A stretch of 64,000 nucleotides of DNA from Brevibacillus sp. (GTDB taxonomy: Bacteria > Bacillota > Bacilli > Brevibacillales > Brevibacillaceae). The notes beneath the pieces are model-generated. The model made no database searches and was not told the origin of the DNA. It saw only the letters and a list, made by a program, of their open reading frames with translations. A program made the position numbers and the translations under genes. The stretch spans positions 1 to 64,000 of the forward strand of contig JACDOF010000007.1 of assembly GCA_017656235.1 (NCBI GenBank), given 5' to 3'. Position 1 is the stretch's first letter, and each line of letters begins with the position of its first letter. Positions 1-64,000 of this stretch are shown one piece after another.

Positions 1-631
1 TTGTTTGAGCCGTAGTATGGAACAAGGGCGAGTTAACGCCATCCCCGTTTTTATTTTCAGTCATCTGTGGATCTCCACCGCCAGACAAATAAAAAACAGC
101 CCCTATGTTCAGATAAGGCTGACCTTGTACACGATATGCGTAAAGTTTGTTAGATGAGTTTGGGTCGTTTTCGTTCAAAGACACCCACATTTTGGGGCTG
201 GCTTCCGCTTGGGCGTACAAGCCGCTGATCCTTCCCCAAACATAGTCTGGATTTCCGTTTGCTTTAGAAGCAAGATCCTTGATAAGTGTTTCATTCAGTG
301 GAACCACATGATAACCACTAACATCACTAAACTTGTACGGCGGTTCATCAGCATTGGGTTGGATGTCGTATTGTACCGTCTGTAGGTATTCGTTCTCCCC
401 TGGCGTGTATTGCCCTGTGTTGACATTATAGAAACGCAGATCGTGGCGATATTTGATTGAGTATCTCCCATCGACACCTGACAAACCAGATTTTTCCAAA
501 TTACCGTAGAATCTTATGTTTCCTTCACCAAAGTCAAATTGACCATAAGGATAGAGTGTGGAAGCATAAGCCACCACACTCATTAAGAGGAAAAGGAGAC
601 CAATTGTTAGTGATAATACCCGTTTCGTCAT
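1..631 (-). CDS. Secreted hypothetical protein, 3' end outside window
   Basis: An open minus-strand frame runs from an ATG at 631 to the window edge, about 210 codons without a stop. It opens with a clear signal peptide (MTKRVLSLTIGLLFLLMSVV, then AYAS). The exported part is rich in aromatic and polar residues (for example NIRFYGNLE, SIKYRHDLRFYNV) and resembles a soluble beta-rich extracellular protein. I do not recognise a family. The start codon overlaps the stop of the upstream gene (TAATG), so the two are translationally coupled and probably work together at the cell surface. Confidence 0.75.
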   Translation of the reverse strand, partial: MTKRVLSLTIGLLFLLMSVVAYASTLYPYGQFDFGEGNIRFYGNLEKSGLSGVDGRYSIKYRHDLRFYNVNTGQYTPGENEYLQTVQYDIQPNADEPPYKFSDVSGYHVVPLNETLIKDLASKANGNPDYVWGRISGLYAQAEASPKMWVSLNENDPNSSNKLYAYRVQGQPYLNIGAVFYLSGGGDPQMTENKNGDGVNSPLFHTTAQT

Positions 632-1602
632 TATCTTCTAGCCCCCCATTCTGCTGTCATTGCAGGAACCATTACATTAACATCATTTCGAATTGAGCCA
701 CTATCATCAGACAAACTGAATGAAAGTTGACCGCCCACTCCTTCAAATGGAATGGTAAAACTATCACCACTCCTTAACTCTGTGTATTGTACATGATTAT
801 CTGAATTTCCCCACTTACCGTTTAGGTCGGTATATTGAACCACATACCTGTACCCATCAGGAATCTTTGGAATCTTCCCGGTCACTACGCCATCACCGAG
901 TTTCAAGCTAGCCAAGAATTCTTCTACTGCCGGTTGAGTTTCCGGGCTGGGGGGAAGTAACCAATTTTCGTTATCCGGATTTTTGACGATGACCTCCCCG
1001 ATCTTTTCTCCATCTACAGGATTGGTTGGATTGCCACCAGCTGCCGGAGGTTGGTTTGTTCCCGGTTGACCTGTTCCTGGTGTGGGTGTTGTTCCTGTTC
1101 CACCAGTACCGGGAACATTCCCTGTTCCAGCCCCATTTCCGGTTGTGATCGTCACCAGTCTTTGGGCCTCATCCCAAGTCACTGTTGCCCCAAAGGACTC
1201 CGAAACAAACCGCAACGGCACAAAAGTACGATCATTCTTGATGACAGCTTTTGCGTCGAAAGTAATCTGTTTGCCATCCACTTCTGCTTTGTTTTCCCCT
1301 TCTTTGAGGGTGACAATGAATCCCTTGCCATTGATCGTCTTTGTGATGATCACTTTCCTGGTAGCTTCGTTCCAGAATACTTGGTAACCTAGTGCTTCTG
1401 AAACAAAACGAGCTGGAACCATCGTTCGGCTGTTGGATGGGTCGATGTATGGCTTGGCATCAGGGAAGTTGACCAAACTACCATCGACTTTCACCTTGAC
1501 TTCCGCAGGGTTGGCAAGGGCAACTATTGGCGCACTGATGGCTGCCAACATGCTCAAAGCCACTAACCCTTTGACCATGTCTGATTTATAGTTGCGAATC
1601 AT
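631..1602 (-). CDS. Exported protein with copper amine oxidase N-terminal-like (stalk) domain
   Basis: The start at 1602 is chosen because AGGAGGG lies 5 bases upstream; an in-frame ATG at 1632 has no ribosome binding site. The 323-residue product has a signal peptide (about residues 1-30, ending APIVALA). Two beta repeats follow at about 35-150, with the hallmarks RTMVPARFVSEALG and RTFVPLRFVSESFGA of the copper_amine_oxidN1 stalk domain, which is common in Bacillales surface proteins. Next is a Gly/Thr/Pro linker (about 155-200), then a C-terminal module of unknown fold. The stalk domain is not an enzyme; it usually anchors or presents an extracellular module. The gene is coupled to the downstream secreted gene. 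Confidence 0.8.
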   Translation of the reverse strand: MIRNYKSDMVKGLVALSMLAAISAPIVALANPAEVKVKVDGSLVNFPDAKPYIDPSNSRTMVPARFVSEALGYQVFWNEATRKVIITKTINGKGFIVTLKEGENKAEVDGKQITFDAKAVIKNDRTFVPLRFVSESFGATVTWDEAQRLVTITTGNGAGTGNVPGTGGTGTTPTPGTGQPGTNQPPAAGGNPTNPVDGEKIGEVIVKNPDNENWLLPPSPETQPAVEEFLASLKLGDGVVTGKIPKIPDGYRYVVQYTDLNGKWGNSDNHVQYTELRSGDSFTIPFEGVGGQLSFSLSDDSGSIRNDVNVMVPAMTAEWGARR

Positions 1603-1682
1603 AGTAATCCCTCCTGTTCTTAGTCTTTGCATAAAAGATCTGGGGAAGCCCCCTTGACTCTTCTATCTCAGCATGTATGTAG

Positions 1683-2129
1683 CAACTTTGCGAAAATCCA
1701 AATGGGTGTACTTTCGGCATTCTTGCCGAGATCAGCGATCTATACGCACGCTTTGCCGAAAGCGGCGAAGAGCTGGTTTCGCTGATCTACAATGCTTCCC
1801 GGCTCGATCTCATCATGGGCAGTATCCTCACCATTCTGAAAGAACTTGGGCAGGAAGAAGAGCATGAGTTGCGGCAGGCATGGGGAGAAGAATTTAAACG
1901 AAGCATTCTGCATCACCTGTATTTTATCGAGCAAGACTTTCAAATCGGTGTGACCATTCCCCGAATCAATCCAGGGATGGTTCTGGCGGGCCGTGGAAAG
2001 ACCGTGAGAAGGCCGGCGTTTTTCCAAACGGATTCGAATGCGCACGGACCTGCTGGCTGCCGCGATGGAGGATGTCTCACGCAAGCTATGGGCGAGACAA
2101 AAAGGGATCATGTTTTAGCCTACCTTTGA
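1683..2129 (+). pseudogene. Unidentified coding remnant
   Basis: After a stop at 1680 a plus-strand frame stays open to 2129. Its middle part reads like real protein (AEISDLYARFAESGEELVSL, later LTILKELGQEEEHELRQAWG), strongly helical and acidic. It has no start codon with a ribosome binding site at its beginning; the internal ATG at 1815 lacks one too. The C-terminal third turns into low-quality sequence. Its position next to prophage debris suggests a decayed phage or accessory gene, but I cannot name the family. Confidence 0.25.
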
Positions 2130-2408
2130 GGACTTGAACTTCTTGAAAAGGCGTATTGCAGTGAAGAGTAAACCGTACATTCCCATTCCAACAAGTAGAT
2201 GAAAGAGAATGGCCATTTCAAAATTGGGTCCAATCATGACACCAAAAGCAACTTCATTTTGTAGAACGTTTACTTCGTCATAAGCCTCGGTGATGTCAGG
2301 TACGTAGAAATGAGTCAGGTACAAACCAGAAAGGATAGGGAGAAGAAAATAATATAGGAGGTTTACCGAGACGGAAAAGATGATGGCTCTTGTAAGATGA
2401 CGGATCAA
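2115..2408 (-). CDS. Small membrane protein, unknown function
   Basis: A TTG start at 2408 is preferred: GGAGGG precedes it by 7 bases, while an upstream in-frame ATG at 2423 overlaps that same motif. The product is 97 residues with two or three hydrophobic helices (IIFSVSVNLLYYFLLPILSG; AILFHLLVGMGMYGLLFTAI) and a basic C-terminus (RLFKKFKSSK). No family is recognised. It stands alone on the minus strand between decayed segments. Confidence 0.55.
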   Translation of the reverse strand: MIRHLTRAIIFSVSVNLLYYFLLPILSGLYLTHFYVPDITEAYDEVNVLQNEVAFGVMIGPNFEMAILFHLLVGMGMYGLLFTAIRLFKKFKSSKVG

Positions 2409-2472
2409 ATGTGGTCCCTCCATTCTTTACCCAACATTTTTATAAATTTTACCAAAACTTTTCATCAAAGAA

Positions 2473-2503
2473 AACCGAACTGTGAATGTCGGTTTTTTTA
2501 TTT
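2473..2503. terminator. Bidirectional hairpin terminator
   Basis: AAAACCGA pairs with TCGGTTTT around a 10-base loop, followed by a T run on the plus strand. It lies between the minus-strand membrane gene and the plus-strand prophage remnant. Confidence 0.6.
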
Positions 2504-2529
2504 TGGCCCTGAAAGGAGGCGAGGTCGAT

Positions 2530-2772
2530 GTGATCAAGATTCAGGCGCGCATGAAAAGCGGGGAGATGCAGATACATGCAGTTGGTCACGCGGAATATGC
2601 CGAGCACGGCAAGGACATCGTCTGTGCGGCCATCTCCACGATCATGCAAACCGCACTGCTCGGAATCCAGGCAGTCGCGGAACAGTATCCCAATCATGTT
2701 TCGTTAGCATTCATCTCTGAGGAAGGAGAAAGCGGTCATGAAGAAGTTCCGGATCTACGTGCAATTGTTTAA
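2530..2772 (+). CDS. Prp-like ribosomal-processing cysteine protease (prophage type)
   Basis: A GTG start at 2530 follows AAGGAGG. The 80-residue product keeps the DUF464/Prp signature GHAEYAEHGKDIVCAAIS, with the catalytic His and Cys 12 residues apart. In the host, Prp cleaves the N-terminal extension of ribosomal protein L27. Phages carry relatives next to the scaffold and capsid genes, where they are thought to act on structural proteins. The next gene is indeed a phage scaffold, and its ATG lies inside the end of this gene. This reading frame is intact although everything downstream is broken. A chromosomal Prp next to rplU/rpmA is expected elsewhere. Confidence 0.75.
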   Translation: MIKIQARMKSGEMQIHAVGHAEYAEHGKDIVCAAISTIMQTALLGIQAVAEQYPNHVSLAFISEEGESGHEEVPDLRAIV

Positions 2773-3412
2773 TGACGGCGGCGGTGCAGCTGCAGGAGGA
2801 GGTGAAGGTGCAAATGGAGTCGGTCAAAGAGGCCAGGCTGGGAGTGACGGAAATGGTGGTGCCACCGGAGCTGCTGGTGCCAATGGTGTAGCCGGTCAGG
2901 CAACTGGCGGCGATAAAGGGGAGGAAGGAAGTAAACCGGCAGTGTCGTTTGCATCCCAGCGAGAATACGAGGCTGCGCTGCAGGGAGCGGTCAGTGATTT
3001 TCTGAAAGGACTGGGCATCGATAAGGCCGACGATCTGAAGCGATTGTTGATTCCCACAAGCAGTGGCAGGAGGCGGAGAAGAGCGCTGAGCAAAAGCTTG
3101 CCGAACGGGAAACGAAATTGAAGGCAGCCAATACCACGATTCGAACCCTTCGCGTGGAAAATGCCTTTATTGTTGAGGCGATGAAGCAGGGGATTGACCC
3201 GGACAAGATGTCTGATGCGATCCGCCTGGCCGATCTGGAAAAAGTTGTAGGTAACGGACGGGGGCAAAATCAAAAACATCGACAAGCATGTCTCCGACCT
3301 GATCACGGCAAAGCCATGGTTGAAAAGCGACGGGACACCGCGCGGCAGCACTCCCGCCTCGCAGGTCACATACCATTTCGGTTGCGGACGGGAAACCTCT
3401 TTCTCTTGCTGA
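2738..3412 (+). pseudogene. Phage head scaffold protein, frameshifted
   Basis: Starts with ATG after GAAGGAG and the typical phage scaffold opening MKKFRIYVQLF, then a Gly/Ala-rich stretch. The frame is lost near 3045-3052, where coding continues in another frame as DSHKQWQEAEKSAEQKLAER and ANTTIRTLRVENAFIVEAMK. It is lost again near 3255, continuing as KIKNIDKHVSDLITAKPWLK. The helical, charged middle followed by a conserved-looking tail fits the minor structural GP20/scaffold family. Two frameshifts make it non-functional. Confidence 0.7.
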
Positions 3413-3509
3413 GCAGGACATGGTTGCACTGAAAGCGACGTTCCAAGTCGCATTCCTGGTAGTCAAGGAAACGCGTTTGGTACTTCACCCGACCGGCTAT
3501 ACGCCGTAG
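3396..3509 (+). pseudogene. Phage major capsid protein, C-terminal fragment
   Basis: In a frame overlapping the end of the scaffold remnant, the stretch LAEQDMVALKATFQVAFLVV followed by KETRLVLHPTGYTP and a stop resembles the last strand and helix of HK97-type capsid proteins. Most of the gene is deleted; the join with the scaffold is abrupt. Confidence 0.5.
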
Positions 3510-3521
3510 GCACCTTACTCA

Positions 3522-4069
3522 ATGAGAGGGGAGGATTACCGTATGATACCAAATGACATGCTGGTGATCAGCAAGGGGAAAGAAAAGCTGAAAGTGTCCA
3601 ATGAATGGCAGGCCATGACCAACGAAATGAAGCTTGCTTTTGAACCGGTCGGGAATGCTGTTCTGGACGTGGCCAAGCCGATCGTTTCCTTCATTGCAGA
3701 CATGACAAGGGGGATCGGTGAGTTTGCCCAGGAACATCCTCTAATCACCAAATAGCCATCCCGGAGACAATGGCGATCGGGGTGGAGGCGGCAGGTGATT
3801 CATTGGCAGCGGCAGTGGACAGTGCTTTCAGCCAGGTGCCAAGCTATACACCATCTCTTGCGAACAGTGGAATCGCTCAAGCTGCAGTTGGTGGGTCTGG
3901 TTCAAGTTCAACATACGTTGACTTTCGCCCAACCATTCAGGTCACCTTGCAGACCAACAGCGTAAATGGCAAGGAAGATTTGGAGAAGTTAGCCGAGCAG
4001 TTGGCAGACGCTCTTGCCGAAAAGTTACGCCACGTTTTTGCTGGGACGGGAGCGATGGTTCTCGAATAA
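3522..4069 (+). pseudogene. Phage tail tape-measure protein fragments
   Basis: Two adjacent pieces are visible. The first (3522-3755) has EMKLAFEPVGNAVLDVAKPI and a hydrophobic stretch typical of tape-measure proteins. The second begins upstream of 3770 in frame (AIPETMAIGVEAAGDSL) and ends at 4069 with VNGKEDLEKLAEQLADALAE, a typical tape-measure C-terminus. They are separated by a stop and frame change near 3753. A homologous C-terminal fragment occurs at 18,543, so the prophage or part of it was once duplicated. Confidence 0.6.
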
Positions 4070-4205
4070 ATCGGAATGGAGGCTCTTTCATGCGGTAAAG
4101 TCGAAAAAATGCACGAAAGGTTTAACGAAAACCTCAACGAAAATATACGAGTAGATACGTGTACAACAAAACGGTTTGTGGTAATATTGGATGTAAGATG
4201 AGTAT

Positions 4206-4305
4206 GCGTTATCGCATATCGAATATGGAATATACTAATAAAGACCGCCGGTGCTGCAACACCGACGGCCTGTACAATAGACGTTCCCCACAAGGGGGCG
4301 GCTCA
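4206..4305 (+). repeat. Inverted repeat block, copy A of antisense RNA 5' region
   Basis: This 100-base block recurs in reverse orientation at 18783-18883 with two substitutions and one extra base. It contains a near-palindromic CCGCCGGTG/CACCGACGG hairpin, a second hairpin (CCCCACAAGGGGG) and the likely antisense promoter. Conservation is far higher than in the adjoining toxin genes. Confidence 0.85.
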
Positions 4306-4361
4306 TAACAGTGGAGAGTAGATCACCCAGCCTGTCAAGCTCAAGGGTGATCTACGTTTTT
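4242..4361 (+). ncRNA. Predicted antisense RNA antitoxin (RatA-like), copy A
   Basis: A TATACT box at 4231-4236 could be the -10 element; the -35 is weak. The predicted transcript starts near 4242, passes two hairpins and ends at a strong intrinsic terminator: GTAGATCACCC (4318-4328) pairs with GGGTGATCTAC (4345-4355), followed by GTTTTT. It overlaps the 3' end and downstream region of the holin-like toxin on the opposite strand, the layout of Bacillus type I systems such as txpA/ratA. The start site is inferred. Confidence 0.6.
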
Positions 4362-4459
4362 CTGCCGATGTTCAGCAGTGTGACAACCAGCGCAACCAAT
4401 GCAACAACGAAAGTTCCAAATTGGATCATTAGATTTATTGCATCGTGTGCTGACATCAT
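4352..4459 (-). CDS. Holin-like type I toxin (TxpA/Hol-Tox family), copy A
   Basis: A 35-residue protein opening MMSAHDAINLMIQFGTFVVA, a single hydrophobic helix and a basic tail (LLNIGRKT). This pattern (short N-terminus with a helix-starting A-[IL]-[NS]-L motif, one membrane helix, lysine/arginine end) matches the putative holin-like toxins of Bacillales. GGGGGGTGAG precedes the two adjacent ATG codons. Such peptides insert into the membrane when the antisense RNA is missing. The oppositely oriented RNA at 4242-4361 overlaps its end. Confidence 0.75.
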   Translation of the reverse strand: MMSAHDAINLMIQFGTFVVALVALVVTLLNIGRKT

Positions 4460-4464
4460 GGCTT

Positions 4465-4794
4465 CTCACCCCCCTCCCTCATGGGATAGAGAGTGAGCCG
4501 ACCACCCTTGAGGAGCCGATTCTATTGTACATGGAAGATTATAACACGGGCACATCGGATGGATTTGATCTTGCGTTCACCCTGACACTGAAAGAATATC
4601 GATTCGTGACATTAGAAAGCACCACCGTCAATATCCAGTTTCAAGCGACAGGCAAAGGAACACGGCCAGATACAAGAATGGCAAAAGTGTCGTCCACCCG
4701 GCAAAAAGAGAGCGACAGCAAGGAGAGCTTGGTTGATAAGTATCTCTGGGGACCAACAAAGGGCGGGACAGGTTCTGGCCGGATGTCAATGTAG
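4465..4794 (+). pseudogene. Phage tail LysM/XkdP-type protein fragment
   Basis: The frame reads EPTTLEEPILLYMEDYNTGT, then GFDLAFTLTLKEYRFV, a pattern seen near the middle of PBSX-type LysM tail proteins (XkdP-like), and further on SLVDKYLWG. It has no start of its own: the 5' end is cut at the toxin gene. The C-terminus runs out of frame at about 4780. Confidence 0.45.
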
Positions 4795-4886
4795 AAGAAG
4801 GCGAATGGATCGGCGCCGCACTGAAGAGAAGCTTCCTTCTGATCACAGACGAGGACGCCATCCCGCAGGAGGTGATCGCTGAATGA
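4779..4886 (+). pseudogene. Phage baseplate/tail gene, C-terminal fragment
   Basis: PDVNVEEGEWIGAALKRSFL then LITDEDAIPQEVIAE and a stop. The stop overlaps the ATG of the next phage gene (ATGA), as in intact tail operons. Only about 36 codons remain, so the family (a DUF2577/DUF2634-type tail protein is possible) cannot be fixed. Confidence 0.4.
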
Positions 4887-5180
4887 TTCAAATCCCCACG
4901 AAAGAAGAGATTTTTACCAGGCTTGTCAGCAGGTATCTCACGATTGCCGGTCCCATGAATGTTGACGAGGGCAGCATCCCTTATGGTGTGTACGTTCTCC
5001 TCGATGGACTCAACATACGCATCACCCGATTGGAAGCCTACCTCGACATCGACAGCCGGGGTGTATCTGGAGCACAAGCACGGTTCGCAGACACCTACGA
5101 CGGCAGACCGATCCAGTGCTGCAGATCGATGAGACCAAAACCTACTCACTGGCGAGGTCGCTGCGAGTGCAATCTAATGG
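4883..5180 (+). pseudogene. Phage baseplate J-like protein, N-terminal fragment
   Basis: Begins with ATG after AGGAGGTGATC. The N-terminus IPTKEEIFTRLVSRYL, then VDEGSIPYGVYVLLDGLNIR, resembles the start of baseplate J/gp47-type proteins (a D-x-x-E-G-S motif followed by an amphipathic helix). After about 75 residues the frame decays, and the cupin gene follows. This is the right end of the recognisable prophage debris. Confidence 0.5.
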
Positions 5181-5234
5181 TCAGTATCATTCAAGTAGTA
5201 CAATATTTAGCTTTTTTCAATGGAGGCTATGGAA

Positions 5235-5576
5235 ATGAAAATAAGCAAAGACATCGCTGAACATTACTTATGGGGAGATAATTGTGATGGATGGCTTTTG
5301 GTAAATAATCAAGATTTAAGTGTCATTCATGAACGCATGCCAGCTAATACTTCGGAAGTAAGGCATTATCATCAACATGCACGCCAATTTTTCTTTGTTT
5401 TATCAGGTATTGCGACAATTGAGATAGATGGTAAGGAGTTCATGTTAACTCCACAAGAGGGAATAGAAGTCCCACCTTTAACGCCACATCAAATGTTTAA
5501 CAAGACAAATGATGAAATCGAGTTTTTAGTAATTTCCCAACCAACAAGTAAAGGGGACAGGGTAATAGTCGACTAA
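5235..5576 (+). CDS. Cupin-domain protein
   Basis: ATG at 5235 is 8 bases after GGAGG; in-frame ATGs at 5220 and 5229 overlap the binding site. The 113-residue protein is a single small beta-barrel cupin. Motif 1 is visible as RHYHQHARQFFFVLSG (His residues and Gln/Glu for metal binding), and motif 2 as PPLTPHQMFN with a third His. Such stand-alone cupins bind a divalent metal and act as isomerases or dioxygenases, or have unknown roles. The substrate cannot be told. It is AT-rich relative to neighbours, is followed by a shared terminator and faces ridA. Confidence 0.8.
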   Translation: MKISKDIAEHYLWGDNCDGWLLVNNQDLSVIHERMPANTSEVRHYHQHARQFFFVLSGIATIEIDGKEFMLTPQEGIEVPPLTPHQMFNKTNDEIEFLVISQPTSKGDRVIVD

Positions 5577-5620
5577 ATGAAAGGCTCTGTTAAATTTTAT
5601 TATTGATTTTATTGCAGGAA

Positions 5621-5651
5621 AATGCACCTATTTTCAAACGATAGGTGCATT
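5621..5651. terminator. Bidirectional terminator between cupin and ridA-like genes
   Basis: AATGCACCTAT and ATAGGTGCATT form a perfect 11-base stem with a 9-base loop between convergent genes. Confidence 0.75.
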
Positions 5652-5663
5652 AGGAAATAAATG

Positions 5664-6047
5664 TTATTTAACAATAGCATCAACTTCGATTTCGACTAAT
5701 AAGCGAGGGTCGATAAGTGCCTTGACCTCAACCATAGTCGCCACAGGTTGTATATCTCTAAAGAATTCACCATGTGCTTTTCCGATTTCTTCCCATTTCG
5801 ATATATCTGTTACAAACATTCTTGTTCTTGCAACATGGGATAAATCAGCACCTAATTCATATAGAGCCTTCTCAATCGTTTGAAGAATGAACTTGGTTTG
5901 CTCATACGGATTTCCTACTCCAACCACTTCTCCATCTTTCATTGCGGTTGTTCCTGCAACTTCAATTCTGTCTCCAATGCGAATGGCTCGGCAATAGCCA
6001 ACAATCTGTTCCCAAGGTGAACCCGTAAATACCTGTTTTCTGTTCAA
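5664..6047 (-). CDS. RidA family protein (enamine/imine deaminase-like)
   Basis: TTG start at 6047 preceded by GGGAGAGG. The 127-residue protein has the YjgF/YER057c/UK114 fold signatures GTTAMKDGEVVGVGNPYEQT near residue 33-52 and RMFVTDISKWEEIGKAHGEF. RidA proteins hydrolyse reactive 2-aminoacrylate and related imines from PLP enzymes to ketoacids. The C-terminus (RLLVEIEVDAIV) is family-like, but the RidA catalytic Arg appears within the divergent DPRLL region, so it may belong to a Rid subfamily of unproven activity. It converges on the cupin gene. Confidence 0.85.
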   Translation of the reverse strand: MNRKQVFTGSPWEQIVGYCRAIRIGDRIEVAGTTAMKDGEVVGVGNPYEQTKFILQTIEKALYELGADLSHVARTRMFVTDISKWEEIGKAHGEFFRDIQPVATMVEVKALIDPRLLVEIEVDAIVK

Positions 6048-6171
6048 AATATCCTCTCCCTTTCAACTGTATTTAACTTGATTATACATAATGACATTTG
6101 GTATTAGAGGAAAATTTTGAAACAGATGAAAAAGCAATCTTAATCGTTGGTTTTTTTAAGAAAGAGCAATG

Positions 6172-6200
6172 AACCTCATCGTGTTATTGGTGAGGTTTTT
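6172..6200 (+). terminator. Hairpin terminator-like element
   Basis: AACCTCATC pairs with GGTGAGGTT, followed by a T run. A near-copy of the stem occurs at 6584. Confidence 0.55.
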
Positions 6201-6255
6201 TAACGAAAGGCATTTGGAATTTTTGGTGGTAAAATAAAAAAAGAGGTGATGTTGA

Positions 6256-6516
6256 ATGCTCGGGGATAACTTTCATTGGATTGGACTAATCATGTGGACA
6301 CTTGTTTTTATATCTGTTCTTTGTTTAGTCCTTGGAATTAATAAAAAATCTGGATGGCTGATGTTTTTTAGTGCCTTAATGGTTTTCCCGATGTCATTTT
6401 ATTTGTTTGGAGCGGAAAACTGGATCAAAATAGCAATCGTGGTGCCTGTAGCTGAAGTGATTTTAGCCTTTGTTTTTTGGTTTCGACCAAACAGTATTAA
6501 AGGAATTGAATCGTGA
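6256..6516 (+). CDS. Small integral membrane protein
   Basis: The 86-residue product follows GAGGTGATG. It has three hydrophobic helices (about residues 8-25, 32-50 and 58-77), short polar loops and a C-terminal RPNSIKGIES tail. I do not recognise the family. It sits between two similar terminator hairpins, so it appears to be a single-gene transcription unit. Confidence 0.65.
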   Translation: MLGDNFHWIGLIMWTLVFISVLCLVLGINKKSGWLMFFSALMVFPMSFYLFGAENWIKIAIVVPVAEVILAFVFWFRPNSIKGIES

Positions 6517-6583
6517 GCATCAAAATTTTTGTGCTAACGGGGATCGTTAGTTGCAGAACAGGCGACAAAAGATGCACAATAAA

Positions 6584-6617
6584 CAACCTCATCATTTAAT
6601 TGGTGAGGTTTATTATT
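6584..6617 (+). terminator. Terminator after small membrane gene
   Basis: AACCTCATC and GGTGAGGTT stem with a T-rich tail. The same stem is present at 6172, upstream of the gene. Confidence 0.6.
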
Positions 6618-6635
6618 TTGATTGGGAGGAAGTTT

Positions 6636-6944
6636 CTAGTCAGGCAGTGGTAGATTGTATTTTTGTGGATTGCGGTAATAATCCTTGTAGTTGTATTGTC
6701 CAATGAACTTAAAGGTCTTACCTTTTTCATCAAACTCAAAAACTAGAATTTGACCATGCATACCTGAATTAGTATTTGTCTTTACCACTGCTATTCTATT
6801 TTCGGACAGACGAACAACGCTTTCACCAATTGAATCATTTGAAACTGATACTGGTGGGAATTGGAAACTGTATGACGGAAGGGGTTTCCTCCTTTTCTTC
6901 TCTTGAAAATTATAGCTGAATCCAGAGTGACATGGAATTGTCAA
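6636..6944 (-). pseudogene. 5'-truncated secreted/membrane-anchored hypothetical protein, copy 1
   Basis: The conserved core is GMHGQILVFEFDEKGKTFKF and IGQYNYKDYYRNPQKY; it is shared with a degraded paralogue at 28745-29039. The paralogue shows that the real N-terminus should be a membrane anchor ending near KPVPS. Here that part is replaced by unrelated residues beginning at the edge of the IS3 remnant. No ribosome binding site precedes the ATG at 6944. It probably lost its anchor through the insertion. Confidence 0.6.
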
Positions 6945-6952
6945 AAATCCCT

Positions 6953-7400
6953 TCTAATCTCACTTTGGAACAGGAAAACAAGTGGCTTCGAGCTCAAAAT
7001 GCATTTTTAAAAAAGTTATTGAAAACCGAAAAGAGGGATGCTCCAGACACGGAAAATACGCCGTTATTTGAGCACTAAGCAGCCCATTCCTCGTATCTTT
7101 GCTGTGCGCTGCCGCAGGAATTGCCAGGAGCAGCTATTATAAATGGCTTAAAGCTGGGATAAAGCAAAAAGATGCTGCTGTTTGTGAAATCTCATACCGC
7201 TTAAGTGACAGTCTTGACGTCCAGTTTGTGCTGGATACGGTACAAGAGGCCGTCCAAAACCGTTCGACGCATCAACTGCTGATTCACAGTGCGATTGAAC
7301 GGCATGTCGCCAAGCGAATTCCGAAACCTTTTCCTCCAAAGTGCCTGACGGGTCAAATTCAATCCGTCTACAAAATGGGGGTCAGATCAACGAACCTGGG
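6953..7400 (+). mobile_element. IS3-family remnant (orfA end, orfB pieces)
   Basis: The first piece, LEQENKWLRAQNAFLKKLL ending PLFEH, is the C-terminal leucine-zipper part of an IS3/IS150 OrfA. A second piece, LCAAAGIARSSYYKWLKAGI, is the typical start of OrfB. It is joined by an internal deletion to SYRLSDSLDVQFVLDTVQEA, from the end of the DDE integrase domain. GGGGTCAGATCA near 7377 may be the right end. The DDE catalytic core is missing, so it cannot transpose. Confidence 0.7.
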
Positions 7401-7629
7401 TCAATTATATCCCGGCGGTGACACGAACTTATGGTTGAGTTCGTGGAAGAACGACAATAATGATAGAGGATACCCTCTTTTCTTCGTTCCCTTGTTACGG
7501 CGGGGGATTACATGTACTCTCTCCATAAAATGTAAAATTTTTGTGAAAGACAAATTACGACAAACAATCCATTGCAAACCTATTATTATCTATATTTGAA
7601 AGTATTATCCAAATAAGGAGAGGAGAACT

Positions 7630-8109
7630 ATGAAGCTTTTCAAAAGGAACTGGTTCAACAAAGTACTGGCACCTATTTTGGCTATGGCTGTTATGGTAGC
7701 AGCAGCGCCTACTAATGTTTTTGCCGCAGAGACAAAACCGGTGTCACAAGTCAACCCTTCTGCGGCGAAGGTCAGCACAGTTTCACCAGAGGTAGAAACC
7801 AGGGGTATAAAAACTGCAGCTATCAAGAAAGCAGTATTGACGTTAGCAGACATGCTGGAATCGCAAGCCATGAAAAAATTGCTCGACTTTGTTGAGGAAT
7901 ACGGCAGTAAAAAAGTAGCAGATACGATCAGGAAATATGCCGATGATATTGCTGATACCCTACGAAGCATAGCTTCTTGGAAAGACCTCTCTATCAAAAT
8001 CATTCAAGAACAAGTTAGCGGGGCGTTATATGATCTGGGAGTACCTTTAAGTACAGCGAGAGAGGTTGGTTGGGTCATTTCAAAATTTGTAGACTGGGTA
8101 TTACTATAA
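7630..8109 (+). CDS. Secreted protein of unknown function, possible antimicrobial/toxin precursor
   Basis: ATG follows AAGGAGAGGAG. The 159-residue product has a long basic Sec signal peptide (MKLFKRNWFNKVLAPILAMA, cleaved near NVFAA), a short Ser/Val-rich propeptide-like spacer ending VETRG, and a mature region of amphipathic and hydrophobic helices (AAIKKAVLTLADMLESQAM; LGVPLSTAREVGWVISKFVD). It has no cysteines and no enzyme motif. The layout resembles secreted bacteriocin or SdpC-like precursors but I see no sequence proof. The next gene starts 15 bases later and encodes a small cytosolic helical protein, which would fit an immunity partner. Confidence 0.6.
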   Translation: MKLFKRNWFNKVLAPILAMAVMVAAAPTNVFAAETKPVSQVNPSAAKVSTVSPEVETRGIKTAAIKKAVLTLADMLESQAMKKLLDFVEEYGSKKVADTIRKYADDIADTLRSIASWKDLSIKIIQEQVSGALYDLGVPLSTAREVGWVISKFVDWVLL

Positions 8110-8124
8110 TAGAAGGAGAGGGCC

Positions 8125-8442
8125 ATGATCGAGGAAAGAATTAAGGATCTTGAAGCAAAATTGGGTCTAGCCACCGACGCAATTACTATTCTCTTAGATA
8201 TGGTGAACAAGGAGCACAAAAGTTTTGCGATTCTGGCCTTAGCCACTGGCTTTACTGCCGACGAGTTGGAACGTCTAGAAAAGCTGTTTTATAACGCTGG
8301 AAAATCAAAGTGGGACAAGGACACATTTGTGGCAGAATTCAAGAAACAACTTCCCAAAAGAAGTGTAATGTTGAGAAGCATTTTGGAAGGGTTAAAGTCG
8401 GACGGAAAGTTCGTCTCATTATGTGAGAAATATTTGGATTGA
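8125..8442 (+). CDS. Small cytosolic helical protein, possible immunity partner
   Basis: ATG after AGAAGGAGAGG, 15 bases downstream of the secreted-protein gene and followed directly by a terminator, so the two form an operon. The 105-residue product begins with a coiled-coil-like helix (MIEERIKDLEAKLGLATDAI), continues through helical segments (TGFTADELERLEKLFY) and ends in VSLCEKYLD. It has no signal or membrane segment. Compact all-helical proteins of about 100 residues downstream of a secreted peptide gene are common immunity proteins. That role is inference only. Confidence 0.55.
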   Translation: MIEERIKDLEAKLGLATDAITILLDMVNKEHKSFAILALATGFTADELERLEKLFYNAGKSKWDKDTFVAEFKKQLPKRSVMLRSILEGLKSDGKFVSLCEKYLD

Positions 8443-8449
8443 TAGCAAA

Positions 8450-8486
8450 AAACCCGCCTAGCGCCATGCCGAGGCGGGTTTGCTTT
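8450..8486 (+). terminator. Terminator of the two-gene unit
   Basis: AAACCCGCCT pairs with AGGCGGGTTT, followed by GCTTTTC. A hairpin with nearly the same stem recurs at 15687. Confidence 0.8.
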
Positions 8487-8510
8487 TCGTCAAAACATCC
8501 CTGCTTAGAT

Positions 8511-9010
8511 GATGAAAACAATCTATATGTTCTTTATAACTACGGGAATAGCAGCAACTACTACTACAGTGTTGACAGGTTTGTACCAAATGTAGACCAA
8601 ACGAGTTGGGAACGAGATAAACACCAACGTATTTGGTGGTCAAACAATATCGGCGGGGGAGATATCGTAGTTGTAAAAGATCAGATAACAGGAGATAAGT
8701 TTGTCATAATACACGGGGATTATTATGGTGGTGGTGGCGGATGGGGGTTTTGTGTTTATCTAGTAAACGAAACAAATCTTTCGCAGGTTCGGTTGTGGAC
8801 TTCAAGCGGAACGATAGGAACTGCGGGTTGGTCAGCCGTTGCCTCCGATAGCGCATTAAATGTATATGGTGGTTTTCGTAATGGGACTCATTCGACTGCG
8901 ATAAGAAAAATACCTTATAGGGCTGGGTCATACGGAAATGGAGCGACCGTAGTGAGTTTTCCCTCGCCGTACAGTAGTTACAATGTTGTTGGTATAGCTG
9001 TTATAGTGGA
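8511..9010 (+). pseudogene. Phage tail or surface protein fragment, both ends lost
   Basis: The frame reads DENNLYVLYNYGNSSNYYYS, then GGGDIVVVKDQITGDKFVII and SSGTIGTAGWSAVASDSALN: repeated beta-strand units with Tyr/Gly/Ser bias, like the propeller or distal part of a tail-fibre or secreted adhesin. There is no own start; the frame simply enters from the preceding terminator. At about 9005 it runs into the end of an IS3 remnant. Confidence 0.45.
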
Positions 9011-9303
9011 CTTTCATCAAACCTCTTTACACGGAGTTAAGACCAAGGATAACTTTGTGTAAAGGGGTTGTTTTTCTATGGTGCGTAAAAAGTATCACAA
9101 AGCCTTCAAGATAGCTGCCGTGATGCAGATCATGGATGAAGGAAAGAAGGTCTCCCATGTTGCGAAGGCTTTAGGCATTCTTCCTACGATGCTTAGCCGA
9201 TGGGTGTATGAATATCAAACCCACGGTGATGAAGCATTTACAGGTAACGGGAAGCCAATCGCCAACAAGGAACTTGAAATCAAACGGCTACAAAAGCGCT
9301 TGG
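9005..9303 (+). mobile_element. IS3-family left end with truncated orfA
   Basis: From about 9005 (TGGACTTTCATCAAAC, IS-end like), an OrfA starts at ATG 9078: RKKYHKAFKIAAVMQIMDEG with a helix-turn-helix (VSHVAKALGILPTMLSRWVY). It breaks off after KELEIKRLQKRLA. The rest of the element is absent; the remaining frame to 9413 is unrelated sequence. Confidence 0.7.
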
Positions 9304-9523
9304 CGTTCTTCCTTGTAAAACCTTCATCGCCAGCTTCATCTATATATACATTAAAGACTCTTTGGTCTATCACGAATATTTTCACCTCTAAGTATTTTCC
9401 AAATCATACTTAATATGCTATAGATTGAATAGATAGGAAAATAGACCCTATTTATTATTCGTATCTTCATTTTTTTAAAACTAGTTAAAATTGAGCCACA
9501 AATCATTTAGGGGTGCGACTACT

Positions 9524-10327
9524 ATGTTGAAGCAACGCTATGTAGCCTTTATGGATGTATTAGGATTCAGAACTATTGTTAGTGTTAAGGGAGAAGAATT
9601 CGTAGGACAGCAACTTTCAAGTTTGTTTAATCATGCACTAGTAGCTGCCTTAAATAACGAGACAACTACTGTCGAAGATAGACTCGTAAATCCACAAATA
9701 AAGAGTAATATTGAATTTGTTCTTTTTTCTGATTCAGTTCTTCTATATACTCCGGACGACAGCCCTGAATACCTCGAAGAAATGATTTATATCCTTAATC
9801 GCTTTATGACTAGAACAATATTTCACGGTTTCCCATTACGTGGTGGATTAGTTAAAGGTAATCTTTATGTCGATCCGCCAAACTTTGTTGGACAAGCTCA
9901 AATTAAAGCATATGATTTGGAGCAGGTCCAAGAATGGTCTGGAATCATTGTACATGAGTCATGCTTCGAAACATCAGCTGAAATGCAAGTAAGAGACAAG
10001 CTCTTAGTTAGTAAGGATATTATTGAAACACTTGTGCCCGAGAAGGGGTTTATTACCAAAAGGAAGAGGATTAAAGAACGAGTGAGATTAAAGAGAAGAG
10101 TTGTCATCAACTGGCCTGAATATGCGGGTGTTTGGTTTAGTGGTAAAGAAGACTTTAAGAGAAGGTTTTCTGAAAACACGGGTGAACCAACAAACATTAA
10201 AGCTAAACGAAAGCGTGATTACACAGTCAAATTTTTGATGGAGAACCTAGGTGCTTCTAAAAAACCTCCTGCTTTACAGTTTAAAGCCGAAATTCCGGCT
10301 AGCTTAACTATCCCTCCAAGCAAATAA
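9524..10327 (+). CDS. Nucleotide-cyclase-fold protein of unknown role
   Basis: ATG at 9524 is preceded by AGGGGTG; an in-frame TTG at 9491 has no such site. In the 267-residue product the start RYVAFMDVLGF carries a buried Asp followed by GF. A later IEFVLFSDSVLLYT gives a second Asp, and FPLRGGLVKGNLYVD follows. This order resembles the two metal-binding aspartates and the dimer-face segment of class III nucleotide cyclases. The C-terminal 90 residues are very basic (KRKRIKERVRLKRRV) and end with a proline-rich tail. Related stand-alone proteins are widespread in accessory regions. Cyclase activity or a defence role is inference. Confidence 0.55.
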   Translation: MLKQRYVAFMDVLGFRTIVSVKGEEFVGQQLSSLFNHALVAALNNETTTVEDRLVNPQIKSNIEFVLFSDSVLLYTPDDSPEYLEEMIYILNRFMTRTIFHGFPLRGGLVKGNLYVDPPNFVGQAQIKAYDLEQVQEWSGIIVHESCFETSAEMQVRDKLLVSKDIIETLVPEKGFITKRKRIKERVRLKRRVVINWPEYAGVWFSGKEDFKRRFSENTGEPTNIKAKRKRDYTVKFLMENLGASKKPPALQFKAEIPASLTIPPSK

Positions 10328-10373
10328 AACAAAAGCCTTTCGTCTTTTGAAAAGAACTTTCAAGCCTTTAAAA

Positions 10374-10398
10374 CCCCCGCCTGATGACGGGGGACTTT
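10374..10398. terminator. Bidirectional terminator
   Basis: CCCCCG and CGGGGG around an 8-base loop, between the cyclase-like gene and the convergent HicB-like remnant. Confidence 0.65.
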
Positions 10399-10404
10399 CT
10401 GGCA

Positions 10405-10680
10405 CTATTTGCTCAACTTGTAGAGCATATATTGGTTCAAACTTACGCCTTCCAATTGTGCCTCGACAGCAAGCTGCCGATGTAGTGACTTCGGCATACG
10501 CAGATTGATCTTGCCGCTGTACTCCTCTTGCGGTTCCGGGATCGGATCGCCATGTTCCAGCTTAACCTCTAACCAACCGCGCTTTGCTTCTTCCAGGTTA
10601 CGAAGCAGTTCCTCAACCGTCTCGCCATGTGACTGGCAGCCGTCCAATTCCAGGTAAAGCGCTGAATTATATCGGAGCAA
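10405..10680 (-). pseudogene. HicB-type antitoxin, N-terminally truncated
   Basis: The frame holds the end of a HicB RNase-like fold (YLELDGCQSHGETVEELLRN, LEEAKRGWLEV) and a C-terminal ribbon-helix-helix (GKINLRMPKSLHRQLAVEAQ, EGVSLNQYMLYKLSK). HicB normally neutralises the HicA mRNA interferase and binds its own promoter. The first 20 or so residues are missing: homology stops at about 10,680, where an EamA-type transporter fragment begins on the other strand. No hicA is seen. The ATG used by the open frame is therefore accidental. Confidence 0.65.
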
Positions 10681-10859
10681 GTAGGGTTCAATTATTTGAG
10701 TTAATGGAGCCCGTATTTGCCACAGTATTTGCTTTTCTGTTCCTTCAGGAATTGATTAAGGGATCGCAGTGGTTAGGGTGTGGACTGATATTGCTTGCAA
10801 TCTATATCGCTGAATATCAACCTGACACAAGGCAACAAGAGGTCGTAAACCAGGGGTAA
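10675..10859 (+). pseudogene. EamA/DMT-family transporter, C-terminal fragment
   Basis: SRVQLFELMEPVFATVFAFL followed by FLQELIKGSQWLGCGLILLA is the last two-helix hairpin of an EamA drug/metabolite transporter. The first nine helices are absent. The junction coincides with the broken end of the HicB gene, so one recombination event probably cut both. Confidence 0.6.
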
Positions 10860-10956
10860 ACACAGGGGATTCATATCACGACTGCCCTATGTGGGTCATG
10901 CAACAGATGATCCGGAAAAGGTTTCTTCCCTTCATCAGAGGTTCTTTTTCGAAAGG

Positions 10957-11009
10957 ACTGCCGTCAAAGGGCGTACATCCAATGAAGATGCGAACCATTT
11001 GACGGCAGT
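10957..11009. repeat. Inverted repeat with 12-base perfect stem
   Basis: ACTGCCGTCAAA (10957-10968) and TTTGACGGCAGT (10998-11009) enclose 29 bases. There is no T run after it on either strand, so it is not an obvious terminator. Confidence 0.7.
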
Positions 11010-11069
11010 GGAGAAGAGAAAGATCGATTCATTCGGGGGGATGAAGCCTGCTTTTTTATGGATGAAAAA

Positions 11070-11936
11070 TTATAGCCATTCCCCAGTCGCGATTAAAAAT
11101 ACCTTCCCCCCCACTTGAATACGAAATGTTTCGTTTATCTTTTCAGCTTTGATTTTAAGCAACGATTGTCGTCCTATTTCATATCCTTGCCGAACTCGAT
11201 AATGCAATTTGTTTTTTTGAAAGAAGTTATGTTGTAACAAGTATCCTGCCAAGTTTCCATTGGCGCTCCCAGTGGCGGGATCTTCAAAGGATCCGGTATC
11301 ATCAGTATATACTCGCACCCTAAGTTCATGATCCTCACCATCGGACTGGGGAGCAAACACGAGTAAATTGGCTTTTACAGTATTATCAATGAAATGTTGG
11401 AATCTGTCGTGATGTAAGGAACAACGTCTGACAGAGTCAACGGTTTTGAGAGGTACAATGAACGAAGGCAACCCTGTAGAGACCACTTGAATGGGGTAAC
11501 GTGTGTCAATGTCGAACTCATCAATTTGAAGAACCTGCGCAACCTGGCCGACGTCACCAATGATCTCCCCGAAGGAGGGCTGTTTTTGTTCCATGGTCAA
11601 TTCATCCTCTTGGAATTTGACCGGGATCTGCCCTACTTTGAGATTCAAGAGGATTTGCTCGCTCATCCCTTGTTCAATAAATTTCTCGATGACAAAAGCG
11701 GTCCCAAGGGTAGGGTGTCCGGCAAAGGGAACCTCTACATCGGGAGTAAAGATACGAACATCGTACCCGCCATTGGGCTGTTTGTCCGACATGATGAAGG
11801 CGGTTTCGGAGAAGTTGATCTCCCTGGCAATTTGTTGCATCTCTGTCGTAGAAATCTCCTGATCGGGAATGAGCACGGCAAGTTGGTTACCTTGATATTT
11901 TCGTTCCGCGAATACATCCACAAGATAGAACTTCAT
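11070..11936 (-). CDS. PhzF-family isomerase
   Basis: Start at 11936 follows AAGGAG by 7 bases; a longer frame to 12107 has no such signal. The 288-residue protein shows the PhzF/DapF-type two-domain fold. Marks are FYLVDVFAERKYQGNQLAV at the start, the catalytic-Glu motif NFSETAF (Glu 44), FTPDVEVPFAGHPTLGTAFV, and DDTGSFEDPATGSANGNLAG near residue 225. PhzF itself isomerises an intermediate of phenazine synthesis; most Bacillales members are of unknown substrate. There is no phenazine operon here and the gene appears single. Confidence 0.9.
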   Translation of the reverse strand: MKFYLVDVFAERKYQGNQLAVLIPDQEISTTEMQQIAREINFSETAFIMSDKQPNGGYDVRIFTPDVEVPFAGHPTLGTAFVIEKFIEQGMSEQILLNLKVGQIPVKFQEDELTMEQKQPSFGEIIGDVGQVAQVLQIDEFDIDTRYPIQVVSTGLPSFIVPLKTVDSVRRCSLHHDRFQHFIDNTVKANLLVFAPQSDGEDHELRVRVYTDDTGSFEDPATGSANGNLAGYLLQHNFFQKNKLHYRVRQGYEIGRQSLLKIKAEKINETFRIQVGGKVFLIATGEWL

Positions 11937-12775
11937 CCGGAAACTCCTTTTTCCCACACTATACCTCATCCAGTATTGGAAAACAATCGAATAATCCCGT
12001 ATTAAAGACAGCGCTTGCCAGCATTTTTTCATACCGCTGTTTGTGGCCTGACGATGGAAGCGAAGGAAAAGCGTTTGGTACAGCGAAACACTGGGAAATG
12101 TGAACAAGGAATGCGGAAATGGGGATGGCCGCCCATTCTAACTTGAAGAAGCACCTTCTCATTCTCCTTATTGCATCGAGGGCTTTTTCTTGAAGTCCAA
12201 TGGATAAATCCGGTGCTGTCCGGCCAAAATATGTTCCGTTACAAAATTTAAAGTGAGGTCGAATGTCGTGCAGCACCAGAAGTTTTTACAGGGCTAATTG
12301 AAGCCAGCAGCAGGAGAAGGGGAAGGGATGAAAAATCATTGGAGGAATTATTCAAACGGCCAATTCTTCATCGGCAAATAAATGGCGACGAGGTGTATGT
12401 ACCTTTAGACTTGGTGCGGTTAGGGTGGAAAGTTGAAGATAAACAGGCATAATTCCGCGCGCCGCCGCAAACGCTGTATTGCGCGCAGGCGCGACAGCGA
12501 ATGAGGGATTACTGTGGCCTCCTGCCCGGATGGGTGGGAGGCCATCTTCAGTGGTTCGGGACCTGCCCGGCGTTCCGTTTGCCGACGCCAAGTGGGTGTT
12601 TTAATCAGGGTGAGTGTAAAACATTGGTACTCTACACCAGCGTCCAACCTCCAAATCTCTATACACCCTCTTCCTGATGGATTTCTGGATCGCGATTGCA
12701 GTTTTCATACAAAGCGGGCCGTGTGGTGGGTACTAGCGGCAGAATGTTCGACGCCTCGTCCATTCACTGAGCTTT
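11937..12775. other. Long stretch with no convincing gene
   Basis: Only one short plus-strand frame looks protein-like: 12252-12452, with PEVFTGLIEASSRRRGRDEK and later ILHRQINGDEVYVPLDLVRL. It has no start codon near its beginning and no known family, so it may be a remnant. The rest shows no ribosome-binding-site-led frame, RNA or repeat that I can recognise. Confidence 0.4.
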
Positions 12776-13735
12776 TTAGTAAGGGTGGACAATGAGCCGA
12801 CCTGCGCTGCTCATGTCGGCGATCGCCAGGTACACGTTGGGTGGATGTTCGGCGAGACGGTGGCACAAGTATAAGTACCACTCGGTTCCGTACGTCAGGT
12901 AAACTCTTGTTTTTACCCCTTGTTCCCGCAGCTTGCGACTGAGGTCTGGGCGCACGCCGTACAACATTTCAACCTCGACAAAAGGAAGGGAGACATACCC
13001 TCGTTCTTCCACTGCCGCGATCAATTTCTCATCGTGTGTCGCGATGGAAACCGGGTGCCGGGACTGGACGAGTCTGTCCAGCATGTCCAAATAGCGCTGG
13101 TTTAGTTCTTCCGAACGTTCAAGAGCGATTGAGGGAGCTTCCTTGTACGCCCCCTTGACAAGGCGGACCTTACCGGGGAGGGAAAGCAGTCTTTCCAAAT
13201 CGTCCATTGACCGGTGAAGATTGGCTTGAATCGTGATTCCCACGTTCGCGTAAAGTTCGGCGGTTTTCTCATAAATGTTCAAAATTCCCGTCGTCTTTTC
13301 CGACTCTTCCATGCTGATCATCAGCGTCAGATTGTGCGAATTCGCTTCGTGAGCCAATTCCATTACCTGTTGAAACGCAAAGTCGGGATTGATCAATAGT
13401 CCAAGATGAGACAAGTCGAAACAGATCTCCGCCTCCAATCCGCTTGCTGCCGTGTCGCGGATCAACGCCGCGAATTCCTCCTTGGCCAGCCAGCACTCTT
13501 CTTCTGTGGCCGTATTTTCGCCGATATACTCTAGGGAAAGAGCATACCCTTTGCCGTAAAGAAAATCCGCCATCTGAAGCGCTTCTTCTCTGGTCTCACC
13601 GGACACAAACCGTTTTGCCGCCGCCAATAACAACGGGTATAGGTCGGCAGATTCCTGTACGTAACGCTTGATCTCCTTGTTTCGTGCAATTGTTTTGAGA
13701 ACATCGGCCGCAACCAGCTGTTCATTGTCGTACAT
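12776..13735 (-). CDS. Proline dehydrogenase
   Basis: ATG at 13735 follows GGAGG by 8 bases. The 319-residue protein is a monofunctional ProDH with a TIM barrel binding FAD. The family motifs are DLSHLGL, TLMISMEESEKT, GKVRLVKGAYKE (barrel strand 5 Lys), SIATHDEKL, and near the C-terminus YLTYGTEWYLYLCHRLAEHP, which contains the substrate-binding Arg-Leu-Ala-Glu stretch. It oxidises proline to pyrroline-5-carboxylate at the membrane. No pyrroline-5-carboxylate dehydrogenase lies next to it. The divergent MocR-type regulator is a probable controller. Confidence 0.9.
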   Translation of the reverse strand: MYDNEQLVAADVLKTIARNKEIKRYVQESADLYPLLLAAAKRFVSGETREEALQMADFLYGKGYALSLEYIGENTATEEECWLAKEEFAALIRDTAASGLEAEICFDLSHLGLLINPDFAFQQVMELAHEANSHNLTLMISMEESEKTTGILNIYEKTAELYANVGITIQANLHRSMDDLERLLSLPGKVRLVKGAYKEAPSIALERSEELNQRYLDMLDRLVQSRHPVSIATHDEKLIAAVEERGYVSLPFVEVEMLYGVRPDLSRKLREQGVKTRVYLTYGTEWYLYLCHRLAEHPPNVYLAIADMSSAGRLIVHPY

Positions 13736-13863
13736 TCTTGTCTCCTCCTTGCCTGCTTTCATCATGTCCTGTCTTGAACTTAGCATGGTAAACTGGTTTT
13801 GATCAGAGCCACTTATCCACCGTTTCAAGAGTACCATTTCCTTATCCAGGGAGAGTGGTAAGA

Positions 13864-15270
13864 GTGCTATGGATCTCGATAGATCGCGAATCATCAGTTC
13901 CACTGACCAGGCAAATCTACGACCAGATTCGCACCTTCATCCTCAGGGGAGATATTGGGGCGGGAGAAAAGCTTCCTTCTACTCGGCTGTTAGCCGCTGA
14001 ACTGGGTGTTTCGCGCAATCTGATCGTGGAAGTGTACGAGCAACTGGCCGCAGAAGGCTTCCTAGAGGGGCGGCAAGGGTCGGGAAATTACGTGGCACCG
14101 GGAGCTTTCCTTGAGCGAGCGAACAAGTTCTCCCAGACAGTTTCCAGCCAAACCGAAAGTCAGCCTGAACGTGATGTAGACTTGATCGATTTTCGCTCCG
14201 GAATACCCGCCTTGGACTTGTTTCCACGAAAAACCTGGGCCAAGGTCATGCAGCGCGTTTGCAGCGAAGTTCACAGCTCCGCGCTAAGTTACGGCGAGCC
14301 GGAAGGAAGAGAGGAATTACGAGAGGTGTTATGCCGGTACTTGTTTCGCTTGCGGGGAGTGGAATGCCGTCCGGATCAGGTCCTGATCACGTCCGGAGCC
14401 ACCCAAGCGCTGACGTTAATCGCCAGGGTGCTGGTTTCAGAAGGGGACGAGGTCTTCATAGAGGACCCGGTAACACGCGACATCCAGACCATCTTTGCTG
14501 CCGCCGGCGCCACCCTGTGCCCGATACCCGTTGACGAACTGGGGATGCAGACAGAACTGCTTCTTTCGGACAGCCATCCCCGTTTTGTATTCGTCACACC
14601 GTCACACCAGTTTCCGCTTGGAGGCACGCTTCCGATTCAACGGCGCATCCAGCTCATCCAGTTCGCTCGCGAGGCTGACTGTTACATCGTAGAGGATGAC
14701 TATGACAGCGAATTCCGTCATGTAGGCCCACCGGTCAGTTCCCTTCAGGGCCTTTTTCCGGAGCGGGTGATTTACGTTGGCTCATTCAGCAAAACCCTTT
14801 CTCCTGCCTTACGGCTCGGCTACCTGGTGCTGCCGGATGCGCTGGTAGAACGGTATCGGACAGCAAAGTGGTTTACCGATCTGCATAGCCCCGCGTTGGA
14901 ACAGCTGGCCCTCAGTCGATTCATCGAAGAGGGACACTTCGAAAGACACATTGCCAGAATGAAAAAAGTGTACAGACGGAGGCGTAACTGTCTGATCGAT
15001 TCGCTCCACGCAAGTTTTGCCGGCCGCGTCCTGATTACCGGTAGTTCCACGGGGATGCATCTAGTGGCCGAGTTTGCGGACGTCATCTTCACGCAGCCGG
15101 TTGTTGATGCGGCGTTGGCGGCCGGAGTACGCATTTACCCGGTGGAAGCTCACGCCATCACGAAATACAGACACCAGCACAAACTGATCATGGGCTACGG
15201 TCATTTGGAAGAAGCTACGATAGCGGAGGGGGTAAAACGGTTGAAAAGCGTTATTGACAAGCTTCTTTGA
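13864..15270 (+). CDS. MocR/PdxR-type regulator (GntR HTH fused to aminotransferase-like domain)
   Basis: GTG at 13864 lies 10 bases after GGGAG; GTG at 13855 overlaps it. The N-terminal winged helix is evident (VPLTRQIYDQIRTFILRGDI; KLPSTRLLAAELGVSRNLIV; GFLEGRQGSGNYV). A class I aminotransferase fold follows from about residue 110, with VLITSGATQALTLIA, VEDDYDSEFRH and the PLP-lysine region YVGSFSKTLSPALRLGYLVL. MocR proteins bind PLP or a PLP adduct and regulate amino acid or vitamin B6 genes. Its 5' end faces the proline dehydrogenase gene about 130 bases away, so control of proline use is plausible but unproven. Confidence 0.9.
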   Translation: MLWISIDRESSVPLTRQIYDQIRTFILRGDIGAGEKLPSTRLLAAELGVSRNLIVEVYEQLAAEGFLEGRQGSGNYVAPGAFLERANKFSQTVSSQTESQPERDVDLIDFRSGIPALDLFPRKTWAKVMQRVCSEVHSSALSYGEPEGREELREVLCRYLFRLRGVECRPDQVLITSGATQALTLIARVLVSEGDEVFIEDPVTRDIQTIFAAAGATLCPIPVDELGMQTELLLSDSHPRFVFVTPSHQFPLGGTLPIQRRIQLIQFAREADCYIVEDDYDSEFRHVGPPVSSLQGLFPERVIYVGSFSKTLSPALRLGYLVLPDALVERYRTAKWFTDLHSPALEQLALSRFIEEGHFERHIARMKKVYRRRRNCLIDSLHASFAGRVLITGSSTGMHLVAEFADVIFTQPVVDAALAAGVRIYPVEAHAITKYRHQHKLIMGYGHLEEATIAEGVKRLKSVIDKLL

Positions 15271-15685
15271 GCGGGTTGCGGCTACTAGTCTAGCTCTGAA
15301 AAAACATGTACGATTGTCCGACAATACCGAGATCATTTGCGGAAAGCGTCTCATTCGGATCGTGCTAAAATGCGGTGAGCTGATCAGGATTACCGGCCTG
15401 TACGACACATGGACGGCTCCCGACGGCCGAAAAGTCTCCACCTTCACCATCATCACGACGACCCCGAATGAGGTTGTGAAGGACATCCACGACCGCATGC
15501 CCGTGATCCTTCGGAAGGAAGACGAAGATCTCTTGCTTGACAGCGAGCGATTTGACCCCGACCTGTTGCGGTCGCTGCTGGTTCCATACGACACCGCCGA
15601 GATGCGATCGTATCCGGTACCGGCACTGGTCGAGAACCTGAAGAACGACGTGCCGGAGTGCATTGAGGAAATACCATGGCAGTGA
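15254..15685 (+). pseudogene. SRAP (HMCES/YedK-type) protein, C-terminal half
   Basis: From about residue 45 the frame matches the second half of SOS-response-associated peptidases: GLYDTWTAPDGRKVSTFTII, then TTTPNEVVKDIHDRMPVILR, with the conserved IHDRMPV. SRAP proteins form a thiazolidine link to abasic sites through Cys2, which is missing here together with the whole N-terminal half. The open frame overlaps the end of the MocR gene by 17 bases, so its start is artificial. A piece of the middle of a SRAP gene is at 17,165-17,290. Confidence 0.75.
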
Positions 15686-15686
15686 T

Positions 15687-15718
15687 GAAACCCGTCTCTT
15701 ATGCGGAGGCGGGTTTTC
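15687..15718 (+). terminator. Hairpin terminator
   Basis: GAAACCCGTCTC pairs (one G-T) with GAGGCGGGTTTTC directly after the SRAP fragment. Confidence 0.65.
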
Positions 15719-15863
15719 ATTTCGGCAAAACCGCCCTCACTTCGCTAAAGGATTTGACAGCCCAGGTTGTACAGAGGGAAACTAACCCCTTCTCAGGCAT
15801 ATGGGGCTCCCTTGTCGAACAGTGTTGTTGCTTGTTGAAAATTGCATTCAAAATCTGCTTGTA

Positions 15864-16140
15864 GATGTAACTGTAACCGTTAAAGATCAATACGGTGCCA
15901 TTAAGTGGCGCAGATGTTTATGTGATTTCCCCACAAGATGCTGATGGTAACGATTTGTTTGATGTAACTGCTAGTCCAGAAACTACAAATGCAAATGAAG
16001 AAGCTGAATTTACAGTTTCTGCAAATGCAAATTCTGTAGCAGGTGACCATACATTTATTATCTCCACTACCGCGGACGAAACTGGCAAAATCGGTGAATT
16101 CACGGTAAGCTATGATGAAGCTGGAGAAATCGCATTATAG
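15864..16140 (+). pseudogene. S-layer-type Ig-like domain fragment
   Basis: DVTVTVKDQYGA, a frameshift near 15900, then LSGADVYVISPQDADGNDLF and EEAEFTVSANANSVAGDHTF. This is one acidic beta-sandwich of the kind repeated in S-layer and big surface proteins. No signal peptide, anchor or start is present. It abuts an integrase remnant on the other strand. Confidence 0.5.
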
Positions 16141-16420
16141 TTTCCATTCTCTTGGTGACAAAGAAGTACCTTTGGCCGCACATTCTCCAGGTAATCCCGA
16201 AGAATCGGCGCCAGTTCGTGATGCAGCGGAATGATCCGGTATTTGTCTCCTTTTCCGTGCCACACGGTGATCGACGCTTCCTCAAAGTTGACATCCTCTG
16301 TCTTTGTTTTGATCAATGACGGACAAAAGCCGTTTGATTTCTTCTTTGCTGAGGTACTTCGGGATACTCTCCGGCTTTTTGGGTGCCTGGAGGCGGTTGC
16401 GTCATGTAAAAAGACAAAGG
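16140..16420 (-). pseudogene. Tyrosine recombinase fragment, frameshifted
   Basis: On the minus strand RLQAPKKPESIPKYLSKEEI and KRLLSVIDQNKD is the entry to a phage-integrase catalytic domain. After a deletion and frame change, EDVNFEEASITVWHGKGDKY and RIIPLHHELAPILRDYLENV follow, the beta strands with the conserved Lys. The HxxR and Tyr motifs are lost. Confidence 0.7.
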
Positions 16421-16456
16421 GCCACCCAAAGTCTAGGGTAGCCGTCTTGAAAATCT

Positions 16457-17014
16457 TTATACATGAGCAGGTTCAGGTGTTTGTAAATGTAGTGGTGGCG
16501 GAACTAACCAACCTTTCTCTTTGTTAATTCTTAACAGTCTAACACCATATTGGGCTTTTGTAATATGAAATTGACCAAACATCATCCCAATATCTTCACG
16601 AATTGACTGTCCCATAATTTGACTGCATGATACTAATCCAGCAGCAATATCTAAAGTTACGCGAGCTGCAATTTCTGGATCATTGAACCTTGCACCAACA
16701 GGGATGCTTTCTAAAGTTGCCGTTGGACGTTCTGGTGGAGAAGGCGGTAAACCAATTCCGTTGTTTTTAAGTAAATTTTCAGTTTGCTCGATTTCCTGCT
16801 TCATATTTTGCGTTAAGTCTTCAAGAAATGTTCTCAAATCTTTGTCGCCAGTGTGGTTAATGAATGTTTGATAACCTGCCAGCAATCCTTTGGTTACCGT
16901 AAGGTAACTCCAAACACCAAAGACTTCACCGTAATGCATTGGCTCGTTTTGTGGGTTTTCACTTAAAATTCCCATAACCGTCCTCCCGGTATTGATAAGA
17001 GTTGTAAGATCCAT
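16457..17014 (-). CDS. DUF3231 family protein
   Basis: ATG at 17014 follows AGGAGG by 6 bases. The 185-residue protein has the hallmarks of one DUF3231 unit: MDLTTLINTGRTVMGILSEN near the start, MHYGEVFGVWSYLTVTKGLL, a helix-rich middle, a Pro-rich loop (GIGLPPSPPERP) and DIAAGLVSCSQIMGQSIRED. These proteins are predicted ferritin-like four-helix bundles found in spore formers; their role is unknown. The usual length is two such units, so this is a half-length form. It appears single. Confidence 0.8.
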   Translation of the reverse strand: MDLTTLINTGRTVMGILSENPQNEPMHYGEVFGVWSYLTVTKGLLAGYQTFINHTGDKDLRTFLEDLTQNMKQEIEQTENLLKNNGIGLPPSPPERPTATLESIPVGARFNDPEIAARVTLDIAAGLVSCSQIMGQSIREDIGMMFGQFHITKAQYGVRLLRINKEKGWLVPPPLHLQTPEPAHV

Positions 17015-17164
17015 ATGGGGCCTCCTAATATTTGCGATTTGACCCGAGATTATATTTTGCAATTGGGATTGGAATTATCATGGAAACTTTAAACAATGTA
17101 AAAATCTACAGTTACCACAAAGAGCGCGGCGTCGAGGTAGTTTATCCATATCACGGGCAGAAAG

Positions 17165-17290
17165 TTGACCGGCTGTACATTTCAACGATCTTCTCGATCT
17201 CATCCCCGTCTCTTGGGTCAAGGTCTCAATGGTTCGGTGCGATGGGAATTGATCCCGTCATGGGCTAAGGGCGAAAACAGGCAAAGGAAC
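17165..17290 (+). pseudogene. SRAP middle fragment
   Basis: VRWELIPSWAKGENRQ is a typical SRAP motif (W-G-L-I-P-x-W). Neither the Cys2 start nor the following part is present. The C-terminal half of such a gene is 1.5 kb upstream at 15,254, so the gene was split and rearranged. Confidence 0.5.
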
Positions 17291-17310
17291 GGTTTGAGCC
17301 GTTCCTTTGC
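17281..17310 (-). terminator. Strong hairpin terminator of the dehydrogenase gene
   Basis: GCAAAGGAACGG and CCGTTCCTTTGC form a perfect 12-base stem with a 6-base loop, followed on the minus strand by CTGTTTTC. Confidence 0.75.
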
Positions 17311-17319
17311 CCAAGAGGG

Positions 17320-18360
17320 TCAATCGTTGTATAAAATCACTTTCATCGCTTTTTCTTTGGCAGCATTTTGAAACACTTCGTACGCCTGCATGATCTGGTC
17401 CAATGGAAAGCGGTGGGTGATCAACTGTTTTGGTTTGATCTTCTCAGACTGCACTGACTTTAACAGCATCGGTGTCGTGCTCGTGCTTACCAGCCCGGTC
17501 GTGATCTTGACATTGCGCAGCCACAATTTTTCCAGGCGTAGATTGACAGGCTTACCGTGCACACCGACGTTGGCCAGTCGTCCGCCGGGCTTCAGGATTT
17601 GCTGACAGATGTCAAAGGTCACTGGGAACCCGACGGCCTCAATCGCTACATCGACACCCTTCCCATCTGTTAATTCCATCACTTGCTCAACCGCATTTCC
17701 CTCGGAGCTGTTAACTGTCTTGGTAGCCCCGAACTTTTTGGACTGTTCCAAGCGATTATCGTCAAGGTCGATCATGATGATCTCCGCCGGCGAATAAAGT
17801 TGTGCTGCCAAGAGTGCCGATATCCCGACCGGCCCGGCCCCGACGATCGCGACCACATCCCCCGGCTGAACGCCGCCATTAATCACCCCGATTTCCAAAC
17901 CCGTCGGCAAAATGTCGCTCAACATGACAAGTGCTTCCTCATCACTTCCCGGAGGAATGTGATACATACTCGTATCGGCATAAGGGATACGAACGTATTC
18001 CGCCTGGGTACCGTCGATCAGGTGCCCCAAAATCCAACCACCGTTTTCACAGTGTGCGTACATCGCTTTTTTACAATAATCGCACCTTCCACAGGAAGTG
18101 ACGCAAGATATCAGCACTCTGTCTCCGGGCTTGAAATTGTTGACAACCGATCCGACTTCTTCAACAACTCCCACACCTTCGTGTCCCAGGGTTCGGCCAT
18201 CGGTTACCGCTGGTACATCACCGCCCAGGATATGCAAATCCGTTCCGCAAATCGTCGTTTTGGTAATTCTTACGATAGCATCCGTCGGTTTCTGAATTGT
18301 CGGCTTCTCCTTCTCTACCCACTCGATCTTTCCCGGCCCACGGAATATAAGCGCTTTCAT
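17320..18360 (-). CDS. Zinc-dependent alcohol dehydrogenase (MDR family)
   Basis: ATG at 18360 follows AGGAGG by 7 bases. The 346-residue protein carries catalytic zinc ligands Cys38 (TICGTDLH) and His60-Glu61 (GHEGVG). The structural zinc cluster of four cysteines is CVTSCGRCDYCKKAMYAHC, and the NAD(P) fold is VAIVGAGPVGISALLAA followed by an Asp-rich strand end (MIDLDDNR), favouring NAD. It resembles secondary-alcohol and 2,3-butanediol-type dehydrogenases. The in vivo substrate is unknown. It is transcribed alone and ends at a strong terminator. Confidence 0.88.
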   Translation of the reverse strand: MKALIFRGPGKIEWVEKEKPTIQKPTDAIVRITKTTICGTDLHILGGDVPAVTDGRTLGHEGVGVVEEVGSVVNNFKPGDRVLISCVTSCGRCDYCKKAMYAHCENGGWILGHLIDGTQAEYVRIPYADTSMYHIPPGSDEEALVMLSDILPTGLEIGVINGGVQPGDVVAIVGAGPVGISALLAAQLYSPAEIIMIDLDDNRLEQSKKFGATKTVNSSEGNAVEQVMELTDGKGVDVAIEAVGFPVTFDICQQILKPGGRLANVGVHGKPVNLRLEKLWLRNVKITTGLVSTSTTPMLLKSVQSEKIKPKQLITHRFPLDQIMQAYEVFQNAAKEKAMKVILYND

Positions 18361-18542
18361 AAATATACCTCCTAAGTTCTCGATTGGTTTCCATTTTAAG
18401 TATGGTTTAACCCCGGACATATGATGCTATACACAAAAACCGGATTCATTCTGCACTTTAGACACAAGAGTAATTCCGCATAGATAATTGGTCTTGTAGT
18501 TCTTCTCTTCGGACAAGTAGCGGAGAAACGTAGCAGACCGAC

Positions 18543-18650
18543 AGTGTAAATAGCAAGGGGGATTTGGAGAATGTAGCCGAGCAGTTGGGACGCGTTTTGG
18601 TTAGGGCTGCCGGGTGGTTGGCTCATCCCCTGCAGAAAGGGGGTGAGATC
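18543..18650 (+). pseudogene. Tape-measure protein C-terminal fragment, second copy
   Basis: VNSKGDLENVAEQLGRVLVR is homologous to VNGKEDLEKLAEQLADALAE at about 3962-4020, in DNA as well as protein. It runs straight into the ribosome binding site of the holin-like toxin, as in tail operons where a holin follows the tape measure. Confidence 0.6.
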
Positions 18651-18785
18651 GTGACAGGGTACGAAGCACTTTCGTTAACGCTTACTTTCGGTCTGCTAAT
18701 CGTAGCCGTGCTGTCGTTCCACAAAAAAAGTAGACCGCCCTTGAGTTTTTGGGAACGAGGCGGTCTATTCGCTGAAACCTGTTGA
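18651..18785 (+). CDS. Holin-like type I toxin (TxpA/Hol-Tox family), copy B
   Basis: A GTG start follows AAAGGGGGTGAG. The 44-residue peptide opens VTGYEALSLTLTFGLLIVAV, a single membrane helix with the family Y-E-A-L-S-L motif, then a basic FHKKSRPPL stretch. The last residues (SFWERGGLFAETC) are encoded by the antisense terminator hairpin. Overexpression of such peptides damages the membrane. The antisense RNA at 18723-18846 covers its 3' half. Confidence 0.75.
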   Translation: MTGYEALSLTLTFGLLIVAVLSFHKKSRPPLSFWERGGLFAETC

Positions 18786-18846
18786 GCCGCCCCCTTGTGG
18801 GGGAACGTCTATTGTACAGGCCGTCGGTGTTGCAGCACCGGCGGTC
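18723..18846 (-). ncRNA. Predicted antisense RNA antitoxin (RatA-like), copy B
   Basis: On the minus strand it is the counterpart of the RNA at 4242. It has the same upstream block, the same CCGCCGGTG hairpin and CCCCC/GGGGG hairpin, and then its own terminator (TAGACCGCC with GGCGGTCTA, followed by seven T). The terminator stem differs in sequence from copy A but sits at the same place relative to the toxin, so each antisense pairs specifically with its own toxin mRNA. Confidence 0.6.
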
Positions 18847-18883
18847 TTTATTAGTATATTCAGTATTCGATATGCGATAACGC
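18783..18883 (-). repeat. Inverted repeat block, copy B
   Basis: Reverse-complement partner of 4206-4305, about 97% identical over 100 bases, 14.5 kb away. Confidence 0.85.
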
Positions 18884-19401
18884 CTCCTCTCCTTACACCC
18901 AATATAACCACAACTGATCATAAATAAAAATATAAAATGGACGCTCTTCATGCGGAGAACGTCTATTGTCTTACTTGAACTCTCACTGTGGTGCCGAATG
19001 CTACAAGGACAGCGCCACTGGATGGACATCCCGAAACAGAGCCACATCAACTCAAGGAGTCGTTACCTCTCTAATCGAAATCAACTGCTCCCGTCCCAGC
19101 TTAAACGTGGCGTACCTTTTCGGGAAAAAGGGAGCAAAATCAATGTCCTCATCGAAGTGCCAGCCAATTAGGAACACATAGGGAATCCTTCCTAACGACA
19201 GGCAGGATAGCTCAAATAGTTGTCAAATAGGTATTTGAATGAAATCGGTCAACAAATGTCAATTCATTGATCTAGCTTTGCTGATAGTGGGGTTTGCCCT
19301 TCTACTTCAGATAACGGCCATTGTCGTTAGAAACACATAAGAAATCCTTAATTAACTAACGAAAAATAAGGATTTAACAAAACAAGCCCCAATCTATTTG
19401 A
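18884..19401. other. Gene-poor stretch
   Basis: No frame here has a ribosome binding site. A plus-strand frame at 18966-19181 is open but has no recognisable domain. AT-rich sequence around 18900-18940 could hold promoters. A short dispersed repeat is at 19305. Confidence 0.4.
19305..19341 (+). repeat. Short dispersed repeat, copy 1
   Basis: CTTCAGATAACGGCCATT followed by an A/T-variable part and AGAAAC. Related copies are at 20366 and 28706. Confidence 0.55.
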
Positions 19402-20235
19402 TTAAATCGAGTCAAATGAGCTAGGTTCTGTCATCGATGGTCTGGGGGCGCCACCTGTTAAAGCTGCCTCGAATGCATCCAGAATTTCAAGGAAGCGCGA
19501 CGCTTCTCTAAATACGTGGTCAGCGAGTAGAGGCGGAATAAGGCTCTTTATCCGACAAGCTTCAATCAGATCGCGCGCTGTCTTTTTAAAGTCCCGTAGT
19601 TGTTTTACGGATATTCTGTTCTGATCAACGAATTGATTAAGAAGCGGGCGTGTTTGTGATTGAGGGCGCATCGAGTCAAGGTCGATTGCTTGGAACAGGA
19701 GTTGGTCAAAATCATGGCTAAATTCCCGAGCCTGCTCAACCAGTTTGCGCTCGGACGGGTCAAGCAAATGGCCGATAAATTTCGCGTGATCAGCCATAAT
19801 GCGAAGGAAAAAGACGTTTTCGTTTATGATCGCGTCCGGCAATGGGTCTAATGTTCCGGTGTTGAGCTGTTCCAGGCGATTCATAAAGTAAGCAGCTTCC
19901 CTGCTGATGTGGTCAACCAGAAGAGGGAAGTTAAATCCACCAATTTGGCACGATAAAATCAAACCCAATACCTTTCTCTTAAAAGCCCATATGTGGGAGA
20001 CGGCCGCGTGGACATCGGTGTTAAACCGAGCAATTAATTGCGGATCAATATCAGTTGGTAAAGAATTGGCTTGGTTTTCAATTCCTTCAAAAAGGGAATA
20101 ATAGCGATCTGCTTCCCGGATTAATTGGGTATCGTCACAGTTAAAACCTAATTTGAGAAATAGGGAGTGCTCTTTCATGATTCTCGACCAAAATCGAATC
20201 TCATCAAGCGATCTTGTTATAAATCCATCCGACAT
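19402..20235 (-). CDS. DUF2935 family protein
   Basis: ATG follows GGAGGAG by 5-6 bases. The 277-residue protein consists of two similar helical halves. Each has a F-W-x-x-I-M-x-E-H type start (DEIRFWSRIMKEHSLFLKLG; NVFFLRIMADHAKFIGHLLD) and a closing D-H-x-x-R-E-A motif (LVDHISREAAYFMNRL; LADHVFREASRFLEIL). The conserved His/Glu pairs suggest a ferritin-like metal-binding bundle. This family occurs in spore-forming Bacillales; its function is not established. It is transcribed alone. Confidence 0.85.
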   Translation of the reverse strand: MSDGFITRSLDEIRFWSRIMKEHSLFLKLGFNCDDTQLIREADRYYSLFEGIENQANSLPTDIDPQLIARFNTDVHAAVSHIWAFKRKVLGLILSCQIGGFNFPLLVDHISREAAYFMNRLEQLNTGTLDPLPDAIINENVFFLRIMADHAKFIGHLLDPSERKLVEQAREFSHDFDQLLFQAIDLDSMRPQSQTRPLLNQFVDQNRISVKQLRDFKKTARDLIEACRIKSLIPPLLADHVFREASRFLEILDAFEAALTGGAPRPSMTEPSSFDSI

Positions 20236-20365
20236 ATTTTCTCCTCCAGTTTTATCTATTTTCGCTGTATGCTATGCGTTTATCTAGATCAAGGACTGGT
20301 TATTTGCCTAGATGGATCATTTTGGAAGAGCCTAATTCTTAATTGCAAGTTTATTCAAGCGTTCA

Positions 20366-20400
20366 ACTTCAGATAACGGCCCATTATTTTAAGAAACAGG
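20366..20400 (+). repeat. Short dispersed repeat, copy 2
   Basis: ACTTCAGATAACGGCCCATT then AAGAAAC; matches the copies at 19305 and 28706 except for one inserted C. Confidence 0.55.
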
Positions 20401-20430
20401 CGCGAATGTATGAAACTATCTTAAAAGAAA

Positions 20431-20460
20431 AAACGTCCGAATTTACTAATTCGGGCGTTT
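20431..20460. terminator. Terminator hairpin
   Basis: AAACGTCCGAATT pairs with AATTCGGGCGTTT (one G-T), loop TACT-like, flanked by A and T runs. It could end the small minus-strand gene at 20581. Confidence 0.65.
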
Positions 20461-20580
20461 AATCTGTGATGGTGCCTATTTACCATTTTTTGAAAATTAC
20501 AATATTTACTTATAATGATCTCTACATTACGTATTTTTTCATTTTCATCTCATGCATATCCAAATCGCCTCATAGCTACA

Positions 20581-20670
20581 TTAGTTTTCAGCCACACCAA
20601 CAATCACCAACAGTATGAAAAGTACGAGAATTAAAGCAAATTCATCAAATTTGTCGAAAATACCCCCCAT
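20581..20670 (-). CDS. YjcZ-like small sporulation membrane protein
   Basis: A 29-residue peptide too short for most gene callers: MGGIFDKFDEFALILVLFIL and then LVIVGVAEN. The core F-A-L-I-L-V-L-F-I-L-L-V-I-V-G is the signature of the YjcZ/YhcZ sporulation peptides, with the usual MGG start. AAAGGGGTGAT precedes the ATG. It is a single transmembrane helix; members are made during sporulation, mother cell or spore membrane. The lack of the Gly/Tyr-rich tail is a variation. Confidence 0.7.
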   Translation of the reverse strand: MGGIFDKFDEFALILVLFILLVIVGVAEN

Positions 20671-20850
20671 TTTTATCACCCCTTTCGATTTTTGAAGTTA
20701 ACTACGTAATAACATATGACGAACATTAACAACACTCTATGGGTATTTACCTTATTTTTCAAAAAAAGCATTGGTTGACCATAATTTTATCACTTGATAC
20801 ATGACAAAATTAGGGAGTTAGGGATTGGCTAATATTCTTTCGATGATCTG

Positions 20851-20889
20851 TTGACATGACATAACATATGTAATAAATTTATTACATAT
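20851..20889 (+). promoter_or_regulatory. Promoter with perfect 24-base palindromic operator
   Basis: TTGACA (20851-20856), 17-base spacer, TAAATT as -10. Across the -10 lies a perfect palindrome at 20866-20889: ATATGTAATAAA followed directly by its reverse complement. This is the size and AT-rich type of an ArsR/winged-helix operator, and an ArsR-type gene is the second gene of the operon, so autorepression is likely. Confidence 0.7.
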
Positions 20890-20895
20890 TAACAC

Positions 20896-21312
20896 ATGAA
20901 AGAAAAACATTACATGTATAATGAAAAAATAAAGGGAGGAAATATTGGGGTTCCATTTATTAAAGCTTCAGTTGTTTATTTTATTATTGGTGTGTCCATG
21001 GGAATGTATATGGGAATCACAAACCATTTTTCATTTACATCAGCACATGCCCACATCAATCTGTTGGGTTGGGTTTCGCTAGCCCTTGCGGGGCTGATTT
21101 ACAAACTAAACCCGGCGGCTGGGACAAGCAAAATGGCTTTAGTACATTTTTGGCTTCATATGATTGGGATTCCCCTATTAACCTTTGCAATGGTCCTTTT
21201 TGGCATGGGGCAGTTTGAAATTGGAGGACCAATCAGTGGTATTGGTGGAATACTGGTCATCAGTGGAGTGGTTGTCTTTGCTGTTAATGTTTTTAAACAT
21301 GTCAAACGGTAA
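20896..21312 (+). CDS. Heme-copper oxidase subunit I-like small membrane protein
   Basis: The 138-residue frame has four membrane helices and the motif SFTSAHAHINLLGWVSLALA, as in short proteins often labelled cytochrome c oxidase subunit I. The two His residues resemble heme ligands but the full catalytic set is far too short to be an oxidase. The start is uncertain: ATG 20896 and 20914 have no ribosome binding site, whereas GGGAGG at 20934-20939 sits just before an in-frame ATT at 20944, giving the family-like start GVPFIKASVVYFIIGV. A role in heme or redox stress is a guess. First gene of a three-gene operon. Confidence 0.6.
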   Translation: MKEKHYMYNEKIKGGNIGVPFIKASVVYFIIGVSMGMYMGITNHFSFTSAHAHINLLGWVSLALAGLIYKLNPAAGTSKMALVHFWLHMIGIPLLTFAMVLFGMGQFEIGGPISGIGGILVISGVVVFAVNVFKHVKR

Positions 21313-21363
21313 TATTAAGGCTGTAATTCTTCAAGAGGTTGAATAAAAGAGGTAGACGAAGAC

Positions 21364-21729
21364 ATGATACATGATGACTCTAAATGGTCCGGAGATGATC
21401 TGCTAAGGATATTTGAAGCTCTGTCTAACCCGCATCGTCTAAAAATCATTTCCATATTAACTGGAGAACGGAAATATGTCAGTCAACTGGCCCGTGAAGT
21501 CAAGATGAGTCGCCCGTTGCTTTATATGCATTTGCAGCGTTTGGAAGAAGCTGGATTGGTATCTAGTGAATTGGAACTTTCAGACGATGGGAAGGCGATG
21601 AAATATTATGAGATCATTCCCTTTGATCTTCATCTATCCCACGTTGTAATCGCCAAGGCTGCTGACACGCTTACAATAAAAAAGAAATCAAATACCGCGA
21701 AATCAGATATCGATAATGAGGAGGATTGA
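21364..21729 (+). CDS. ArsR-type winged-helix regulator
   Basis: The 121-residue protein shows RIFEALSNPHRLKIISILTG (ArsR signature), the recognition segment VSQLAREVKMSRPLLYMHLQ, LEEAGLV and a wing (SDDGKAMKYYEI). No metal-binding ELCVCD motif is present, so the signal is not an arsenic-type metal site at helix 3. It probably binds the palindrome at 20866 and represses its own operon. The next gene starts 3 bases after its stop, with its GAGGAGG inside this gene's end. Confidence 0.85.
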   Translation: MIHDDSKWSGDDLLRIFEALSNPHRLKIISILTGERKYVSQLAREVKMSRPLLYMHLQRLEEAGLVSSELELSDDGKAMKYYEIIPFDLHLSHVVIAKAADTLTIKKKSNTAKSDIDNEED

Positions 21730-21731
21730 AA

Positions 21732-21998
21732 ATGAATACACAAACGTGGATGGCTCTTTTTAAAATGGGATTTGTCATTCTCATCTTGTCTCTAGCAGTG
21801 GTGATCATTGTGACTCTCATTAAAACATGGCAAACAAAAATGCAGTCAGGAAAAGAAAAGGTCTATCAACAGCTTGCCGAGGAAGCGATTGAATTACAGA
21901 AGCAAACCGTCGAGAACCAGAAGAAATTGGCCGAGGAATTGCATGAGTTGAAGAAGCGTGTGGCTTCTATAGAGAAAATTCTTCGAGAGGTGGAGTAA
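21732..21998 (+). CDS. Membrane-anchored coiled-coil protein
   Basis: ATG at 21732 follows GAGGAGG. The 88-residue product has one N-terminal membrane helix (FVILILSLAVVIIVTLIKTW) and a long charged coiled coil to the end (VYQQLAEEAIELQKQTVENQ, KKLAEELHELKKRVASIEKI). The arrangement is like PspB or small anchors that scaffold partners. Tightly coupled to the ArsR gene. Confidence 0.7.
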   Translation: MNTQTWMALFKMGFVILILSLAVVIIVTLIKTWQTKMQSGKEKVYQQLAEEAIELQKQTVENQKKLAEELHELKKRVASIEKILREVE

Positions 21999-22175
21999 AT
22001 AAGCTTTCTGATTCTTCAGCAAGTCTTTGTTTCCAAGAAAGAAGAGTCAGATGTGTAGCGCACCTTTCCAAGGTTGTGTGTGTCAAAGAAATCAATATTC
22101 CAGCGATGTTTGATACGAACGCATAAATCCCTTCTCGATTGAGAAGGGTCAGACTGAAGACAAACCCGTTTTCCA

Positions 22176-22378
22176 GGGAAGGGTGCCAATTGTCCGTAAC
22201 GAGCGCCTTTGCCTGGCCAACCGAGCTTAAGAAACGTGGACGCGGGGAGAAGCGAGGGCAACTCGGCGCTGCGCTGAGTTGCTGAGCCGGTTTGCCCTCG
22301 CCCCCGCGGATCGTTTCGCAGCGGGCATTTGTACATCTTTGCTGGGCAGGCAACAGCGCGAGCAGGACAATAGGCCCC
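22176..22378 (+). ncRNA. Structured RNA repeat, copy 1 (HEARO/omega-RNA-like candidate)
   Basis: About 200 bases shared with 58927-59131. Stems: CGCGGGG (22241-22247) with CCCCGCG (22302-22308); GCGAGGGCAA (22252-22261) with TTGCCCTCGC (22292-22301); a hairpin CTCGGCG-CTG-CGCTGAG (22262-22278); and a long-range TTGCCTG/CAGGCAA pair closing the element. Compared with copy 2, base pairs change on both sides (C-G to T-A) in two stems, which argues for an RNA structure on one strand. No iscB, isrB or tnpB gene follows. The strand is inferred from copy 2, which lies in a plus-strand operon before a terminator. The minus-strand open frames across it are not considered genes. Confidence 0.6.
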
Positions 22379-22416
22379 TTATCTTGCTGTTTGGGAAATT
22401 GAGTATATCCATAGCT

Positions 22417-22857
22417 CTAGTTGAGTGTCGCGGCAAGTACGTCGAGCATCTTGGTCCAAGCAGCCTTGGTGCGGTCCGCGTAGTCCGCCCAGTCCGGATG
22501 CAATTCATGGGTCAAGGTGAGCTCACAACCGTTATCAAGCGGTAGGATGTCGATGATCACGCGGCTGCTTCCCTCTTCATCCGCTACCCCCCAGGTGAAC
22601 ACGAGACGGCGCGGCCGGTCGATCTCAAGATACTCCCCTACGTGGTCAATTTCTTGGCCTTGTCGACGCACGACGAAAGAGAACGAGCCTCCCACGCGCG
22701 GGTCAAGGGAAATACGCACCACTTCTTCCTCACGGAGAGCGGGGCCGAACATCCATTTGCCGATCGCAACAGGATCCAGCCAGGCGTCGAAAACTTGCTC
22801 CGGCGATGCGCTAAAGCGACGGGGGATGCGTACATTCACATGAGACTCAGAGTTCAT
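22417..22857 (-). CDS. SRPBCC/AHSA1-domain protein
   Basis: ATG at 22857 is preferred: AAAGG lies 9 bases before it, while ATG 22866 overlaps that motif. The 146-residue protein has the START-like fold with PRRFSASPEQVFDAWLDPVA at the start, WMFGPALREEE, GEYLEIDRPRRLVFTWGVAD and a C-terminal helix WTKMLDVLAATLN. This is the activator-of-Hsp90-like/CalC subgroup, often paired with an ArsR regulator. A decayed end of such a regulator may lie just upstream. Confidence 0.85.
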   Translation of the reverse strand: MNSESHVNVRIPRRFSASPEQVFDAWLDPVAIGKWMFGPALREEEVVRISLDPRVGGSFSFVVRRQGQEIDHVGEYLEIDRPRRLVFTWGVADEEGSSRVIIDILPLDNGCELTLTHELHPDWADYADRTKAAWTKMLDVLAATLN

Positions 22858-22874
22858 TAAAATCATCCTTTCTT

Positions 22875-22985
22875 CTCAGGCTTCCGCTGATTCTGTTGTC
22901 TGTTTGTCCTCGTAGATGTTTTTCACGAGCCTCCAGCTTGTCGGACCAGAACTGTCAATACGACTCAAGCCGGTTGGGTTCCGCC
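22875..22985 (-). pseudogene. Possible ArsR regulator C-terminal remnant
   Basis: On the minus strand RLESY, a stop, then QFWSDKLEA, and after a frame change LVKNIYEDKQTTESAEA with a stop 17 bases before the SRPBCC start. The F-W-x-x-x-L-x-x-L type ending is common in ArsR regulators that precede such genes. Evidence is short and tentative. Confidence 0.3.
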
Positions 22986-23049
22986 ATTACTTCAAAGATC
23001 GAACTCGCCGTGCCTCATCCGGCCGGAACTGGGGATGAGTGAGGGGCAA

Positions 23050-23469
23050 TTAAAATAATATCAAGTATATTTGGTAATAGGTGTATAAGGCCCCGCACAA
23101 GAGGATCCAAGGAACGAGCACGAGTACATGGCGAAAATGGTAAAGAAACGGGTACTTATAAGCTGTCACATCGAAAAACCTGGGTGTTTCCTCTTTTGCG
23201 ACCAAAAAAGCGTAAACCGTTAATGGAATCACTAGAAAAACTACGATCCCCAAAAACAAGTATTTGTCAAATGGGGTAATACCGGATATGCTACTCGTTT
23301 CTTTGAATACTTCACGGAGTGCAATGATCCATATCACGAATAGCATTGCGTGGTCGACGAATATATCAGTCAGTGTTTTACCCTGGTTTCGACTACGAAG
23401 AACGGAATAGGCAAGGAAAACTGGCAGCAAGATTGATATGGCACTATAAAACCAAAGTTCATTCAACAC
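23050..23469 (-). CDS. Four-helix membrane protein, unknown
   Basis: 139 residues with four hydrophobic helices (about residues 5-24, 40-52, 68-88, 112-135) and short loops. No known family. It starts 6 bases after the stop of the secreted-protein gene at 23476, so the pair forms an operon in which the second protein may be membrane partner of the first. Confidence 0.65.
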   Translation of the reverse strand: MLNELWFYSAISILLPVFLAYSVLRSRNQGKTLTDIFVDHAMLFVIWIIALREVFKETSSISGITPFDKYLFLGIVVFLVIPLTVYAFLVAKEETPRFFDVTAYKYPFLYHFRHVLVLVPWILLCGALYTYYQIYLILF

Positions 23470-23475
23470 AATGCT

Positions 23476-23988
23476 CTATTCCAGTTTGATAATCTTTACA
23501 AGCCTGGCGGTGTCAGCAATTTCTTTGTGCAGATGGTTGATGCGATAATCGCTGATGACAATCGTTGCTTTTCCTTTTGCACCGGGTTTGGGATTGCCAA
23601 ACAATGCGGGCAGACTCTCGTCATCTTCATGAACAAATATAAACCATTTCTTATCACGTTCATCGGTTGCTAGAACGGGGAGCTGAGGTATCGAGATGGA
23701 GTCAACTTCAAAGGATACTCCGGAAAAAAATTCATGATCTTCGGGTATAAGCTCGTATGTCCCTGTTATGGTAGCTTCCCCTGTAAACTGAGCTGTTACA
23801 TCATTCGTCTCAAGATTATAGTCTAGGGAAGTCAGTGTCATTCCTGCATAAACATCCCCAATCTTTGCTCTATCAGCATAAAATACATTGGTTGTTGTGC
23901 CGGTATCACCAGGTGATGGAAGCGCTTGATGGCTGGTCATGGAGGGAACGAGGCAGAATAAAGCAAGCAGTACAGAAACAAAATTCAT
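23476..23988 (-). CDS. Exported protein, unknown
   Basis: 170 residues with an N-terminal signal peptide (MNFVSVLLALFCLVPSMTSH). The mature part is beta-rich with sequences such as VYAGMTLTSLDYNLETNDVT, FTGEATITGTYELIPEDHEF and a C-terminal DTARLVKIIKLE. The reading resembles small secreted proteins annotated only as hypothetical in Bacillales. It is the first gene of a two-gene unit with the membrane protein at 23050. Confidence 0.65.
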   Translation of the reverse strand: MNFVSVLLALFCLVPSMTSHQALPSPGDTGTTTNVFYADRAKIGDVYAGMTLTSLDYNLETNDVTAQFTGEATITGTYELIPEDHEFFSGVSFEVDSISIPQLPVLATDERDKKWFIFVHEDDESLPALFGNPKPGAKGKATIVISDYRINHLHKEIADTARLVKIIKLE

Positions 23989-24201
23989 AACTGCTCAAAC
24001 CTTTCCAATTGGATTCACTACACTCATCATATCCGAAAAACGGGATAACGAACAAATAAGATTGGGGAAGACAAGGTAATATTGACGACTCACGTATTAA
24101 CTTGGTACGATCTTTAACGCTAGTGCTTTTTTACTATTTCATAAAGATGACAACGATAAGCCTAAGACGTGCGTCCGCTATTAACCGGAGGGGTACAATT
24201 C

Positions 24202-25881
24202 ATGAAATGGACGATTGGCAAAAAATTAATTGTTGGATTTTTATCAGTTGCTCTACTACTGGTCATGGTGAGTGGAATCTCTTATTACTCTCTCCAGAAA
24301 CTAGATCGCTCGTATTCTGATTTAGTGAACCGAAGGGCCAATATACTCGTTAACGCGAAGGATATTCAGGTCCAGGCTACTCAATTGAATAACAGTTTGA
24401 GGGACTACATACTTACACAAAGTTCTGAAGCCGTGAAAAAAATGGAGGACGCCAGCAAACAACTGTCCATATTGGCATCCACAACGATGGGATTGGCCGA
24501 ATCTCAAGAAATCAAAGATTCATTGAGCAAGATCGAACAATTAAACCAGCAATTTAATGAATCCAAAAATCAATTTCTCTCGGCACATAAAGAGCAAGGA
24601 CTATCCACTGCCAATACCACTTTGTTTCCGATCTCCAGGGAGATTCGAACGATAGCTGACCAAATAAGCGAGCGGCAGCAAAAACTAATGACTCAAGCCT
24701 CACAGGAAAACTCCGCATTGGTAAACGGAGTAGTGACAACCGTTTTACTCGTCAGTGTAATTGCAGTTATTTTTGCGATTTGCATTGGATATTTTGTTTC
24801 ACGATTGATTTCGAAACCAGTGGTTTTGATCTCATCCTCTGCGGAAAAAATTGCTTCAGGAGATCTGACTGTTGAAGATATTCATGTAAAGAACAGAGAT
24901 GAGATTGGGGAGCTGGCTTATTCCTTTAATGTCATGAAAACCAATCTGCGCAGCCTTGTTCAGCAAGTTGGAATCAATGCCGAACAGGTTGCGGCATCTG
25001 CTGAGGAGCTAACAGCAAGTGCTGAACAAACAAGTAAAGCCACGGAGCAAATTGCTTCCACCATACAGGAAATAGCATCAGGCTCCGAGCAACAAGCCTC
25101 CAGCGTAAGCCAAAGTGCCCAGACTGTTAATGAGATGGCGCAAGGAATTCAAGAAATCGCGGCCAACGCCCAAAAGGTATCCACCTCCGCCATACAAGCA
25201 TCTCAAGTGGCAGAGGAAGGCAATCAATCGATCCAAACCGCTAACGAACAAATGGGTTCGATTCACACCAAGGTTAATGACCTGGCAGATGTAATCAAAG
25301 AATTAGGCGATCGTTCACAGGAAATCGGTCAAATTGTTCAAGTGATCACTGACATTGCTTCTCAAACGAATTTATTGGCATTGAACGCAGCTATTGAAGC
25401 GGCAAGAGCAGGTGAACATGGCAGGGGATTTGCTGTCGTAGCAGAGGAAGTAAGAAAACTTGCGGAGCAGTCGGCTGGGTCTGCAAATCAAATCTACGAT
25501 ATCATTTCAATGATCCAAGGGCAGATGGAAAAAGCTGTCGCTTCCATGGATCAGGTGAAACACGAAGTGAGCGAAGGTATGGCAGTAGTAACCCGTGCGG
25601 GAACGTCTTTCGAGCATATTAAACGTTCCGTGGACGGTGTTGCTGTTCAGATTCAAGAGGTATCAGCCGGTGCGCAACAAATGGCAGCGTCTATGGACGA
25701 AATCGTGCAATCGATAACATTCATACGGGAAGTAGCAAAAGAAACAGCTGCAGGTACTCAGAATGTTTCTGCGTCTACTGAAGAACAATTGGCCTCTATG
25801 GAAGAAATCTCTTCGTCAGCCTTGGCGCTGTCCAAGATGTCTGAAGAACTTCAGAAGATCATTGCGAAATTTCGGGTGTAA
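24202..25881 (+). CDS. Methyl-accepting chemotaxis protein
   Basis: ATG at 24202 follows GGAGG by 10 bases; a frame starting at 24169 lacks one. The 559-residue receptor has TM1 (about residues 8-28), an extracellular four-helix-bundle sensor (about 30-175), TM2 (about 176-197), HAMP ([20 protein letters not shown]) and a long cytoplasmic coiled coil. The hairpin tip is canonical ([40 protein letters not shown]), where CheA and CheW bind. The ligand is unknown; the small sensor domain has no PAS or Cache signature. It is transcribed alone, away from the flagellar cluster. Confidence 0.93.
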
Positions 25882-25985
25882 TCTGACACTCTGGCTTCAG
25901 GTGGCTGGGATGTGTACGGAAGTCCCTGGTCGATTTACAGCAGGACTCCGCTCACATCTCCTTTTTTATGGCTGCCTTTGAGGGT

Positions 25986-26030
25986 TTGCATATTACCCTT
26001 TTGTTCGCATATAATACAAACAAACGTTCG
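25986..26030 (+). promoter_or_regulatory. SigA promoter with LexA (SOS) box
   Basis: TTGCAT (25986-25991), 18-base spacer, TATAAT (26010-26015). The box CAAACAAACGTTCG (26017-26030) matches the Bacillus LexA consensus CGAAC-N4-GTTCG at 9 of 10 fixed positions and overlaps the start of transcription. Confidence 0.75.
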
Positions 26031-26044
26031 CTAAGGAGGACAGC

Positions 26045-26392
26045 ATGAAAATCAGCAAGAAAGACAACCTGTTTGCAGCGAGTCGGTTTGTATTGCCCGA
26101 ACATCGGGAGCTGTATTTGGAACTGAAGCGAGATCAGGAGTTGATCCCGCAGCCGATCCTGGAAGAGGACGAACTCATGGAGATTCAGTACCGAATTCAG
26201 GACAGCATGCAGTATGATTATACCGTGACGCTCCGGTGGTGGGAGCCGGTGAAGAACGGGCAGGGTCGCATCTGTGAGATGTGGGGATGGGTGAAAGCGG
26301 TTGACAACCCCTACAGGGTTTTGAAGCTAGTGAACGATAAGGATTCACAGTGGATCGACATGGATAGAATCATCGAGGTACGGAGAGACTAG
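26045..26392 (+). CDS. YolD-like family protein
   Basis: ATG follows AAGGAGG. The 115-residue protein has the YolD signature: SRFVLPEHRELYLELKRDQE at the start, then DYTVTLRWWEPVKNGQGRIC and EMWGWVKAVDNPYRVLKLVN. YolD proteins usually precede uvrX-type Y-family DNA polymerases and are induced by DNA damage; their biochemical role is uncertain. Here no polymerase follows. A LexA-type box lies in the promoter, which agrees with SOS control, and a terminator follows the gene. Confidence 0.85.
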   Translation: MKISKKDNLFAASRFVLPEHRELYLELKRDQELIPQPILEEDELMEIQYRIQDSMQYDYTVTLRWWEPVKNGQGRICEMWGWVKAVDNPYRVLKLVNDKDSQWIDMDRIIEVRRD

Positions 26393-26419
26393 CATGGTGT
26401 ACCATGACCTCCCTTTAGC

Positions 26420-26443
26420 AACCCCCGCTGCAGCGGGGGTTTA
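26420..26443 (+). terminator. Terminator of yolD
   Basis: A GC-rich palindrome (ACCCCCGCTG with CAGCGGGGGT) followed by TTTAAA. Confidence 0.75.
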
Positions 26444-26470
26444 AACGTTCTTCCTCTAGGCATGGTGCGT

Positions 26471-26803
26471 TCATTGACCCCATATGTACATGAGGACACG
26501 ATTTATTACGACTACCACCCCATAGATCCAGGCCAAATCTTGTTTCCCGGAAGCGTAAAGTGCGATTGCCGGTATGCCAAAGACAACCAATTCCAAAAGC
26601 AGGTGTAAAGGTGCAGACAACTTCAGCGGAGCACTGGGTGATCCAAGTATCGCCCAGACAATCGCAATGAGGAGTGGTGCACCTATTCCCAAGACCATTT
26701 TCAGAAGAAGTCCCTTACCAGTTTGAAATCCCCAATAACCCAGTGCAGCAAGGGCGCATAGTTCTAGGAAGAACCTTAAAGCCAGGTTGGCTGATTGTAA
26801 CAT
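26471..26803 (-). CDS. YrdB family (DUF2568) membrane protein
   Basis: ATG at 26803 follows AAGGAGG by 6 bases. The 110-residue protein has four membrane helices and the family start ANLALRFFLELCALAALGYW, with WAILGSPSAP in the second loop. Function unknown; B. subtilis YrdB is the namesake. Appears single. Confidence 0.8.
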   Translation of the reverse strand: MLQSANLALRFFLELCALAALGYWGFQTGKGLLLKMVLGIGAPLLIAIVWAILGSPSAPLKLSAPLHLLLELVVFGIPAIALYASGKQDLAWIYGVVVVINRVLMYIWGQ

Positions 26804-26909
26804 GTGATCCTCCTTGGAAAAAAGCCCCCACGCGGGAGCTCGAATAGATGTTGGACCGTACCAGTATAACACGGGTTATGCGATTGTCCAATCTCGAAAG
26901 GTGCGTGCG

Positions 26910-27539
26910 CTACAATGCTGCCAGCACCCCGTTCCACAGTTCGATGCGTGCGCGGAGCGACTGTTCGGCGGTGCGCTCTGCCTCAGCCTGTTTCTCGGGG
27001 GAGTTTTCACACAAGGCCGTGAGCAGCCTTTCTGCCAGTGGGCCGTGTTCGTCGCCATCCAGTTCGATATGTCGCTTCAGGTAGTAGGTCCCGCCATGTT
27101 GTGCCAGTTCCAGCGTATGGTGGACGAAGCGAAAGACCGATTCCGGTACTTCCGCAGCTCGCAGCGCTGCAAGGGGGTCGCGTCCGGCTTGCAGTTCAGC
27201 CAGGAACCGCTCGATCGGAACCGTATCCGCTCCGCACTCTTTCATCGCTTCCACGTAAAGTTCGAAGTGGCTGGCATAGCCGCCTTGACCGTCCTCATCG
27301 GTCTCCTCGCCCAGCACAATTTCGTTGATGAAGCGGGCGTAGTGGGCGTGTCGGGCAGGAACCCAGGGCACGTCGGTGCAGGTCAGGTCGCGCTGCAGCC
27401 GTTTCAAAAGGCTCATAAAATCCCACACGGCAAACACATGGTACTGCATAAAGATTCGGACACGCTCGGGCGTGTTGACCGCCCGGTAAACGGGGTGCTG
27501 TAACAGTTCGTCGCGAATCCTGCGTATGTTGTTCATCAT
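26910..27539 (-). CDS. DUF3050 (heme oxygenase-like fold) protein
   Basis: ATG at 27539 (or 27545) lies after AGGAAAGG. The about 209-residue protein is helical and carries the family motifs FMQYHVFAVWDFMSLLKRLQ, PWVPARHAHYARFINEIVLG with EETDEDGQGGYASHFELYVE, and TYYLKRHIELDGDEHGPLAE. The conserved His/Glu set suits a di-metal heme-oxygenase-like oxidase. No substrate is known. GC is higher than in the adjacent genes. Confidence 0.85.
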   Translation of the reverse strand: MMNNIRRIRDELLQHPVYRAVNTPERVRIFMQYHVFAVWDFMSLLKRLQRDLTCTDVPWVPARHAHYARFINEIVLGEETDEDGQGGYASHFELYVEAMKECGADTVPIERFLAELQAGRDPLAALRAAEVPESVFRFVHHTLELAQHGGTYYLKRHIELDGDEHGPLAERLLTALCENSPEKQAEAERTAEQSLRARIELWNGVLAAL

Positions 27540-27710
27540 GCTCATTTCCTTTCCTGGCGGGGGCGGCCCACGAAGTTTCGTTCCCATTATGGCACAGGCG
27601 GCGGAGTGACGTCCATAACGGAGACCCTTTCATGAGATCGGGAATTCACCCAGCCTAGCCCATGTGAGTACCTTGTGTTTGAAGAGACATTCTTAATCGG
27701 AGGATTTCAA

Positions 27711-28523
27711 ATGGGTTATTATGTTAGGGTAGAACGGGACGTAAAAATATATATAGAAGATGTTGACCCAGGGGGCGGGAAGCCAATCTTGTTTATACAT
27801 GGTTGGCCGGCAAGTCATAAGCTGTTTGAATATCAGTTTGATCAACTGCCCAAACTGGGTTATCGATGCATCGGAATGGATATGAGAGGATTCGGTAATT
27901 CCGATAAGCCTTGGAGAGGGTACAACTACGATCGATTGGCAGATGACGTTCGCGGTGTGGTTGAAGCACTTCGGCTACAAAACTTCACGCTTGGGGGCCA
28001 CTCCTTGGGTGGGGCGGTTGCCATTCGATACATGTCTCGCCACAATGGATATGGAGTATCCAAACTTGGTTTGTTCGCTGCTGCAGCCCCCAGTTTCACC
28101 AGACGTCCCGATTTTCCATATGGATTACCGAAGGAAGAGGTAAGCAAACTCATTCAGGAGACGTATAATGACCGTCCTCAAATGCTTAAGGGATTTGGAG
28201 ACATGTTTTTCTTCCAGTATGTAACGGAGCCTTTCTCCGATTGGTTCTTCCAATTGGGACTGCAGGCAGCAGGTTGGTCCACCGCGAAGGCTGCTGTCTC
28301 GCTTAGAGATGAAAGCTTGTTTTCTGATCTTGGCGACATACGCGTTCCAACGTTAATTCTTCACGGTATTCATGACAGGGTTTGTCTATTCGAATTGGCT
28401 GAAGCACAGGAAAAAGGAATTGAAAACGCCAAGCTGGTCCCGTTTTTATACAGCGGTCACGGATTGTTTTGGGAAGAGCGTGATAAGTTTAACAAGGAGT
28501 TGGTACAATTTATCGAAGAGTAA
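27711..28523 (+). CDS. Alpha/beta hydrolase
   Basis: ATG at 27711 follows GGAGG by 7 bases. The 270-residue enzyme shows the oxyanion segment FIHGWPAS, MDMRGFGNSD, the nucleophile elbow GHSLGG (Ser98), an acid at HGIHDRV and a His at YSGHGLFWEE. The GWP/RGFG pattern is that of non-heme chloroperoxidase-like esterases. Substrate unknown. It is followed by degraded sequence. Confidence 0.9.
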   Translation: MGYYVRVERDVKIYIEDVDPGGGKPILFIHGWPASHKLFEYQFDQLPKLGYRCIGMDMRGFGNSDKPWRGYNYDRLADDVRGVVEALRLQNFTLGGHSLGGAVAIRYMSRHNGYGVSKLGLFAAAAPSFTRRPDFPYGLPKEEVSKLIQETYNDRPQMLKGFGDMFFFQYVTEPFSDWFFQLGLQAAGWSTAKAAVSLRDESLFSDLGDIRVPTLILHGIHDRVCLFELAEAQEKGIENAKLVPFLYSGHGLFWEERDKFNKELVQFIEE

Positions 28524-28705
28524 TGGTTTGCTGCAGCTGGAATTCTCCAAATCCGACGGTCCATTTTCTTTTGCTCTCGCTACTTTCGAACGTTGTCTGG
28601 CATTTTACATGTTGGTAAAGATTTCACGCGCAACGCTCTTTCGAGAATACATCGTTTGACAATCAATTTGACGAATACTTTTGTTTCATGAATTGAAACC
28701 AACAA

Positions 28706-28740
28706 CTGCAAATAACGGCCATTATCAATAGAAATCCACA
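28706..28740 (+). repeat. Short dispersed repeat, copy 3
   Basis: AACTGCAAATAACGGCCATT and TAGAAAT, related to 19305 and 20366. It lies at the 3' end of the paralogous pseudogene. The preceding stretch 28524-28705 shows no gene. Confidence 0.5.
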
Positions 28741-28744
28741 GTTT

Positions 28745-29039
28745 CTAGTTAGCGTATTTTTGTGGATTGCGAAAATAATCCGCATAGTTGTATTGTCCAA
28801 TCAATCTAAAGGTTTTACCTTGCTCATCAAACTCAAAGACCAGGATTTGACCATGCATGCCAGAATTAGCATTCGTCTCCACTACTGCTATTTTCGGATA
28901 GCTGGACAATGCTTTCACCATTTGAATCATTAGGAACTCACACTGGCGATTGAAAGAATGACGGAACCGGTTTTAAGGCAATTACAACTAAACAAATGAG
29001 AATACCAATCATGACGAGATCCTTGATTTCCTGCGACAT
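28745..29039 (-). pseudogene. Membrane-anchored hypothetical protein, copy 2, with nonsense and frameshift
   Basis: ATG at 29039 after GGAGG opens MSQEIKDLVMIGILICLVVI, a membrane anchor, then ALKPVPSFFQSPV and a TGA where the copy at 6636 has TCA. Downstream, AATAGCAGTAG lacks 4 bases relative to copy 1, which shifts the frame. The remainder (GMHGQILVFEFDEQGKTFRL, GQYNYADYFRNPQKY) is still readable. Two lesions make it a pseudogene. Confidence 0.7.
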
Positions 29040-29051
29040 TTGGAATCCTCC

Positions 29052-29255
29052 TTAGTGGTACTCAACCTTTTTCCTCGTCAGCCCCTGCTTGTCAACCAGG
29101 ATCAAACGCATGTTGGTGAAGAGGAACATGTCCCGGATCAACTTATAGGCCATATCGACAAACTCACCGTTTGCCAAGATGTTCGCGTATTCCCTTTGCG
29201 CTTCTGCGGCGCTGACCTCCGAAGCATTGCCTATGAAGCCAACAAAAATCCCCAT
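29052..29255 (-). CDS. Bacterial PH-domain protein, truncated
   Basis: ATG follows AAAAGGAGG. The 67 residues MGIFVGFIGNASEVSAAEAQ to MRLILVDKQGLTRKKVEYH match the first half of the roughly 125-residue bPH_1 proteins of Bacillales, which usually continue after VEYH with further strands. A TAA follows, immediately before the ribosome binding site of the next gene. It may be a truncated and inactive copy. Confidence 0.6.
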   Translation of the reverse strand: MGIFVGFIGNASEVSAAEAQREYANILANGEFVDMAYKLIRDMFLFTNMRLILVDKQGLTRKKVEYH

Positions 29256-29294
29256 GTGAAGCCCCTCCTTTTTGGATAAGACGAGGTGGAGGGC

Positions 29295-29534
29295 CTACAA
29301 GATTTTTGTTACCGTACCAGATGAGTAGTGTTCGACATATTTTTTTATGCCAGTATCAATCAGGTTTCTTCCCTTGCAATCATCATTTGGACATTTGTCA
29401 GGTTTTTCAGGCAGCCAGTAATCTGTTGAGCACATCGAGCAGTAATATTTTTTGGCGGCAATGTTATGGTCGTGAATCCGTTTGTAGTGCTTGTGGCGCT
29501 CCCAATTGTTGTAGTTGGAAATGAGGATAGACAT
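29295..29534 (-). CDS. Small zinc-ribbon protein
   Basis: ATG at 29534 follows AGGAGGTG. In the 79-residue product YYCSMCSTDYWLPEKPDKCP and NDDCKG give a four-cysteine zinc ribbon; a basic His-rich N-terminal segment (WERHKHYKRIHDHNIAAKKY) may bind nucleic acid. No named family. It precedes the PH-domain gene on the same strand. Confidence 0.6.
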   Translation of the reverse strand: MSILISNYNNWERHKHYKRIHDHNIAAKKYYCSMCSTDYWLPEKPDKCPNDDCKGRNLIDTGIKKYVEHYSSGTVTKIL

Positions 29535-29601
29535 GTGCGCACCTCCTGATTTAGGGTTTCGACACCTATCGCCGCTCCCCTTCCGTCTGGGTAAAAAAAC
29601 G

Positions 29602-29636
29602 TTATCCACAAATCCTGTGGAAAACTCTGTGGAAAA
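29602..29636. promoter_or_regulatory. Cluster of three DnaA-box-like sites
   Basis: A consensus TTATCCACA (29602-29610) and two inverted sites TGTGGAAAA (29616-29624, 29628-29636), each one base from TGTGGATAA, within 35 bases. There is no dnaA, dnaN or replication gene nearby, so this is not the main origin on this evidence. Confidence 0.55.
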
Positions 29637-29790
29637 GATACCGGGAGAATATCCGGTTTTCCTCCTCCGGCTTAACGCCTCGCCTCCACTTTGGTATGAT
29701 GTAGGTATCGACCAAAGTTCATATTCGACACCTCATGAAAGGAACACCTGAACGTCTATCTCGTTTCGCAAGGAAAGGAAGTTGATGATC

Positions 29791-30537
29791 ATGGGACTCC
29801 TCCATCATGACGTGACGTTGTTGAACTTTGACGACGTGTATCCTCGTCAGCCGGAGCTGTCAGACTGTGCCGACGAGTGGGTAGAGCTTGCGGATATCAC
29901 GGAGGCCAACATGTTTTGTGCCCACAAGGCACTGACAGAAATCAGCCGCAGGCTGTCCACCCGAACCGGGCGCGGCATTACGTTTATCGGAAACGGCAAT
30001 TATCACTATGTTACCTATCTCCTGCTCGGCGAAATCACCCGGCCGTTTACCCTCGTCTTGTTCGACAATCATACGGATGCGAAACCTGCAAACGACATGT
30101 CCGGGCTGTTGTCGTGTGGATCGTGGGTAGCGGAAGCGGCAGCCAGTTTGCCTCATCTGCAGCAAGTGGTGATCGTCGGGGTTTCCGCCGAACCGCATGT
30201 TTTCCCTCCTCATCTGCAGAAGAAAATCATCCTTTTGCCCGCAACAAGTGAGCGGCAGACCGTGCTCTCCTCCATTCCGACCAAAGATGTTTACATCAGT
30301 ATTGATAAAGACGTGCTGCACCCTGCGTTTGCCGTAACCAACTGGGATCACGGAAACATGCAGCTGCGGGAACTGATCGCGGCACTGCAAATGCTCGTCC
30401 AGCGGAAAAACGTCCTTGGCATCGACATCTGCGGGGAACTGCCGGTGACGCCTGCTGAAGTCTGGTGCCATGCTGGTCAGCTCCGGCGAAACGAGCAGAC
30501 CAATCTGGCCATCCTCAAAACCGTATTACATGCCTAG
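29791..30537 (+). CDS. Arginase/agmatinase-fold protein
   Basis: ATG at 29791 is about 9 bases after AAAGGAAG; ATG 29785 is possible. The 248-residue protein keeps the ureohydrolase metal motifs in modified form: GNGNYHYV (for GGxHs), LFDNHTDA (D-x-H-x-D) and SIDKDVLHPAF (S-x-D-x-D-x-x-D-P, where the third position is not Asp). It is shorter than arginases (about 300). The altered ligands leave catalytic activity uncertain. Substrate unknown. Confidence 0.75.
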   Translation: MGLLHHDVTLLNFDDVYPRQPELSDCADEWVELADITEANMFCAHKALTEISRRLSTRTGRGITFIGNGNYHYVTYLLLGEITRPFTLVLFDNHTDAKPANDMSGLLSCGSWVAEAAASLPHLQQVVIVGVSAEPHVFPPHLQKKIILLPATSERQTVLSSIPTKDVYISIDKDVLHPAFAVTNWDHGNMQLRELIAALQMLVQRKNVLGIDICGELPVTPAEVWCHAGQLRRNEQTNLAILKTVLHA

Positions 30538-30637
30538 TCTGTGATATTCGGGAATAAAACAGGATCAAAGCGAATGTGATAAAATAGAGTGGCGACGGCT
30601 GCCCACATATAGAAAACGTTCACGGGAGGGATCAAAG

Positions 30638-31591
30638 ATGAAGTACCGTCGTCTTGGAAACTCCGGAGTTAAAGTGAGCGAAATCAGTTTGGGAAGCTGG
30701 CTGACGTACGGGGGGTACGTTGGCAAGGAACAGGCGATGGCCACGATTGACAAGGCGTATGAGCTGGGCATCAACTTCTTCGACACGGCCAATATTTACA
30801 TGAATGGCGAAGCGGAGAAGGTGGTGGGAGAGGCGCTCAGGAAGTACCCACGCGAGTCGTACGTGCTGGCGACAAAAGTATGGGGACCCATGGGCGAACG
30901 CCCCAACGACCGGGGATTGTCCCGCAAGCACATCATGGAACAATGTGAAGCAAGCTTGAAGCGTTTGGGTGTCGATTACATCGACCTGTATTACTGCCAC
31001 GCTTTTGATCACGACACACCCATGGAAGAGACGCTTCGTGCGATGGACGATCTGGTTCGGCAGGGCAAAGTATTGTACATCGGTATCAGCAACTGGACAG
31101 CGGCCCAGATCGCAGAGGCGTTGGCCATTGTTGACAAATACCTGCTGCATCGGATCGTGGCCAACCAACCCCTGTACAACATGTTTGCAAGGGAGATTGA
31201 ACAGGAAGTCATTCCGCTGTGTGAGCGAAACGGTATCGGACAGGTCGTGTACTCCCCGCTGGCGCAGGGCGTGCTTGCCGGCAAGTACAAGACTGTCAGC
31301 GACGAGCCCGCAGGCAGCAGGGCGTCCGACAAACACGGCGCGAAGACGGTGAAGTCGTGGCTGAAAGAAGAAAACTTGCGCAAGGTGGAACGTTTGCGTC
31401 CCATCGCCGAAGAACTGGGGCTCTCCCTGGCTCAATTGGCACTGGCCTGGACGCTTCGCCAACCAAACGTCTCCAGCGCCATTATTGGGGCAAGTGTCCC
31501 CGAGCAAGTGGAAGACAATGTGAAAGCCTCGGGTGTCTCCATTCCGGATGAAGCACTGGCACAAATCAGCGAAGCACTGCAGGCATCCTGA
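30638..31591 (+). CDS. Aldo/keto reductase
   Basis: ATG follows GGGAGGG. The 317-residue TIM-barrel enzyme carries the tetrad: Asp and Tyr in FFDTANIY, Lys in LATKVWG, His in YYCHAFD. The NADPH-binding end is SAIIGASVPEQVEDNVKASG. It belongs to the potassium-channel-beta-subunit-like/YghZ group, which reduces various carbonyls. Single gene ending at a perfect 14-base hairpin. Confidence 0.92.
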   Translation: MKYRRLGNSGVKVSEISLGSWLTYGGYVGKEQAMATIDKAYELGINFFDTANIYMNGEAEKVVGEALRKYPRESYVLATKVWGPMGERPNDRGLSRKHIMEQCEASLKRLGVDYIDLYYCHAFDHDTPMEETLRAMDDLVRQGKVLYIGISNWTAAQIAEALAIVDKYLLHRIVANQPLYNMFAREIEQEVIPLCERNGIGQVVYSPLAQGVLAGKYKTVSDEPAGSRASDKHGAKTVKSWLKEENLRKVERLRPIAEELGLSLAQLALAWTLRQPNVSSAIIGASVPEQVEDNVKASGVSIPDEALAQISEALQAS

Positions 31592-31624
31592 GTGAAAAAT
31601 ACGGAATTCTTGCCCAAACATACC

Positions 31625-31665
31625 ACAAACCGGTTTCCGCTTGGCAGAGGAAACCGGTTTGTTCA
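31625..31665. terminator. Strong hairpin terminator
   Basis: ACAAACCGGTTTCC and GGAAACCGGTTTGT form a perfect 14-base stem. Confidence 0.8.
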
Positions 31666-31722
31666 TTTGTTTAAACCGCTGCTTAAACCGACAATGGGCG
31701 GGGGTGCATGCGAAGCTTCGAT

Positions 31723-32121
31723 TCACTCAATATCAATCACACTAAAGTCAGAGACAAGATCACTAGGATGAATGACGCCGCCTTCACTCCCATCTTCTTT
31801 CATAACGGTGTAGCCGTCCTTGTCAAAGTAACTGGGGGTGAGCTGATGGAGAGCATCAAACAACGAACCTGCTTCAATCAGCTCCAGAATACTTGCACCT
31901 CGATGGTCATCGTGTACGTATACGGTATGGTCAAATCCGGCTTCAACGATTTCTTGCAAAGCCTGTTCAGAGTTCATGATAAACGATGTGACTGTATAAT
32001 AGTGATCTACTGCTCCTCCAATGTAAATACCTGATTCAACAACTGCCAGAGCCGGGCTTGCTGCACTCCCCAAAAGGGCCGCCGTACAAATGGAAACCAC
32101 CCACTTCCTCAACGGTTTCAT
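31723..32121 (-). CDS. Exported hypothetical protein
   Basis: 132 residues after AAGGGGAT, with signal peptide MKPLRKWVVSICTAALLGSA cut near SPALA. The mature part is acidic and has EQALQEIVEAGFDHTVYVHD and SLFDALHQLTPSYFDKDGYT; the end is DLVSDFSVIDIE. Unknown family. It lies 37 bases downstream of the large subtilase gene on the same strand, so it could be cotranscribed and act on or with the protease. Confidence 0.7.
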   Translation of the reverse strand: MKPLRKWVVSICTAALLGSAASPALAVVESGIYIGGAVDHYYTVTSFIMNSEQALQEIVEAGFDHTVYVHDDHRGASILELIEAGSLFDALHQLTPSYFDKDGYTVMKEDGSEGGVIHPSDLVSDFSVIDIE

Positions 32122-32158
32122 TTTTTATCCCCTTCCACACGTGTAAACGTTGATTGGA

Positions 32159-34696
32159 CTACGGACGAATCGTAAATGTCATCCGAATCGCCTGTTTAAG
32201 CTGTTTTCCCGAAGACGATCTGACTGCGTCGGTGATAATCAGATCGTATTGCTGACCCTTGAGATAATTTCCTGCCGGGGCGTATACCAAAACTGACTGT
32301 CCGTCTGATCCGACCGTAACAGCTTGATCAATCGTATTGCCTGACGTGTCAACGACGTACACGTTTTTGTTTGTCACGCTGGCCAGGTCTAACTTTTGGT
32401 TAAAGCGAATCGTCCAGGTTTTGGTGGCTGGGACGTTGGTTTTGGCTGGCCATTCCAGATAGTCATCCCCATTGGTAACGGTCACGGCTGCAGAGACAGA
32501 TTTTCCTTTGTACGCGGCCGTCACCACTGCTGTTCCTTCGCTGATAGCCGTCACGAAGCCGTCGTCAACCATGACGATTTTCTCATCACTGGAGGTCCAG
32601 GAAGCAAGGCTGGTTACGTTCTCTTCCGAATCGTCGGTATAGATCGCGGCAGCGTCAAGCTGCTTGGACTGGCCGATCTGCATCACCAGATTCTCCTGAG
32701 ACAGCCGCAGATCAGATACGGTCTTGTCCGCGTCGTCGGCAAACGTGCCGCTGGTCGCAAGCGCGTACGGCTGCGGTCCCTCCGGGATGTTGAAGCCGGT
32801 CACCGTGACGGTGTAGATACCGGGTTCGGGGCTTAGGATATAGGTTCGTTCCACGTTGTTCAAGTGATCCACTTCATCGTCAGGTGCACCGTTGAGGTCG
32901 TTGCCGTTGTAGGTTTTGCCGCTTGGCGACTTGACGACGAGGTTCAGGTCGTTGACCAGTGTTCGGGCTGCGATCGGCGTGCTGGGATAATCCGTCCAGA
33001 CCAGCGTGGCGACAAACGGCTGGTTCGTGTCGGTTACGTGGATATAGTACGTTCGGCTGTCGCCGGTCTTTAGTGCATCTGTCTCATCAATGAAATCCGT
33101 TTCAATCGCGGCCTGCAGGTTGGCGCGGCCAAATCCCTGCTGTGCGACGGGCAGCGACAAATCTTCCGCGCCAGTAAGCAGCATCGCTTTGATCAGGGCG
33201 CCGGACGGGTCGGCGTGCCCACGTTCGGCCAGGAACTGGCGAATCTGAGCCACGCCGCCGGCCAGAACCGGGGCGGCCATGCTGGTGCCGCTCATGTAGG
33301 CGTAGTGCTCGTTGTAAGGAAGATCGAACGCATTATCACTGGCCAGAGAAGAGCGAGTCGACAGGATCATGCTTCCGGGTGCGACGATGTCCGGTTTGAT
33401 CCGTCCGTCTGCCGTTGGACCTTGGCTGCTGAAGTCGGCAACGTCGTCCGCGTCGTCGGCATACTTGCTGGTACCGGTCGCCTGTTGGCTGACGGTCGGC
33501 CGTATGTTCTCCGATGCGCCAACGGCGATCACATTCTTGGCTGTGGCAGGGGTGCCGACCGTGGTTGGTCCTTCATCGCCGAGGTTTCCGGCCGCGACCA
33601 GGATGGTCATGTCCTTGTTTTCCCAAAGGAACTGATCCATGATCGCAGAGTAACTGCCGTACTCTCCGAAATCATCGACGCCCCATGAGTCGGAGTGGAT
33701 GCGGGCGCCGTCGTCGTAGGCTTCCTGCAGAATCTGCGTGACGTCACCGGCCAAGCCGCCATCTTCCGTCAGCATGGAGTGAAACACCAGTTTGGCATCG
33801 GGAGCCATCCCCTTGATCTGACCGTTGGAAGCCGCACCCGTTCCCAGTACTGAACCGGCTACATGGGTACCGTGTCCATGTGGGTCGCTGGTGTCGCCGG
33901 GGCGGCCGATGGCGTACAATCGCAAAATTCTTCCCGCAAAATCGGGGTGGATTGCGTTTGGCTTCCCGGTGTCAAGGCCCGTGTCGGCTACCCCGATGAT
34001 TTGACCGGCACCGGTATACCCAGTTTCGGCAAGCTCGTCTGACTGAATGATGCCGGCAGCCACATCATTGCGCAATTTTCGCTCCTGTACCGGTTCAATG
34101 GCTATCACATCATCGGAAAAGAGCAGTTCTTTAAGCGATTCCGCGTTTACGGAAACATGAGATATGTGGGGAACTTCCGATTTGTCAAGCGACTCAGCCT
34201 GCGGAGCCAGTTTTCGTATGGTGCGGGAGACATCCTGGTCTTGGTTAAAGCCGAATACGGCAACTTTTACTTCCTTTTCATCGTCTAACTGCTTGAGCAG
34301 TTCCGGTGACAGTTTGTAGGCAGGATCAAAGGGGCGTACGGAATGGACGAAAGGGAGTTCGGTCAGCTGCTCTCTGTCCTCGCTCTCACTCAGCTTGGCA
34401 ATGTAGGCGAAATCAGGTATGTAGTAAGCCAGTTCGACGTCTAACGTTTCCAACTCTTCTTTCCATTCCTCCTGAATCGGGCCGTCAAACTGGACGATCA
34501 TCAGGTTGGAGCGGTACTCGGTGCTGCGCCAGCTTTTTGGCAGCGGTGCAGGCGTAAGCGACAGCTCGTGTTCGCTCCTGATTGTGCCCGCAGCTTCTGG
34601 ATGTGCGGGTGCGGCATCAACCGGCAGGGAGAGAGAGCCCGCCACAAACGAAAGCGAGAGAATACCAGTTAGGGCAAAGCGAGGCAGTTTCTTCAA
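32159..34696 (-). CDS. Secreted subtilisin-like serine protease with Ig-like C-terminal domains
   Basis: 845 residues. Signal peptide about 1-28 (ending PVDAA), a long pro-region to about 225, then the S8 catalytic domain with Asp238 (VADTGLD), His275 (GHGTHVAG) and Ser472 (GTSMAAP). A beta-sandwich (about 530-680) typical of KP-43-type proteases follows, then a BIG2-like domain (about 690-760, ending SVSAAVTV) and a SbsA-like Ig domain at the end (WTIRFNQKLDLASVTNKNVY). There is no SLH or lipobox, so it is probably released. Such enzymes degrade extracellular proteins. Transcribed on the minus strand with the small exported gene following. Confidence 0.92.
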   Translation of the reverse strand: MKKLPRFALTGILSLSFVAGSLSLPVDAAPAHPEAAGTIRSEHELSLTPAPLPKSWRSTEYRSNLMIVQFDGPIQEEWKEELETLDVELAYYIPDFAYIAKLSESEDREQLTELPFVHSVRPFDPAYKLSPELLKQLDDEKEVKVAVFGFNQDQDVSRTIRKLAPQAESLDKSEVPHISHVSVNAESLKELLFSDDVIAIEPVQERKLRNDVAAGIIQSDELAETGYTGAGQIIGVADTGLDTGKPNAIHPDFAGRILRLYAIGRPGDTSDPHGHGTHVAGSVLGTGAASNGQIKGMAPDAKLVFHSMLTEDGGLAGDVTQILQEAYDDGARIHSDSWGVDDFGEYGSYSAIMDQFLWENKDMTILVAAGNLGDEGPTTVGTPATAKNVIAVGASENIRPTVSQQATGTSKYADDADDVADFSSQGPTADGRIKPDIVAPGSMILSTRSSLASDNAFDLPYNEHYAYMSGTSMAAPVLAGGVAQIRQFLAERGHADPSGALIKAMLLTGAEDLSLPVAQQGFGRANLQAAIETDFIDETDALKTGDSRTYYIHVTDTNQPFVATLVWTDYPSTPIAARTLVNDLNLVVKSPSGKTYNGNDLNGAPDDEVDHLNNVERTYILSPEPGIYTVTVTGFNIPEGPQPYALATSGTFADDADKTVSDLRLSQENLVMQIGQSKQLDAAAIYTDDSEENVTSLASWTSSDEKIVMVDDGFVTAISEGTAVVTAAYKGKSVSAAVTVTNGDDYLEWPAKTNVPATKTWTIRFNQKLDLASVTNKNVYVVDTSGNTIDQAVTVGSDGQSVLVYAPAGNYLKGQQYDLIITDAVRSSSGKQLKQAIRMTFTIRP

Positions 34697-34964
34697 AACA
34701 GATCACCTTTTCTACCGACAGTTCTGCTGTGGGCTGCCATCTTGTCAAGAAAGCAATATCCCATTTAAATATACTTCTGAAAGTCACGCTAAACAAGGAA
34801 AAATTCTAAATAGATGCAATTTTTTAGTTATATCTACATTTTATTGGAATTATTCTCATCCGGACGCCCGTTTCTCTCAAAGCGAACGGCTGCATCCTTC
34901 TTTTCCTTGCATCGTATGATATGGTGTGAAAGCAAGATTCCGGACAAAAAGGAGAGGGCGATAG

Positions 34965-35447
34965 ATGCGATCTTTGGTGGCCATTCTTGGTATTTCAATC
35001 GTGCTGGCCGGTTGTGCCGAGTTTACCCAGTCGGTGCAGGAAGCCCAACAGGCCGTAGAAGCAGGCAAACAGGCGCTTGAGACGGGGAAAGAGGCGGTCG
35101 AACTGGGAAAACAGGTGGTAGAATCAGGGAAGCAGCTCGCCGAATCCGAGATTGCCCAACAGCTGCAGGCCTATCTGCAGGAAAAATACGAAGCTTCGCA
35201 AGCGCTGCGCGATGCCATGTTTTCTGGTGATGGGGAGCTTTTGGCAGAGGAATTGCAAAAAACGGAGCTGGCCGGCTTCAGCTTTTATCGATCAGACCTG
35301 CTGGGAGTGGAGTACAAGGGAAAGCTGACTGCGGACGGGACGTTTCGCGTGCTTCGTTACAGTTTGGACGATCCGCAGGCTGAACCGAAGGTTGTCAAGG
35401 AGTTTCATGTCATCCTCGATTCGGCCGGGCAAATTCAGGTACAGTAA
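34965..35447 (+). CDS. Lipoprotein with heptad repeats
   Basis: The start MRSLVAILGISIVLAGC gives a lipobox (LAGC). The mature 145 residues begin with 7-residue units of the form E-x-G-K-[QE]-x-[LV], at least four in tandem (EAGKQAL, ETGKEAV, ELGKQVV, ESGKQLA), a long surface helix. A small alpha/beta domain (FSFYRSDLLGVEYKGKLTAD) follows. Unknown function; the anchored helix may span the wall. Confidence 0.75.
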   Translation: MRSLVAILGISIVLAGCAEFTQSVQEAQQAVEAGKQALETGKEAVELGKQVVESGKQLAESEIAQQLQAYLQEKYEASQALRDAMFSGDGELLAEELQKTELAGFSFYRSDLLGVEYKGKLTADGTFRVLRYSLDDPQAEPKVVKEFHVILDSAGQIQVQ

Positions 35448-35528
35448 GGTGAGCGGCAGCGAGGTGCGGCCCTGATTCGCGCTGCCAGACGATCTGCTTG
35501 ACGTTGGGACGCTGATCGGGGAAACAGC

Positions 35529-35587
35529 TTGACAAATTTCTCCGATCGGTTCATAATGCAAGTAATTGAACAGTGGTCAATTGCTTG
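35529..35587 (+). promoter_or_regulatory. tetR-type promoter and operator 1
   Basis: TTGACA (35529-35534), 17-base spacer, CATAAT (35552-35557). Directly downstream lies an inverted repeat at 35559-35587: CAAGTAATTGA, 7 bases, TCAATTGCTTG (one mismatch). A second site with the same left half is at 36328. Confidence 0.75.
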
Positions 35588-35629
35588 GTTATTACAATGG
35601 AACCGACAGCTGGAGGAGGTGAATGACGG

Positions 35630-36226
35630 ATGGCAGCACGAAAAGCGGCGGAACAGGAACTGAGCAGGGAGCAGATACTGGAAGCGGCACGCAGCCTGTT
35701 TGCCCAAAAGGGCTATCGGGCCGTCTCCATGCGCGGCATCGCCAGTCAGCTTGGCTGCAGCCACGGGGCGATCTACTACCACTTTCGGGACAAGGCGGAA
35801 CTGTTTTGTGCACTGGTGGAGCAGGGGTTCCAGATGCTGCGTGCCGCGATCGAAACAGCTCTGTCTGAAAAGGCGGGAAATGCGGATAAGCTGCGGGGGC
35901 TGGAACGGGTGATGATGGCATTTGTGCGGTTCGGGATGGAGCATCCGCACCACTACGAGATCATGTTTCTTGTAAACGACCCTGAGATCATGCGCTATTC
36001 CCAGCCGGGGCAGGTACAATGCTATGAACGGTTTGCCGAGATTGTCCGCAGTGCAGTTGAGGGGCGCTGGCCGGTGTCCGGGGGAATGTTTACCGTGCCC
36101 TGGTCGCTGTTTTTGTCGCTGCACGGTTTTGTCACCCACTACATTTTGACCGGTCAGGCATACGGCGATATTGTCGGCTTGGCAGAAACGCATATTCGGC
36201 TGCTCGTGCGCAGTATCTCGTCGTAA
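35630..36226 (+). CDS. TetR-family repressor
   Basis: 198 residues. The N-terminal HTH is clear (QILEAARSLFAQKGYRAVSM, RGIASQLGCSHGAIYYHFRD). The C-terminal ligand domain starts at about 75 and includes FVRFGMEHPHHYEIMFLV, as in TetR_C_33-like regulators. RBS GGAGGTG lies upstream with ATG at 35630. It probably represses its own promoter through the repeat at 35559 and the next gene through the related site at 36328. Ligand unknown. Confidence 0.9.
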   Translation: MAARKAAEQELSREQILEAARSLFAQKGYRAVSMRGIASQLGCSHGAIYYHFRDKAELFCALVEQGFQMLRAAIETALSEKAGNADKLRGLERVMMAFVRFGMEHPHHYEIMFLVNDPEIMRYSQPGQVQCYERFAEIVRSAVEGRWPVSGGMFTVPWSLFLSLHGFVTHYILTGQAYGDIVGLAETHIRLLVRSISS

Positions 36227-36327
36227 TCATTTTCTCGACAAATGACTTCTCCCTCCATTGGTGCGGACAGGCAGCAGAAGCTGCCAAATATCAGCACAGG
36301 TCCATCGAAAGACCAGGTTTTTTTTTG

Positions 36328-36363
36328 CAAGTAATTGACCGATGGTTAATAGAAGAGTCATAA
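36328..36363 (+). promoter_or_regulatory. Operator 2 and weak promoter before the epimerase gene
   Basis: The left half-site CAAGTAATTGA is identical to operator 1, with a 7-base spacer and a degenerate right half. TTGACC (36335-36340), a 17-base spacer and TCATAA could serve as promoter, so a bound repressor would cover the -35 box. Confidence 0.55.
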
Positions 36364-36379
36364 CGAGGAGGAATGTGAG

Positions 36380-37336
36380 ATGAACAAAGCGGTTGTCTTG
36401 GGAGCAACTGGCGGAATGGGCAGTGCTCTGGTGCATGAGCTGCACAAGCGGGGGATTGAGGTTGTGGCGTTTGCCCGTTCGCGGGAGAAGCTGAAGGGGT
36501 ACTTTTCCGGGCTTCCTCAGGTGAAGCAGGCGGCAGGTGATGCGTACGTGACGGAGCACATCGTGACAGCGGCCCAGGGTGCGGATGTCATCTTTCACTG
36601 TGTCAGCGTCCCTTATCCGGAGTGGGCCGAGAAGCATCCCCGGCTGATGAAAACCGTACTGGAAGCGGCACGCCAGGTACAGGCCAGGGTGGTCGTCATT
36701 GACAACATCTATCCGTACGGGTACAGCCGGACGGAGCGCGTAAGCGAAGATCATCCCAAACAACCCCACACCAGGAAAGGACAGATTCGCTGTCAAGTGG
36801 AAGAGATCGCGCTGGCGTCCCATCGGGCGGGTACACCTGTGATGATCGTCAGACTGCCCGATTTCTACGGCCCATACGCGCAGAATACGGCGCTTCATTT
36901 TACACTCAAGGCGATCGCGACAGGAAAGGCCGGTATCTTTGTGGGAAGTTTGGATGTGCCGCGGGAGTATATCTACATGCCGGATGCAGCCCAGGCGGTG
37001 GTGACCGCTGCCGAGTATACCGACGGCTATGGCGAGAACTGGAACATCCCGGGGGCAGGCGTCATTACGGGCCGTGAGATCCTGCAGATCTGCCAACAGG
37101 CAGCAGGCAAAGCTGCCCGGATCATTTCCGTTGGCAGAAGCTTCTTCGCCATAGCCGGGCTGTTTGATCGAGGCATGCGGGAAGTAAAGGAAATGTTGTA
37201 TCTCATGGAACAACCTGTTGTATTGAGCGGGGAAAAATACGAACGGCGAATCGGTCCAATCCCCAAGACACCGTACAGGGAAGGGCTGACACAGACGATC
37301 CGGGAATTGGCCAGACGATACACCCCCCGGTCTTGA
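36380..37336 (+). CDS. NAD-dependent epimerase/dehydratase family protein
   Basis: ATG after GAGGAGG. The 318-residue extended SDR has the Rossmann motif VVLGATGGMGSALVHEL, IDNIYPYGYS (Tyr of the active site) with a Lys-containing helix displaced, RLPDFYGPYAQN and YMPDAAQAVVTAAE. It resembles nucleoside-diphosphate-sugar epimerases of the atypical, NADH-binding-like branch. Under probable TetR control, it is a candidate detoxification enzyme. Substrate unknown. Confidence 0.85.
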   Translation: MNKAVVLGATGGMGSALVHELHKRGIEVVAFARSREKLKGYFSGLPQVKQAAGDAYVTEHIVTAAQGADVIFHCVSVPYPEWAEKHPRLMKTVLEAARQVQARVVVIDNIYPYGYSRTERVSEDHPKQPHTRKGQIRCQVEEIALASHRAGTPVMIVRLPDFYGPYAQNTALHFTLKAIATGKAGIFVGSLDVPREYIYMPDAAQAVVTAAEYTDGYGENWNIPGAGVITGREILQICQQAAGKAARIISVGRSFFAIAGLFDRGMREVKEMLYLMEQPVVLSGEKYERRIGPIPKTPYREGLTQTIRELARRYTPRS

Positions 37337-37428
37337 GCGAAGAAAATCTCCCGGAAACAGCTTTTTCCTGTAACAAAATGAATGGGCAATCCGTCATGTA
37401 TAAGTAGAGAGAAAGGGGGAAGCGGAGG

Positions 37429-38067
37429 ATGACGCGACGGATCTGGCTGGGACTCTGGGCTGGTATGATATGGAGCTGTACGACACTGCTCGCTGGTTGT
37501 GTCCTGCAGCAAGACGGGCTGGCCGAGGACGTGCCGCTGTCAACACTGCCAGTTACTGCCGGGAATGTCAGTCCATCCGCTTCCCCGACGGAGGAACCGC
37601 GAACGGAGACACGGCCGAAACAGCAGCCGCTGCCGCCGGAGTCGGAGAAGACCGTCCAGACGACGACCTACCGCGTGCAGATTCCCGCGGGATTACAAGT
37701 ACAGCATGCCCCGGGGGATGTGGTTTATCTCCAACGAGACGGCAAAACGATTGGCGGCATCAACGTATACAGCTTTTACAAGGAGCATCAGGATATTACG
37801 GTGCTGATGCCGAAGTACAGCAGGACGGTCAAATCTGAGGCACTGGAGGGCCTTTCCACGGAAGCCATCCGCTTTCTTCTGGAACGCACACCGACAGACG
37901 AGACCAGCCTGTCAACGGTACGAGAAGTGCATACCTACTTTTTGCAAAGCCCGCTCGCCTATGATGTGTGGGTGAAAGATGGTGTATTGTCCCAGGAAGA
38001 GTACCGCGCCATGCTGAACAGTTTCCACCTGTTTCATGCGGGCGGAAACGAAAGGGAAGGTGGATAG
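37429..38067 (+). CDS. Lipoprotein, unknown
   Basis: 212 residues, ATG after AAGCGGAGG. The lipobox LLAGC follows a signal peptide (MTRRIWLGLWAGMIWSC). A Pro/Thr/Glu linker (about 45-75) leads to a small domain (YRVQIPAGLQVQHAPGDVVY, EVHTYFLQSPLAYDVWVKDG). No known family. It probably ends at the terminator at 38113. Confidence 0.75.
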   Translation: MTRRIWLGLWAGMIWSCTTLLAGCVLQQDGLAEDVPLSTLPVTAGNVSPSASPTEEPRTETRPKQQPLPPESEKTVQTTTYRVQIPAGLQVQHAPGDVVYLQRDGKTIGGINVYSFYKEHQDITVLMPKYSRTVKSEALEGLSTEAIRFLLERTPTDETSLSTVREVHTYFLQSPLAYDVWVKDGVLSQEEYRAMLNSFHLFHAGGNEREGG

Positions 38068-38112
38068 GCTGGCCGCGATTACACTCCTGACAGCCCAACA
38101 TATTAAGGAAGC

Positions 38113-38151
38113 AACAGTCTGTGGAAAGGTCGTCTGCAGGCTGTTTTTGTC
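38113..38151 (+). terminator. Terminator
   Basis: AACAGTCTG pairs with CAGGCTGTT (one G-T), followed by TTTTGTCTTTT. Confidence 0.65.
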
Positions 38152-38237
38152 TTTTGGAAAATAACCAATCTTGTGTTATAGTTGAGTTCAGTAGTGGCAG
38201 ATAGGCAAGTGACGTGAATGGATGGGAGCGGAGTGGG

Positions 38238-39200
38238 ATGATAAGTTTTTTGAAGAACTGGTTAACAAAAGGGACAGGTGCCGTACAGGAAGCAGTGGAA
38301 GCAAGAGAGGAATCCGTGTTGTCGGAGGACGAAGTGCTTCCCGTGTCAGGTCAGGCGGACAACGCGGAGCAAGGGACCAGCACGAAGGGGCCTGATCTCG
38401 TTGAGACACCGCTCTCCTTGCATCCCGACTGGGAGCGACAAATGGATGCCAACCAAAAGTACTCCCTTATGTTTATGGCCAGCGAACTGCCGCCGATTGC
38501 CAGCGGCAGCGTATCACTCGTCGGGATCAAGATCTTTCCGAACGACGAGGGAGTGGAAGTGACGGCGTTTATTCGCAACGGTCTGTCTCGTCCGGTGCGT
38601 TTTGAACAGATGAATCTGCTCCTGTTGTTTGACGACAACAAGTTGTTTGCCCGGCAAACCTTTGATCTGTCGGAAGTTGGGGAAATTCCGGCTCATCATG
38701 CCCGGCCATGGAGTTTTGTGTTTCAAAGGGAAAATTTCCTGGTTACGGATGTGGTGCTTTCCAACTGGAAGCTGGCGTTTGAACTCTCCCAGAAAAAGCT
38801 GGTACTCCCACAGCAGTTGGAACTGGAAGAGTCCTGGATCAAGGCGCTCAACGACGAACAGAAGCAGTCGCTGATCCAGTTGGCCAAGCGGCTGCCGCCG
38901 CTGAAACCAGGCGAAGTGAACGTGCAGGCTGTTACGCTCACCAAGAGTGAAGACGGGGCGTTGCGGGCGCTGCTGTTGATTCGAAATGGTTCACGGAAGT
39001 CGCTTTCTTTTGAAAAGCTGCCGCTGATGTTGATGGACGCAAAAGGAGACAAGGTGGCAGAGGGGTTGTTTGAACTGAACGGTCTCACGGTTCGACCGGA
39101 GACGAGCAAGCCGTGGTTGTTTATCTTCCCTGAACAGAGTTTGTGCAAGAAGGAGCCCGATTTGTCCCGCTGGAAGGTGGTTGTTCCGACCAAAGCATGA
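38238..39200 (+). CDS. SLAP-domain protein 1 (accessory Sec/S-layer assembly type)
   Basis: ATG at 38238 follows GGAG. The 320-residue cytosolic protein has a short amphipathic start (MISFLKNWLTKGTG), an acidic linker, then two SLAP domains. The first starts LSLHPDWERQMDANQKYSLM and includes ELPPIASGSVSLVGIKIFPN, VTAFIRNGLSRPVRFEQM and SSRPW-like PWSFVF. The second starts near residue 190 with LPPLKPGEVNVQAVTL and LLLIRNGSRKSLSFEKLPLM. The pair is typical of proteins linked to the accessory SecA2 system and S-layer export in Bacillales. secA2 itself is not in the window. Confidence 0.8.
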   Translation: MISFLKNWLTKGTGAVQEAVEAREESVLSEDEVLPVSGQADNAEQGTSTKGPDLVETPLSLHPDWERQMDANQKYSLMFMASELPPIASGSVSLVGIKIFPNDEGVEVTAFIRNGLSRPVRFEQMNLLLLFDDNKLFARQTFDLSEVGEIPAHHARPWSFVFQRENFLVTDVVLSNWKLAFELSQKKLVLPQQLELEESWIKALNDEQKQSLIQLAKRLPPLKPGEVNVQAVTLTKSEDGALRALLLIRNGSRKSLSFEKLPLMLMDAKGDKVAEGLFELNGLTVRPETSKPWLFIFPEQSLCKKEPDLSRWKVVVPTKA

Positions 39201-39255
39201 CTTGACAGCTCTGTATTGGCTGAATCTTTGAAAACAGACTGGTTAGGAGGATACG

Positions 39256-40206
39256 ATGTTCTCATTCATAAAAAACTGGTTGACAAAAGATCAGAACCGA
39301 CAACGTTCCCTTGATGAATTAAAGCAGGATATACAGGAGAGCACGACGATACCAGCCGAGGCGGCTGAAGAGGAGAGGGAACAGGTGGATGCGGCGAGCA
39401 GGCCGACTGCCGCAGCGGTGCGGAAAGTACGTACCGAGCTCTCGCTGCACCCGTCCTGGGAAGCGGCTCTCGATGCAGAGAAGAAGTATACGCTGCGCTT
39501 TTTACAGGCGGAACTGCCGGAAATGGACGAAGGAACGCTCGGCATCACCGGGTTCAGCTTGATTCCCAACGAGGTGGGCATGACTGCTGCCGTCTTCTTC
39601 CGCAATGGTACCGGGCAGCCGATCCGTCTCAAAAATCTAACGCTGCTGATTATGTTTGACGACGAAGTATTTGCCCGCCAGTCGTTTGACTTGAGCGAGT
39701 TGGGCCAGATTCCGCCCTACAGCAGCCGACCGTGGGAAATCGTCTTCCCGCGAACCAGCTTTCTCACGGATGACATTCAGTTTGAGCGCTGGAAAGTGGC
39801 GATTCAGTTGAGGCGCGTATGGCCGAAACAGCTTGATCTGGACCCGCAGATGGAAGCGCGCATGAGTGAGGAACAAAAAGACCGCCTGCACAAGATGGTT
39901 CGCATCCTGCCGCCGCTGTCTCCCAATGAAGTGGGAGCGACCGGGTTTGACATCACAATGGCGAAGGACGGCCGATTGGTGGTCGGCGTGTTGTTCCGCA
40001 ACGGGATGTCCAGCCCGTTCAACCCCAAGAAACTGAAGATCGAGGTTCGGGACAAATCGGGCGACCTTGTCGCTGGCGGTACGGTTGACGCCAGTCGGGT
40101 AGAGGTGAAGCCGGGTACGAGTCGTCCGTGGATTATCGTTTTCCCGCCCAATGCGGTAAGGAAGCCAAACGCCGATCTGGAGAAGTGGACATTGAACGTA
40201 AAGTAA
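39256..40206 (+). CDS. SLAP-domain protein 2
   Basis: ATG after TTAGGAGG. The 316-residue paralogue has the same plan: MFSFIKNWLTKDQNR start, acidic linker, SLAP 1 (LSLHPSWEAALDAEKKYTLR, ELPEMDEGTLGITGFSLIPN, AVFFRNGTGQPIRLKNLTLL) and SLAP 2 (ILPPLSPNEVGATGFDITMA, VGVLFRNGMSSPFNPKKLKI). It lies 55 bases after protein 1 and 26 before protein 3, hence one operon. Confidence 0.8.
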   Translation: MFSFIKNWLTKDQNRQRSLDELKQDIQESTTIPAEAAEEEREQVDAASRPTAAAVRKVRTELSLHPSWEAALDAEKKYTLRFLQAELPEMDEGTLGITGFSLIPNEVGMTAAVFFRNGTGQPIRLKNLTLLIMFDDEVFARQSFDLSELGQIPPYSSRPWEIVFPRTSFLTDDIQFERWKVAIQLRRVWPKQLDLDPQMEARMSEEQKDRLHKMVRILPPLSPNEVGATGFDITMAKDGRLVVGVLFRNGMSSPFNPKKLKIEVRDKSGDLVAGGTVDASRVEVKPGTSRPWIIVFPPNAVRKPNADLEKWTLNVK

Positions 40207-40232
40207 ACGAGTAATCGGAGGTTTATGTTGAT

Positions 40233-41216
40233 ATGAGCTGGTTATTGGAAAATTGGTTTGGCGGTAAAGAAAGCCTGGAACAGGCTCGCGAAGAGATACA
40301 GCGTTACGCGCAAAAAGAGGTGTATCTGGGGGTATCCGGTTTGGAAAACCCGGAGCAGTCATCGACACGCATGGCACCGCAAGATTTGTTTCTTAGCTTG
40401 TATGGTCCGTGGGATAACAAACTGGAGGAAAACGAGGCGGAATTTCTGCGTTTTGTCCACGACGAATTGCCGCCTGTCGTACGGGACGAGGTGGGCATCA
40501 TTCCGTTTTTTTCCACACCTACGACCAAGGGTTACCTCGTTCTGACCTTTATCCGCAATGCCAGCAAGCGCGATATCGCCTTCTACAAGCTGCCGCTTTC
40601 GCTGGTCGACGAAAAGGGGGAAGTGGTGGCCAAGAAGACGTTTGACATGCTCAAGTACGGCAGTGTCGGTGACAAATCGAGCCGCCCCGCAGAGTTTTTG
40701 TTCTCGTGGGACGCGTTTGCCCGGATGCCTGAACAAGATGAACAACTGTTCCTCCGTTTCGACGCGCCGCTGCGCAAGAAAAGAACCGTCAGCAAGCAGC
40801 CGACGACACTGACGCCGGTTGAGCAGGCCCATTACGAAAACATGGCTGCCCGGCAGCAGTTGACCGTCCAGCCTGGAGAAGTCAAACTGGATCCGCTGGA
40901 CATCCTCCCGGCTGACGAAGGAGCGCTGAAAGTCATTGTCCTGTTCCGCAACGGTCTTGACAAACGGGTGGAGTTCACGGAAGTGCCGATTTTACTCCGT
41001 GACCGCGACGGTGCGGAAGTGGCCCGCGTCCGGTTCGGGCTGAAAAATTTGCACGTTGACGCGAACAGCAGTCTGATCTGGGGCTTTACCATACCAAATG
41101 AATCCATCACCAAGCCGTACGTCAAGGCCGAGGAGTGCTCGGCGTATATTCCGGACCCCAAACCGGAGAAGATTCGCCGAGTCAGACGCACGCCGCGCGG
41201 TGGGATCGTACAGTAA
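40233..41216 (+). CDS. SLAP-domain protein 3, divergent
   Basis: 327 residues, ATG after ATCGGAGG. It keeps the amphipathic start (MSWLLENWFGGKESLEQARE) and two SLAP units (DELPPVVRDEVGIIPFFSTP with LTFIRNASKRDIAFYKLPLS; LTVQPGEVKLDPLDILPADE with VLFRNGLDKRVEFTEVPILL). The linkers and the C-terminus (a basic tail ending RRVRRTPRGGIVQ) differ. The basic tail could contact nucleic acid or membrane. A terminator follows. Confidence 0.75.
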   Translation: MSWLLENWFGGKESLEQAREEIQRYAQKEVYLGVSGLENPEQSSTRMAPQDLFLSLYGPWDNKLEENEAEFLRFVHDELPPVVRDEVGIIPFFSTPTTKGYLVLTFIRNASKRDIAFYKLPLSLVDEKGEVVAKKTFDMLKYGSVGDKSSRPAEFLFSWDAFARMPEQDEQLFLRFDAPLRKKRTVSKQPTTLTPVEQAHYENMAARQQLTVQPGEVKLDPLDILPADEGALKVIVLFRNGLDKRVEFTEVPILLRDRDGAEVARVRFGLKNLHVDANSSLIWGFTIPNESITKPYVKAEECSAYIPDPKPEKIRRVRRTPRGGIVQ

Positions 41217-41237
41217 TAACCGAGCGCAGCGATCAAT

Positions 41238-41278
41238 ATCCCCCGTTGTTTTTGGACGGGGGATTCTTATCCTTTTTT
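41238..41278 (+). terminator. Terminator of SLAP operon
   Basis: ATCCCCCGT and ACGGGGGAT form a 9-base stem, followed by TCTTATCCTTTTTT. Confidence 0.8.
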
Positions 41279-41425
41279 AGCGGCGAAAAGAAGGATTTAC
41301 CTGCATCTTGCAAACTGGCAGGCAGCAGTCCGAAGACGAAGTGAAGTTTTTTTCCGGTCCCTAACGTTGCTTGTCCAATCTATGGTAAACTGTAGATATT
41401 ACCAGCAATGAAAAGGAGCGACACA

Positions 41426-42310
41426 ATGATGAAGAAACAGACACTTCTCATTGGCTTGGCCAGCTTGTTGTCGATAAGTATCACTGCTGCCGTTTGGGCC
41501 GCTGGAGCAAGTCCCTTCGGGCAGTTGGGCAGCTATGACAAGGTGGAAGTGATTGTCGATCGCACACCCGTAAAAGAAAAGGGCCTCTTGATCGAAGGCG
41601 AGCTGTACATACCGGTTGAGGCCCTGCGAGCGCAGAACAAGCTTGCGTACGTGTACGATGCGCAAACGTATCAGGCGTATCTTTTCTTTGGAGGAGGGAC
41701 GCAGCAGCAAGGAACATCTTCTGCCGGGAGTCAGCCAGGCACGCCGACCCGCGACGAAGTCATCCTGGGATTCATGTCAGGCATTCCTTACGAAGCTGAC
41801 GGGTACCATTCCGGAATGATGCGCCAGGATATTATCAACATTGCGACACTGGCCAAAGCACTGCTTGCTACCTCGAAAGACTGGGAAAAAGTTGTCTATT
41901 CCAAACTGACCTTCAATCGCAACCCTGATGTGGGTCTGCTGCGCCAGCAATTGTCTTATCGCACCATTCCGTTTGACATCCTTGAGGAGCGCATGGAGGC
42001 ATTGGCCGAAGAGCTGGGCGATCAGATCTCCCGAAGCTATGAACGGAAGATGGAAGACGTGATCGACGAACTGGAGGAAGCGGTCGAGAAAAAAGAAAAG
42101 GCACTGGAAACACTTGAAGACTGGCTGCAGACATCAGACGAGGACGATTTGGAGGATTTCCGCGATTACGATGAAGATGCCAAAGAAAGCATTTATGACG
42201 CAATCAGGAAGCTGACCGGAGAAGATCTGGAAGATCCAACTGACCACTATTCCAACAACATCAAGGCAGAAGTGGAAGAGTGGCTGCTGGAACAACAGGA
42301 ACTGGATTGA
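41426..42310 (+). CDS. Exported protein with stalk-type domain and coiled coil
   Basis: ATG at 41426 (or 41429) after AAAGGAG. 294 residues. Signal peptide MMKKQTLLIGLASLLSISIT, then a short copper-amine-oxidase-like stalk unit (VEVIVDRTPVKEKGLLIEGE, LYIPVEAL), a Gly/Ser/Thr linker and a helical C-terminal half that is extremely acidic (QTSDEDDLEDFRDYDEDAKE). It is adjacent to the SLH protease and may be a partner of the surface complex. No named family. Confidence 0.7.
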   Translation: MMKKQTLLIGLASLLSISITAAVWAAGASPFGQLGSYDKVEVIVDRTPVKEKGLLIEGELYIPVEALRAQNKLAYVYDAQTYQAYLFFGGGTQQQGTSSAGSQPGTPTRDEVILGFMSGIPYEADGYHSGMMRQDIINIATLAKALLATSKDWEKVVYSKLTFNRNPDVGLLRQQLSYRTIPFDILEERMEALAEELGDQISRSYERKMEDVIDELEEAVEKKEKALETLEDWLQTSDEDDLEDFRDYDEDAKESIYDAIRKLTGEDLEDPTDHYSNNIKAEVEEWLLEQQELD

Positions 42311-42413
42311 TCCCTCTTGCACGAAGCATGAAATGGCTTGGTGCATTGACTTCTCTTTCGCTTCCAACTTTTCTTAAAGTTGTGACTTGAAAGAAAGAGA
42401 GGACGCTGTTGTG

Positions 42414-44981
42414 ATGGAGAGGCAACTGCGAAAATGGCTGATCGGCTGGATCGTCTGTGCGCTGCTCGTCACCTGCTGGCCAATCCATGATCAGGTGTGG
42501 GCTGCTTCCGTCACGCCCAACGATCCGTATTTCAAAAGCCAGCCCCATTTGAAGCAGATCAAGGCGGACAGGGCATGGAGCTACGTCACCGGCAATACCG
42601 CGATCAAGATCGCTGTACTTGATTCCGGTGTGGATCGCGATCACCCCGATTTAAAGAACAATTTACTGCCTGGCATCAACCTGCTTTCACCGGGACGGCC
42701 TCCGGAAGACGACAACGGCCACGGTACGGCGGTCGCGGGGATTTTGGCTGCCCAGGGAAACAATCGCATCGGAATCACCGGGGTGATGTGGAATGCGCAG
42801 ATCATTCCGATCAAGGTGTTGGATCGCCACGGCAAAGCGCTGGTTCAGCACTTGACAGAGGGAATCAACAGGGCGGTGGATCTGGGGGCCAAGGTGATCC
42901 TGATGTCCGTCAGTTCCATCCATCACTCACCGGAATTGGAACAGGCGGTCAAGCGAGCGGAGGCACACGGTGTGGTTCTGGTTGCGGCAGCCGGAAACGA
43001 ATCCAGCCGGGTGGCCTACCCGGCCGGGTACCCGACGGTGATCGCTGTCGGAGCCGTCGATCAGAACAACAAGGTGATTTATCAGTCCAATACAGGACCG
43101 GAATTGAATCTGGTTGCCCCTGGCTGGAGCATCTATACCACCAAGATGGGCGGCAGTTACTGGTCGTTTAAAGGAACGTCAGCCGCCGCGCCTCAGGTAG
43201 CTGCAGCGGCGGCGTTGATTTTGGCCCGTCACCCCAACATGACTCCGCTGGAAGTGCGGCAGCTGCTGTATCATACGGCTGTCGACCTGGGCCCCAAGGG
43301 TTGGGACAGGCAGACCGGGTACGGGCTGCTTAATGTGGAAGATGCCATGCGGAAAAAACTTCCTGCTGACATCAACGAACCAAACAACAGCCAGTCCAAG
43401 GCCGCTGCCTTTCCGATTGAAGCACAGGTCCGCGGCGCCCTCAACGATTCCGACCCGGTAGATTGGTTCTACACCGATGTCCCGTATAGCGGAAAGCTTT
43501 CCGTATCCGTCTGGGTCACACCGCAGACCATCGCGCCGATCGCCGTTACCTTTTTTAGCGGCGGCCGCCCGGTCACGTATTACCCGAACAGCGGCCATGT
43601 GTTGAATGTTCCGGTACAAGCGGGCAGAGTGTACGTAAAAGTGGAGCGGGGAAGCGGTGCCGGTTCCTTTTCCTATCTCCTGACCAGTCAGTTCACGATT
43701 GCACCGGACCGCTACGAAAACAACGACAACATCGACGCGGCCCGTCCCCTGCCGCCTGGCAACCGTGTCAGCGTGCTGGGCAACTTTCACAAACCGGGGG
43801 ATGTGGATTGGTTTTCCTACTACGTGCGCGATCCGGGAAAGCTGGATGTGACCGTGACTGCCGACACGTACCGGATGGACCCGATCCTGTACATTGCCAA
43901 AGAAAAGGAAAAAGGGGTGCCGATTGACAACAACAGCAGCAATCCCAATATTGAACGGGCCAACCTGGACGTCACCCCTGGCAAGTACTATCTCAGGTTA
44001 ACCGACTACTGGAACAACCAGGTGAACGGTGAGTACCAGCTGGAAGTGGTCTACACGCCGGAGCGGCGGGACGAGAATGAGCCGAACGATACGTACCATC
44101 GGGCCACCCGGTTGGGGAAAAATGATACGCTCATGACGGGAACCCTCCCTTCCGAACACGACTATGACTGGTTCCAGTTTGAGATGACCGAGGATACGTA
44201 TGTGACGATTCGCGCTCCGTACATTCCGGTTCAGTCGGGCGTGCGCTTTGCTCTCTACAAGGCGGGAGCGGATCGAAACTACCTGTTGGCCTCCGCAACC
44301 AACGTGGCCGAATTGTCACGGGCCGGCAGCTACATCTATGCGTACAAAATGACACCCGGGACCTATTATGTACGCCTGCAGAGTGTGGTACCCTTCCGGT
44401 ATGACGTGTACCGGCTGACGATCAGCAGGGAGCGGTTGGTGGACGGGTATCGCGACATCAGCACGCACTGGGCACGCAAAGAGATCGCCAATCTCACCCG
44501 ACAGGGGATCGTGCGGGGCTTTGAAGACTCCACCTTCCGCCCCAACCAAACTGTGACCCGCGCCGAGTTTGCGACCATGTTGATTCGGGCAATGGCCAGG
44601 AAGGGATTGTACACGGGGTCGTCCAACGTGAAAAATCCGTACCGCGATATCACCCGCTCACACTGGGCCTATCAGGACCTGATGAAAGCTTACAGTATCG
44701 GCATCCTGTCCGGTTACCCGGACGGAACGCTTCGCCCCAACCGGCCGGTTACCCGCGCGGAAATGGCGGTAATGGTGGCACGGGCCAAAGGATTGTATAC
44801 CTACAAGCGTACCCGCAGTTCGTACGATGACGTATCGGTCAACCATTGGGCATCTCCGGCCATCGAGACGCTGAGCAGCGTGGGCTACGTCAGGGGAACC
44901 AGCTACCGGACGTATCAACCGCAGGCGAATACCCGCCGGGCCGAAGTGGTCGTACTGTTGACGAAAGCCTTTAACCTGTAG
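42414..44981 (+). CDS. Cell-surface subtilase with three SLH domains
   Basis: 855 residues from ATG 42414 (GTG 42411 possible; GAGAGG 8-11 bases upstream). Signal peptide about 1-31. The S8 domain has Asp70 (VLDSGVD), His103 (GHGTAVAG; Thr-Ala replaces the usual Thr-His) and Ser256 (GTSAAAP; usual GTSMA). Three PPC-type beta domains follow, each starting with an E-P/E-N acidic motif (DINEPNNS, DRYENND, DENEPND). Three SLH domains follow at about 690-855 (RDISTHWARKEIANLTRQGI, RDITRSHWAYQDLMKAYSIG, DDVSVNHWASPAIETL), which bind secondary cell wall polymer. It is thus a wall-anchored protease. Confidence 0.93.
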   Translation: MERQLRKWLIGWIVCALLVTCWPIHDQVWAASVTPNDPYFKSQPHLKQIKADRAWSYVTGNTAIKIAVLDSGVDRDHPDLKNNLLPGINLLSPGRPPEDDNGHGTAVAGILAAQGNNRIGITGVMWNAQIIPIKVLDRHGKALVQHLTEGINRAVDLGAKVILMSVSSIHHSPELEQAVKRAEAHGVVLVAAAGNESSRVAYPAGYPTVIAVGAVDQNNKVIYQSNTGPELNLVAPGWSIYTTKMGGSYWSFKGTSAAAPQVAAAAALILARHPNMTPLEVRQLLYHTAVDLGPKGWDRQTGYGLLNVEDAMRKKLPADINEPNNSQSKAAAFPIEAQVRGALNDSDPVDWFYTDVPYSGKLSVSVWVTPQTIAPIAVTFFSGGRPVTYYPNSGHVLNVPVQAGRVYVKVERGSGAGSFSYLLTSQFTIAPDRYENNDNIDAARPLPPGNRVSVLGNFHKPGDVDWFSYYVRDPGKLDVTVTADTYRMDPILYIAKEKEKGVPIDNNSSNPNIERANLDVTPGKYYLRLTDYWNNQVNGEYQLEVVYTPERRDENEPNDTYHRATRLGKNDTLMTGTLPSEHDYDWFQFEMTEDTYVTIRAPYIPVQSGVRFALYKAGADRNYLLASATNVAELSRAGSYIYAYKMTPGTYYVRLQSVVPFRYDVYRLTISRERLVDGYRDISTHWARKEIANLTRQGIVRGFEDSTFRPNQTVTRAEFATMLIRAMARKGLYTGSSNVKNPYRDITRSHWAYQDLMKAYSIGILSGYPDGTLRPNRPVTRAEMAVMVARAKGLYTYKRTRSSYDDVSVNHWASPAIETLSSVGYVRGTSYRTYQPQANTRRAEVVVLLTKAFNL

Positions 44982-44994
44982 GAGGGGGAAACAC

Positions 44995-45492
44995 ATGAAC
45001 AAGCACATCAAGGGAATGATCGCTCTTACCGCAGCAGGAGCCATGATTTTTGCCGGACAAGCCTGGGCTGACTACGCCGGTTCCGCAGGAATTCCCGGTT
45101 CGGCTGACGATCCGATTGTCACCAAGAGTTACGTCGACGAGAAGATTCAGCAGGCCCTGGCCGGTGTTCAGCCGCAGCAGCCCCAGCAGGTTCAATCGCC
45201 GCAAGACGGGGGTCTGGTTGTGGAAGAGCTGACACCGGGTGAGACGCTGTACGGCTTTGCCGGGACGGAATTTATCGTCCGGACCGGTCGTGTGGTGGCC
45301 GTACCTGGGCAAAACGGTGACGGATTAACGGATCTTACCGCAGGAGCTGATTTGCAGGGGGGGACACTTGTCGAGCTGAATCATTTGCTCTTGATTCCTC
45401 GTTCCGATTCGCGCGGTTTGCGGTTGGCCCCTGATTACAACGGCAAGGCGTACGTCATCGTCCGCGGAAAATACGAATCGCGCAGCCAGTAG
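44995..45492 (+). CDS. Exported small protein
   Basis: ATG after AGGAGGGGG, 13 bases after the SLH protease, so same operon. 165 residues with signal peptide (MNKHIKGMIALTAAGAMIFA), a T-K-S-Y-V-D-E-K-I helix, a Gln/Pro linker and a beta-rich C-terminal domain (YGFAGTEFIVRTGRVVAVPG, YNGKAYVIVRGKYE). Hypothetical in related bacilli. It may serve as a substrate or partner of the surface protease. Confidence 0.75.
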   Translation: MNKHIKGMIALTAAGAMIFAGQAWADYAGSAGIPGSADDPIVTKSYVDEKIQQALAGVQPQQPQQVQSPQDGGLVVEELTPGETLYGFAGTEFIVRTGRVVAVPGQNGDGLTDLTAGADLQGGTLVELNHLLLIPRSDSRGLRLAPDYNGKAYVIVRGKYESRSQ

Positions 45493-45494
45493 CA

Positions 45495-45523
45495 TTGACA
45501 CAGCTGGAAAAAGCGGTTATTCT
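45495..45523 (+). promoter_or_regulatory. Promoter of metK leader
   Basis: TTGACA (45495-45500), 17-base spacer, TATTCT; it overlaps the stop of the preceding gene. Confidence 0.6.
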
Positions 45524-45540
45524 ATTATCCGTAATGGATA

Positions 45541-45640
45541 CTCTTATCCAGAGCAGGTGGAGGGACTGGCCCGATGAAACCCGGCAACCGTCCTGTACGG
45601 TGCTAACCAGCAGAATGGTTTCCATTCTGGCCGATAAGAG
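45541..45640 (+). ncRNA. SAM-I (S-box) riboswitch
   Basis: CTCTTATC (45541) and GATAAGAG (45633) form P1. The internal marks AGAGCAGGTGGAGGGACTGG, CCCGATGAAACCCGGCAACC and GGTGCTAACCAGCAGAATGG are canonical. SAM binding stabilises P1, releasing the terminator at 45662 so that metK is switched off. Confidence 0.95.
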
Positions 45641-45661
45641 GTTAGGGAACGCATACAGAGC

Positions 45662-45697
45662 ACCTTTTCCTCAGCAGATGGAAAAGGTTTTCTTTTT
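45662..45697 (+). terminator. Riboswitch-controlled terminator
   Basis: ACCTTTTCC and GGAAAAGGT around a 9-base loop, then TTTTCTTTTT. Confidence 0.9.
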
Positions 45698-45758
45698 GGA
45701 CGTGAGAGAAACCCGATTCGGCTAGCCACACTATGTAGTATCAGAAGGAGGTTGGATT

Positions 45759-46970
45759 ATGGCACTGCAAGAAGGTCGTCGACTGTTTACATCCGAATCT
45801 GTTACCGAAGGGCACCCCGACAAAATCTGTGACCAGATCTCCGACGCGATTCTCGACGCGATTTTGTCCAGGGATCCAAACGCACGGGTGGCATGTGAAA
45901 CAGCCGTCACTACCGGATTGGTGTTGGTGGCAGGAGAGATTACGACCAATACCTATGTTGACATTCAGAAGCTGGTTCGTGACACGATTCGCGAGATCGG
46001 GTACGACCGTGCCAAGTTCGGTTTTGACGCCGATACGTGCGGCGTCATTACGGCGATCGGCGAACAGTCGGCCGATATTGCGCTCGGCGTGGACAAGGCG
46101 CTGGAAGCGCGCGAAGGAAAAATGACGGATGAAGAGATTGAAGCAATCGGAGCCGGTGATCAGGGCCTGATGTTCGGGTTTGCCTGCAATGAAACACCGG
46201 AATTGATGCCCCTGCCGATCAGCATGGCCCATCAGCTGGCCCGTCGACTGACCGCTGTGCGCAAGGACGGTACGCTTTCCTACCTGCGTCCCGACGGGAA
46301 AACTCAGGTGACGGTTGAATACGAGGGAGACAAGCCGGTTCGGATCGACACGATTGTCATTTCCACTCAGCACGCACCGGAGGCGACGCTGGAGCAGATC
46401 AAGGCAGATCTGATGGAACACGTCATCAAACCGGTGGTACCCGCCCACTTCCTGGATAGCGAGACCAAGTATTTCATCAATCCAACCGGACGCTTTGTCA
46501 TTGGCGGACCGCAAGGGGATGCTGGATTGACCGGCCGCAAAATCATCGTCGATACATACGGCGGTTATGCCCGTCACGGCGGCGGCGCTTTCTCCGGAAA
46601 AGACCCGACGAAAGTGGACCGTTCCGGCGCATATGCGGCGCGTTATGTGGCTAAAAACATCGTCGCTGCCGGACTCGCTGACAAGTGCGAGGTACAGGTG
46701 GCCTATGCGATCGGGGTGGCCCAGCCGGTATCGATTTCCATTGATACGTTTGGGACTGGAAAGCTGGCTGAATCGGATCTGGTTCAATTGGTACGCAAAC
46801 ATTTTGACCTGCGTCCGGCAGGCATCATCAAGCAGTTGGATCTGCGTCGTCCGATCTACAAACAAACGGCGGCATACGGTCACTTCGGGCGCAACGATCT
46901 GAACGTGCCGTGGGAAAAAACGGACAAGGCAGAAGTACTGAAGCAAGATGCGGCTCAATTGAGAAAGTAG
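45759..46970 (+). CDS. metK: S-adenosylmethionine synthetase
   Basis: 403 residues, ATG after AAGGAGG. It makes SAM from ATP and methionine in the cytosol. The N-terminal ATP/Mg site [50 protein letters not shown] (hexapeptide), [20 protein letters not shown] with [20 protein letters not shown] (P-loop-like) are all intact. The riboswitch upstream gives negative feedback by the product. Confidence 0.98.
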
Positions 46971-46994
46971 GGAATGAACCGTCTTACTCACAGC

Positions 46995-47032
46995 AGGCGC
47001 TTGGCTGATCAGCCGGGCGCTTTTTGTTTTTC
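46995..47032 (+). terminator. Terminator of metK
   Basis: A GC-rich hairpin with nested GGCTGATCAGCC palindrome and GCGC ends, followed by TTTTTGTTTTT. Confidence 0.75.
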
Positions 47033-47183
47033 TGTATAATTACTTTTATGGATGATTGTGGATAAAGGAATCCAGTCCGTTGTGTCGAAGGAATATACGA
47101 ATCAACCTGAGCCCCCTGTGGGGTTAACCAGCTCTGGTCCTGTACAGAAAGAAAGCGGGTACCGGCGCGAAGGGGGAAGCTGA

Positions 47184-48194
47184 TTGGCAAAGCGAAACGT
47201 TCTTTTCTTCACGAGTGTCTTGGCTGTTATGATTGCCGCGGCGGGATTCTTGTTGCTGCTCAATACAGAAGCGGCAAAACCTGTGGACAATATGCAACAT
47301 TTTCCCCCGCTCCATACGTCTAATGAACACAGGCAGAACGACCCAGGGCCTGACGTTTCTCCAGAACCGGCTGACAAGCCGGAGAAAAAGCCGGTAAAAG
47401 AGCAGACGTGGTACCGCGATCAAGTCGTGGTCCTCATGTACCATCATATTGCTGACAATCCGCATACCCGGTACGTGATTCGTCCCGAACAATTCGCGTC
47501 CCATATGGCTTTTTTGCACGAGAACGACCTGCGCCCCATTTCGCTGGACGAGTTTTTGCGGTTTGTCGATACGGGTGTTTTACTGACGAAAAACGCTGTA
47601 TTGATTACCTTTGACGATGGATACGAAAGTTATTACACGGAAGCGTACCCGGTTTTGAAAGAATACGGCTATCCATCGGTCAACTTTGTCATCGCCGGGA
47701 ATCTGCGTGACTCCCGCGATCGGAAGCGTGAAAACATGATTACCCCGCTTTCTTACGCACAAATCGCCGAGATGCTGCAAAGCGGGCTGGTGGATATAGG
47801 ATCTCACACCTACAGCCTGCACGCGATGGAGACAGCAAGCGAATGGGGGGATCTGGGCCCGAGGACCGCTCCTGTCTACCTGGAAGATGTGCATCGCCTT
47901 GAGAAGGAGCAGGAGTATCGTGACCGATTGTTCGTGGACTTCAAGATATCGCGTGCTGCTCTCACTGATCTGGTGAACGAGCAGGTGGTGAGCCTCTCGC
48001 TTCCCTACGGTTTTTTTAATGAAACCGTGTTGGAGACGGCCAGACAAGCCGGATACCGCTACACGTTCACTTCTCTCCCTGGTCTGGTCAGGCGGGATGT
48101 CAACCCGCTGCAAATCCCACGCTATGATGCCGGTCTCAAGGAGATGGACGAGAACGGACTGAAGCAGCTGTTCCAGGCGGTCAGGACGAAATGA
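47184..48194 (+). CDS. Polysaccharide deacetylase family protein
   Basis: TTG start at 47184 after GGGGGAAG. 336 residues: membrane anchor/signal (about 8-27), Pro/Glu linker, NodB domain with LITFDDGYES (catalytic and metal Asp) and GSHTYSLH (metal His). The third motif is LSLPYGFFNE, with Pro-Tyr-Gly for the usual R-x-P. It may act on peptidoglycan or wall glycans. The gene stands 19 bases before degS, so partial cotranscription is possible. Confidence 0.85.
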   Translation: MAKRNVLFFTSVLAVMIAAAGFLLLLNTEAAKPVDNMQHFPPLHTSNEHRQNDPGPDVSPEPADKPEKKPVKEQTWYRDQVVVLMYHHIADNPHTRYVIRPEQFASHMAFLHENDLRPISLDEFLRFVDTGVLLTKNAVLITFDDGYESYYTEAYPVLKEYGYPSVNFVIAGNLRDSRDRKRENMITPLSYAQIAEMLQSGLVDIGSHTYSLHAMETASEWGDLGPRTAPVYLEDVHRLEKEQEYRDRLFVDFKISRAALTDLVNEQVVSLSLPYGFFNETVLETARQAGYRYTFTSLPGLVRRDVNPLQIPRYDAGLKEMDENGLKQLFQAVRTK

Positions 48195-48213
48195 GGAGAG
48201 GAGTCCCCGGACC

Positions 48214-49353
48214 ATGGGTATAGACGTGAGTGTGCTGGACAAAGTGATCCAGAAAACGGTGAAAGCAGTGGAGTCCAGCAAGGAGCAGATTTTTGAGATT
48301 GCGGAGAGCGCCCGGAAGGAATACGAGGCGATGAAGCGGGAAGTGCACGATGTGCGGGAGGCGATTGGGGAAGTCATCCGCCAGGTTGACGCCCTGGATC
48401 TGAAATACCGCAAGGCACGCAGCCGATTGATGATGGTAAGCAAAAACTTTCACGAATACACGGAGGACGATATTCGTGCGGCCTATGAAGAGGCGCACGA
48501 TGTCCAGGTTGAACTGCTGTTGGCCCGCGAGCGGGAAACCAACCTTAGAAAACGGCGCGACGATTTGGACATGCGGCTGCGCAACCTGGAGCATACCATT
48601 CAGAAAGCGGAAAATCTGATGTCGCAGATGGGCGTCGTGCTGAGCTACTTGATGGGAGACCTCGGTCAGGTAGAGGAGATGTTGGCGACGGCCAAGCAGC
48701 ATCAATTGATGGGACTGCGGATTATTCAGGCACAGGAAGAGGAGCGGAAACGGGTTGCCCGAGAAATCCACGATGGTCCGGCGCAGTCGATGGCCAATGT
48801 TGTGCTGCGTGCCGACCTCGTCGAGCGCATGCTGAAGAACGAGCAGGTGACAGAGGCGCTTAAGGAACTGCAGGGCTTGAAAGAAATGGTCCGGCTCAGC
48901 TTGGCGGACGTGCGGCGGATCATATTCGATCTGCGGCCGATGGCCTTGGACGATCTGGGACTGGTCCCGACGCTGCAAAAGTATATCCAGACGTTCGAAG
49001 AGCAGTCAAGACTGCAGGTGGAACTGATTGTGTTTGGCAAGGAGCAGTCACTGGACAGTTCCTTCAAGGCCGGGATCTTTCGGCTGGTGCAGGAGTGCCT
49101 GAACAATGTGGCAAAACACGCCTCTGCCCGATTTGTGCAGGTGAAGCTGGAGTTTCAGCCGGAGACATTGTTTCTTGTCGTCAAAGATGACGGTGTCGGC
49201 TTTTCCGTCGAGCAGACCAAGCGAAGCGGCAATTCGTTTGGTATCCTTGGCATGAGAGAGCGTACACAGCTTTTGCAGGGGAAGATGGAGATTACGTCAG
49301 CGCTGCAGCAGGGAACGAAAGTGTTTTTCCAGATACCACTAAAGGGCGATTGA
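48214..49353 (+). CDS. degS: Sensor histidine kinase DegS
   Basis: 379 residues, cytosolic, with an N-terminal DegS sensor coiled coil (about 1-165). A HisKA_3 box follows with phospho-His186 in [17 protein letters not shown], then [20 protein letters not shown] and an ATPase end ([40 protein letters not shown]). It phosphorylates DegU, encoded next. The pair controls exoenzymes, competence and motility in Bacillales. Confidence 0.97.
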
Positions 49354-49378
49354 GCAGGTGCGAGGAGGTATGGTTGTA

Positions 49379-50089
49379 ATGGAGAACCACGTAGCAGGGA
49401 TCAGCATCGTTTTGATAGATGACCACAAATTGTTTCGGGAAGGGATCAAGCGTATTCTGGAGATGGAACCGGATATGCGCGTGGTCGGGGAAGGGGCCGA
49501 CGGTGAAGATGCCGTCCGCCTTGCGGAACAGTGCAGCCCCGATGTCATCCTGATGGATATCAACATGCCCAACGTGAACGGTGTATCGGCGACGGAGAGC
49601 GTCATGGAAGCCAGTCCCAGGTCGCGGATCATCATATTGTCGATTCACGATGATGAAGGGTATGTCTACCGCACCCTCCGCTCGGGAGCGTCAGGGTATT
49701 TGCTCAAGGAGATGGAAGCGGACGATCTGGTGGAAGCGGTGCGCGTCGTGGCCAACGGCGGAGCGTATATTCACCCCAAAGTGACCGGCAAGCTCATTGA
49801 AGAGTTCCGCCGGTTGTCGGATCAGGAAGAGAAAAGCGACCGTCCTTTTTACATGGACGGCGGACAAAACGGCAGCGACAAAGTGATCGAGTCGCTGACC
49901 CGGCGTGAACGGGAAGTGCTCCAGTTGATGGCGGAAGGAAAGAGCAACCGGGTCATCGGAGAGTCCCTCTTTATCAGTGAAAAGACGGTGAAAAACCACG
50001 TCAGCAGCATTTTGCAAAAATTGGACGTACAGGATCGTACGCAGGCGGTCGTCATTTCGATCAAAAACGGCTGGGTGAAGCTATCGTAG
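49379..50089 (+). CDS. degU: Response regulator DegU
   Basis: ATG at 49379 lies 10 bases after GGAGG (in-frame ATG 49370 is too close). 236 residues: receiver with phospho-Asp60 ([10 protein letters not shown]) and Lys in SGYLLKEM, then a LuxR-type HTH ([40 protein letters not shown]). In B. subtilis it activates comK, degradative enzymes and gamma-PGA genes, and represses or activates flagellar genes depending on phosphorylation. Here it precedes the competence and flagellar genes. Confidence 0.97.
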
Positions 50090-50185
50090 CAGCAGCCGGA
50101 GCAGCGGCAGATTCTGTGACCAAAGACGAGGAGCAGGCACCCCGGCCAAGCTCCGCGGCATACCCTGAAACAGGAGGGGATGACC

Positions 50186-50566
50186 GTGTGGGAGGATTTG
50201 CTGGTATGGTTGATGGCGGTGTATGGCTGCTCCTCTCTTTTGGCTTCGCTTTTGGAACGATGGGCGGTTCGGCCTGAGTCAGACGAAAGCCAGCCAATCA
50301 TCCACTACCGTTTGTTACTGGCCAATTCGGAACAATGGTTGGAAGGCGTTGTGCGCCGTTTGCTGCTTGCTTCCCGAATGGGCGGCACGCCGATTCGCAT
50401 CTCGTTTGTCGACTGTGGCTCAACCGACGACACGGCCAGAATCGCGGCTGTATTTGCGCGAAGAGAAGCGTATGTGGTCACCGATTCGCACCTGTCTGCT
50501 GACGAACACGAACGATTGGTGTGCATTGATTTGCGTAAACCGGTTCATCAGGAGCAGGGGATATAG
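50186..50566 (+). CDS. Small membrane-anchored protein between degU and comFA
   Basis: GTG at 50186 lies 8 bases after GGAGG, better than ATG 50180. 126 residues with an N-terminal hydrophobic segment (LLVWLMAVYGCSSLLASLL), then an alpha/beta region RISFVDCGSTDDTARIAAVF. This resembles the nucleotide-binding start of GT2 glycosyltransferases, but it is too short to be an enzyme. B. subtilis has DegV at this place; this is unrelated. Unknown. Confidence 0.65.
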   Translation: MWEDLLVWLMAVYGCSSLLASLLERWAVRPESDESQPIIHYRLLLANSEQWLEGVVRRLLLASRMGGTPIRISFVDCGSTDDTARIAAVFARREAYVVTDSHLSADEHERLVCIDLRKPVHQEQGI

Positions 50567-50716
50567 ATGGAAAACAGACGGGAATCGGCAGGCGCTTCCG
50601 GCATGCTTGGCATGAACGGGAGCGTTTTGGTTGTTGCAGGGAGAAGGATCATCTTTTCTTGCGCGCTCCACTGTCTTTTACCAAAGTAGTGGTAAGAACA
50701 GGGAAGGAGCGAACTC

Positions 50717-52759
50717 ATGCGCGAGTATCTGCTGTATGTGAAAAGAGGATGCGGGGGCCGGTCGTGGGATACTTATGTGACCCCCTGTTTTGATGCAGAC
50801 AGACTCTACTGGCAGGAACGGGACGGAGAACAGCTGTATATCGTCGGAAAAAGCCGGTCCCTTGCTCTGGTGTTTGCCTTGCGAGCGGAGATTGATCAGC
50901 TGCTTGCCAGCCATTCCGCCATGCAGCCGCCGCTCGAGCAGATTCATCACTCAACGGCTGCCTGCGTACAGAAGGTAAACCGCGCTTATGTCCGCATGGT
51001 ACGGGACTCAGGCGAGGATGACGCATATACATCCGCGATGGTACCTGACGGACAAGCGGTTCATTGGGTGAGTTCGTCTGCGCAGAGGGAAGATCGGCCA
51101 GCATGTACACTGCCAACGCCAGACCTGATTACGGCGGACATGGCAGAGCAAAGCGCCGATCACCTGCTCCCCCTGCTCACCGGCCGCGCGCTGCTTTGGG
51201 AGGAAGTAGAGGTATTGCTGCGCAGCCGTAACCACACACCTTCTGTCCCGCTAGCTGTTGGCTTGCAGTGGCTGGTGCTCAGACGGCAGCTGGAGTGGGT
51301 GCCGGCAGTCCGGGTTCGGCTGGTTCGGCATGTCCTGCGGCACAGATGCAGCTGGATCTGTGAGCGATGCGGCGCAGGCGACGCAGACGGTTCGGTCCGA
51401 TTGGCGTTCTGTTATTCTTGTCAGCAGGGTTGTGCCTACTGCCTGAGATGTCTGCAGATGGGGCGCAGTCGATGCTGTACCCCTTACATCCGGGCGGAAC
51501 AGCAGATGAGCGAAGAGTCCAATCTGCCTGGCCGTTCGCTTTCCCGCTTGCAGTGGAGCGGCCGATATTCTCCGCTGCAGGAGCAGGCAGCAGAGCAGGC
51601 GCGGCGGTTTGCTGCCCGTCCGCCGGAGGAGGCGAAAGGCGGAACTGCTGGTTTCTGTCCGGCATTTTTAATCTGGGCGGTTTGCGGGGCAGGCAAGACC
51701 GAACTGATCTTTCCGGCAGTTGATGAGATGCTGAAGAGGGGAGGGCGTGTGCTGATTGCCACGCCGCGCAAGGATGTGGTGCTGGAACTTGCCCCCCGCC
51801 TGAGCGCCGTTTTTCCATCGGTTAACGTGATTGCCGTGCACGGAGCCAGTGAGCAGAAGTGGGAAGATGCCGGGATTACGGTTGCCACCACCCATCAAGT
51901 GCTCCGCTTTTACCGCCGCTTTGATCTGGTCGTCGTCGACGAGGTGGACGCGTTTCCCTACCATGGCGATCCTGTACTGCATCGGGCTGTAGAGCGTGCC
52001 GTCTCATCCCGAGGAAAACTGCTCTATCTGACCGCCACGCCCCCCGCCAGTTTGCGGCGCAAACTGATACCGACCAAGCGGTGTCTGGCCTGGCTGCGGC
52101 CGAGTCAAACCGCCCTCGTGTCTCCTACACACGTCATGGTCCCGCAGCGCTATCACGGTCGGCCCTTGCCGGTTCCGCGCATCGTGTTCGTTTCCCGGTT
52201 GAACGAAAAACTGCAGGCAGGGCAATCCATTCCACCGCTGCTCGATACGGCTGCCCGGTCATTGGAGATGGAGCGGCAGGTGTTCGTGTTCGTTCCCCGT
52301 ATCGCCCTCATAAACCATGTGCTTGGCTATCTTCGCACCCGACTGCCCCATCACAGGGACTTGATGGCCGGTGTCTCGGCGTCTGACCCACAGCGAGAGC
52401 AAAAGGTGCGCAAGTTCCGCGAGAGGGCACTGCGCTTGCTGGTTACCACCACCATTCTGGAGCGGGGGGTGACGATTCCGCGAAGTGACGTGATCGTGTT
52501 GGGAGCAGATGATCCTGTTTTTGACGAGGCTTCGCTGGTCCAGATCGCTGGCCGTGTCGGACGTTCTGCGGACGATCCGGACGGCACGGCGCTTTTTCTG
52601 CTCAATCGGCGCAGCGACGCGCCCTGCGCTGCCCGGCGGCAGATTCGCGCGATGAACCGCTTGGCAGAAGAGGTGGCCGTGACGAGGCGGGAATGCCAAA
52701 GCAGCGGCGGGGACAAGGGAATATTGGCGGACGTAAAGAGGGGGGCTTTCAACAGATGA
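50717..52759 (+). CDS. comFA: ComFA late competence DNA translocase
   Basis: 680 residues, ATG after GGAAGGAG. The long N-terminal half includes a four-Cys zinc finger (CERCGAGDADGSVRLAF, CYSC, GCAYCLRC). The DEAD-like ATPase has Walker A WAVCGAGKTELIF, DEVDAFPY (Walker B), LTATPPAS and the helicase C half (TTTILERGVTIPRSDVIVLG, QIAGRVGR). It drives single-strand DNA uptake through ComEC. It is longer than B. subtilis ComFA (about 460) because of an extended N-terminus. Confidence 0.95.
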   Translation: MREYLLYVKRGCGGRSWDTYVTPCFDADRLYWQERDGEQLYIVGKSRSLALVFALRAEIDQLLASHSAMQPPLEQIHHSTAACVQKVNRAYVRMVRDSGEDDAYTSAMVPDGQAVHWVSSSAQREDRPACTLPTPDLITADMAEQSADHLLPLLTGRALLWEEVEVLLRSRNHTPSVPLAVGLQWLVLRRQLEWVPAVRVRLVRHVLRHRCSWICERCGAGDADGSVRLAFCYSCQQGCAYCLRCLQMGRSRCCTPYIRAEQQMSEESNLPGRSLSRLQWSGRYSPLQEQAAEQARRFAARPPEEAKGGTAGFCPAFLIWAVCGAGKTELIFPAVDEMLKRGGRVLIATPRKDVVLELAPRLSAVFPSVNVIAVHGASEQKWEDAGITVATTHQVLRFYRRFDLVVVDEVDAFPYHGDPVLHRAVERAVSSRGKLLYLTATPPASLRRKLIPTKRCLAWLRPSQTALVSPTHVMVPQRYHGRPLPVPRIVFVSRLNEKLQAGQSIPPLLDTAARSLEMERQVFVFVPRIALINHVLGYLRTRLPHHRDLMAGVSASDPQREQKVRKFRERALRLLVTTTILERGVTIPRSDVIVLGADDPVFDEASLVQIAGRVGRSADDPDGTALFLLNRRSDAPCAARRQIRAMNRLAEEVAVTRRECQSSGGDKGILADVKRGAFNR

Positions 52760-53631
52760 CCAGGGCGGATTCCTGCCTTTCCTGCCGGAAGCCGGTGCGT
52801 TCACCTGCCCGTCAAGCCGCGATCAGATCGTTCCTGCTCTCCAACGTGGCAGCGCGTTTTTACCCCAGGTTGTTTGTGTTCTTTCACCAGATACCTCTGT
52901 GTGTGTCGTGCATCGAGCGGCTGCCGCTGCTGGAGGGATCGCTCTGCCAGCGCTGCGGACAGCCGGCGGCGAGGAAGCCGACGACGTTGACGCCCGCTCC
53001 CAACCCATCCGCGCAACCTGCCCTGCCACTTTGCCACGACTGTATCCGTTTTGCTCCAGATGACCCGCTTTCTGCCAACCGCTCTTGCCTTCGTTACAAT
53101 CAGTGGGGGAAAGAGATGATTTACCTGTTCAAATACCGGGGGGACCAGCGAGTGGCCGATCTGCTGGCGGGACTGCTGCTGTTGGCCTATTACCGTCACT
53201 ATTCGGGGATGTCGTTTCAACTGGTCTGCTGCGTACCTCTTCACCGACACAGGCTGCAGCAGAGAGGGTTTAATCAGAGCGAACTGCTGGTGCGGCGTTT
53301 TGCGCATCACACCAAACTGCCGGTTGTCCCGCTTCTTGTGCGTACCAAAGATACGGCGAAACAGAGCAAGCAGCACAGCAGACGAGCCAGACTGTCAGGC
53401 ATGGAGGACGCCTTCTGTCTTCAGCATGACGTGCTGCACGCCCTGCCGCCTCTCTTACGCTCGGCTTCGCGCTCCTGTAAGACGGCTTCCGCCGTACCCA
53501 TCCTGACGCGGATCCTGCTGATCGATGACATCTTTACCACCGGCGCCACGGTACGCTCTTGCGCCCGCACGATTCGCAATCATCCTCTGCTGGAACATGC
53601 GGAAGTCTGCAGTCTTACGGTCTTCCGATAA
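52756..53631 (+). CDS. comFC: ComFC late competence protein
   Basis: ATG at 52756 overlaps the comFA stop (ATGA) and follows GAGGGGGG. 291 residues: zinc-binding cysteines (CLSCRKP, CVSCIERL, CQRCGQ, CHDC), then a phosphoribosyltransferase fold with the PRPP loop ILLIDDIFTTGATVRSCA. It acts with ComFA in DNA uptake. comFB is absent. The insert SRSCKTASAVP and the arginine-rich region are variable. Confidence 0.93.
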   Translation: MTRADSCLSCRKPVRSPARQAAIRSFLLSNVAARFYPRLFVFFHQIPLCVSCIERLPLLEGSLCQRCGQPAARKPTTLTPAPNPSAQPALPLCHDCIRFAPDDPLSANRSCLRYNQWGKEMIYLFKYRGDQRVADLLAGLLLLAYYRHYSGMSFQLVCCVPLHRHRLQQRGFNQSELLVRRFAHHTKLPVVPLLVRTKDTAKQSKQHSRRARLSGMEDAFCLQHDVLHALPPLLRSASRSCKTASAVPILTRILLIDDIFTTGATVRSCARTIRNHPLLEHAEVCSLTVFR

Positions 53632-53730
53632 AACATATAGGCAGCAATTGGCTGTTGAGGTATAATGAAAAAGTATAGGCAAAAAGTTGGATGACAACCT
53701 TCACCATGAGGGAGAAGAGAGGTGCTGCCC

Positions 53731-54153
53731 ATGCCTTTAGGGAAGTTGGCCAACTGCTCTCGCTGCGATGCGCTGTTTGTGCAGACTGTCCGGGATGTTT
53801 GTCCGAAATGCTACCAGGAAATAGAGCACGAATATGAAAAATGTGCAAAATTTTTGCGCAAACGGGAGAACCGCGGTGCGACCATCTACCAGTTGAGTGA
53901 CGCGACCGGGGTAAGTGTGAAGCAAATCACCAGGTTTATCCGCGAAGGGCGGATTTCGGTACTGGAGAATCCCAATCTGGGTTATCCGTGTGACAATTGC
54001 GGAACAATGATCCAGTCGGGGAATTACTGCAACACCTGCGCGAAAAGTTTGAAGCGGTTGATTGAACAGCAGCTTGAGGTGGACAAGCGTCTGGAAGAAG
54101 AGCATCGAAGCAAGGATGTGGTGTACCGCAGCCGCAAGGAACAGGACGAATGA
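53731..54153 (+). CDS. yvyF: Flagellar operon protein YvyF (TIGR03826)
   Basis: ATG at 53731 follows AGAGAGGTG. 140 residues with two zinc-knuckle pairs (CSRCDALF and CPKC; CDNCGTMIQSGNYCNTCAKS) around a helix-turn-helix-like core (VSVKQITRFIREGRI), and a charged C-terminal helix. Always found between comFC and flgM; thought to be a flagellar regulator of unknown mechanism. Confidence 0.93.
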   Translation: MPLGKLANCSRCDALFVQTVRDVCPKCYQEIEHEYEKCAKFLRKRENRGATIYQLSDATGVSVKQITRFIREGRISVLENPNLGYPCDNCGTMIQSGNYCNTCAKSLKRLIEQQLEVDKRLEEEHRSKDVVYRSRKEQDE

Positions 54154-54171
54154 GCATTTCTGAGAAAAAAC

Positions 54172-54199
54172 TAATTGTTTTTCAAAAAGTTGCCGATGA
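54172..54199 (+). promoter_or_regulatory. SigD promoter of flgM operon
   Basis: TAAT (54172-54175), 16-base spacer, GCCGATGA (54192-54199), close to the SigD consensus TAAA-N15-GCCGATAT. FlgM inhibits SigD, so this is an autoregulatory loop. The -10 region doubles as the first arm of a terminator. Confidence 0.7.
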
Positions 54200-54226
54200 T
54201 ACTACTGAAGAGTGTCATCGGTTTTT
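54193..54226 (+). terminator. Terminator after yvyF, overlapping the SigD -10
   Basis: CCGATGA (54193-54199) pairs with TCATCGG (54215-54221), followed by TTTTT. Transcription from upstream would end here, uncoupling flgM from comF unless SigD acts. Confidence 0.7.
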
Positions 54227-54253
54227 ACGTTTCCATGACAAGAGGGTGAAACA

Positions 54254-54535
54254 GTGAAGATAAATGAACCGAATCGTACAAACATCATAAACGCTTACAA
54301 CAAGAACAACCAGCTGCCCGTTTCCAACAAGTCCAAGGTTGTCAGGATGGGGCGGGATGAAGTAAAGATTTCCGATGAGGCACTGGAACTGCTTCGTTCC
54401 TGCGGGGATATTGACCTGAGGCCGACCAGCAAAGCCAGGCTCCAGGAATTGAACCAACAGGTTCAGCAGGGGACCTACCACGTGCCAAGCGAAAAAATAG
54501 CCGAAAAGTTTATCTCGTTTTGGCTCAAGGGATGA
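54254..54535 (+). CDS. flgM: Anti-sigma factor FlgM
   Basis: GTG start after AAGAGGGTG. 93 residues: N-terminal disordered export part (KINEPNRTNIINAYNKNNQL) and the SigD-binding helices (VKISDEALELL, RLQELNQQVQQGTYHVPSEK, IAEKFISFWLKG). It binds SigD until hook completion allows its release. First gene of the late flagellar operon. Confidence 0.95.
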   Translation: MKINEPNRTNIINAYNKNNQLPVSNKSKVVRMGRDEVKISDEALELLRSCGDIDLRPTSKARLQELNQQVQQGTYHVPSEKIAEKFISFWLKG

Positions 54536-54591
54536 CACCTTTCGTCTTCCGTTTTTCCGTGCGAGTTTTTAATAGAAACGGGTGAGAAAAG

Positions 54592-55095
54592 ATGACGGAG
54601 ATCGCCCCCCTCTTCGGTGTTCTGGATCAGTTGGTCAACCTGCACAAGGAGCTCTATACGCTGGCAGCGCAGAAAAAAGAGGTGCTGATTAAAGGGGACG
54701 CCGACGCGCTGCTCGGCATTACCAAGCAGGAGACGAAACTGCTGCGGGCCGTGGAACAGGTCGAGGCCTCCCGCATGGAGATGGTGGACCAGATTTGTGC
54801 GGCAAAAGGGCTGCCCTTGAAAGGAGCGACCCTGCAGGAACTGATCAAGAGTGTCACATCGGCGGAAGAGAAGAGTCGTTTACAACAGTATCGTGGGGAA
54901 CTCATCAGGATTGTGTCCGAACTGCGCCAGGCGAATGAATTGAATCAGCAGTTGCTGGAACAATCCCTTTCTTTTATCAATCACAATCTGGAACTGCTGA
55001 CAGACGCGCCGGAAGAAGATTACATCTACAAACATCCGGCAGGATACGGCGCAGGAACGCCTGTCAACCGTTCGTTCATCAACAAAAAAGCGTAA
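54592..55095 (+). CDS. flgN: Flagellar export chaperone FlgN
   Basis: 167 residues, ATG after GGGTGAG. Antiparallel helices (LVNLHKELYTLAAQKKEVLI, ITKQETKLLRAVEQVEASRM) match the FlgN family that delivers FlgK and FlgL, encoded next, to the export gate. C-terminal tail (APEEDYIYKHPAGYG) likely binds the cargo. Confidence 0.92.
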   Translation: MTEIAPLFGVLDQLVNLHKELYTLAAQKKEVLIKGDADALLGITKQETKLLRAVEQVEASRMEMVDQICAAKGLPLKGATLQELIKSVTSAEEKSRLQQYRGELIRIVSELRQANELNQQLLEQSLSFINHNLELLTDAPEEDYIYKHPAGYGAGTPVNRSFINKKA

Positions 55096-55108
55096 AAGAG
55101 GTGCTGTT

Positions 55109-56674
55109 ATGCGCTCAACCTTTCATCTGCTTGAAGTAAGCAAACGCGGTCTGTTTGCCCAGCAGAATGCCCTCAATACGACCGGGCACAATATCGCCAA
55201 CGCCAATACCGTCGGCTACTCCCGCCAGCGTGCCAACATGCAGGCGACCCGCGGGATTCCGGTGCCGGGAATGAATGCCGACCGGGCCCCCGGCCAGCTT
55301 GGAACCGGTGTGCAAGTGACAGACTTGCAGCGCTTGCGCGAAGATTTTCTCGACGTGCAGTACCGCAATGAAAACAAACGTTTGGGATACTGGGAGACAA
55401 GGCTTGACGCCGTGCAAAAAATTGAAGACATCATGCAGGAGCCTTCCGAGACCGGACTGCAAAAAGTGCTGGATCAGATGTGGCAGTCGTGGCAGGATCT
55501 GACCCAGGACCCGCGCGATACGTCTGCCCGCTCCGTTGTACGGGAACGGGCGATTGCCGTAGCCGAGACGTTTGCCAGTCTGTACAACCATCTTGACGAA
55601 GTGCAGAAGGATTTGGATAACGTACTGGGCGTCAAAGTGATGGAGGCAAACTCCCTCGCCCGCCAAATCGCTGAATTGAATGCGCAGATCGCCAATGTCG
55701 TGCCGCATGGCTATCAGCCAAACGACCTCTACGACCAGCGCGACGTGCTGCTGGACCAGTTGTCCAAACTGGCGGCGATCAATGTGACATATGGTGAGCA
55801 CGGCATGGTGAATGTGACCATGGAAGGGCAGGAACTGGTAACCGGCAGAACCTCGGTGCCGATTGAAACGGTGCGCAACGAGGTCACCGGATTTTTGGAC
55901 ATTACGCTGGGAGGGGCGGAGTTCGTGCCGACGGACGGCAGCCTGGCTGCCCTGGTCCAGTCAAGAGGGATCGCCACAGTGGAGACGGTCGAGGTGGATG
56001 GGCAGCAGCAGCAGGTCGTCACGTACTCGGGCTTGCTGCCCGACTATAAAAAAGCGCTGGACACGCTGGCCATCAATCTGGCCAGGGAGATTAACGATTT
56101 GCATCGTACGGGCCTCAGCCTGACGGATATCCACAACCAACAGAACAATCCCGGTGCGCCGCTGCAGGACCTGCCCTTTTTCGTCGATGCCGATGCGCTG
56201 AAAGCGGATCCGAACACGAAAGAATATCCGACCAGTGCGGGCAAAATGGTCATCAATCCAGCCATCCTGGCCAGCCTGGACAACATCGCCGCCGCCCAGC
56301 CGGAAGCTGGTGGCACGCCGGAAGGAAACAACCAAAACGCACTGGCTATCGCCAACCTCAAGTACAAGGTGATCCCGGCCGGCACTGGCCCCTACGACTT
56401 CATGGAATCTTCGACCATTGACGACTACTACCGGGGCATTATCGGTGAACTGGGCGTCACCGGGCAGGAGGCCACCCGTAATACGATGAACGCGGAGACA
56501 ATCCTCGGAACTGTGGAAGACCGCCGCCAATCCGTATCGGGGGTCTCGATCGACGAGGAGATGGCCAATCTGGTGAAGTTTCAGCACGCCTACAATGCGT
56601 CCGCTCGCGTGATGACCAGCATGGATGAGATTCTGGACAAAGTGATCAACGGCATGGGCCGGGTCGGACTCTAA
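55109..56674 (+). CDS. flgK: Hook-associated protein FlgK
   Basis: 521 residues. The N-terminal rod-type helix LEVSKRGLFAQQNALNTTGH with the NIANANTVGYSRQRANMQ motif and the C-terminal VSIDEEMANLVKFQHAYNAS, ARVMTSMDEILDKVINGMG are canonical. It forms the first junction layer between hook and filament. Middle domains (about 180-430) are variable. RBS AAAAGAGGTG. Confidence 0.97.
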   Translation: MRSTFHLLEVSKRGLFAQQNALNTTGHNIANANTVGYSRQRANMQATRGIPVPGMNADRAPGQLGTGVQVTDLQRLREDFLDVQYRNENKRLGYWETRLDAVQKIEDIMQEPSETGLQKVLDQMWQSWQDLTQDPRDTSARSVVRERAIAVAETFASLYNHLDEVQKDLDNVLGVKVMEANSLARQIAELNAQIANVVPHGYQPNDLYDQRDVLLDQLSKLAAINVTYGEHGMVNVTMEGQELVTGRTSVPIETVRNEVTGFLDITLGGAEFVPTDGSLAALVQSRGIATVETVEVDGQQQQVVTYSGLLPDYKKALDTLAINLAREINDLHRTGLSLTDIHNQQNNPGAPLQDLPFFVDADALKADPNTKEYPTSAGKMVINPAILASLDNIAAAQPEAGGTPEGNNQNALAIANLKYKVIPAGTGPYDFMESSTIDDYYRGIIGELGVTGQEATRNTMNAETILGTVEDRRQSVSGVSIDEEMANLVKFQHAYNASARVMTSMDEILDKVINGMGRVGL

Positions 56675-56711
56675 CACAATCAGCTAACGGAGCGAACAGG
56701 AGGGATTAAAG

Positions 56712-57602
56712 ATGGGGCTGCGCGTCACGCAAAATATGCTTAACAGCAACATGCTGCGAAATTTGAACAAATCGATGATCAACCTGGATAAGCTTCAGCA
56801 GCAGCTTTCTTCCGGCAAAAAAGTATCCCGTCCGTCGGAAGATCCGGTCATCGCCACCCGCGGCATGTTTTACCGCACCTCGCTGATCGAGAATGAACAG
56901 TACCTGCGAAACGCCAACATTGGTCATTCCTGGATGGAGATGTCGGACAAGGTCATGGATGAAGTGGGGAACATCATGAAGCGGGTCAGTGAGCTCCTGA
57001 TCTACTCCGGCAACGGCGGTGTTTCCCCTCAAGACCTGCAGGCGATGGGGGAAGAGGTGGCCCAGTTGAAGAAACAGCTTGGCAATCTGGCCAACCAGAC
57101 GGTCAACGGACGCTACATCTTCAACGGTACGGATACCACCACCCCGCCGTATGACGATACGGTCGGCGATTTTACCAGCACCAACGGCAGCGAGATCAAA
57201 CTGGAAGTGAGCCAGGGGGTGCAGGTAACGATTAACGCCAACGGCCAGCGTATCTTTAACTACCCGGACAACGCCAACAATATCTTCAAGCTGCTTGACA
57301 ACATCATCAACGACTTGAGCAGCGGCAATGATGCCACCCAGTACGAAGATGCGCTAAATCAGCAGTACGACAACCTGCTGGCGGAGCGGGCATCGCTCGG
57401 TGCGCGGGTCAACCGGATGGAACTGGTGATGGAGCGCCTGAAAGATGAGGAAGTGAATGTGACGGAACTGCTGTCGAAAAACGAGGATGCCGATGAAGCG
57501 GAGGTCATTACCAGGTTGAAGACACAGGAAAACATTCATCGGGCCGCCCTTGGGGCGGGAGCCCGAATCATTCAGCCGTCCCTATTGGATTTCCTGCGCT
57601 AA
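56712..57602 (+). CDS. flgL: Hook-associated protein FlgL
   Basis: 296 residues. The N-terminus RVTQNMLNSNMLRNLNKSMI with LQQQLSSGKKVSRPSEDPVI and the C-terminal ASLGARVNRMELVMERLKDE match FlgL/flagellin D0-D1. Second junction layer, adjoining Hag. RBS AGGAGGG. Confidence 0.96.
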   Translation: MGLRVTQNMLNSNMLRNLNKSMINLDKLQQQLSSGKKVSRPSEDPVIATRGMFYRTSLIENEQYLRNANIGHSWMEMSDKVMDEVGNIMKRVSELLIYSGNGGVSPQDLQAMGEEVAQLKKQLGNLANQTVNGRYIFNGTDTTTPPYDDTVGDFTSTNGSEIKLEVSQGVQVTINANGQRIFNYPDNANNIFKLLDNIINDLSSGNDATQYEDALNQQYDNLLAERASLGARVNRMELVMERLKDEEVNVTELLSKNEDADEAEVITRLKTQENIHRAALGAGARIIQPSLLDFLR

Positions 57603-57640
57603 TCCATAAGGGAAACTACACGTGGTAAGGAGAGACCGCC

Positions 57641-58213
57641 ATGCCAACGGCTCGACTCGTCATCGATCAGACCTACGCCCAACATGGCCTCAGGACGCAT
57701 AAGCCCGTGCAGCGGATCGAACAGCCAAAAGCGGAGCTGAATCTGCGGCAGGAACCGGCACGGATGGAGATCAACCAGCCTGCCGCCATCCTGACGATCG
57801 ACTCAACCAGGGCAAGAGAAGGCTTCGGACTGAAACCCTGGCTGTCGTTCAGCAATGATCAGGCATCGTTCGGCCGCCAGCAGCTGCTCGAGGCGATCGC
57901 GGAGATCAGTCAGGATGGCGATCGCCTCGCTGCCATTGAAAGCAAGGCCAATGCGATTGCCGACATTGCCTTTGAACAAGCCTTCCGCCGAGCCGATTAC
58001 TTCCCGGCGGTGCCAGCGGTTGACGAAGGGGTGGACGTCCGCGTCGAAGCCCGCCGCCCGGTCATTCACGTGGAGCGAAGGGGGATGCGGATGGACCCGG
58101 TGATCAAAGCGCCAATCCGCGAGTACACCCCCGGCAAGGTAGAAGGATACATGCTGCAGTGGCCGCGTGTGACCATTGATGTCGTCGGGCTGCACGTCGA
58201 CCGGACCCTGTAG
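57641..58213 (+). CDS. yviE: DUF6470 family protein (YviE)
   Basis: 190 residues, ATG after AAGGAGAG. The family pattern of repeated I-D-Q and beta motifs is seen in MPTARLVIDQTYAQHGLRTH, MEINQPAAILTIDSTRAREG and QWPRVTIDVVGLHVDRTL. The role is unknown but the gene is always between flgL and fliW in Bacillales. Confidence 0.9.
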   Translation: MPTARLVIDQTYAQHGLRTHKPVQRIEQPKAELNLRQEPARMEINQPAAILTIDSTRAREGFGLKPWLSFSNDQASFGRQQLLEAIAEISQDGDRLAAIESKANAIADIAFEQAFRRADYFPAVPAVDEGVDVRVEARRPVIHVERRGMRMDPVIKAPIREYTPGKVEGYMLQWPRVTIDVVGLHVDRTL

Positions 58214-58260
58214 GCCCTGATTGATCCTGATACGTATTCAAGGAAAAGGGAGTTGGCTTT

Positions 58261-58677
58261 ATGAACAACGGTATCCAGGCAGGCAAGCTCTTTTTTGAAG
58301 AAGGGATACCCGGCTTCCCGCATCTGCAGTTTTACCAACTGACGCAGCATGAGCCGGGCAGCCCTTTTTTTTCGCTCGACTCCATGGAAGAAGAGCAGAT
58401 CGGATTTTGGGTCGTTGACCCGTTTTGCTTCTTTAAGGACTATCAATTCACCTTGTCCGAAGCGGCGAAGGCCAGTCTGCGCATTGATGAGGACACGCCG
58501 GTCGGTGTGTTAAACATCGTCACCATCCGCGGCAGCGACCAGGTAACGGTCAACCTGAAAGCCCCGCTGGTGCTCAACCTCGCCAACCGGATGGCCAAGC
58601 AGGTGATCCTGAACGACGACCGCTATCCGGTGCGCCAGCCGCTCGTTCAGGCCAATCAGCAGCAGGTAGGCGGGTGA
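58261..58677 (+). CDS. fliW: Flagellar assembly factor FliW
   Basis: 138 residues, ATG after [46 protein letters not shown] and [20 protein letters not shown] match FliW. It binds either free Hag or CsrA; when Hag is low, CsrA is held by FliW and hag is translated. Next to csrA, whose ATG follows its stop by one base or so. Confidence 0.95.
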
Positions 58678-58681
58678 CATC

Positions 58682-58921
58682 ATGCTGGTACTTTCGCGGA
58701 AGAAAAACGAGTCGATCATGATCGGGGACGCCATTGAGATCAAGGTGATTGCCGTCGAGGGCGATACGGTGCGGATCGGCATTGAGGCCCCGCGCGATGT
58801 GGAGGTGCACCGCAAAGAGGTGTACGTGACGATTAAAGAGGAGAACAAGCTGGCATCGGAGGCAAAAGTGGATTGGTCCGTGGTGAAGGGTTTGGTTTCG
58901 CCGGCAAATGGGGAGGAATGA
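58682..58921 (+). CDS. csrA: Carbon storage regulator CsrA
   Basis: 79 residues, ATG after [50 protein letters not shown] are the RNA-binding strands (Arg44 region intact). The longer C-terminal tail ([16 protein letters not shown]) is where FliW binds in Bacillales. It represses hag translation via the leader hairpin at 59300. The gene is followed by a structured RNA repeat before the terminator. Confidence 0.96.
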
Positions 58922-58926
58922 TCTCT

Positions 58927-59131
58927 GGGAAGGGTGCCAATTGCCCCCGTGACGAGCGCCTTTGCCTGACCAACCTAGCGTAAGAAACGTGGACGTGGGG
59001 AAAAGCGAGGGCAACTCGGTGCTACACTGAGATGCTGAGCCGGTTTGCCCTCGCCCCCACGGATCGTTTCGCAGCGGGCAGTTGTACATCTTTGCTGGTC
59101 AGGCAACAACGCGAGCAGGACGATTGGTCCC
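58927..59131 (+). ncRNA. Structured RNA repeat, copy 2 (HEARO/omega-RNA-like candidate)
   Basis: Stems: CGTGGGG (58994-59000) with CCCCACG (59055-59061); GCGAGGGCAA (59005-59014) with TTGCCCTCGC (59045-59054); CTCGGTG-CTA-CACTGAG (59015-59031); and TTGCCTGACCA (58962-58972) with TGGTCAGGCAA (59096-59106), perfect over 11 bases. Relative to copy 1, T-A replaces C-G at two stem positions, so pairing is kept. It starts 6 bases after the csrA stop and ends 27 bases before a terminator, so it is transcribed with the flg-csrA operon. No effector gene is attached. The family assignment is a hypothesis; OLE-type and other large RNAs are other options. Confidence 0.6.
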
Positions 59132-59157
59132 TTCGGGACACTTTTCTCCAGTCTGCG

Positions 59158-59189
59158 ATCTGATGATTCTTTTCATCAGATCTTTTTTT
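59158..59189 (+). terminator. Terminator of flg-csrA operon
   Basis: ATCTGATGA and TCATCAGAT form a perfect 9-base stem, then CTTTTTTT. Confidence 0.9.
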
Positions 59190-59211
59190 GCAAAAAATCG
59201 TAAAAAAGTCC

Positions 59212-59239
59212 TAAACCTCTATCACCTTCTGTCCGATAA
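59212..59239 (+). promoter_or_regulatory. SigD promoter of hag
   Basis: TAAA (59212-59215), 16-base spacer, TCCGATAA (59232-59239); near the SigD consensus. Gives high flagellin transcription once FlgM is exported. Confidence 0.8.
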
Positions 59240-59299
59240 ATGAAATGGAAGGGAATTCGGCGCAAGGCGCGCGATTGTGCCGGTTCCACACCAATCCAG

Positions 59300-59334
59300 C
59301 GGTCACAGGGACGTGACCGGAAAAATCAAGGAGG
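59300..59334 (+). promoter_or_regulatory. CsrA-binding hairpin and ribosome binding site of hag
   Basis: CGGTCAC and GTGACCG present a loop AGGGAC with the ANGGA CsrA motif. The Shine-Dalgarno AAGGAGG at 59328-59334 holds a second motif. This two-site layout (one hairpin, one over the ribosome binding site) matches the leader of B. subtilis hag. Confidence 0.8.
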
Positions 59335-59344
59335 ATGAATAAGC

Positions 59345-60175
59345 ATGATTATCCAACACAATATTTCAGCCATGAACACCCATCGCAATCTGGGCATCAA
59401 TAGCCTGAACCTGTCCAAAAACGTGGAGAAGCTGTCGTCCGGTTACCGCATCAACCGTGCGGCTGACGACGCTGCCGGTCTTTCCATCTCCGAGCGCATG
59501 CGTGCACAAATCCGCGGTATGGAGCAAGCTGCTCGCAACTCGCAAGACGGGATCTCCCTGATCCAGGTTGCTGAAGGTGCGCTGCAAACCGTTAACAACA
59601 TGCTGGTGCGCATCAAGGAACTGGCTACCCAGTCTGCGAACGGTACCTACCAAGATGCTACGGACCGCGCTCGTTTGCAAGAAGAGGTCACTGAGTTAAA
59701 TAATGAAATCCTCAACATTGCGAACAATACCAAGTTCAACGGAATTAACCTTCTTAATGGTACTGCAGCGGGTGGTGCTATCGAGTTGCAAATTGGTCAG
59801 GAAGCGACTCAAGTGCTGAGCTTGGACGCTACGAAATTTAATTTGACTGCATCTGTAACAGGTGCTGTAGGCAGCTGGAATATCGGTACTCAAGCTGGCG
59901 CATCCAGTGTATTGGTCAGCATTGAAGATATTATCAACTCGGTAAGTGCAATGCGCTCTTATCTGGGTGCCAACCAAAACCGTCTGGAAAATACCATCAA
60001 CAACCTGAACATCACCGCAGAAAACCTGACGGCTGCCGAATCCCGCATCCGCGACGTGGATATGGCGAAAGAACAGATGCAGTTCACCAAAAACAATATC
60101 CTTACGCAAGCATCGCAGGCGATGTTGGCGCAAGCGAACCAATTGCCGCAGGGCGTACTGCAACTGCTTCGCTAA
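59345..60175 (+). CDS. hag: Flagellin
   Basis: 276 residues. The conserved D0/D1 N-terminus (MIIQHNISAMNTHRNLGINS, KLSSGYRINRAADDAAGLSI, ARNSQDGISLIQVAEGALQT) and C-terminus (NNLNITAENLTAAESRIRDV, QASQAMLAQANQLPQGVLQL LR). The central region is very short (about residues 140-200), so no D2/D3 ornament. It polymerises outside as the filament. Regulated by SigD and by CsrA/FliW; a glycosylation island follows downstream. Confidence 0.98.
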   Translation: MIIQHNISAMNTHRNLGINSLNLSKNVEKLSSGYRINRAADDAAGLSISERMRAQIRGMEQAARNSQDGISLIQVAEGALQTVNNMLVRIKELATQSANGTYQDATDRARLQEEVTELNNEILNIANNTKFNGINLLNGTAAGGAIELQIGQEATQVLSLDATKFNLTASVTGAVGSWNIGTQAGASSVLVSIEDIINSVSAMRSYLGANQNRLENTINNLNITAENLTAAESRIRDVDMAKEQMQFTKNNILTQASQAMLAQANQLPQGVLQLLR

Positions 60176-60181
60176 TTGGAG

Positions 60182-60220
60182 AAAAGCATGGATTCCCAAA
60201 TCGGGGTCCATGCTTTTTTA
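60182..60220 (+). terminator. Terminator of hag
   Basis: GCATGGA and TCCATGC stem, followed by TTTTTTA; preceded by A run. Confidence 0.85.
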
Positions 60221-60261
60221 CTATATATGTAGGACATTCGTAGTTAACTGTCTTTCCATGC

Positions 60262-60292
60262 CGCCCTATAAGAAAATAAGGGCGTCTTTTTA
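60262..60292 (+). terminator. Second hairpin downstream of hag
   Basis: CGCCCT with AGGGCG around an A-rich loop, followed by TCTTTTTAT. Confidence 0.55.
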
Positions 60293-60371
60293 TATCAAAA
60301 TTTATTGTAATTCAAAGAAGGAAATCATCCGAAAAAGATAAAGAAAGAATTGTTAGGGGAGGCGGCCAACC

Positions 60372-60971
60372 ATGCATGTTACCATCAAGGATCAGGAATA
60401 CTTCTTCGACAACAATTTGCAAGCAGTCCAACAGATCGTAGAACAAATCAATACCACTATCTTGAATACCGGCCTTCTCTTGAGTCATGTGGTTGTGGAT
60501 GGGGTGGAAGTGTTCGGAGATCCTGAACAATATATTCGGGATAACCTGGGCAAGATCGAGCGTATCCATGTGCAATTGGTGACGCCCACACAATTTTTAC
60601 TTGATGTCCTTCATACCGGGCAGGAGTACCTTGCAGGTGCCATTCCTCAACTGTCACCGCTGATTGACGAGTTTTATGCAATTCCCACCAGCGATTCCTG
60701 GCACAAATTAAGCCAATTGGCGGAGGGAATCCAATGGTTTCAACAAACGGAATCGTTTATTCGTGAGACGAAGTCGCTTCCCGAATGGACGAACAGCCTG
60801 CGGGATGCCGTTCAATTTAAGCCAATCTTGTCACAATTGGAAGAAGCGGTTACACAAGCTGACGCTACGATGATTGGAGACATTATACAATACGAGATCC
60901 TGCCACGCTTTGAAAATCTGTCCCAACTGCTCAGAGAAATCCTAACAGACGGGGTTGAACCATCATGTTAA
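60372..60971 (+). CDS. Unknown protein coupled to Maf glycosyltransferase
   Basis: 199 residues, ATG after GGGAGGCGG. A beta-alpha start (MHVTIKDQEYFFDNNLQAVQ, GLLLSHVVVDGVEVFGD) resembles a small ubiquitin-like or phage-like fold; the rest is helical (FIRETKSLPEWTNSLRDAVQ, YEILPRFENLSQLLREIL). It overlaps the Maf gene by 7 bases, so it is translationally coupled. No family is recognised; it could be a partner or chaperone in flagellin glycosylation. Confidence 0.8.
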   Translation: MHVTIKDQEYFFDNNLQAVQQIVEQINTTILNTGLLLSHVVVDGVEVFGDPEQYIRDNLGKIERIHVQLVTPTQFLLDVLHTGQEYLAGAIPQLSPLIDEFYAIPTSDSWHKLSQLAEGIQWFQQTESFIRETKSLPEWTNSLRDAVQFKPILSQLEEAVTQADATMIGDIIQYEILPRFENLSQLLREILTDGVEPSC

Positions 60972-62824
60972 TAGAAAACATCAATTATCTGAAAACAAAG
61001 TTTCCAACTGCGTGGAAAGTTTTTCAAGCTGCGGAGATTGCAGGTGATCAGCACATAACACTGGAAATGGCCAAAAATCAGCAACATACAGTAACTGTTC
61101 ACATAGAGGGACGTATTAATTATCTGCACAGCAGTTACGATCCACAAGCGGAAGCTGCCAGATTTATTACCCAGCAATCGGAGATCGGGAAGTACAAGCA
61201 TGTGTTTTTCTATGGTGTGGGACTTGGATATCACATCGCTGAATTTGTTAAGCGTTATCCAGACACACCATTTTCGATCTATGAACCAGAAGCTGCTATC
61301 TTTAGGCATCTATTATCTGCGTTTGATTTACAGCAATGGAAAAATAACTTAAAAAATATCTACCTGGAAGATAAACCTGGAGCCAGTTATTACAACCTCA
61401 AACATTTCACGCAAACGATCAAAGAAGATGTTGGGATCGTGATACTCCCCAGCTATGAGAGAATCTTTCGGGATAAGACCAGCCAGTTCATCGCACAATT
61501 TCGGGAAGCAGTTTTCGCAAAAAAATCGTATATTCAGGCAAGCAGAGTATTCGCAAAACGTATTACCATAAACAATGTTATCAACCTTTCCAAGGTGGTT
61601 CATTCACCAGACATCCTAATGGAGGGGAGGGATTCTTTTCAGGGAAAGCCAGCGATCGTGGTAGCGGCCGGTCCATCGCTTGATCAAGAATACGAAAATC
61701 TCCGGTTTATTAAAGAAAACGGACTCGCCTATATCTTTTCAGTAGGTTCTGCAGTGAATTCTCTTATCAAACAGGGGATCTATCCGGACGCCGCCTGTAC
61801 ATACGATGGTAGTGTAAAGAACGCAACGGTGTTCCAAAAGATCGTAGACGAGAACATAACGGATATCCCCCTCTTTTTTGGAACGACGGTTGGCTTTGAA
61901 ACATTGCAAAACTATCCGGGCAAGATGTTTCATTTTCTGGTTAACCGTGATACGATTTCTCCTTTCTTCTTGCGCAGGAAGGACAATCGGGAGCTGGAGA
62001 TGGTCAAGGGGTATAAGACGATTGCTACGATTACTCTTCAACTTTTGTCGAAATTAGGGTGCAATCCGATTATCCTCGTGGGTCAAAACTTTGCCTACAC
62101 CCAGACACAACGGTATGCGCAGGGGATTGATTATATCAGCCCCGAGCTGAAAAAGGATACGATGAAAGATCTTACAACTGTTATCGACGTTTATGGGAAT
62201 GAAACCCTGACCAGCCGAACGTTTGACATGATGAGATTGGAGATGCAGGAGCTTATCTCTTCATTGGACACTACAGAGGTAATCAACACGACCAAAGGTG
62301 GCGCCCGCATTGAAGGAACAACGTTTATCCCTCTGGAGGAAGTAATTCAAAACAAGCTGAACACAAAACAAATCGTTTCCCGCCAATGGTTAGAGATGAA
62401 ACCAACAGAGTATGATCTGGAATTTTTCAAGAAACAGGCAGAACAAATGGAAACAATTCGCGTTAAATTCGAACAGATTGTCAACAAGTTTGATGAACTT
62501 TTCGCTGAGATGAACCACTACATTCAGAGCCGGAACTACAAGCAATTAGAGAAATGCTTTACCAAATTTGACAAGCTCTTTACCCGGCTGCAGAGGAGCG
62601 AGTTCAATTCCCGAGTCATATTCCCAATGAACAACCTGATGTTTGAGCAGATCATGAAAATGTTTGAAGAAGTTCGTTTCTCCAAAGACGTGGTAGCAAA
62701 AGCAAAGCGCGTCATGGATGAATTCGGGATGTATCTGGACAACTGCCGGACAGACATGAAGGTAATCAAGTATCTCCTGGAAGAAATGCAGCAAGAAGTG
62801 CTGGGGGAAATCGTCACGGCATAA
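60965..62824 (+). CDS. Motility-associated factor (Maf) glycosyltransferase family protein
   Basis: 619 residues. The DUF115/MptE-like core is seen around residue 220-340 (GKPAIVVAAGPSLDQEYENL, AYIFSVGSAVNSLIKQGIYP, DAACTYDGS, NPIILVGQNFAYTQTQRYAQ). The N-terminal domain has YKHVFFYGVGLGYHIAEFVK, and the C-terminal part is a long coiled coil. Maf proteins transfer nonulosonic acids (legionaminic or pseudaminic) to flagellin. Position directly after hag and before legB/legC supports that. Confidence 0.9.
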   Translation: MLIENINYLKTKFPTAWKVFQAAEIAGDQHITLEMAKNQQHTVTVHIEGRINYLHSSYDPQAEAARFITQQSEIGKYKHVFFYGVGLGYHIAEFVKRYPDTPFSIYEPEAAIFRHLLSAFDLQQWKNNLKNIYLEDKPGASYYNLKHFTQTIKEDVGIVILPSYERIFRDKTSQFIAQFREAVFAKKSYIQASRVFAKRITINNVINLSKVVHSPDILMEGRDSFQGKPAIVVAAGPSLDQEYENLRFIKENGLAYIFSVGSAVNSLIKQGIYPDAACTYDGSVKNATVFQKIVDENITDIPLFFGTTVGFETLQNYPGKMFHFLVNRDTISPFFLRRKDNRELEMVKGYKTIATITLQLLSKLGCNPIILVGQNFAYTQTQRYAQGIDYISPELKKDTMKDLTTVIDVYGNETLTSRTFDMMRLEMQELISSLDTTEVINTTKGGARIEGTTFIPLEEVIQNKLNTKQIVSRQWLEMKPTEYDLEFFKKQAEQMETIRVKFEQIVNKFDELFAEMNHYIQSRNYKQLEKCFTKFDKLFTRLQRSEFNSRVIFPMNNLMFEQIMKMFEEVRFSKDVVAKAKRVMDEFGMYLDNCRTDMKVIKYLLEEMQQEVLGEIVTA

Positions 62825-62839
62825 ATGGAGGAGAAAGAT

Positions 62840-63850
62840 ATGAACCTCAGCGGGAAGAAAATATTGGTTACGGGTGCCGACGGATTTATCGGTTCCCACC
62901 TAACGGAAGAACTGGTACGACGCGGACATGACGTCCGCGCATTTGTCTATTACAATTCGTTCAATTCCTGGGGGTGGCTGGATCAGTCGCCTCTTGAAAT
63001 CCGGGATTCGCTCGACGTGTTCGCTGGAGACATCCGTGATCCGTATGGTGTGAAAAAAGCCATGCAGGGGTGTGATGTCGTCCTGCACCTGGCGGCATTG
63101 ATCGCCATCCCTTACTCCTATCACTCGCCAGACACATATGTGGATACCAATGTAAAGGGGACACTAAACGTCCTGCAGGCTGCCCGTGAGCTGGGCTTGG
63201 AAAAAGTTGTCCATACTTCGACCAGCGAAGTGTACGGTACGGCACAGTTTGTTCCCATTACCGAAGAGCATCCGCTGCAAGGACAGTCTCCCTACTCGGC
63301 GAGCAAGATTGGGGCGGACCAGATGGCGATTGCGTTTTACCGCTCATTTGACATGCCCGTTTCCATTATAAGACCGTTTAACACCTACGGCCCTCGTCAG
63401 TCGGCCCGTGCGGTAATTCCCACGATCATCACCCAGATTGCCAGCGGAGCCAAGACGATTAAACTGGGCACACTGCATCCGACCCGTGATTTCAACTACG
63501 TGAAGGACACGGTGGAAGGGTTCATCAAGGTGGCGGAATCGGACGAGGCGATTGGGGAAGTGATCAACATCGGCAGCAACTACGAGGTCTCCATTGGTGA
63601 TACGGTCCGACTGATTGCCGAATTGATGGAAGCGGATATTAAGGTGGAGACGGAAGATGTACGGGTTCGCCCGGCAAAAAGTGAAGTCGAGCGGTTGTGG
63701 GCGGACAACAGCAAGGCCAAACGCCTGCTTGGCTGGACCCCGCAGTACGGAGGATTGGAAGGGTTCAAGCGAGGGTTGTCTGAAACGATTGCCTGGTTTA
63801 CCGACAAGAGCAATCTGAAACATTACAAGACGGGAATGTACAACATATGA
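62840..63850 (+). CDS. legB: UDP-sugar 4,6-dehydratase LegB-like (extended SDR)
   Basis: ATG at 62840 follows GGAGGAG by 7 bases (an in-frame ATG at 62825 has none). 336 residues: Rossmann KKILVTGADGFIGSHLTEEL, LAALIAIPYSYHSPDTYVD, catalytic Ser-Tyr-Lys region TSTSEVYGT and SPYSASKIGADQMAIAF, RPFNTYGPRQSARAVIPTII. It is closest in pattern to legionaminic-acid LegB and related GDP/UDP-GlcNAc dehydratases. The aminotransferase start that follows fits. Confidence 0.85.
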   Translation: MNLSGKKILVTGADGFIGSHLTEELVRRGHDVRAFVYYNSFNSWGWLDQSPLEIRDSLDVFAGDIRDPYGVKKAMQGCDVVLHLAALIAIPYSYHSPDTYVDTNVKGTLNVLQAARELGLEKVVHTSTSEVYGTAQFVPITEEHPLQGQSPYSASKIGADQMAIAFYRSFDMPVSIIRPFNTYGPRQSARAVIPTIITQIASGAKTIKLGTLHPTRDFNYVKDTVEGFIKVAESDEAIGEVINIGSNYEVSIGDTVRLIAELMEADIKVETEDVRVRPAKSEVERLWADNSKAKRLLGWTPQYGGLEGFKRGLSETIAWFTDKSNLKHYKTGMYNI

Positions 63851-64000
63851 CAAAGGAGTTTAGCGTCCAAACCATCGTCACCATATTAAAACGTGTGCTT
63901 CCGGCAGACAGCGGTACCTTGGCCCTGCACGAACCGTCGTTTGAGGGCAATGAATGGCTTTATGTCATGGAATGTCTGGATAGTGGGTGGGTCTCATCAG
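63847..64000 (+). CDS. legC: LegC-like aminotransferase, 5' part only
   Basis: ATG at 63847 overlaps the legB stop (ATGA). The 51 visible residues MTKEFSVQTIVTILKRVLPA, LALHEPSFEGNEWLYVMECL, DSGWVSS match the start of DegT/DnrJ/EryC1 aminotransferases that follow LegB. The frame is open to the window end. Confidence 0.8.
   Translation, partial: MTKEFSVQTIVTILKRVLPADSGTLALHEPSFEGNEWLYVMECLDSGWVSS

Follow-up and report, generated by a model that had tools for sequence, protein, structure and literature searches.

Three tandem SLAP-domain paralogues in a Brevibacillus genome with a single SecA

The SLAP locus and its conservation

The window, a stretch of 64,000 nucleotides from a Brevibacillus sp. 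contig, contains three tandem open reading frames (SLAP1, SLAP2 and SLAP3), which lie on the + strand and are separated by gaps of 55 and 26 nt (Table 1). An alternative in-frame GTG start for SLAP1 lies at 38214. The SLAP_DUP profile TIGR04398 (curated cut-off 28.5 bits) matches two stretches in each protein, with scores of 272.7, 245.2 and 163.3 bits for SLAP1, SLAP2 and SLAP3, respectively, and E values that exclude chance matches. Beyond these six units, the 3.6 Mb genome has no SLAP match. TIGR04399, the model for the accessory Sec system S-layer assembly protein SlaP, has a curated cut-off of 250 bits, which SLAP1 exceeds and SLAP2 and SLAP3 do not reach. SLAP3 is the most divergent of the trio, with 25–30% identity to the other two. 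The first-pass annotation had described three tandem SLAP-domain paralogues with two units apiece and a divergent third member, a description that the profile scores, including that of the third protein, bear out. Neither a signal peptide nor a transmembrane stretch was found in the SLAP1–3 proteins, so they presumably act either in the cytoplasm or on the cytoplasmic side of the membrane.

As judged from its layout, the trio is one compact, operon-like tricistronic unit with a predicted promoter and terminator, in agreement with the single operon proposed previously. A terminator-like hairpin occurs within 170 nt 3' of SLAP3 in 19 of 22 loci, compared with 7 of 110 shuffled sequences. An S8 subtilase with SLH domains follows SLAP3 on the same strand in all 21 other family loci. 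The proximity of this wall-anchored protease had been pointed out correctly, but it is probably not part of the trio transcript because the hairpin at 41238–41264 intervenes. The next gene encodes a small exported protein for which profile searches gave no significant family match. The order SLAP1-2-3, S8-SLH protease and metK is conserved in 21 of 21 other family loci. Late flagellar genes also lie near the trio.

Table 1. Features of the SLAP locus (window coordinates).
Feature	Position	Strand	Basis or remark
Terminator-like hairpin, end of preceding gene's unit	38113..38145	+	13-pair stem, T tail
Promoter-like site TTGGAA-17-TATAGT, TG before second hexamer	38154..38182	+	Consensus match only
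SLAP1 (SlaP-type, two SLAP_DUP units)	38238..39200	+	TIGR04398 E 3.2e-82; TIGR04399 295.2 bits
SLAP2 (paralogue, two SLAP_DUP units)	39256..40206	+	TIGR04398 E 1e-73; TIGR04399 226.1 bits
SLAP3 (divergent paralogue, two SLAP_DUP units)	40233..41216	+	TIGR04398 E 2.5e-48; TIGR04399 126.1 bits
SLAP3 N-terminal signature MSWLLENWFGxKESLEQVREx	40233..40295	+	Best conserved stretch of SLAP3
SLAP3 C-terminal motif G-phi-phi-Q, closing variable tail	41202..41213	+	22/22 orthologues
Intrinsic-terminator-like hairpin, end of trio unit	41238..41264	+	Predicted hairpin
S8 subtilase, PPC and three SLH domains	42387..44981	+	Domain matches; conserved downstream neighbour
Small exported protein, neighbour in many loci	44995..45492	+	Locus comparison
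metK, synteny anchor	45759..46970	+	TIGR01034 627 bits; 21/21 loci
degS-degU-type two-component pair, synteny anchor	48214..50089	+	PF05384 DegS; response regulator

SLAP units are present in all 39 sampled genomes of the window's family, with six or seven per genome; these genomes are related, and counts across them are not independent. The SLAP tree resolves three clades (bootstrap 100 each), with SLAP1 and SLAP2 as sisters (97/88), and nucleotide differences fall mostly at third codon positions, indicating purifying selection. By these comparisons, the trio represents three ancient orthologue groups whose order is fixed. The fixed order, the distinct groups and the group-specific terminal motifs fit a hetero-complex of the three proteins.

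The first 20 residues of SLAP3 have a mean column consensus of 0.95 across 22 orthologues. At the other end, the basic tail seen earlier is real in the window's SLAP3. It was rejected as a family feature, since the C-terminal 20 residues carry a net charge of -3 to +5 in the 22 orthologues, with +5 in the window's genus only. The amphipathic N-terminus ascribed to each protein is weakly supported: the hydrophobic moment of residues 1–11 was not clearly higher than in permutations (fractions 0.11, 0.07 and 0.27 for SLAP1–3) and residues 1–15 of SLAP3 mostly carry a net charge of -1. An N-terminal amphipathic helix as a common membrane anchor was dismissed on the moment values, and the conserved feature of the N-termini is the sequence itself. 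In predicted single-chain models the SLAP units are Ig-like sandwiches (moderate confidence). Searches with the SLAP1 model using Foldseek (best E 1.6e-4, TM 0.18) and VIA (best Z 6.5) gave scores that indicate no more than the common Ig-like arrangement, and we claim no structural relative on this basis. SLAP3 also matches DUF3426 (PF11906; 33.2 bits, cut-off 27.7), a domain of proteobacterial membrane proteins, which suggests a related Ig-like sandwich; SLAP1 scores below the cut-off and SLAP2 has no match.

A single SecA with an altered C-terminus

A SecA_DEAD profile search of the contigs found no secA2 in the window genome. Its only SecA is the housekeeping protein, encoded beside hpf and best described by SecA1 models; a second, weak match (C1:275415) falls short of the cut-off at 23.6 bits. 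Each of the 39 family genomes, several of them single-contig, has one SecA. By tblastn, neither the window nor any of the 21 other family loci contains a SecA match, and secA2 adjoins slaP in none of the 22. A search for a hidden secA2 that covered the genome, the family and 398 sampled genomes of the class (SecA_DEAD), together with the loci (tblastn), returned none in the family. In the class sample, 131 of the 398 genomes have at least two SecA by match count, a number in which other split genes may remain; one genome (G088) with two matches to pieces of a single gene is outside it. The lack of a secA2 in the neighbourhood, recognized in the first-pass annotation, thus extends to the whole genome and the family, and this absence, which the annotation itself had named as refuting, removes the link drawn there to an accessory Sec system. 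It is scarcely conceivable that a secA2 exists and is missing from the assembly, which is a draft of 31 contigs but has a completeness of 100, with one SecA also in every other family genome.

Against the SecA2 model TIGR04397, the lone SecA scores 1094, narrowly over the cut-off of 1085, with higher scores against SecA1 models (1140 and 1228). Four family SecA proteins gave 1094, 1094 and 1088, over the cut-off, and 1079, below it, compared with 1021–1069 for seven other SecA1 proteins; the SecA adjoining SLAP at one locus (L120) reached 905, also below the cut-off. We did not accept these scores as proof of a SecA2-like hybrid, the shift being slight and possibly phylogenetic in origin. The cysteine motif of the SEC-C tail is absent from all 39 family SecA proteins and is found in 27 of 33 other SecA1 proteins, the other six also lacking it. 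In place of this zinc tail, all 39 have a conserved basic tail (TSGPSxRP...NRAQRRA...). Pfam SEC-C (PF02810) was not detected in the SecA of the window genome and was detected in a control.

SLAP genes elsewhere and linkage to the S-layer gene

In Bacillus anthracis, S-layer secretion is aided by slaP, slaQ and secA2, which lie before sap/eag (PMC9277125). The trio resembles the SlaP of this SecA2/SlaP/SlaQ system in its two SLAP_DUP units, in the TIGR04399 score of SLAP1 and in its linkage to S-layer genes. It differs in comprising three paralogues rather than one, two of them below the TIGR04399 cut-off and one (SLAP3) with its own N- and C-terminal signatures, and in the lack of a SecA2 in the genome. 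A search of open-licence papers found none that deals with SLAP or SlaP in SecA2-free Brevibacillus. The 'SLAP' domain of Lactobacillus (surface layer protein A), which binds cell walls, is similar in name only: it gave no Pfam match in the trio at E values up to 1, and the SLAP_DUP units here, unlike that domain, occur in proteins without a signal peptide.

Outside the family, strong SLAP matches occur in 39 sampled genomes, every one of which has at least two SecA, and secA adjoins the SLAP gene at 17 of 20 loci in genomes with two or more SecA. The expectation that one or two SLAP genes accompany SecA2 holds approximately: a single two-unit gene is present in most SecA2 genomes. The degS-degU anchor of the trio locus is shared with several SecA2-type SLAP loci, being within the same ∼20 kb stretch in five of those with an adjoining secA. 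SLAP also occurs with one SecA per genome in families f12, f20, f36, f41 and f51, and, outside the class, three of four genomes have it without a second SecA; the core task of SLAP may therefore be something other than contact with SecA2. The SLAP genes of f12 encode two units, as in the trio, and all ten f12 genomes have one SecA; unlike the trio, the f12 gene is single and its SecA keeps the SEC-C tail (3/3 examined), so a changed SecA tail is not needed for SecA2-free SLAP. The SLAP proteins of f20, f36, f41 and f51 match SLAP_DUP but have one unit rather than two. Across the class, SLAP and SLH proteins do not follow each other: in this sample, family f4 has many SLH proteins and no SLAP, and some SLAP genomes have no SLH match at all. 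We therefore rejected a general rule by which SLAP simply accompanies SLH proteins.

An orthologue of the main S-layer gene is present in all 39 family genomes. In the 29 genomes that have this gene and the trio on a single contig, it always lies upstream of the trio on the same strand, at a distance of 4.2–71 kb (median 20); in the other ten, including the window genome, the two are on different contigs. At such distances, the trio is not part of the S-layer gene's operon. The earlier suggestion of a role in surface protein export gains support from this linkage, from the SlaP homology and from the fixed position upstream of metK-degS.

Possible function of the trio

We propose, as the most likely reading, that the trio is a SlaP-type adaptor that serves SecA1 in S-layer export; we assign this reading a probability of about 0.55, and in it the contact with SecA1 is inferred. 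The triplicated module would consist of a canonical SlaP (SLAP1) and two old paralogues with conserved signatures of their own, which may cooperate, probably as a hetero-oligomer. It would bind abundant SLH-type S-layer precursors and hand them to the sole SecA at SecYEG. The adaptor would have become separated from SecA2 in this family and would now serve a housekeeping motor with a changed C-terminus. Counting against this proposal are the distance of the trio from the S-layer gene, the uneven co-occurrence of SLAP and SLH proteins over the class, the zinc tail kept by SecA in f12 and missing from six of the other SecA1 proteins, and the N-terminal amphipathicity, which is not significant.

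The strongest alternative, which we regard as appreciably less probable, is that the trio acts in S-layer biogenesis without touching SecA, as a chaperone or scaffold in the cytoplasm that retains or positions precursors, which take the ordinary route to SecA1. The paired Ig-like units (moderate confidence) resemble binding modules rather than enzymes, and the SLAP genomes without a second SecA, in five other families and outside the class, agree with such a role; the tight pairing of secA2 and slaP points instead to work with a SecA. A function outside S-layer export, for example in the control of exoproteases, competence or motility, could be sought in the stable metK, degS and degU neighbourhood and the late flagellar genes nearby, and SLAP does not require SLH proteins. 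We consider it improbable in view of the SlaP score of SLAP1 and the S-layer gene linkage in every genome that could be judged. That the three genes are redundant SlaP copies without division of labour, as their common domain layout and the sister relationship of SLAP1 and SLAP2 might imply, is very improbable, given that unit counts show all three to be retained in each of the 39 genomes, that their order is fixed at the 21 other loci, and that residues particular to each group are conserved, most notably at the SLAP3 termini.

The preferred reading of a SlaP-type adaptor for SecA1 can be taken further, although we hold this extension to be speculative and rather doubtful. SlaP-type proteins, and not SecA2, might be the specificity factors of S-layer export, and a SLAP1-2-3 hetero-complex might turn SecA1 into an S-layer translocase by docking on its remodelled C-terminal tail, with SLAP3 acting as a bridge by means of its invariant N-terminal and G-phi-phi-Q C-terminal sequences. 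Brevibacillus expression hosts have a high secretion capacity, which this extension, if true, would help to explain.

The database name 'accessory Sec system' is misleading for these genes. A family in which SlaP is triplicate, all genomes have an S-layer gene and SecA2 is absent represents a natural separation of two factors and bears on how SecA2 and SlaP select S-layer precursors, making the adaptor role of SlaP and the sufficiency of SecA1 testable. The family includes the Brevibacillus hosts used for protein production, in which both the trio and the changed C-terminus of SecA would be obvious objects of study.

The SLAP trio and its surroundings

The three tandem SLAP-domain paralogues of the first-pass annotation are borne out, each with two SLAP_DUP units matching TIGR04398 (see table), and a search of the whole window genome (3.6 Mb, draft assembly of 31 contigs) revealed no SLAP_DUP units beyond these six. 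SLAP1 exceeds the 250-bit cut-off of TIGR04399, the model for SlaP, a SecA2-associated S-layer export factor; SLAP2 and SLAP3 score below it. In a phylogenetic tree, each paralogue forms one clade (bootstrap 100), with SLAP1 and SLAP2 as sisters (97/88). The SLAP3 branch is long, at 2.23 changes per column, and its exact placement is unsure. Differences from the two nearest relatives lie mostly at the third codon position (e.g. 62/45/175 for SLAP3).

Intergenic gaps within the trio are 55 nt (SLAP1–SLAP2) and 26 nt (SLAP2–SLAP3). Upstream lie a promoter-like site and a hairpin resembling a terminator; downstream is a strong terminator-like hairpin, of a type that recurs 3' of SLAP3 in 19 of 22 family loci versus 7 of 110 shuffled sequences. 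On these grounds, the three genes are most likely cotranscribed, with the SLH protease gene in a transcript of its own.

SLAP3 opens with the conserved stretch MSWLLENWFGxKESLEQVREx (0.95 mean consensus across 20 columns), and all 22 orthologues close with G-phi-phi-Q after a variable tail. The strongly basic form of this tail, noted earlier, is restricted among these orthologues to the window's genus. Just past the N-terminus of SLAP1 comes a conserved EESVL stretch that, as judged by eye, resembles one in the corresponding position of SecA2-linked SLAP proteins. None of the three proteins has more than five consecutive hydrophobic residues within its first 45, and no 19-residue Kyte–Doolittle window exceeds 1.57, which makes signal peptides and membrane spans unlikely. 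AlphaFold2 models based on six sequences, with mean pLDDT of 74.9 and 73.8 and pTM of 0.49 and 0.51, display a helical segment and a β-sandwich, repeated twice, with low-confidence N-termini; fold searches gave no match past a general Ig-like arrangement.

Elsewhere in the window are separated remnants of an IS3-type transposase, two short ORFs with a peptide of one kind (NSGMHGQILVFE) in common, which may be fragments of copies of a single gene, and a flagellin gene followed by a LegB-type dehydratase and more sugar-nucleotide genes. This last group, assigned to the window segment and locus L082, has the look of a flagellin glycosylation cluster of the legionaminic-acid type.

Coordinates and properties of the features discussed (window positions unless a locus or contig is named)
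Feature	Position	Strand	Properties
SLAP1	38238-39200	+	320 residues; TIGR04398 E 3.2e-82; TIGR04399 295.2 bits
SLAP2	39256-40206	+	316 residues; TIGR04398 E 1e-73; TIGR04399 226.1 bits
SLAP3	40233-41216	+	327 residues; TIGR04398 E 2.5e-48; TIGR04399 126.1 bits
SLH protease	42387-44981
IS3-type remnants	7099-7599, 9078-9413	+
Short ORFs	6636-6944, 28745-28930	-
Small exported protein	31723-32121	-
Large S8 protease	32159-34696	-
Flagellin/sugar-nucleotide genes	59345-63850
SLH-containing protein	L080:1247-7858 (contig C19)		about 2200 residues
SLH S-layer protein	L080:11039-14134 (contig C19)		1032 residues
S-layer-like protein	L080:14364-16652 (contig C19)		762 residues; Big_5 domains
Lone SecA	G000:C7:83079-85625 (L001:1462-4008)		outside window

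Absence of SecA2 and distribution of SLAP

An accessory-Sec reading is wrong for the window genome, which encodes a single SecA (848 aa, adjoining the hpf gene, with highest scores against SecA1 models), as do all 39 family genomes (matches at E up to 1e-20). The search for secA2 and S-layer genes elsewhere in the genome, proposed at first pass, yielded S-layer genes on contig C19 but no secA2.

SLAP occurs in 133 of 398 sampled genomes of the class. Within this sample, all 36 family members have one SecA, and the 39 other-family genomes with strong SLAP (E under 1e-35) all have two or more. Family f12 combines SLAP with one SecA (10/10 genomes), as do f36 (6/6), f41 (4/4), f20 (3/3) and f51 (1/1) with single-unit SLAP, while f17 pairs weak SLAP with two SecA (29/29). 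Among 38 f3 genomes, 25 have SLAP and a second SecA, 12 neither and one weak SLAP alone. Phylum-wide, SLAP was found (E up to 1e-20) in six of 299 genomes; the four from outside the class comprise three with a single SecA and one in which a second SecA lies close to the SLAP gene. SLAP is therefore not tied to SecA2; the strongest two-unit SLAP is accompanied by a second SecA everywhere sampled, the window's family excepted. Among 40 SLAP loci outside this family, the SLAP stretch contains a SecA match in 17 of the 20 whose genomes have at least two SecA, and in none of the 20 whose genomes have one. SLH domains are no general predictor of SLAP in the class sample.

Single-unit SLAP proteins of 128–193 aa (loci L101, L102 and L106–L110) occur in families without SecA2; those of L101 and L102 lie beside large SLH proteins, and the genomes of L106, L107 and L110 have no SLH match among the matches listed.

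The cysteine zinc tail (SEC-C) is found in none of 39 family SecA proteins versus 27 of 33 SecA1 proteins of other families, and in none of the 13 second SecA proteins linked to SLAP that could be read (16 loci tried, three without a usable ORF after filtering; L092 left out). Pfam detected SEC-C in a control, not in the window genome's SecA. This protein, just above the cut-off of the SecA2 model TIGR04397, instead has a basic tail (TSGPSERP...NRAQRRAEEQE) of a form conserved in the family (TSGPSxRP...SGDAxPKNRAQRRAxxQE...); NRAQRRA occurs in 36 of 39 family SecA versus 0 of 46 others, although a similar basic tail is seen in a single SecA1 from elsewhere (L179). Since f12 SecA retains the zinc tail (3/3), the change is not a simple consequence of missing SecA2.

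Conservation of the trio and linkage to S-layer genes

All 39 family genomes contain SLAP, with six units in 36 and seven in three. The order SLAP1–SLAP2–SLAP3, then an S8–SLH protease and metK on the same strand, holds at all 21 other family loci (20 family genomes and Brevibacillus migulae, whose SLAP2 is 51% identical and whose trio neighbourhood matches); at L009, L022 and L024 an extra protease gene intervenes on the opposite strand. A degS homologue lies downstream in 20 of the 21, the remaining locus ending before reaching it. The presence of degS–degU in the same stretch at several SecA2-type loci (L083, L085, L089, L096 and L114), and of a shared small gene, metK or degS on one side at f12 loci (L098, L100, L103, L104 and L105), suggests that these SLAP loci occupy one ancestral position.

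The three closely spaced genes on contig C19 are the S-layer locus of the window genome; the 1032-residue protein and the 762-residue protein that follows it are similar to the middle and outer wall proteins known from Bacillus brevis 47. Work on B. laterosporus describes multiple S-layers composed of OWP and MWP (PMC9864115). An orthologue of the 1032-residue protein is present in all 39 family genomes. In 29 it shares a contig with the trio, always upstream on the same strand, at 4.2–71 kb (median 20 kb); in ten, including the window genome, the two are on different contigs. Because the genomes are related, this linkage is conserved synteny and not 29 independent events.

A small exported protein in the window, beside a large S8 protease, shares 45% identity across 109 residues with the N-terminus of the 762-residue protein and has the appearance of a free-standing N-terminal domain or a truncated copy.

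Possible role in S-layer export

We found no report of a SecA2-free SLAP trio in the open-licence literature searched, and know of no published account. The S-layer genes of B. anthracis are preceded by slaP, slaQ and secA2, which aid S-layer secretion (PMC9277125). With no other SecA present in the window genome, S-layer proteins, if Sec-routed, must use SecA1. We propose that the trio is a cytoplasmic or membrane-side adaptor that would hand S-layer precursors to SecA1. The lack of SecA2, the retention of three distinct SLAP proteins and their link to the S-layer gene are established here; the trio's contacts, location and cargo are what we infer. The main rival is that the trio serves as a chaperone or scaffold without SecA contact. 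A SecA2-free SLAP trio is conserved throughout the whole family, and a role for it in S-layer export is plausible.
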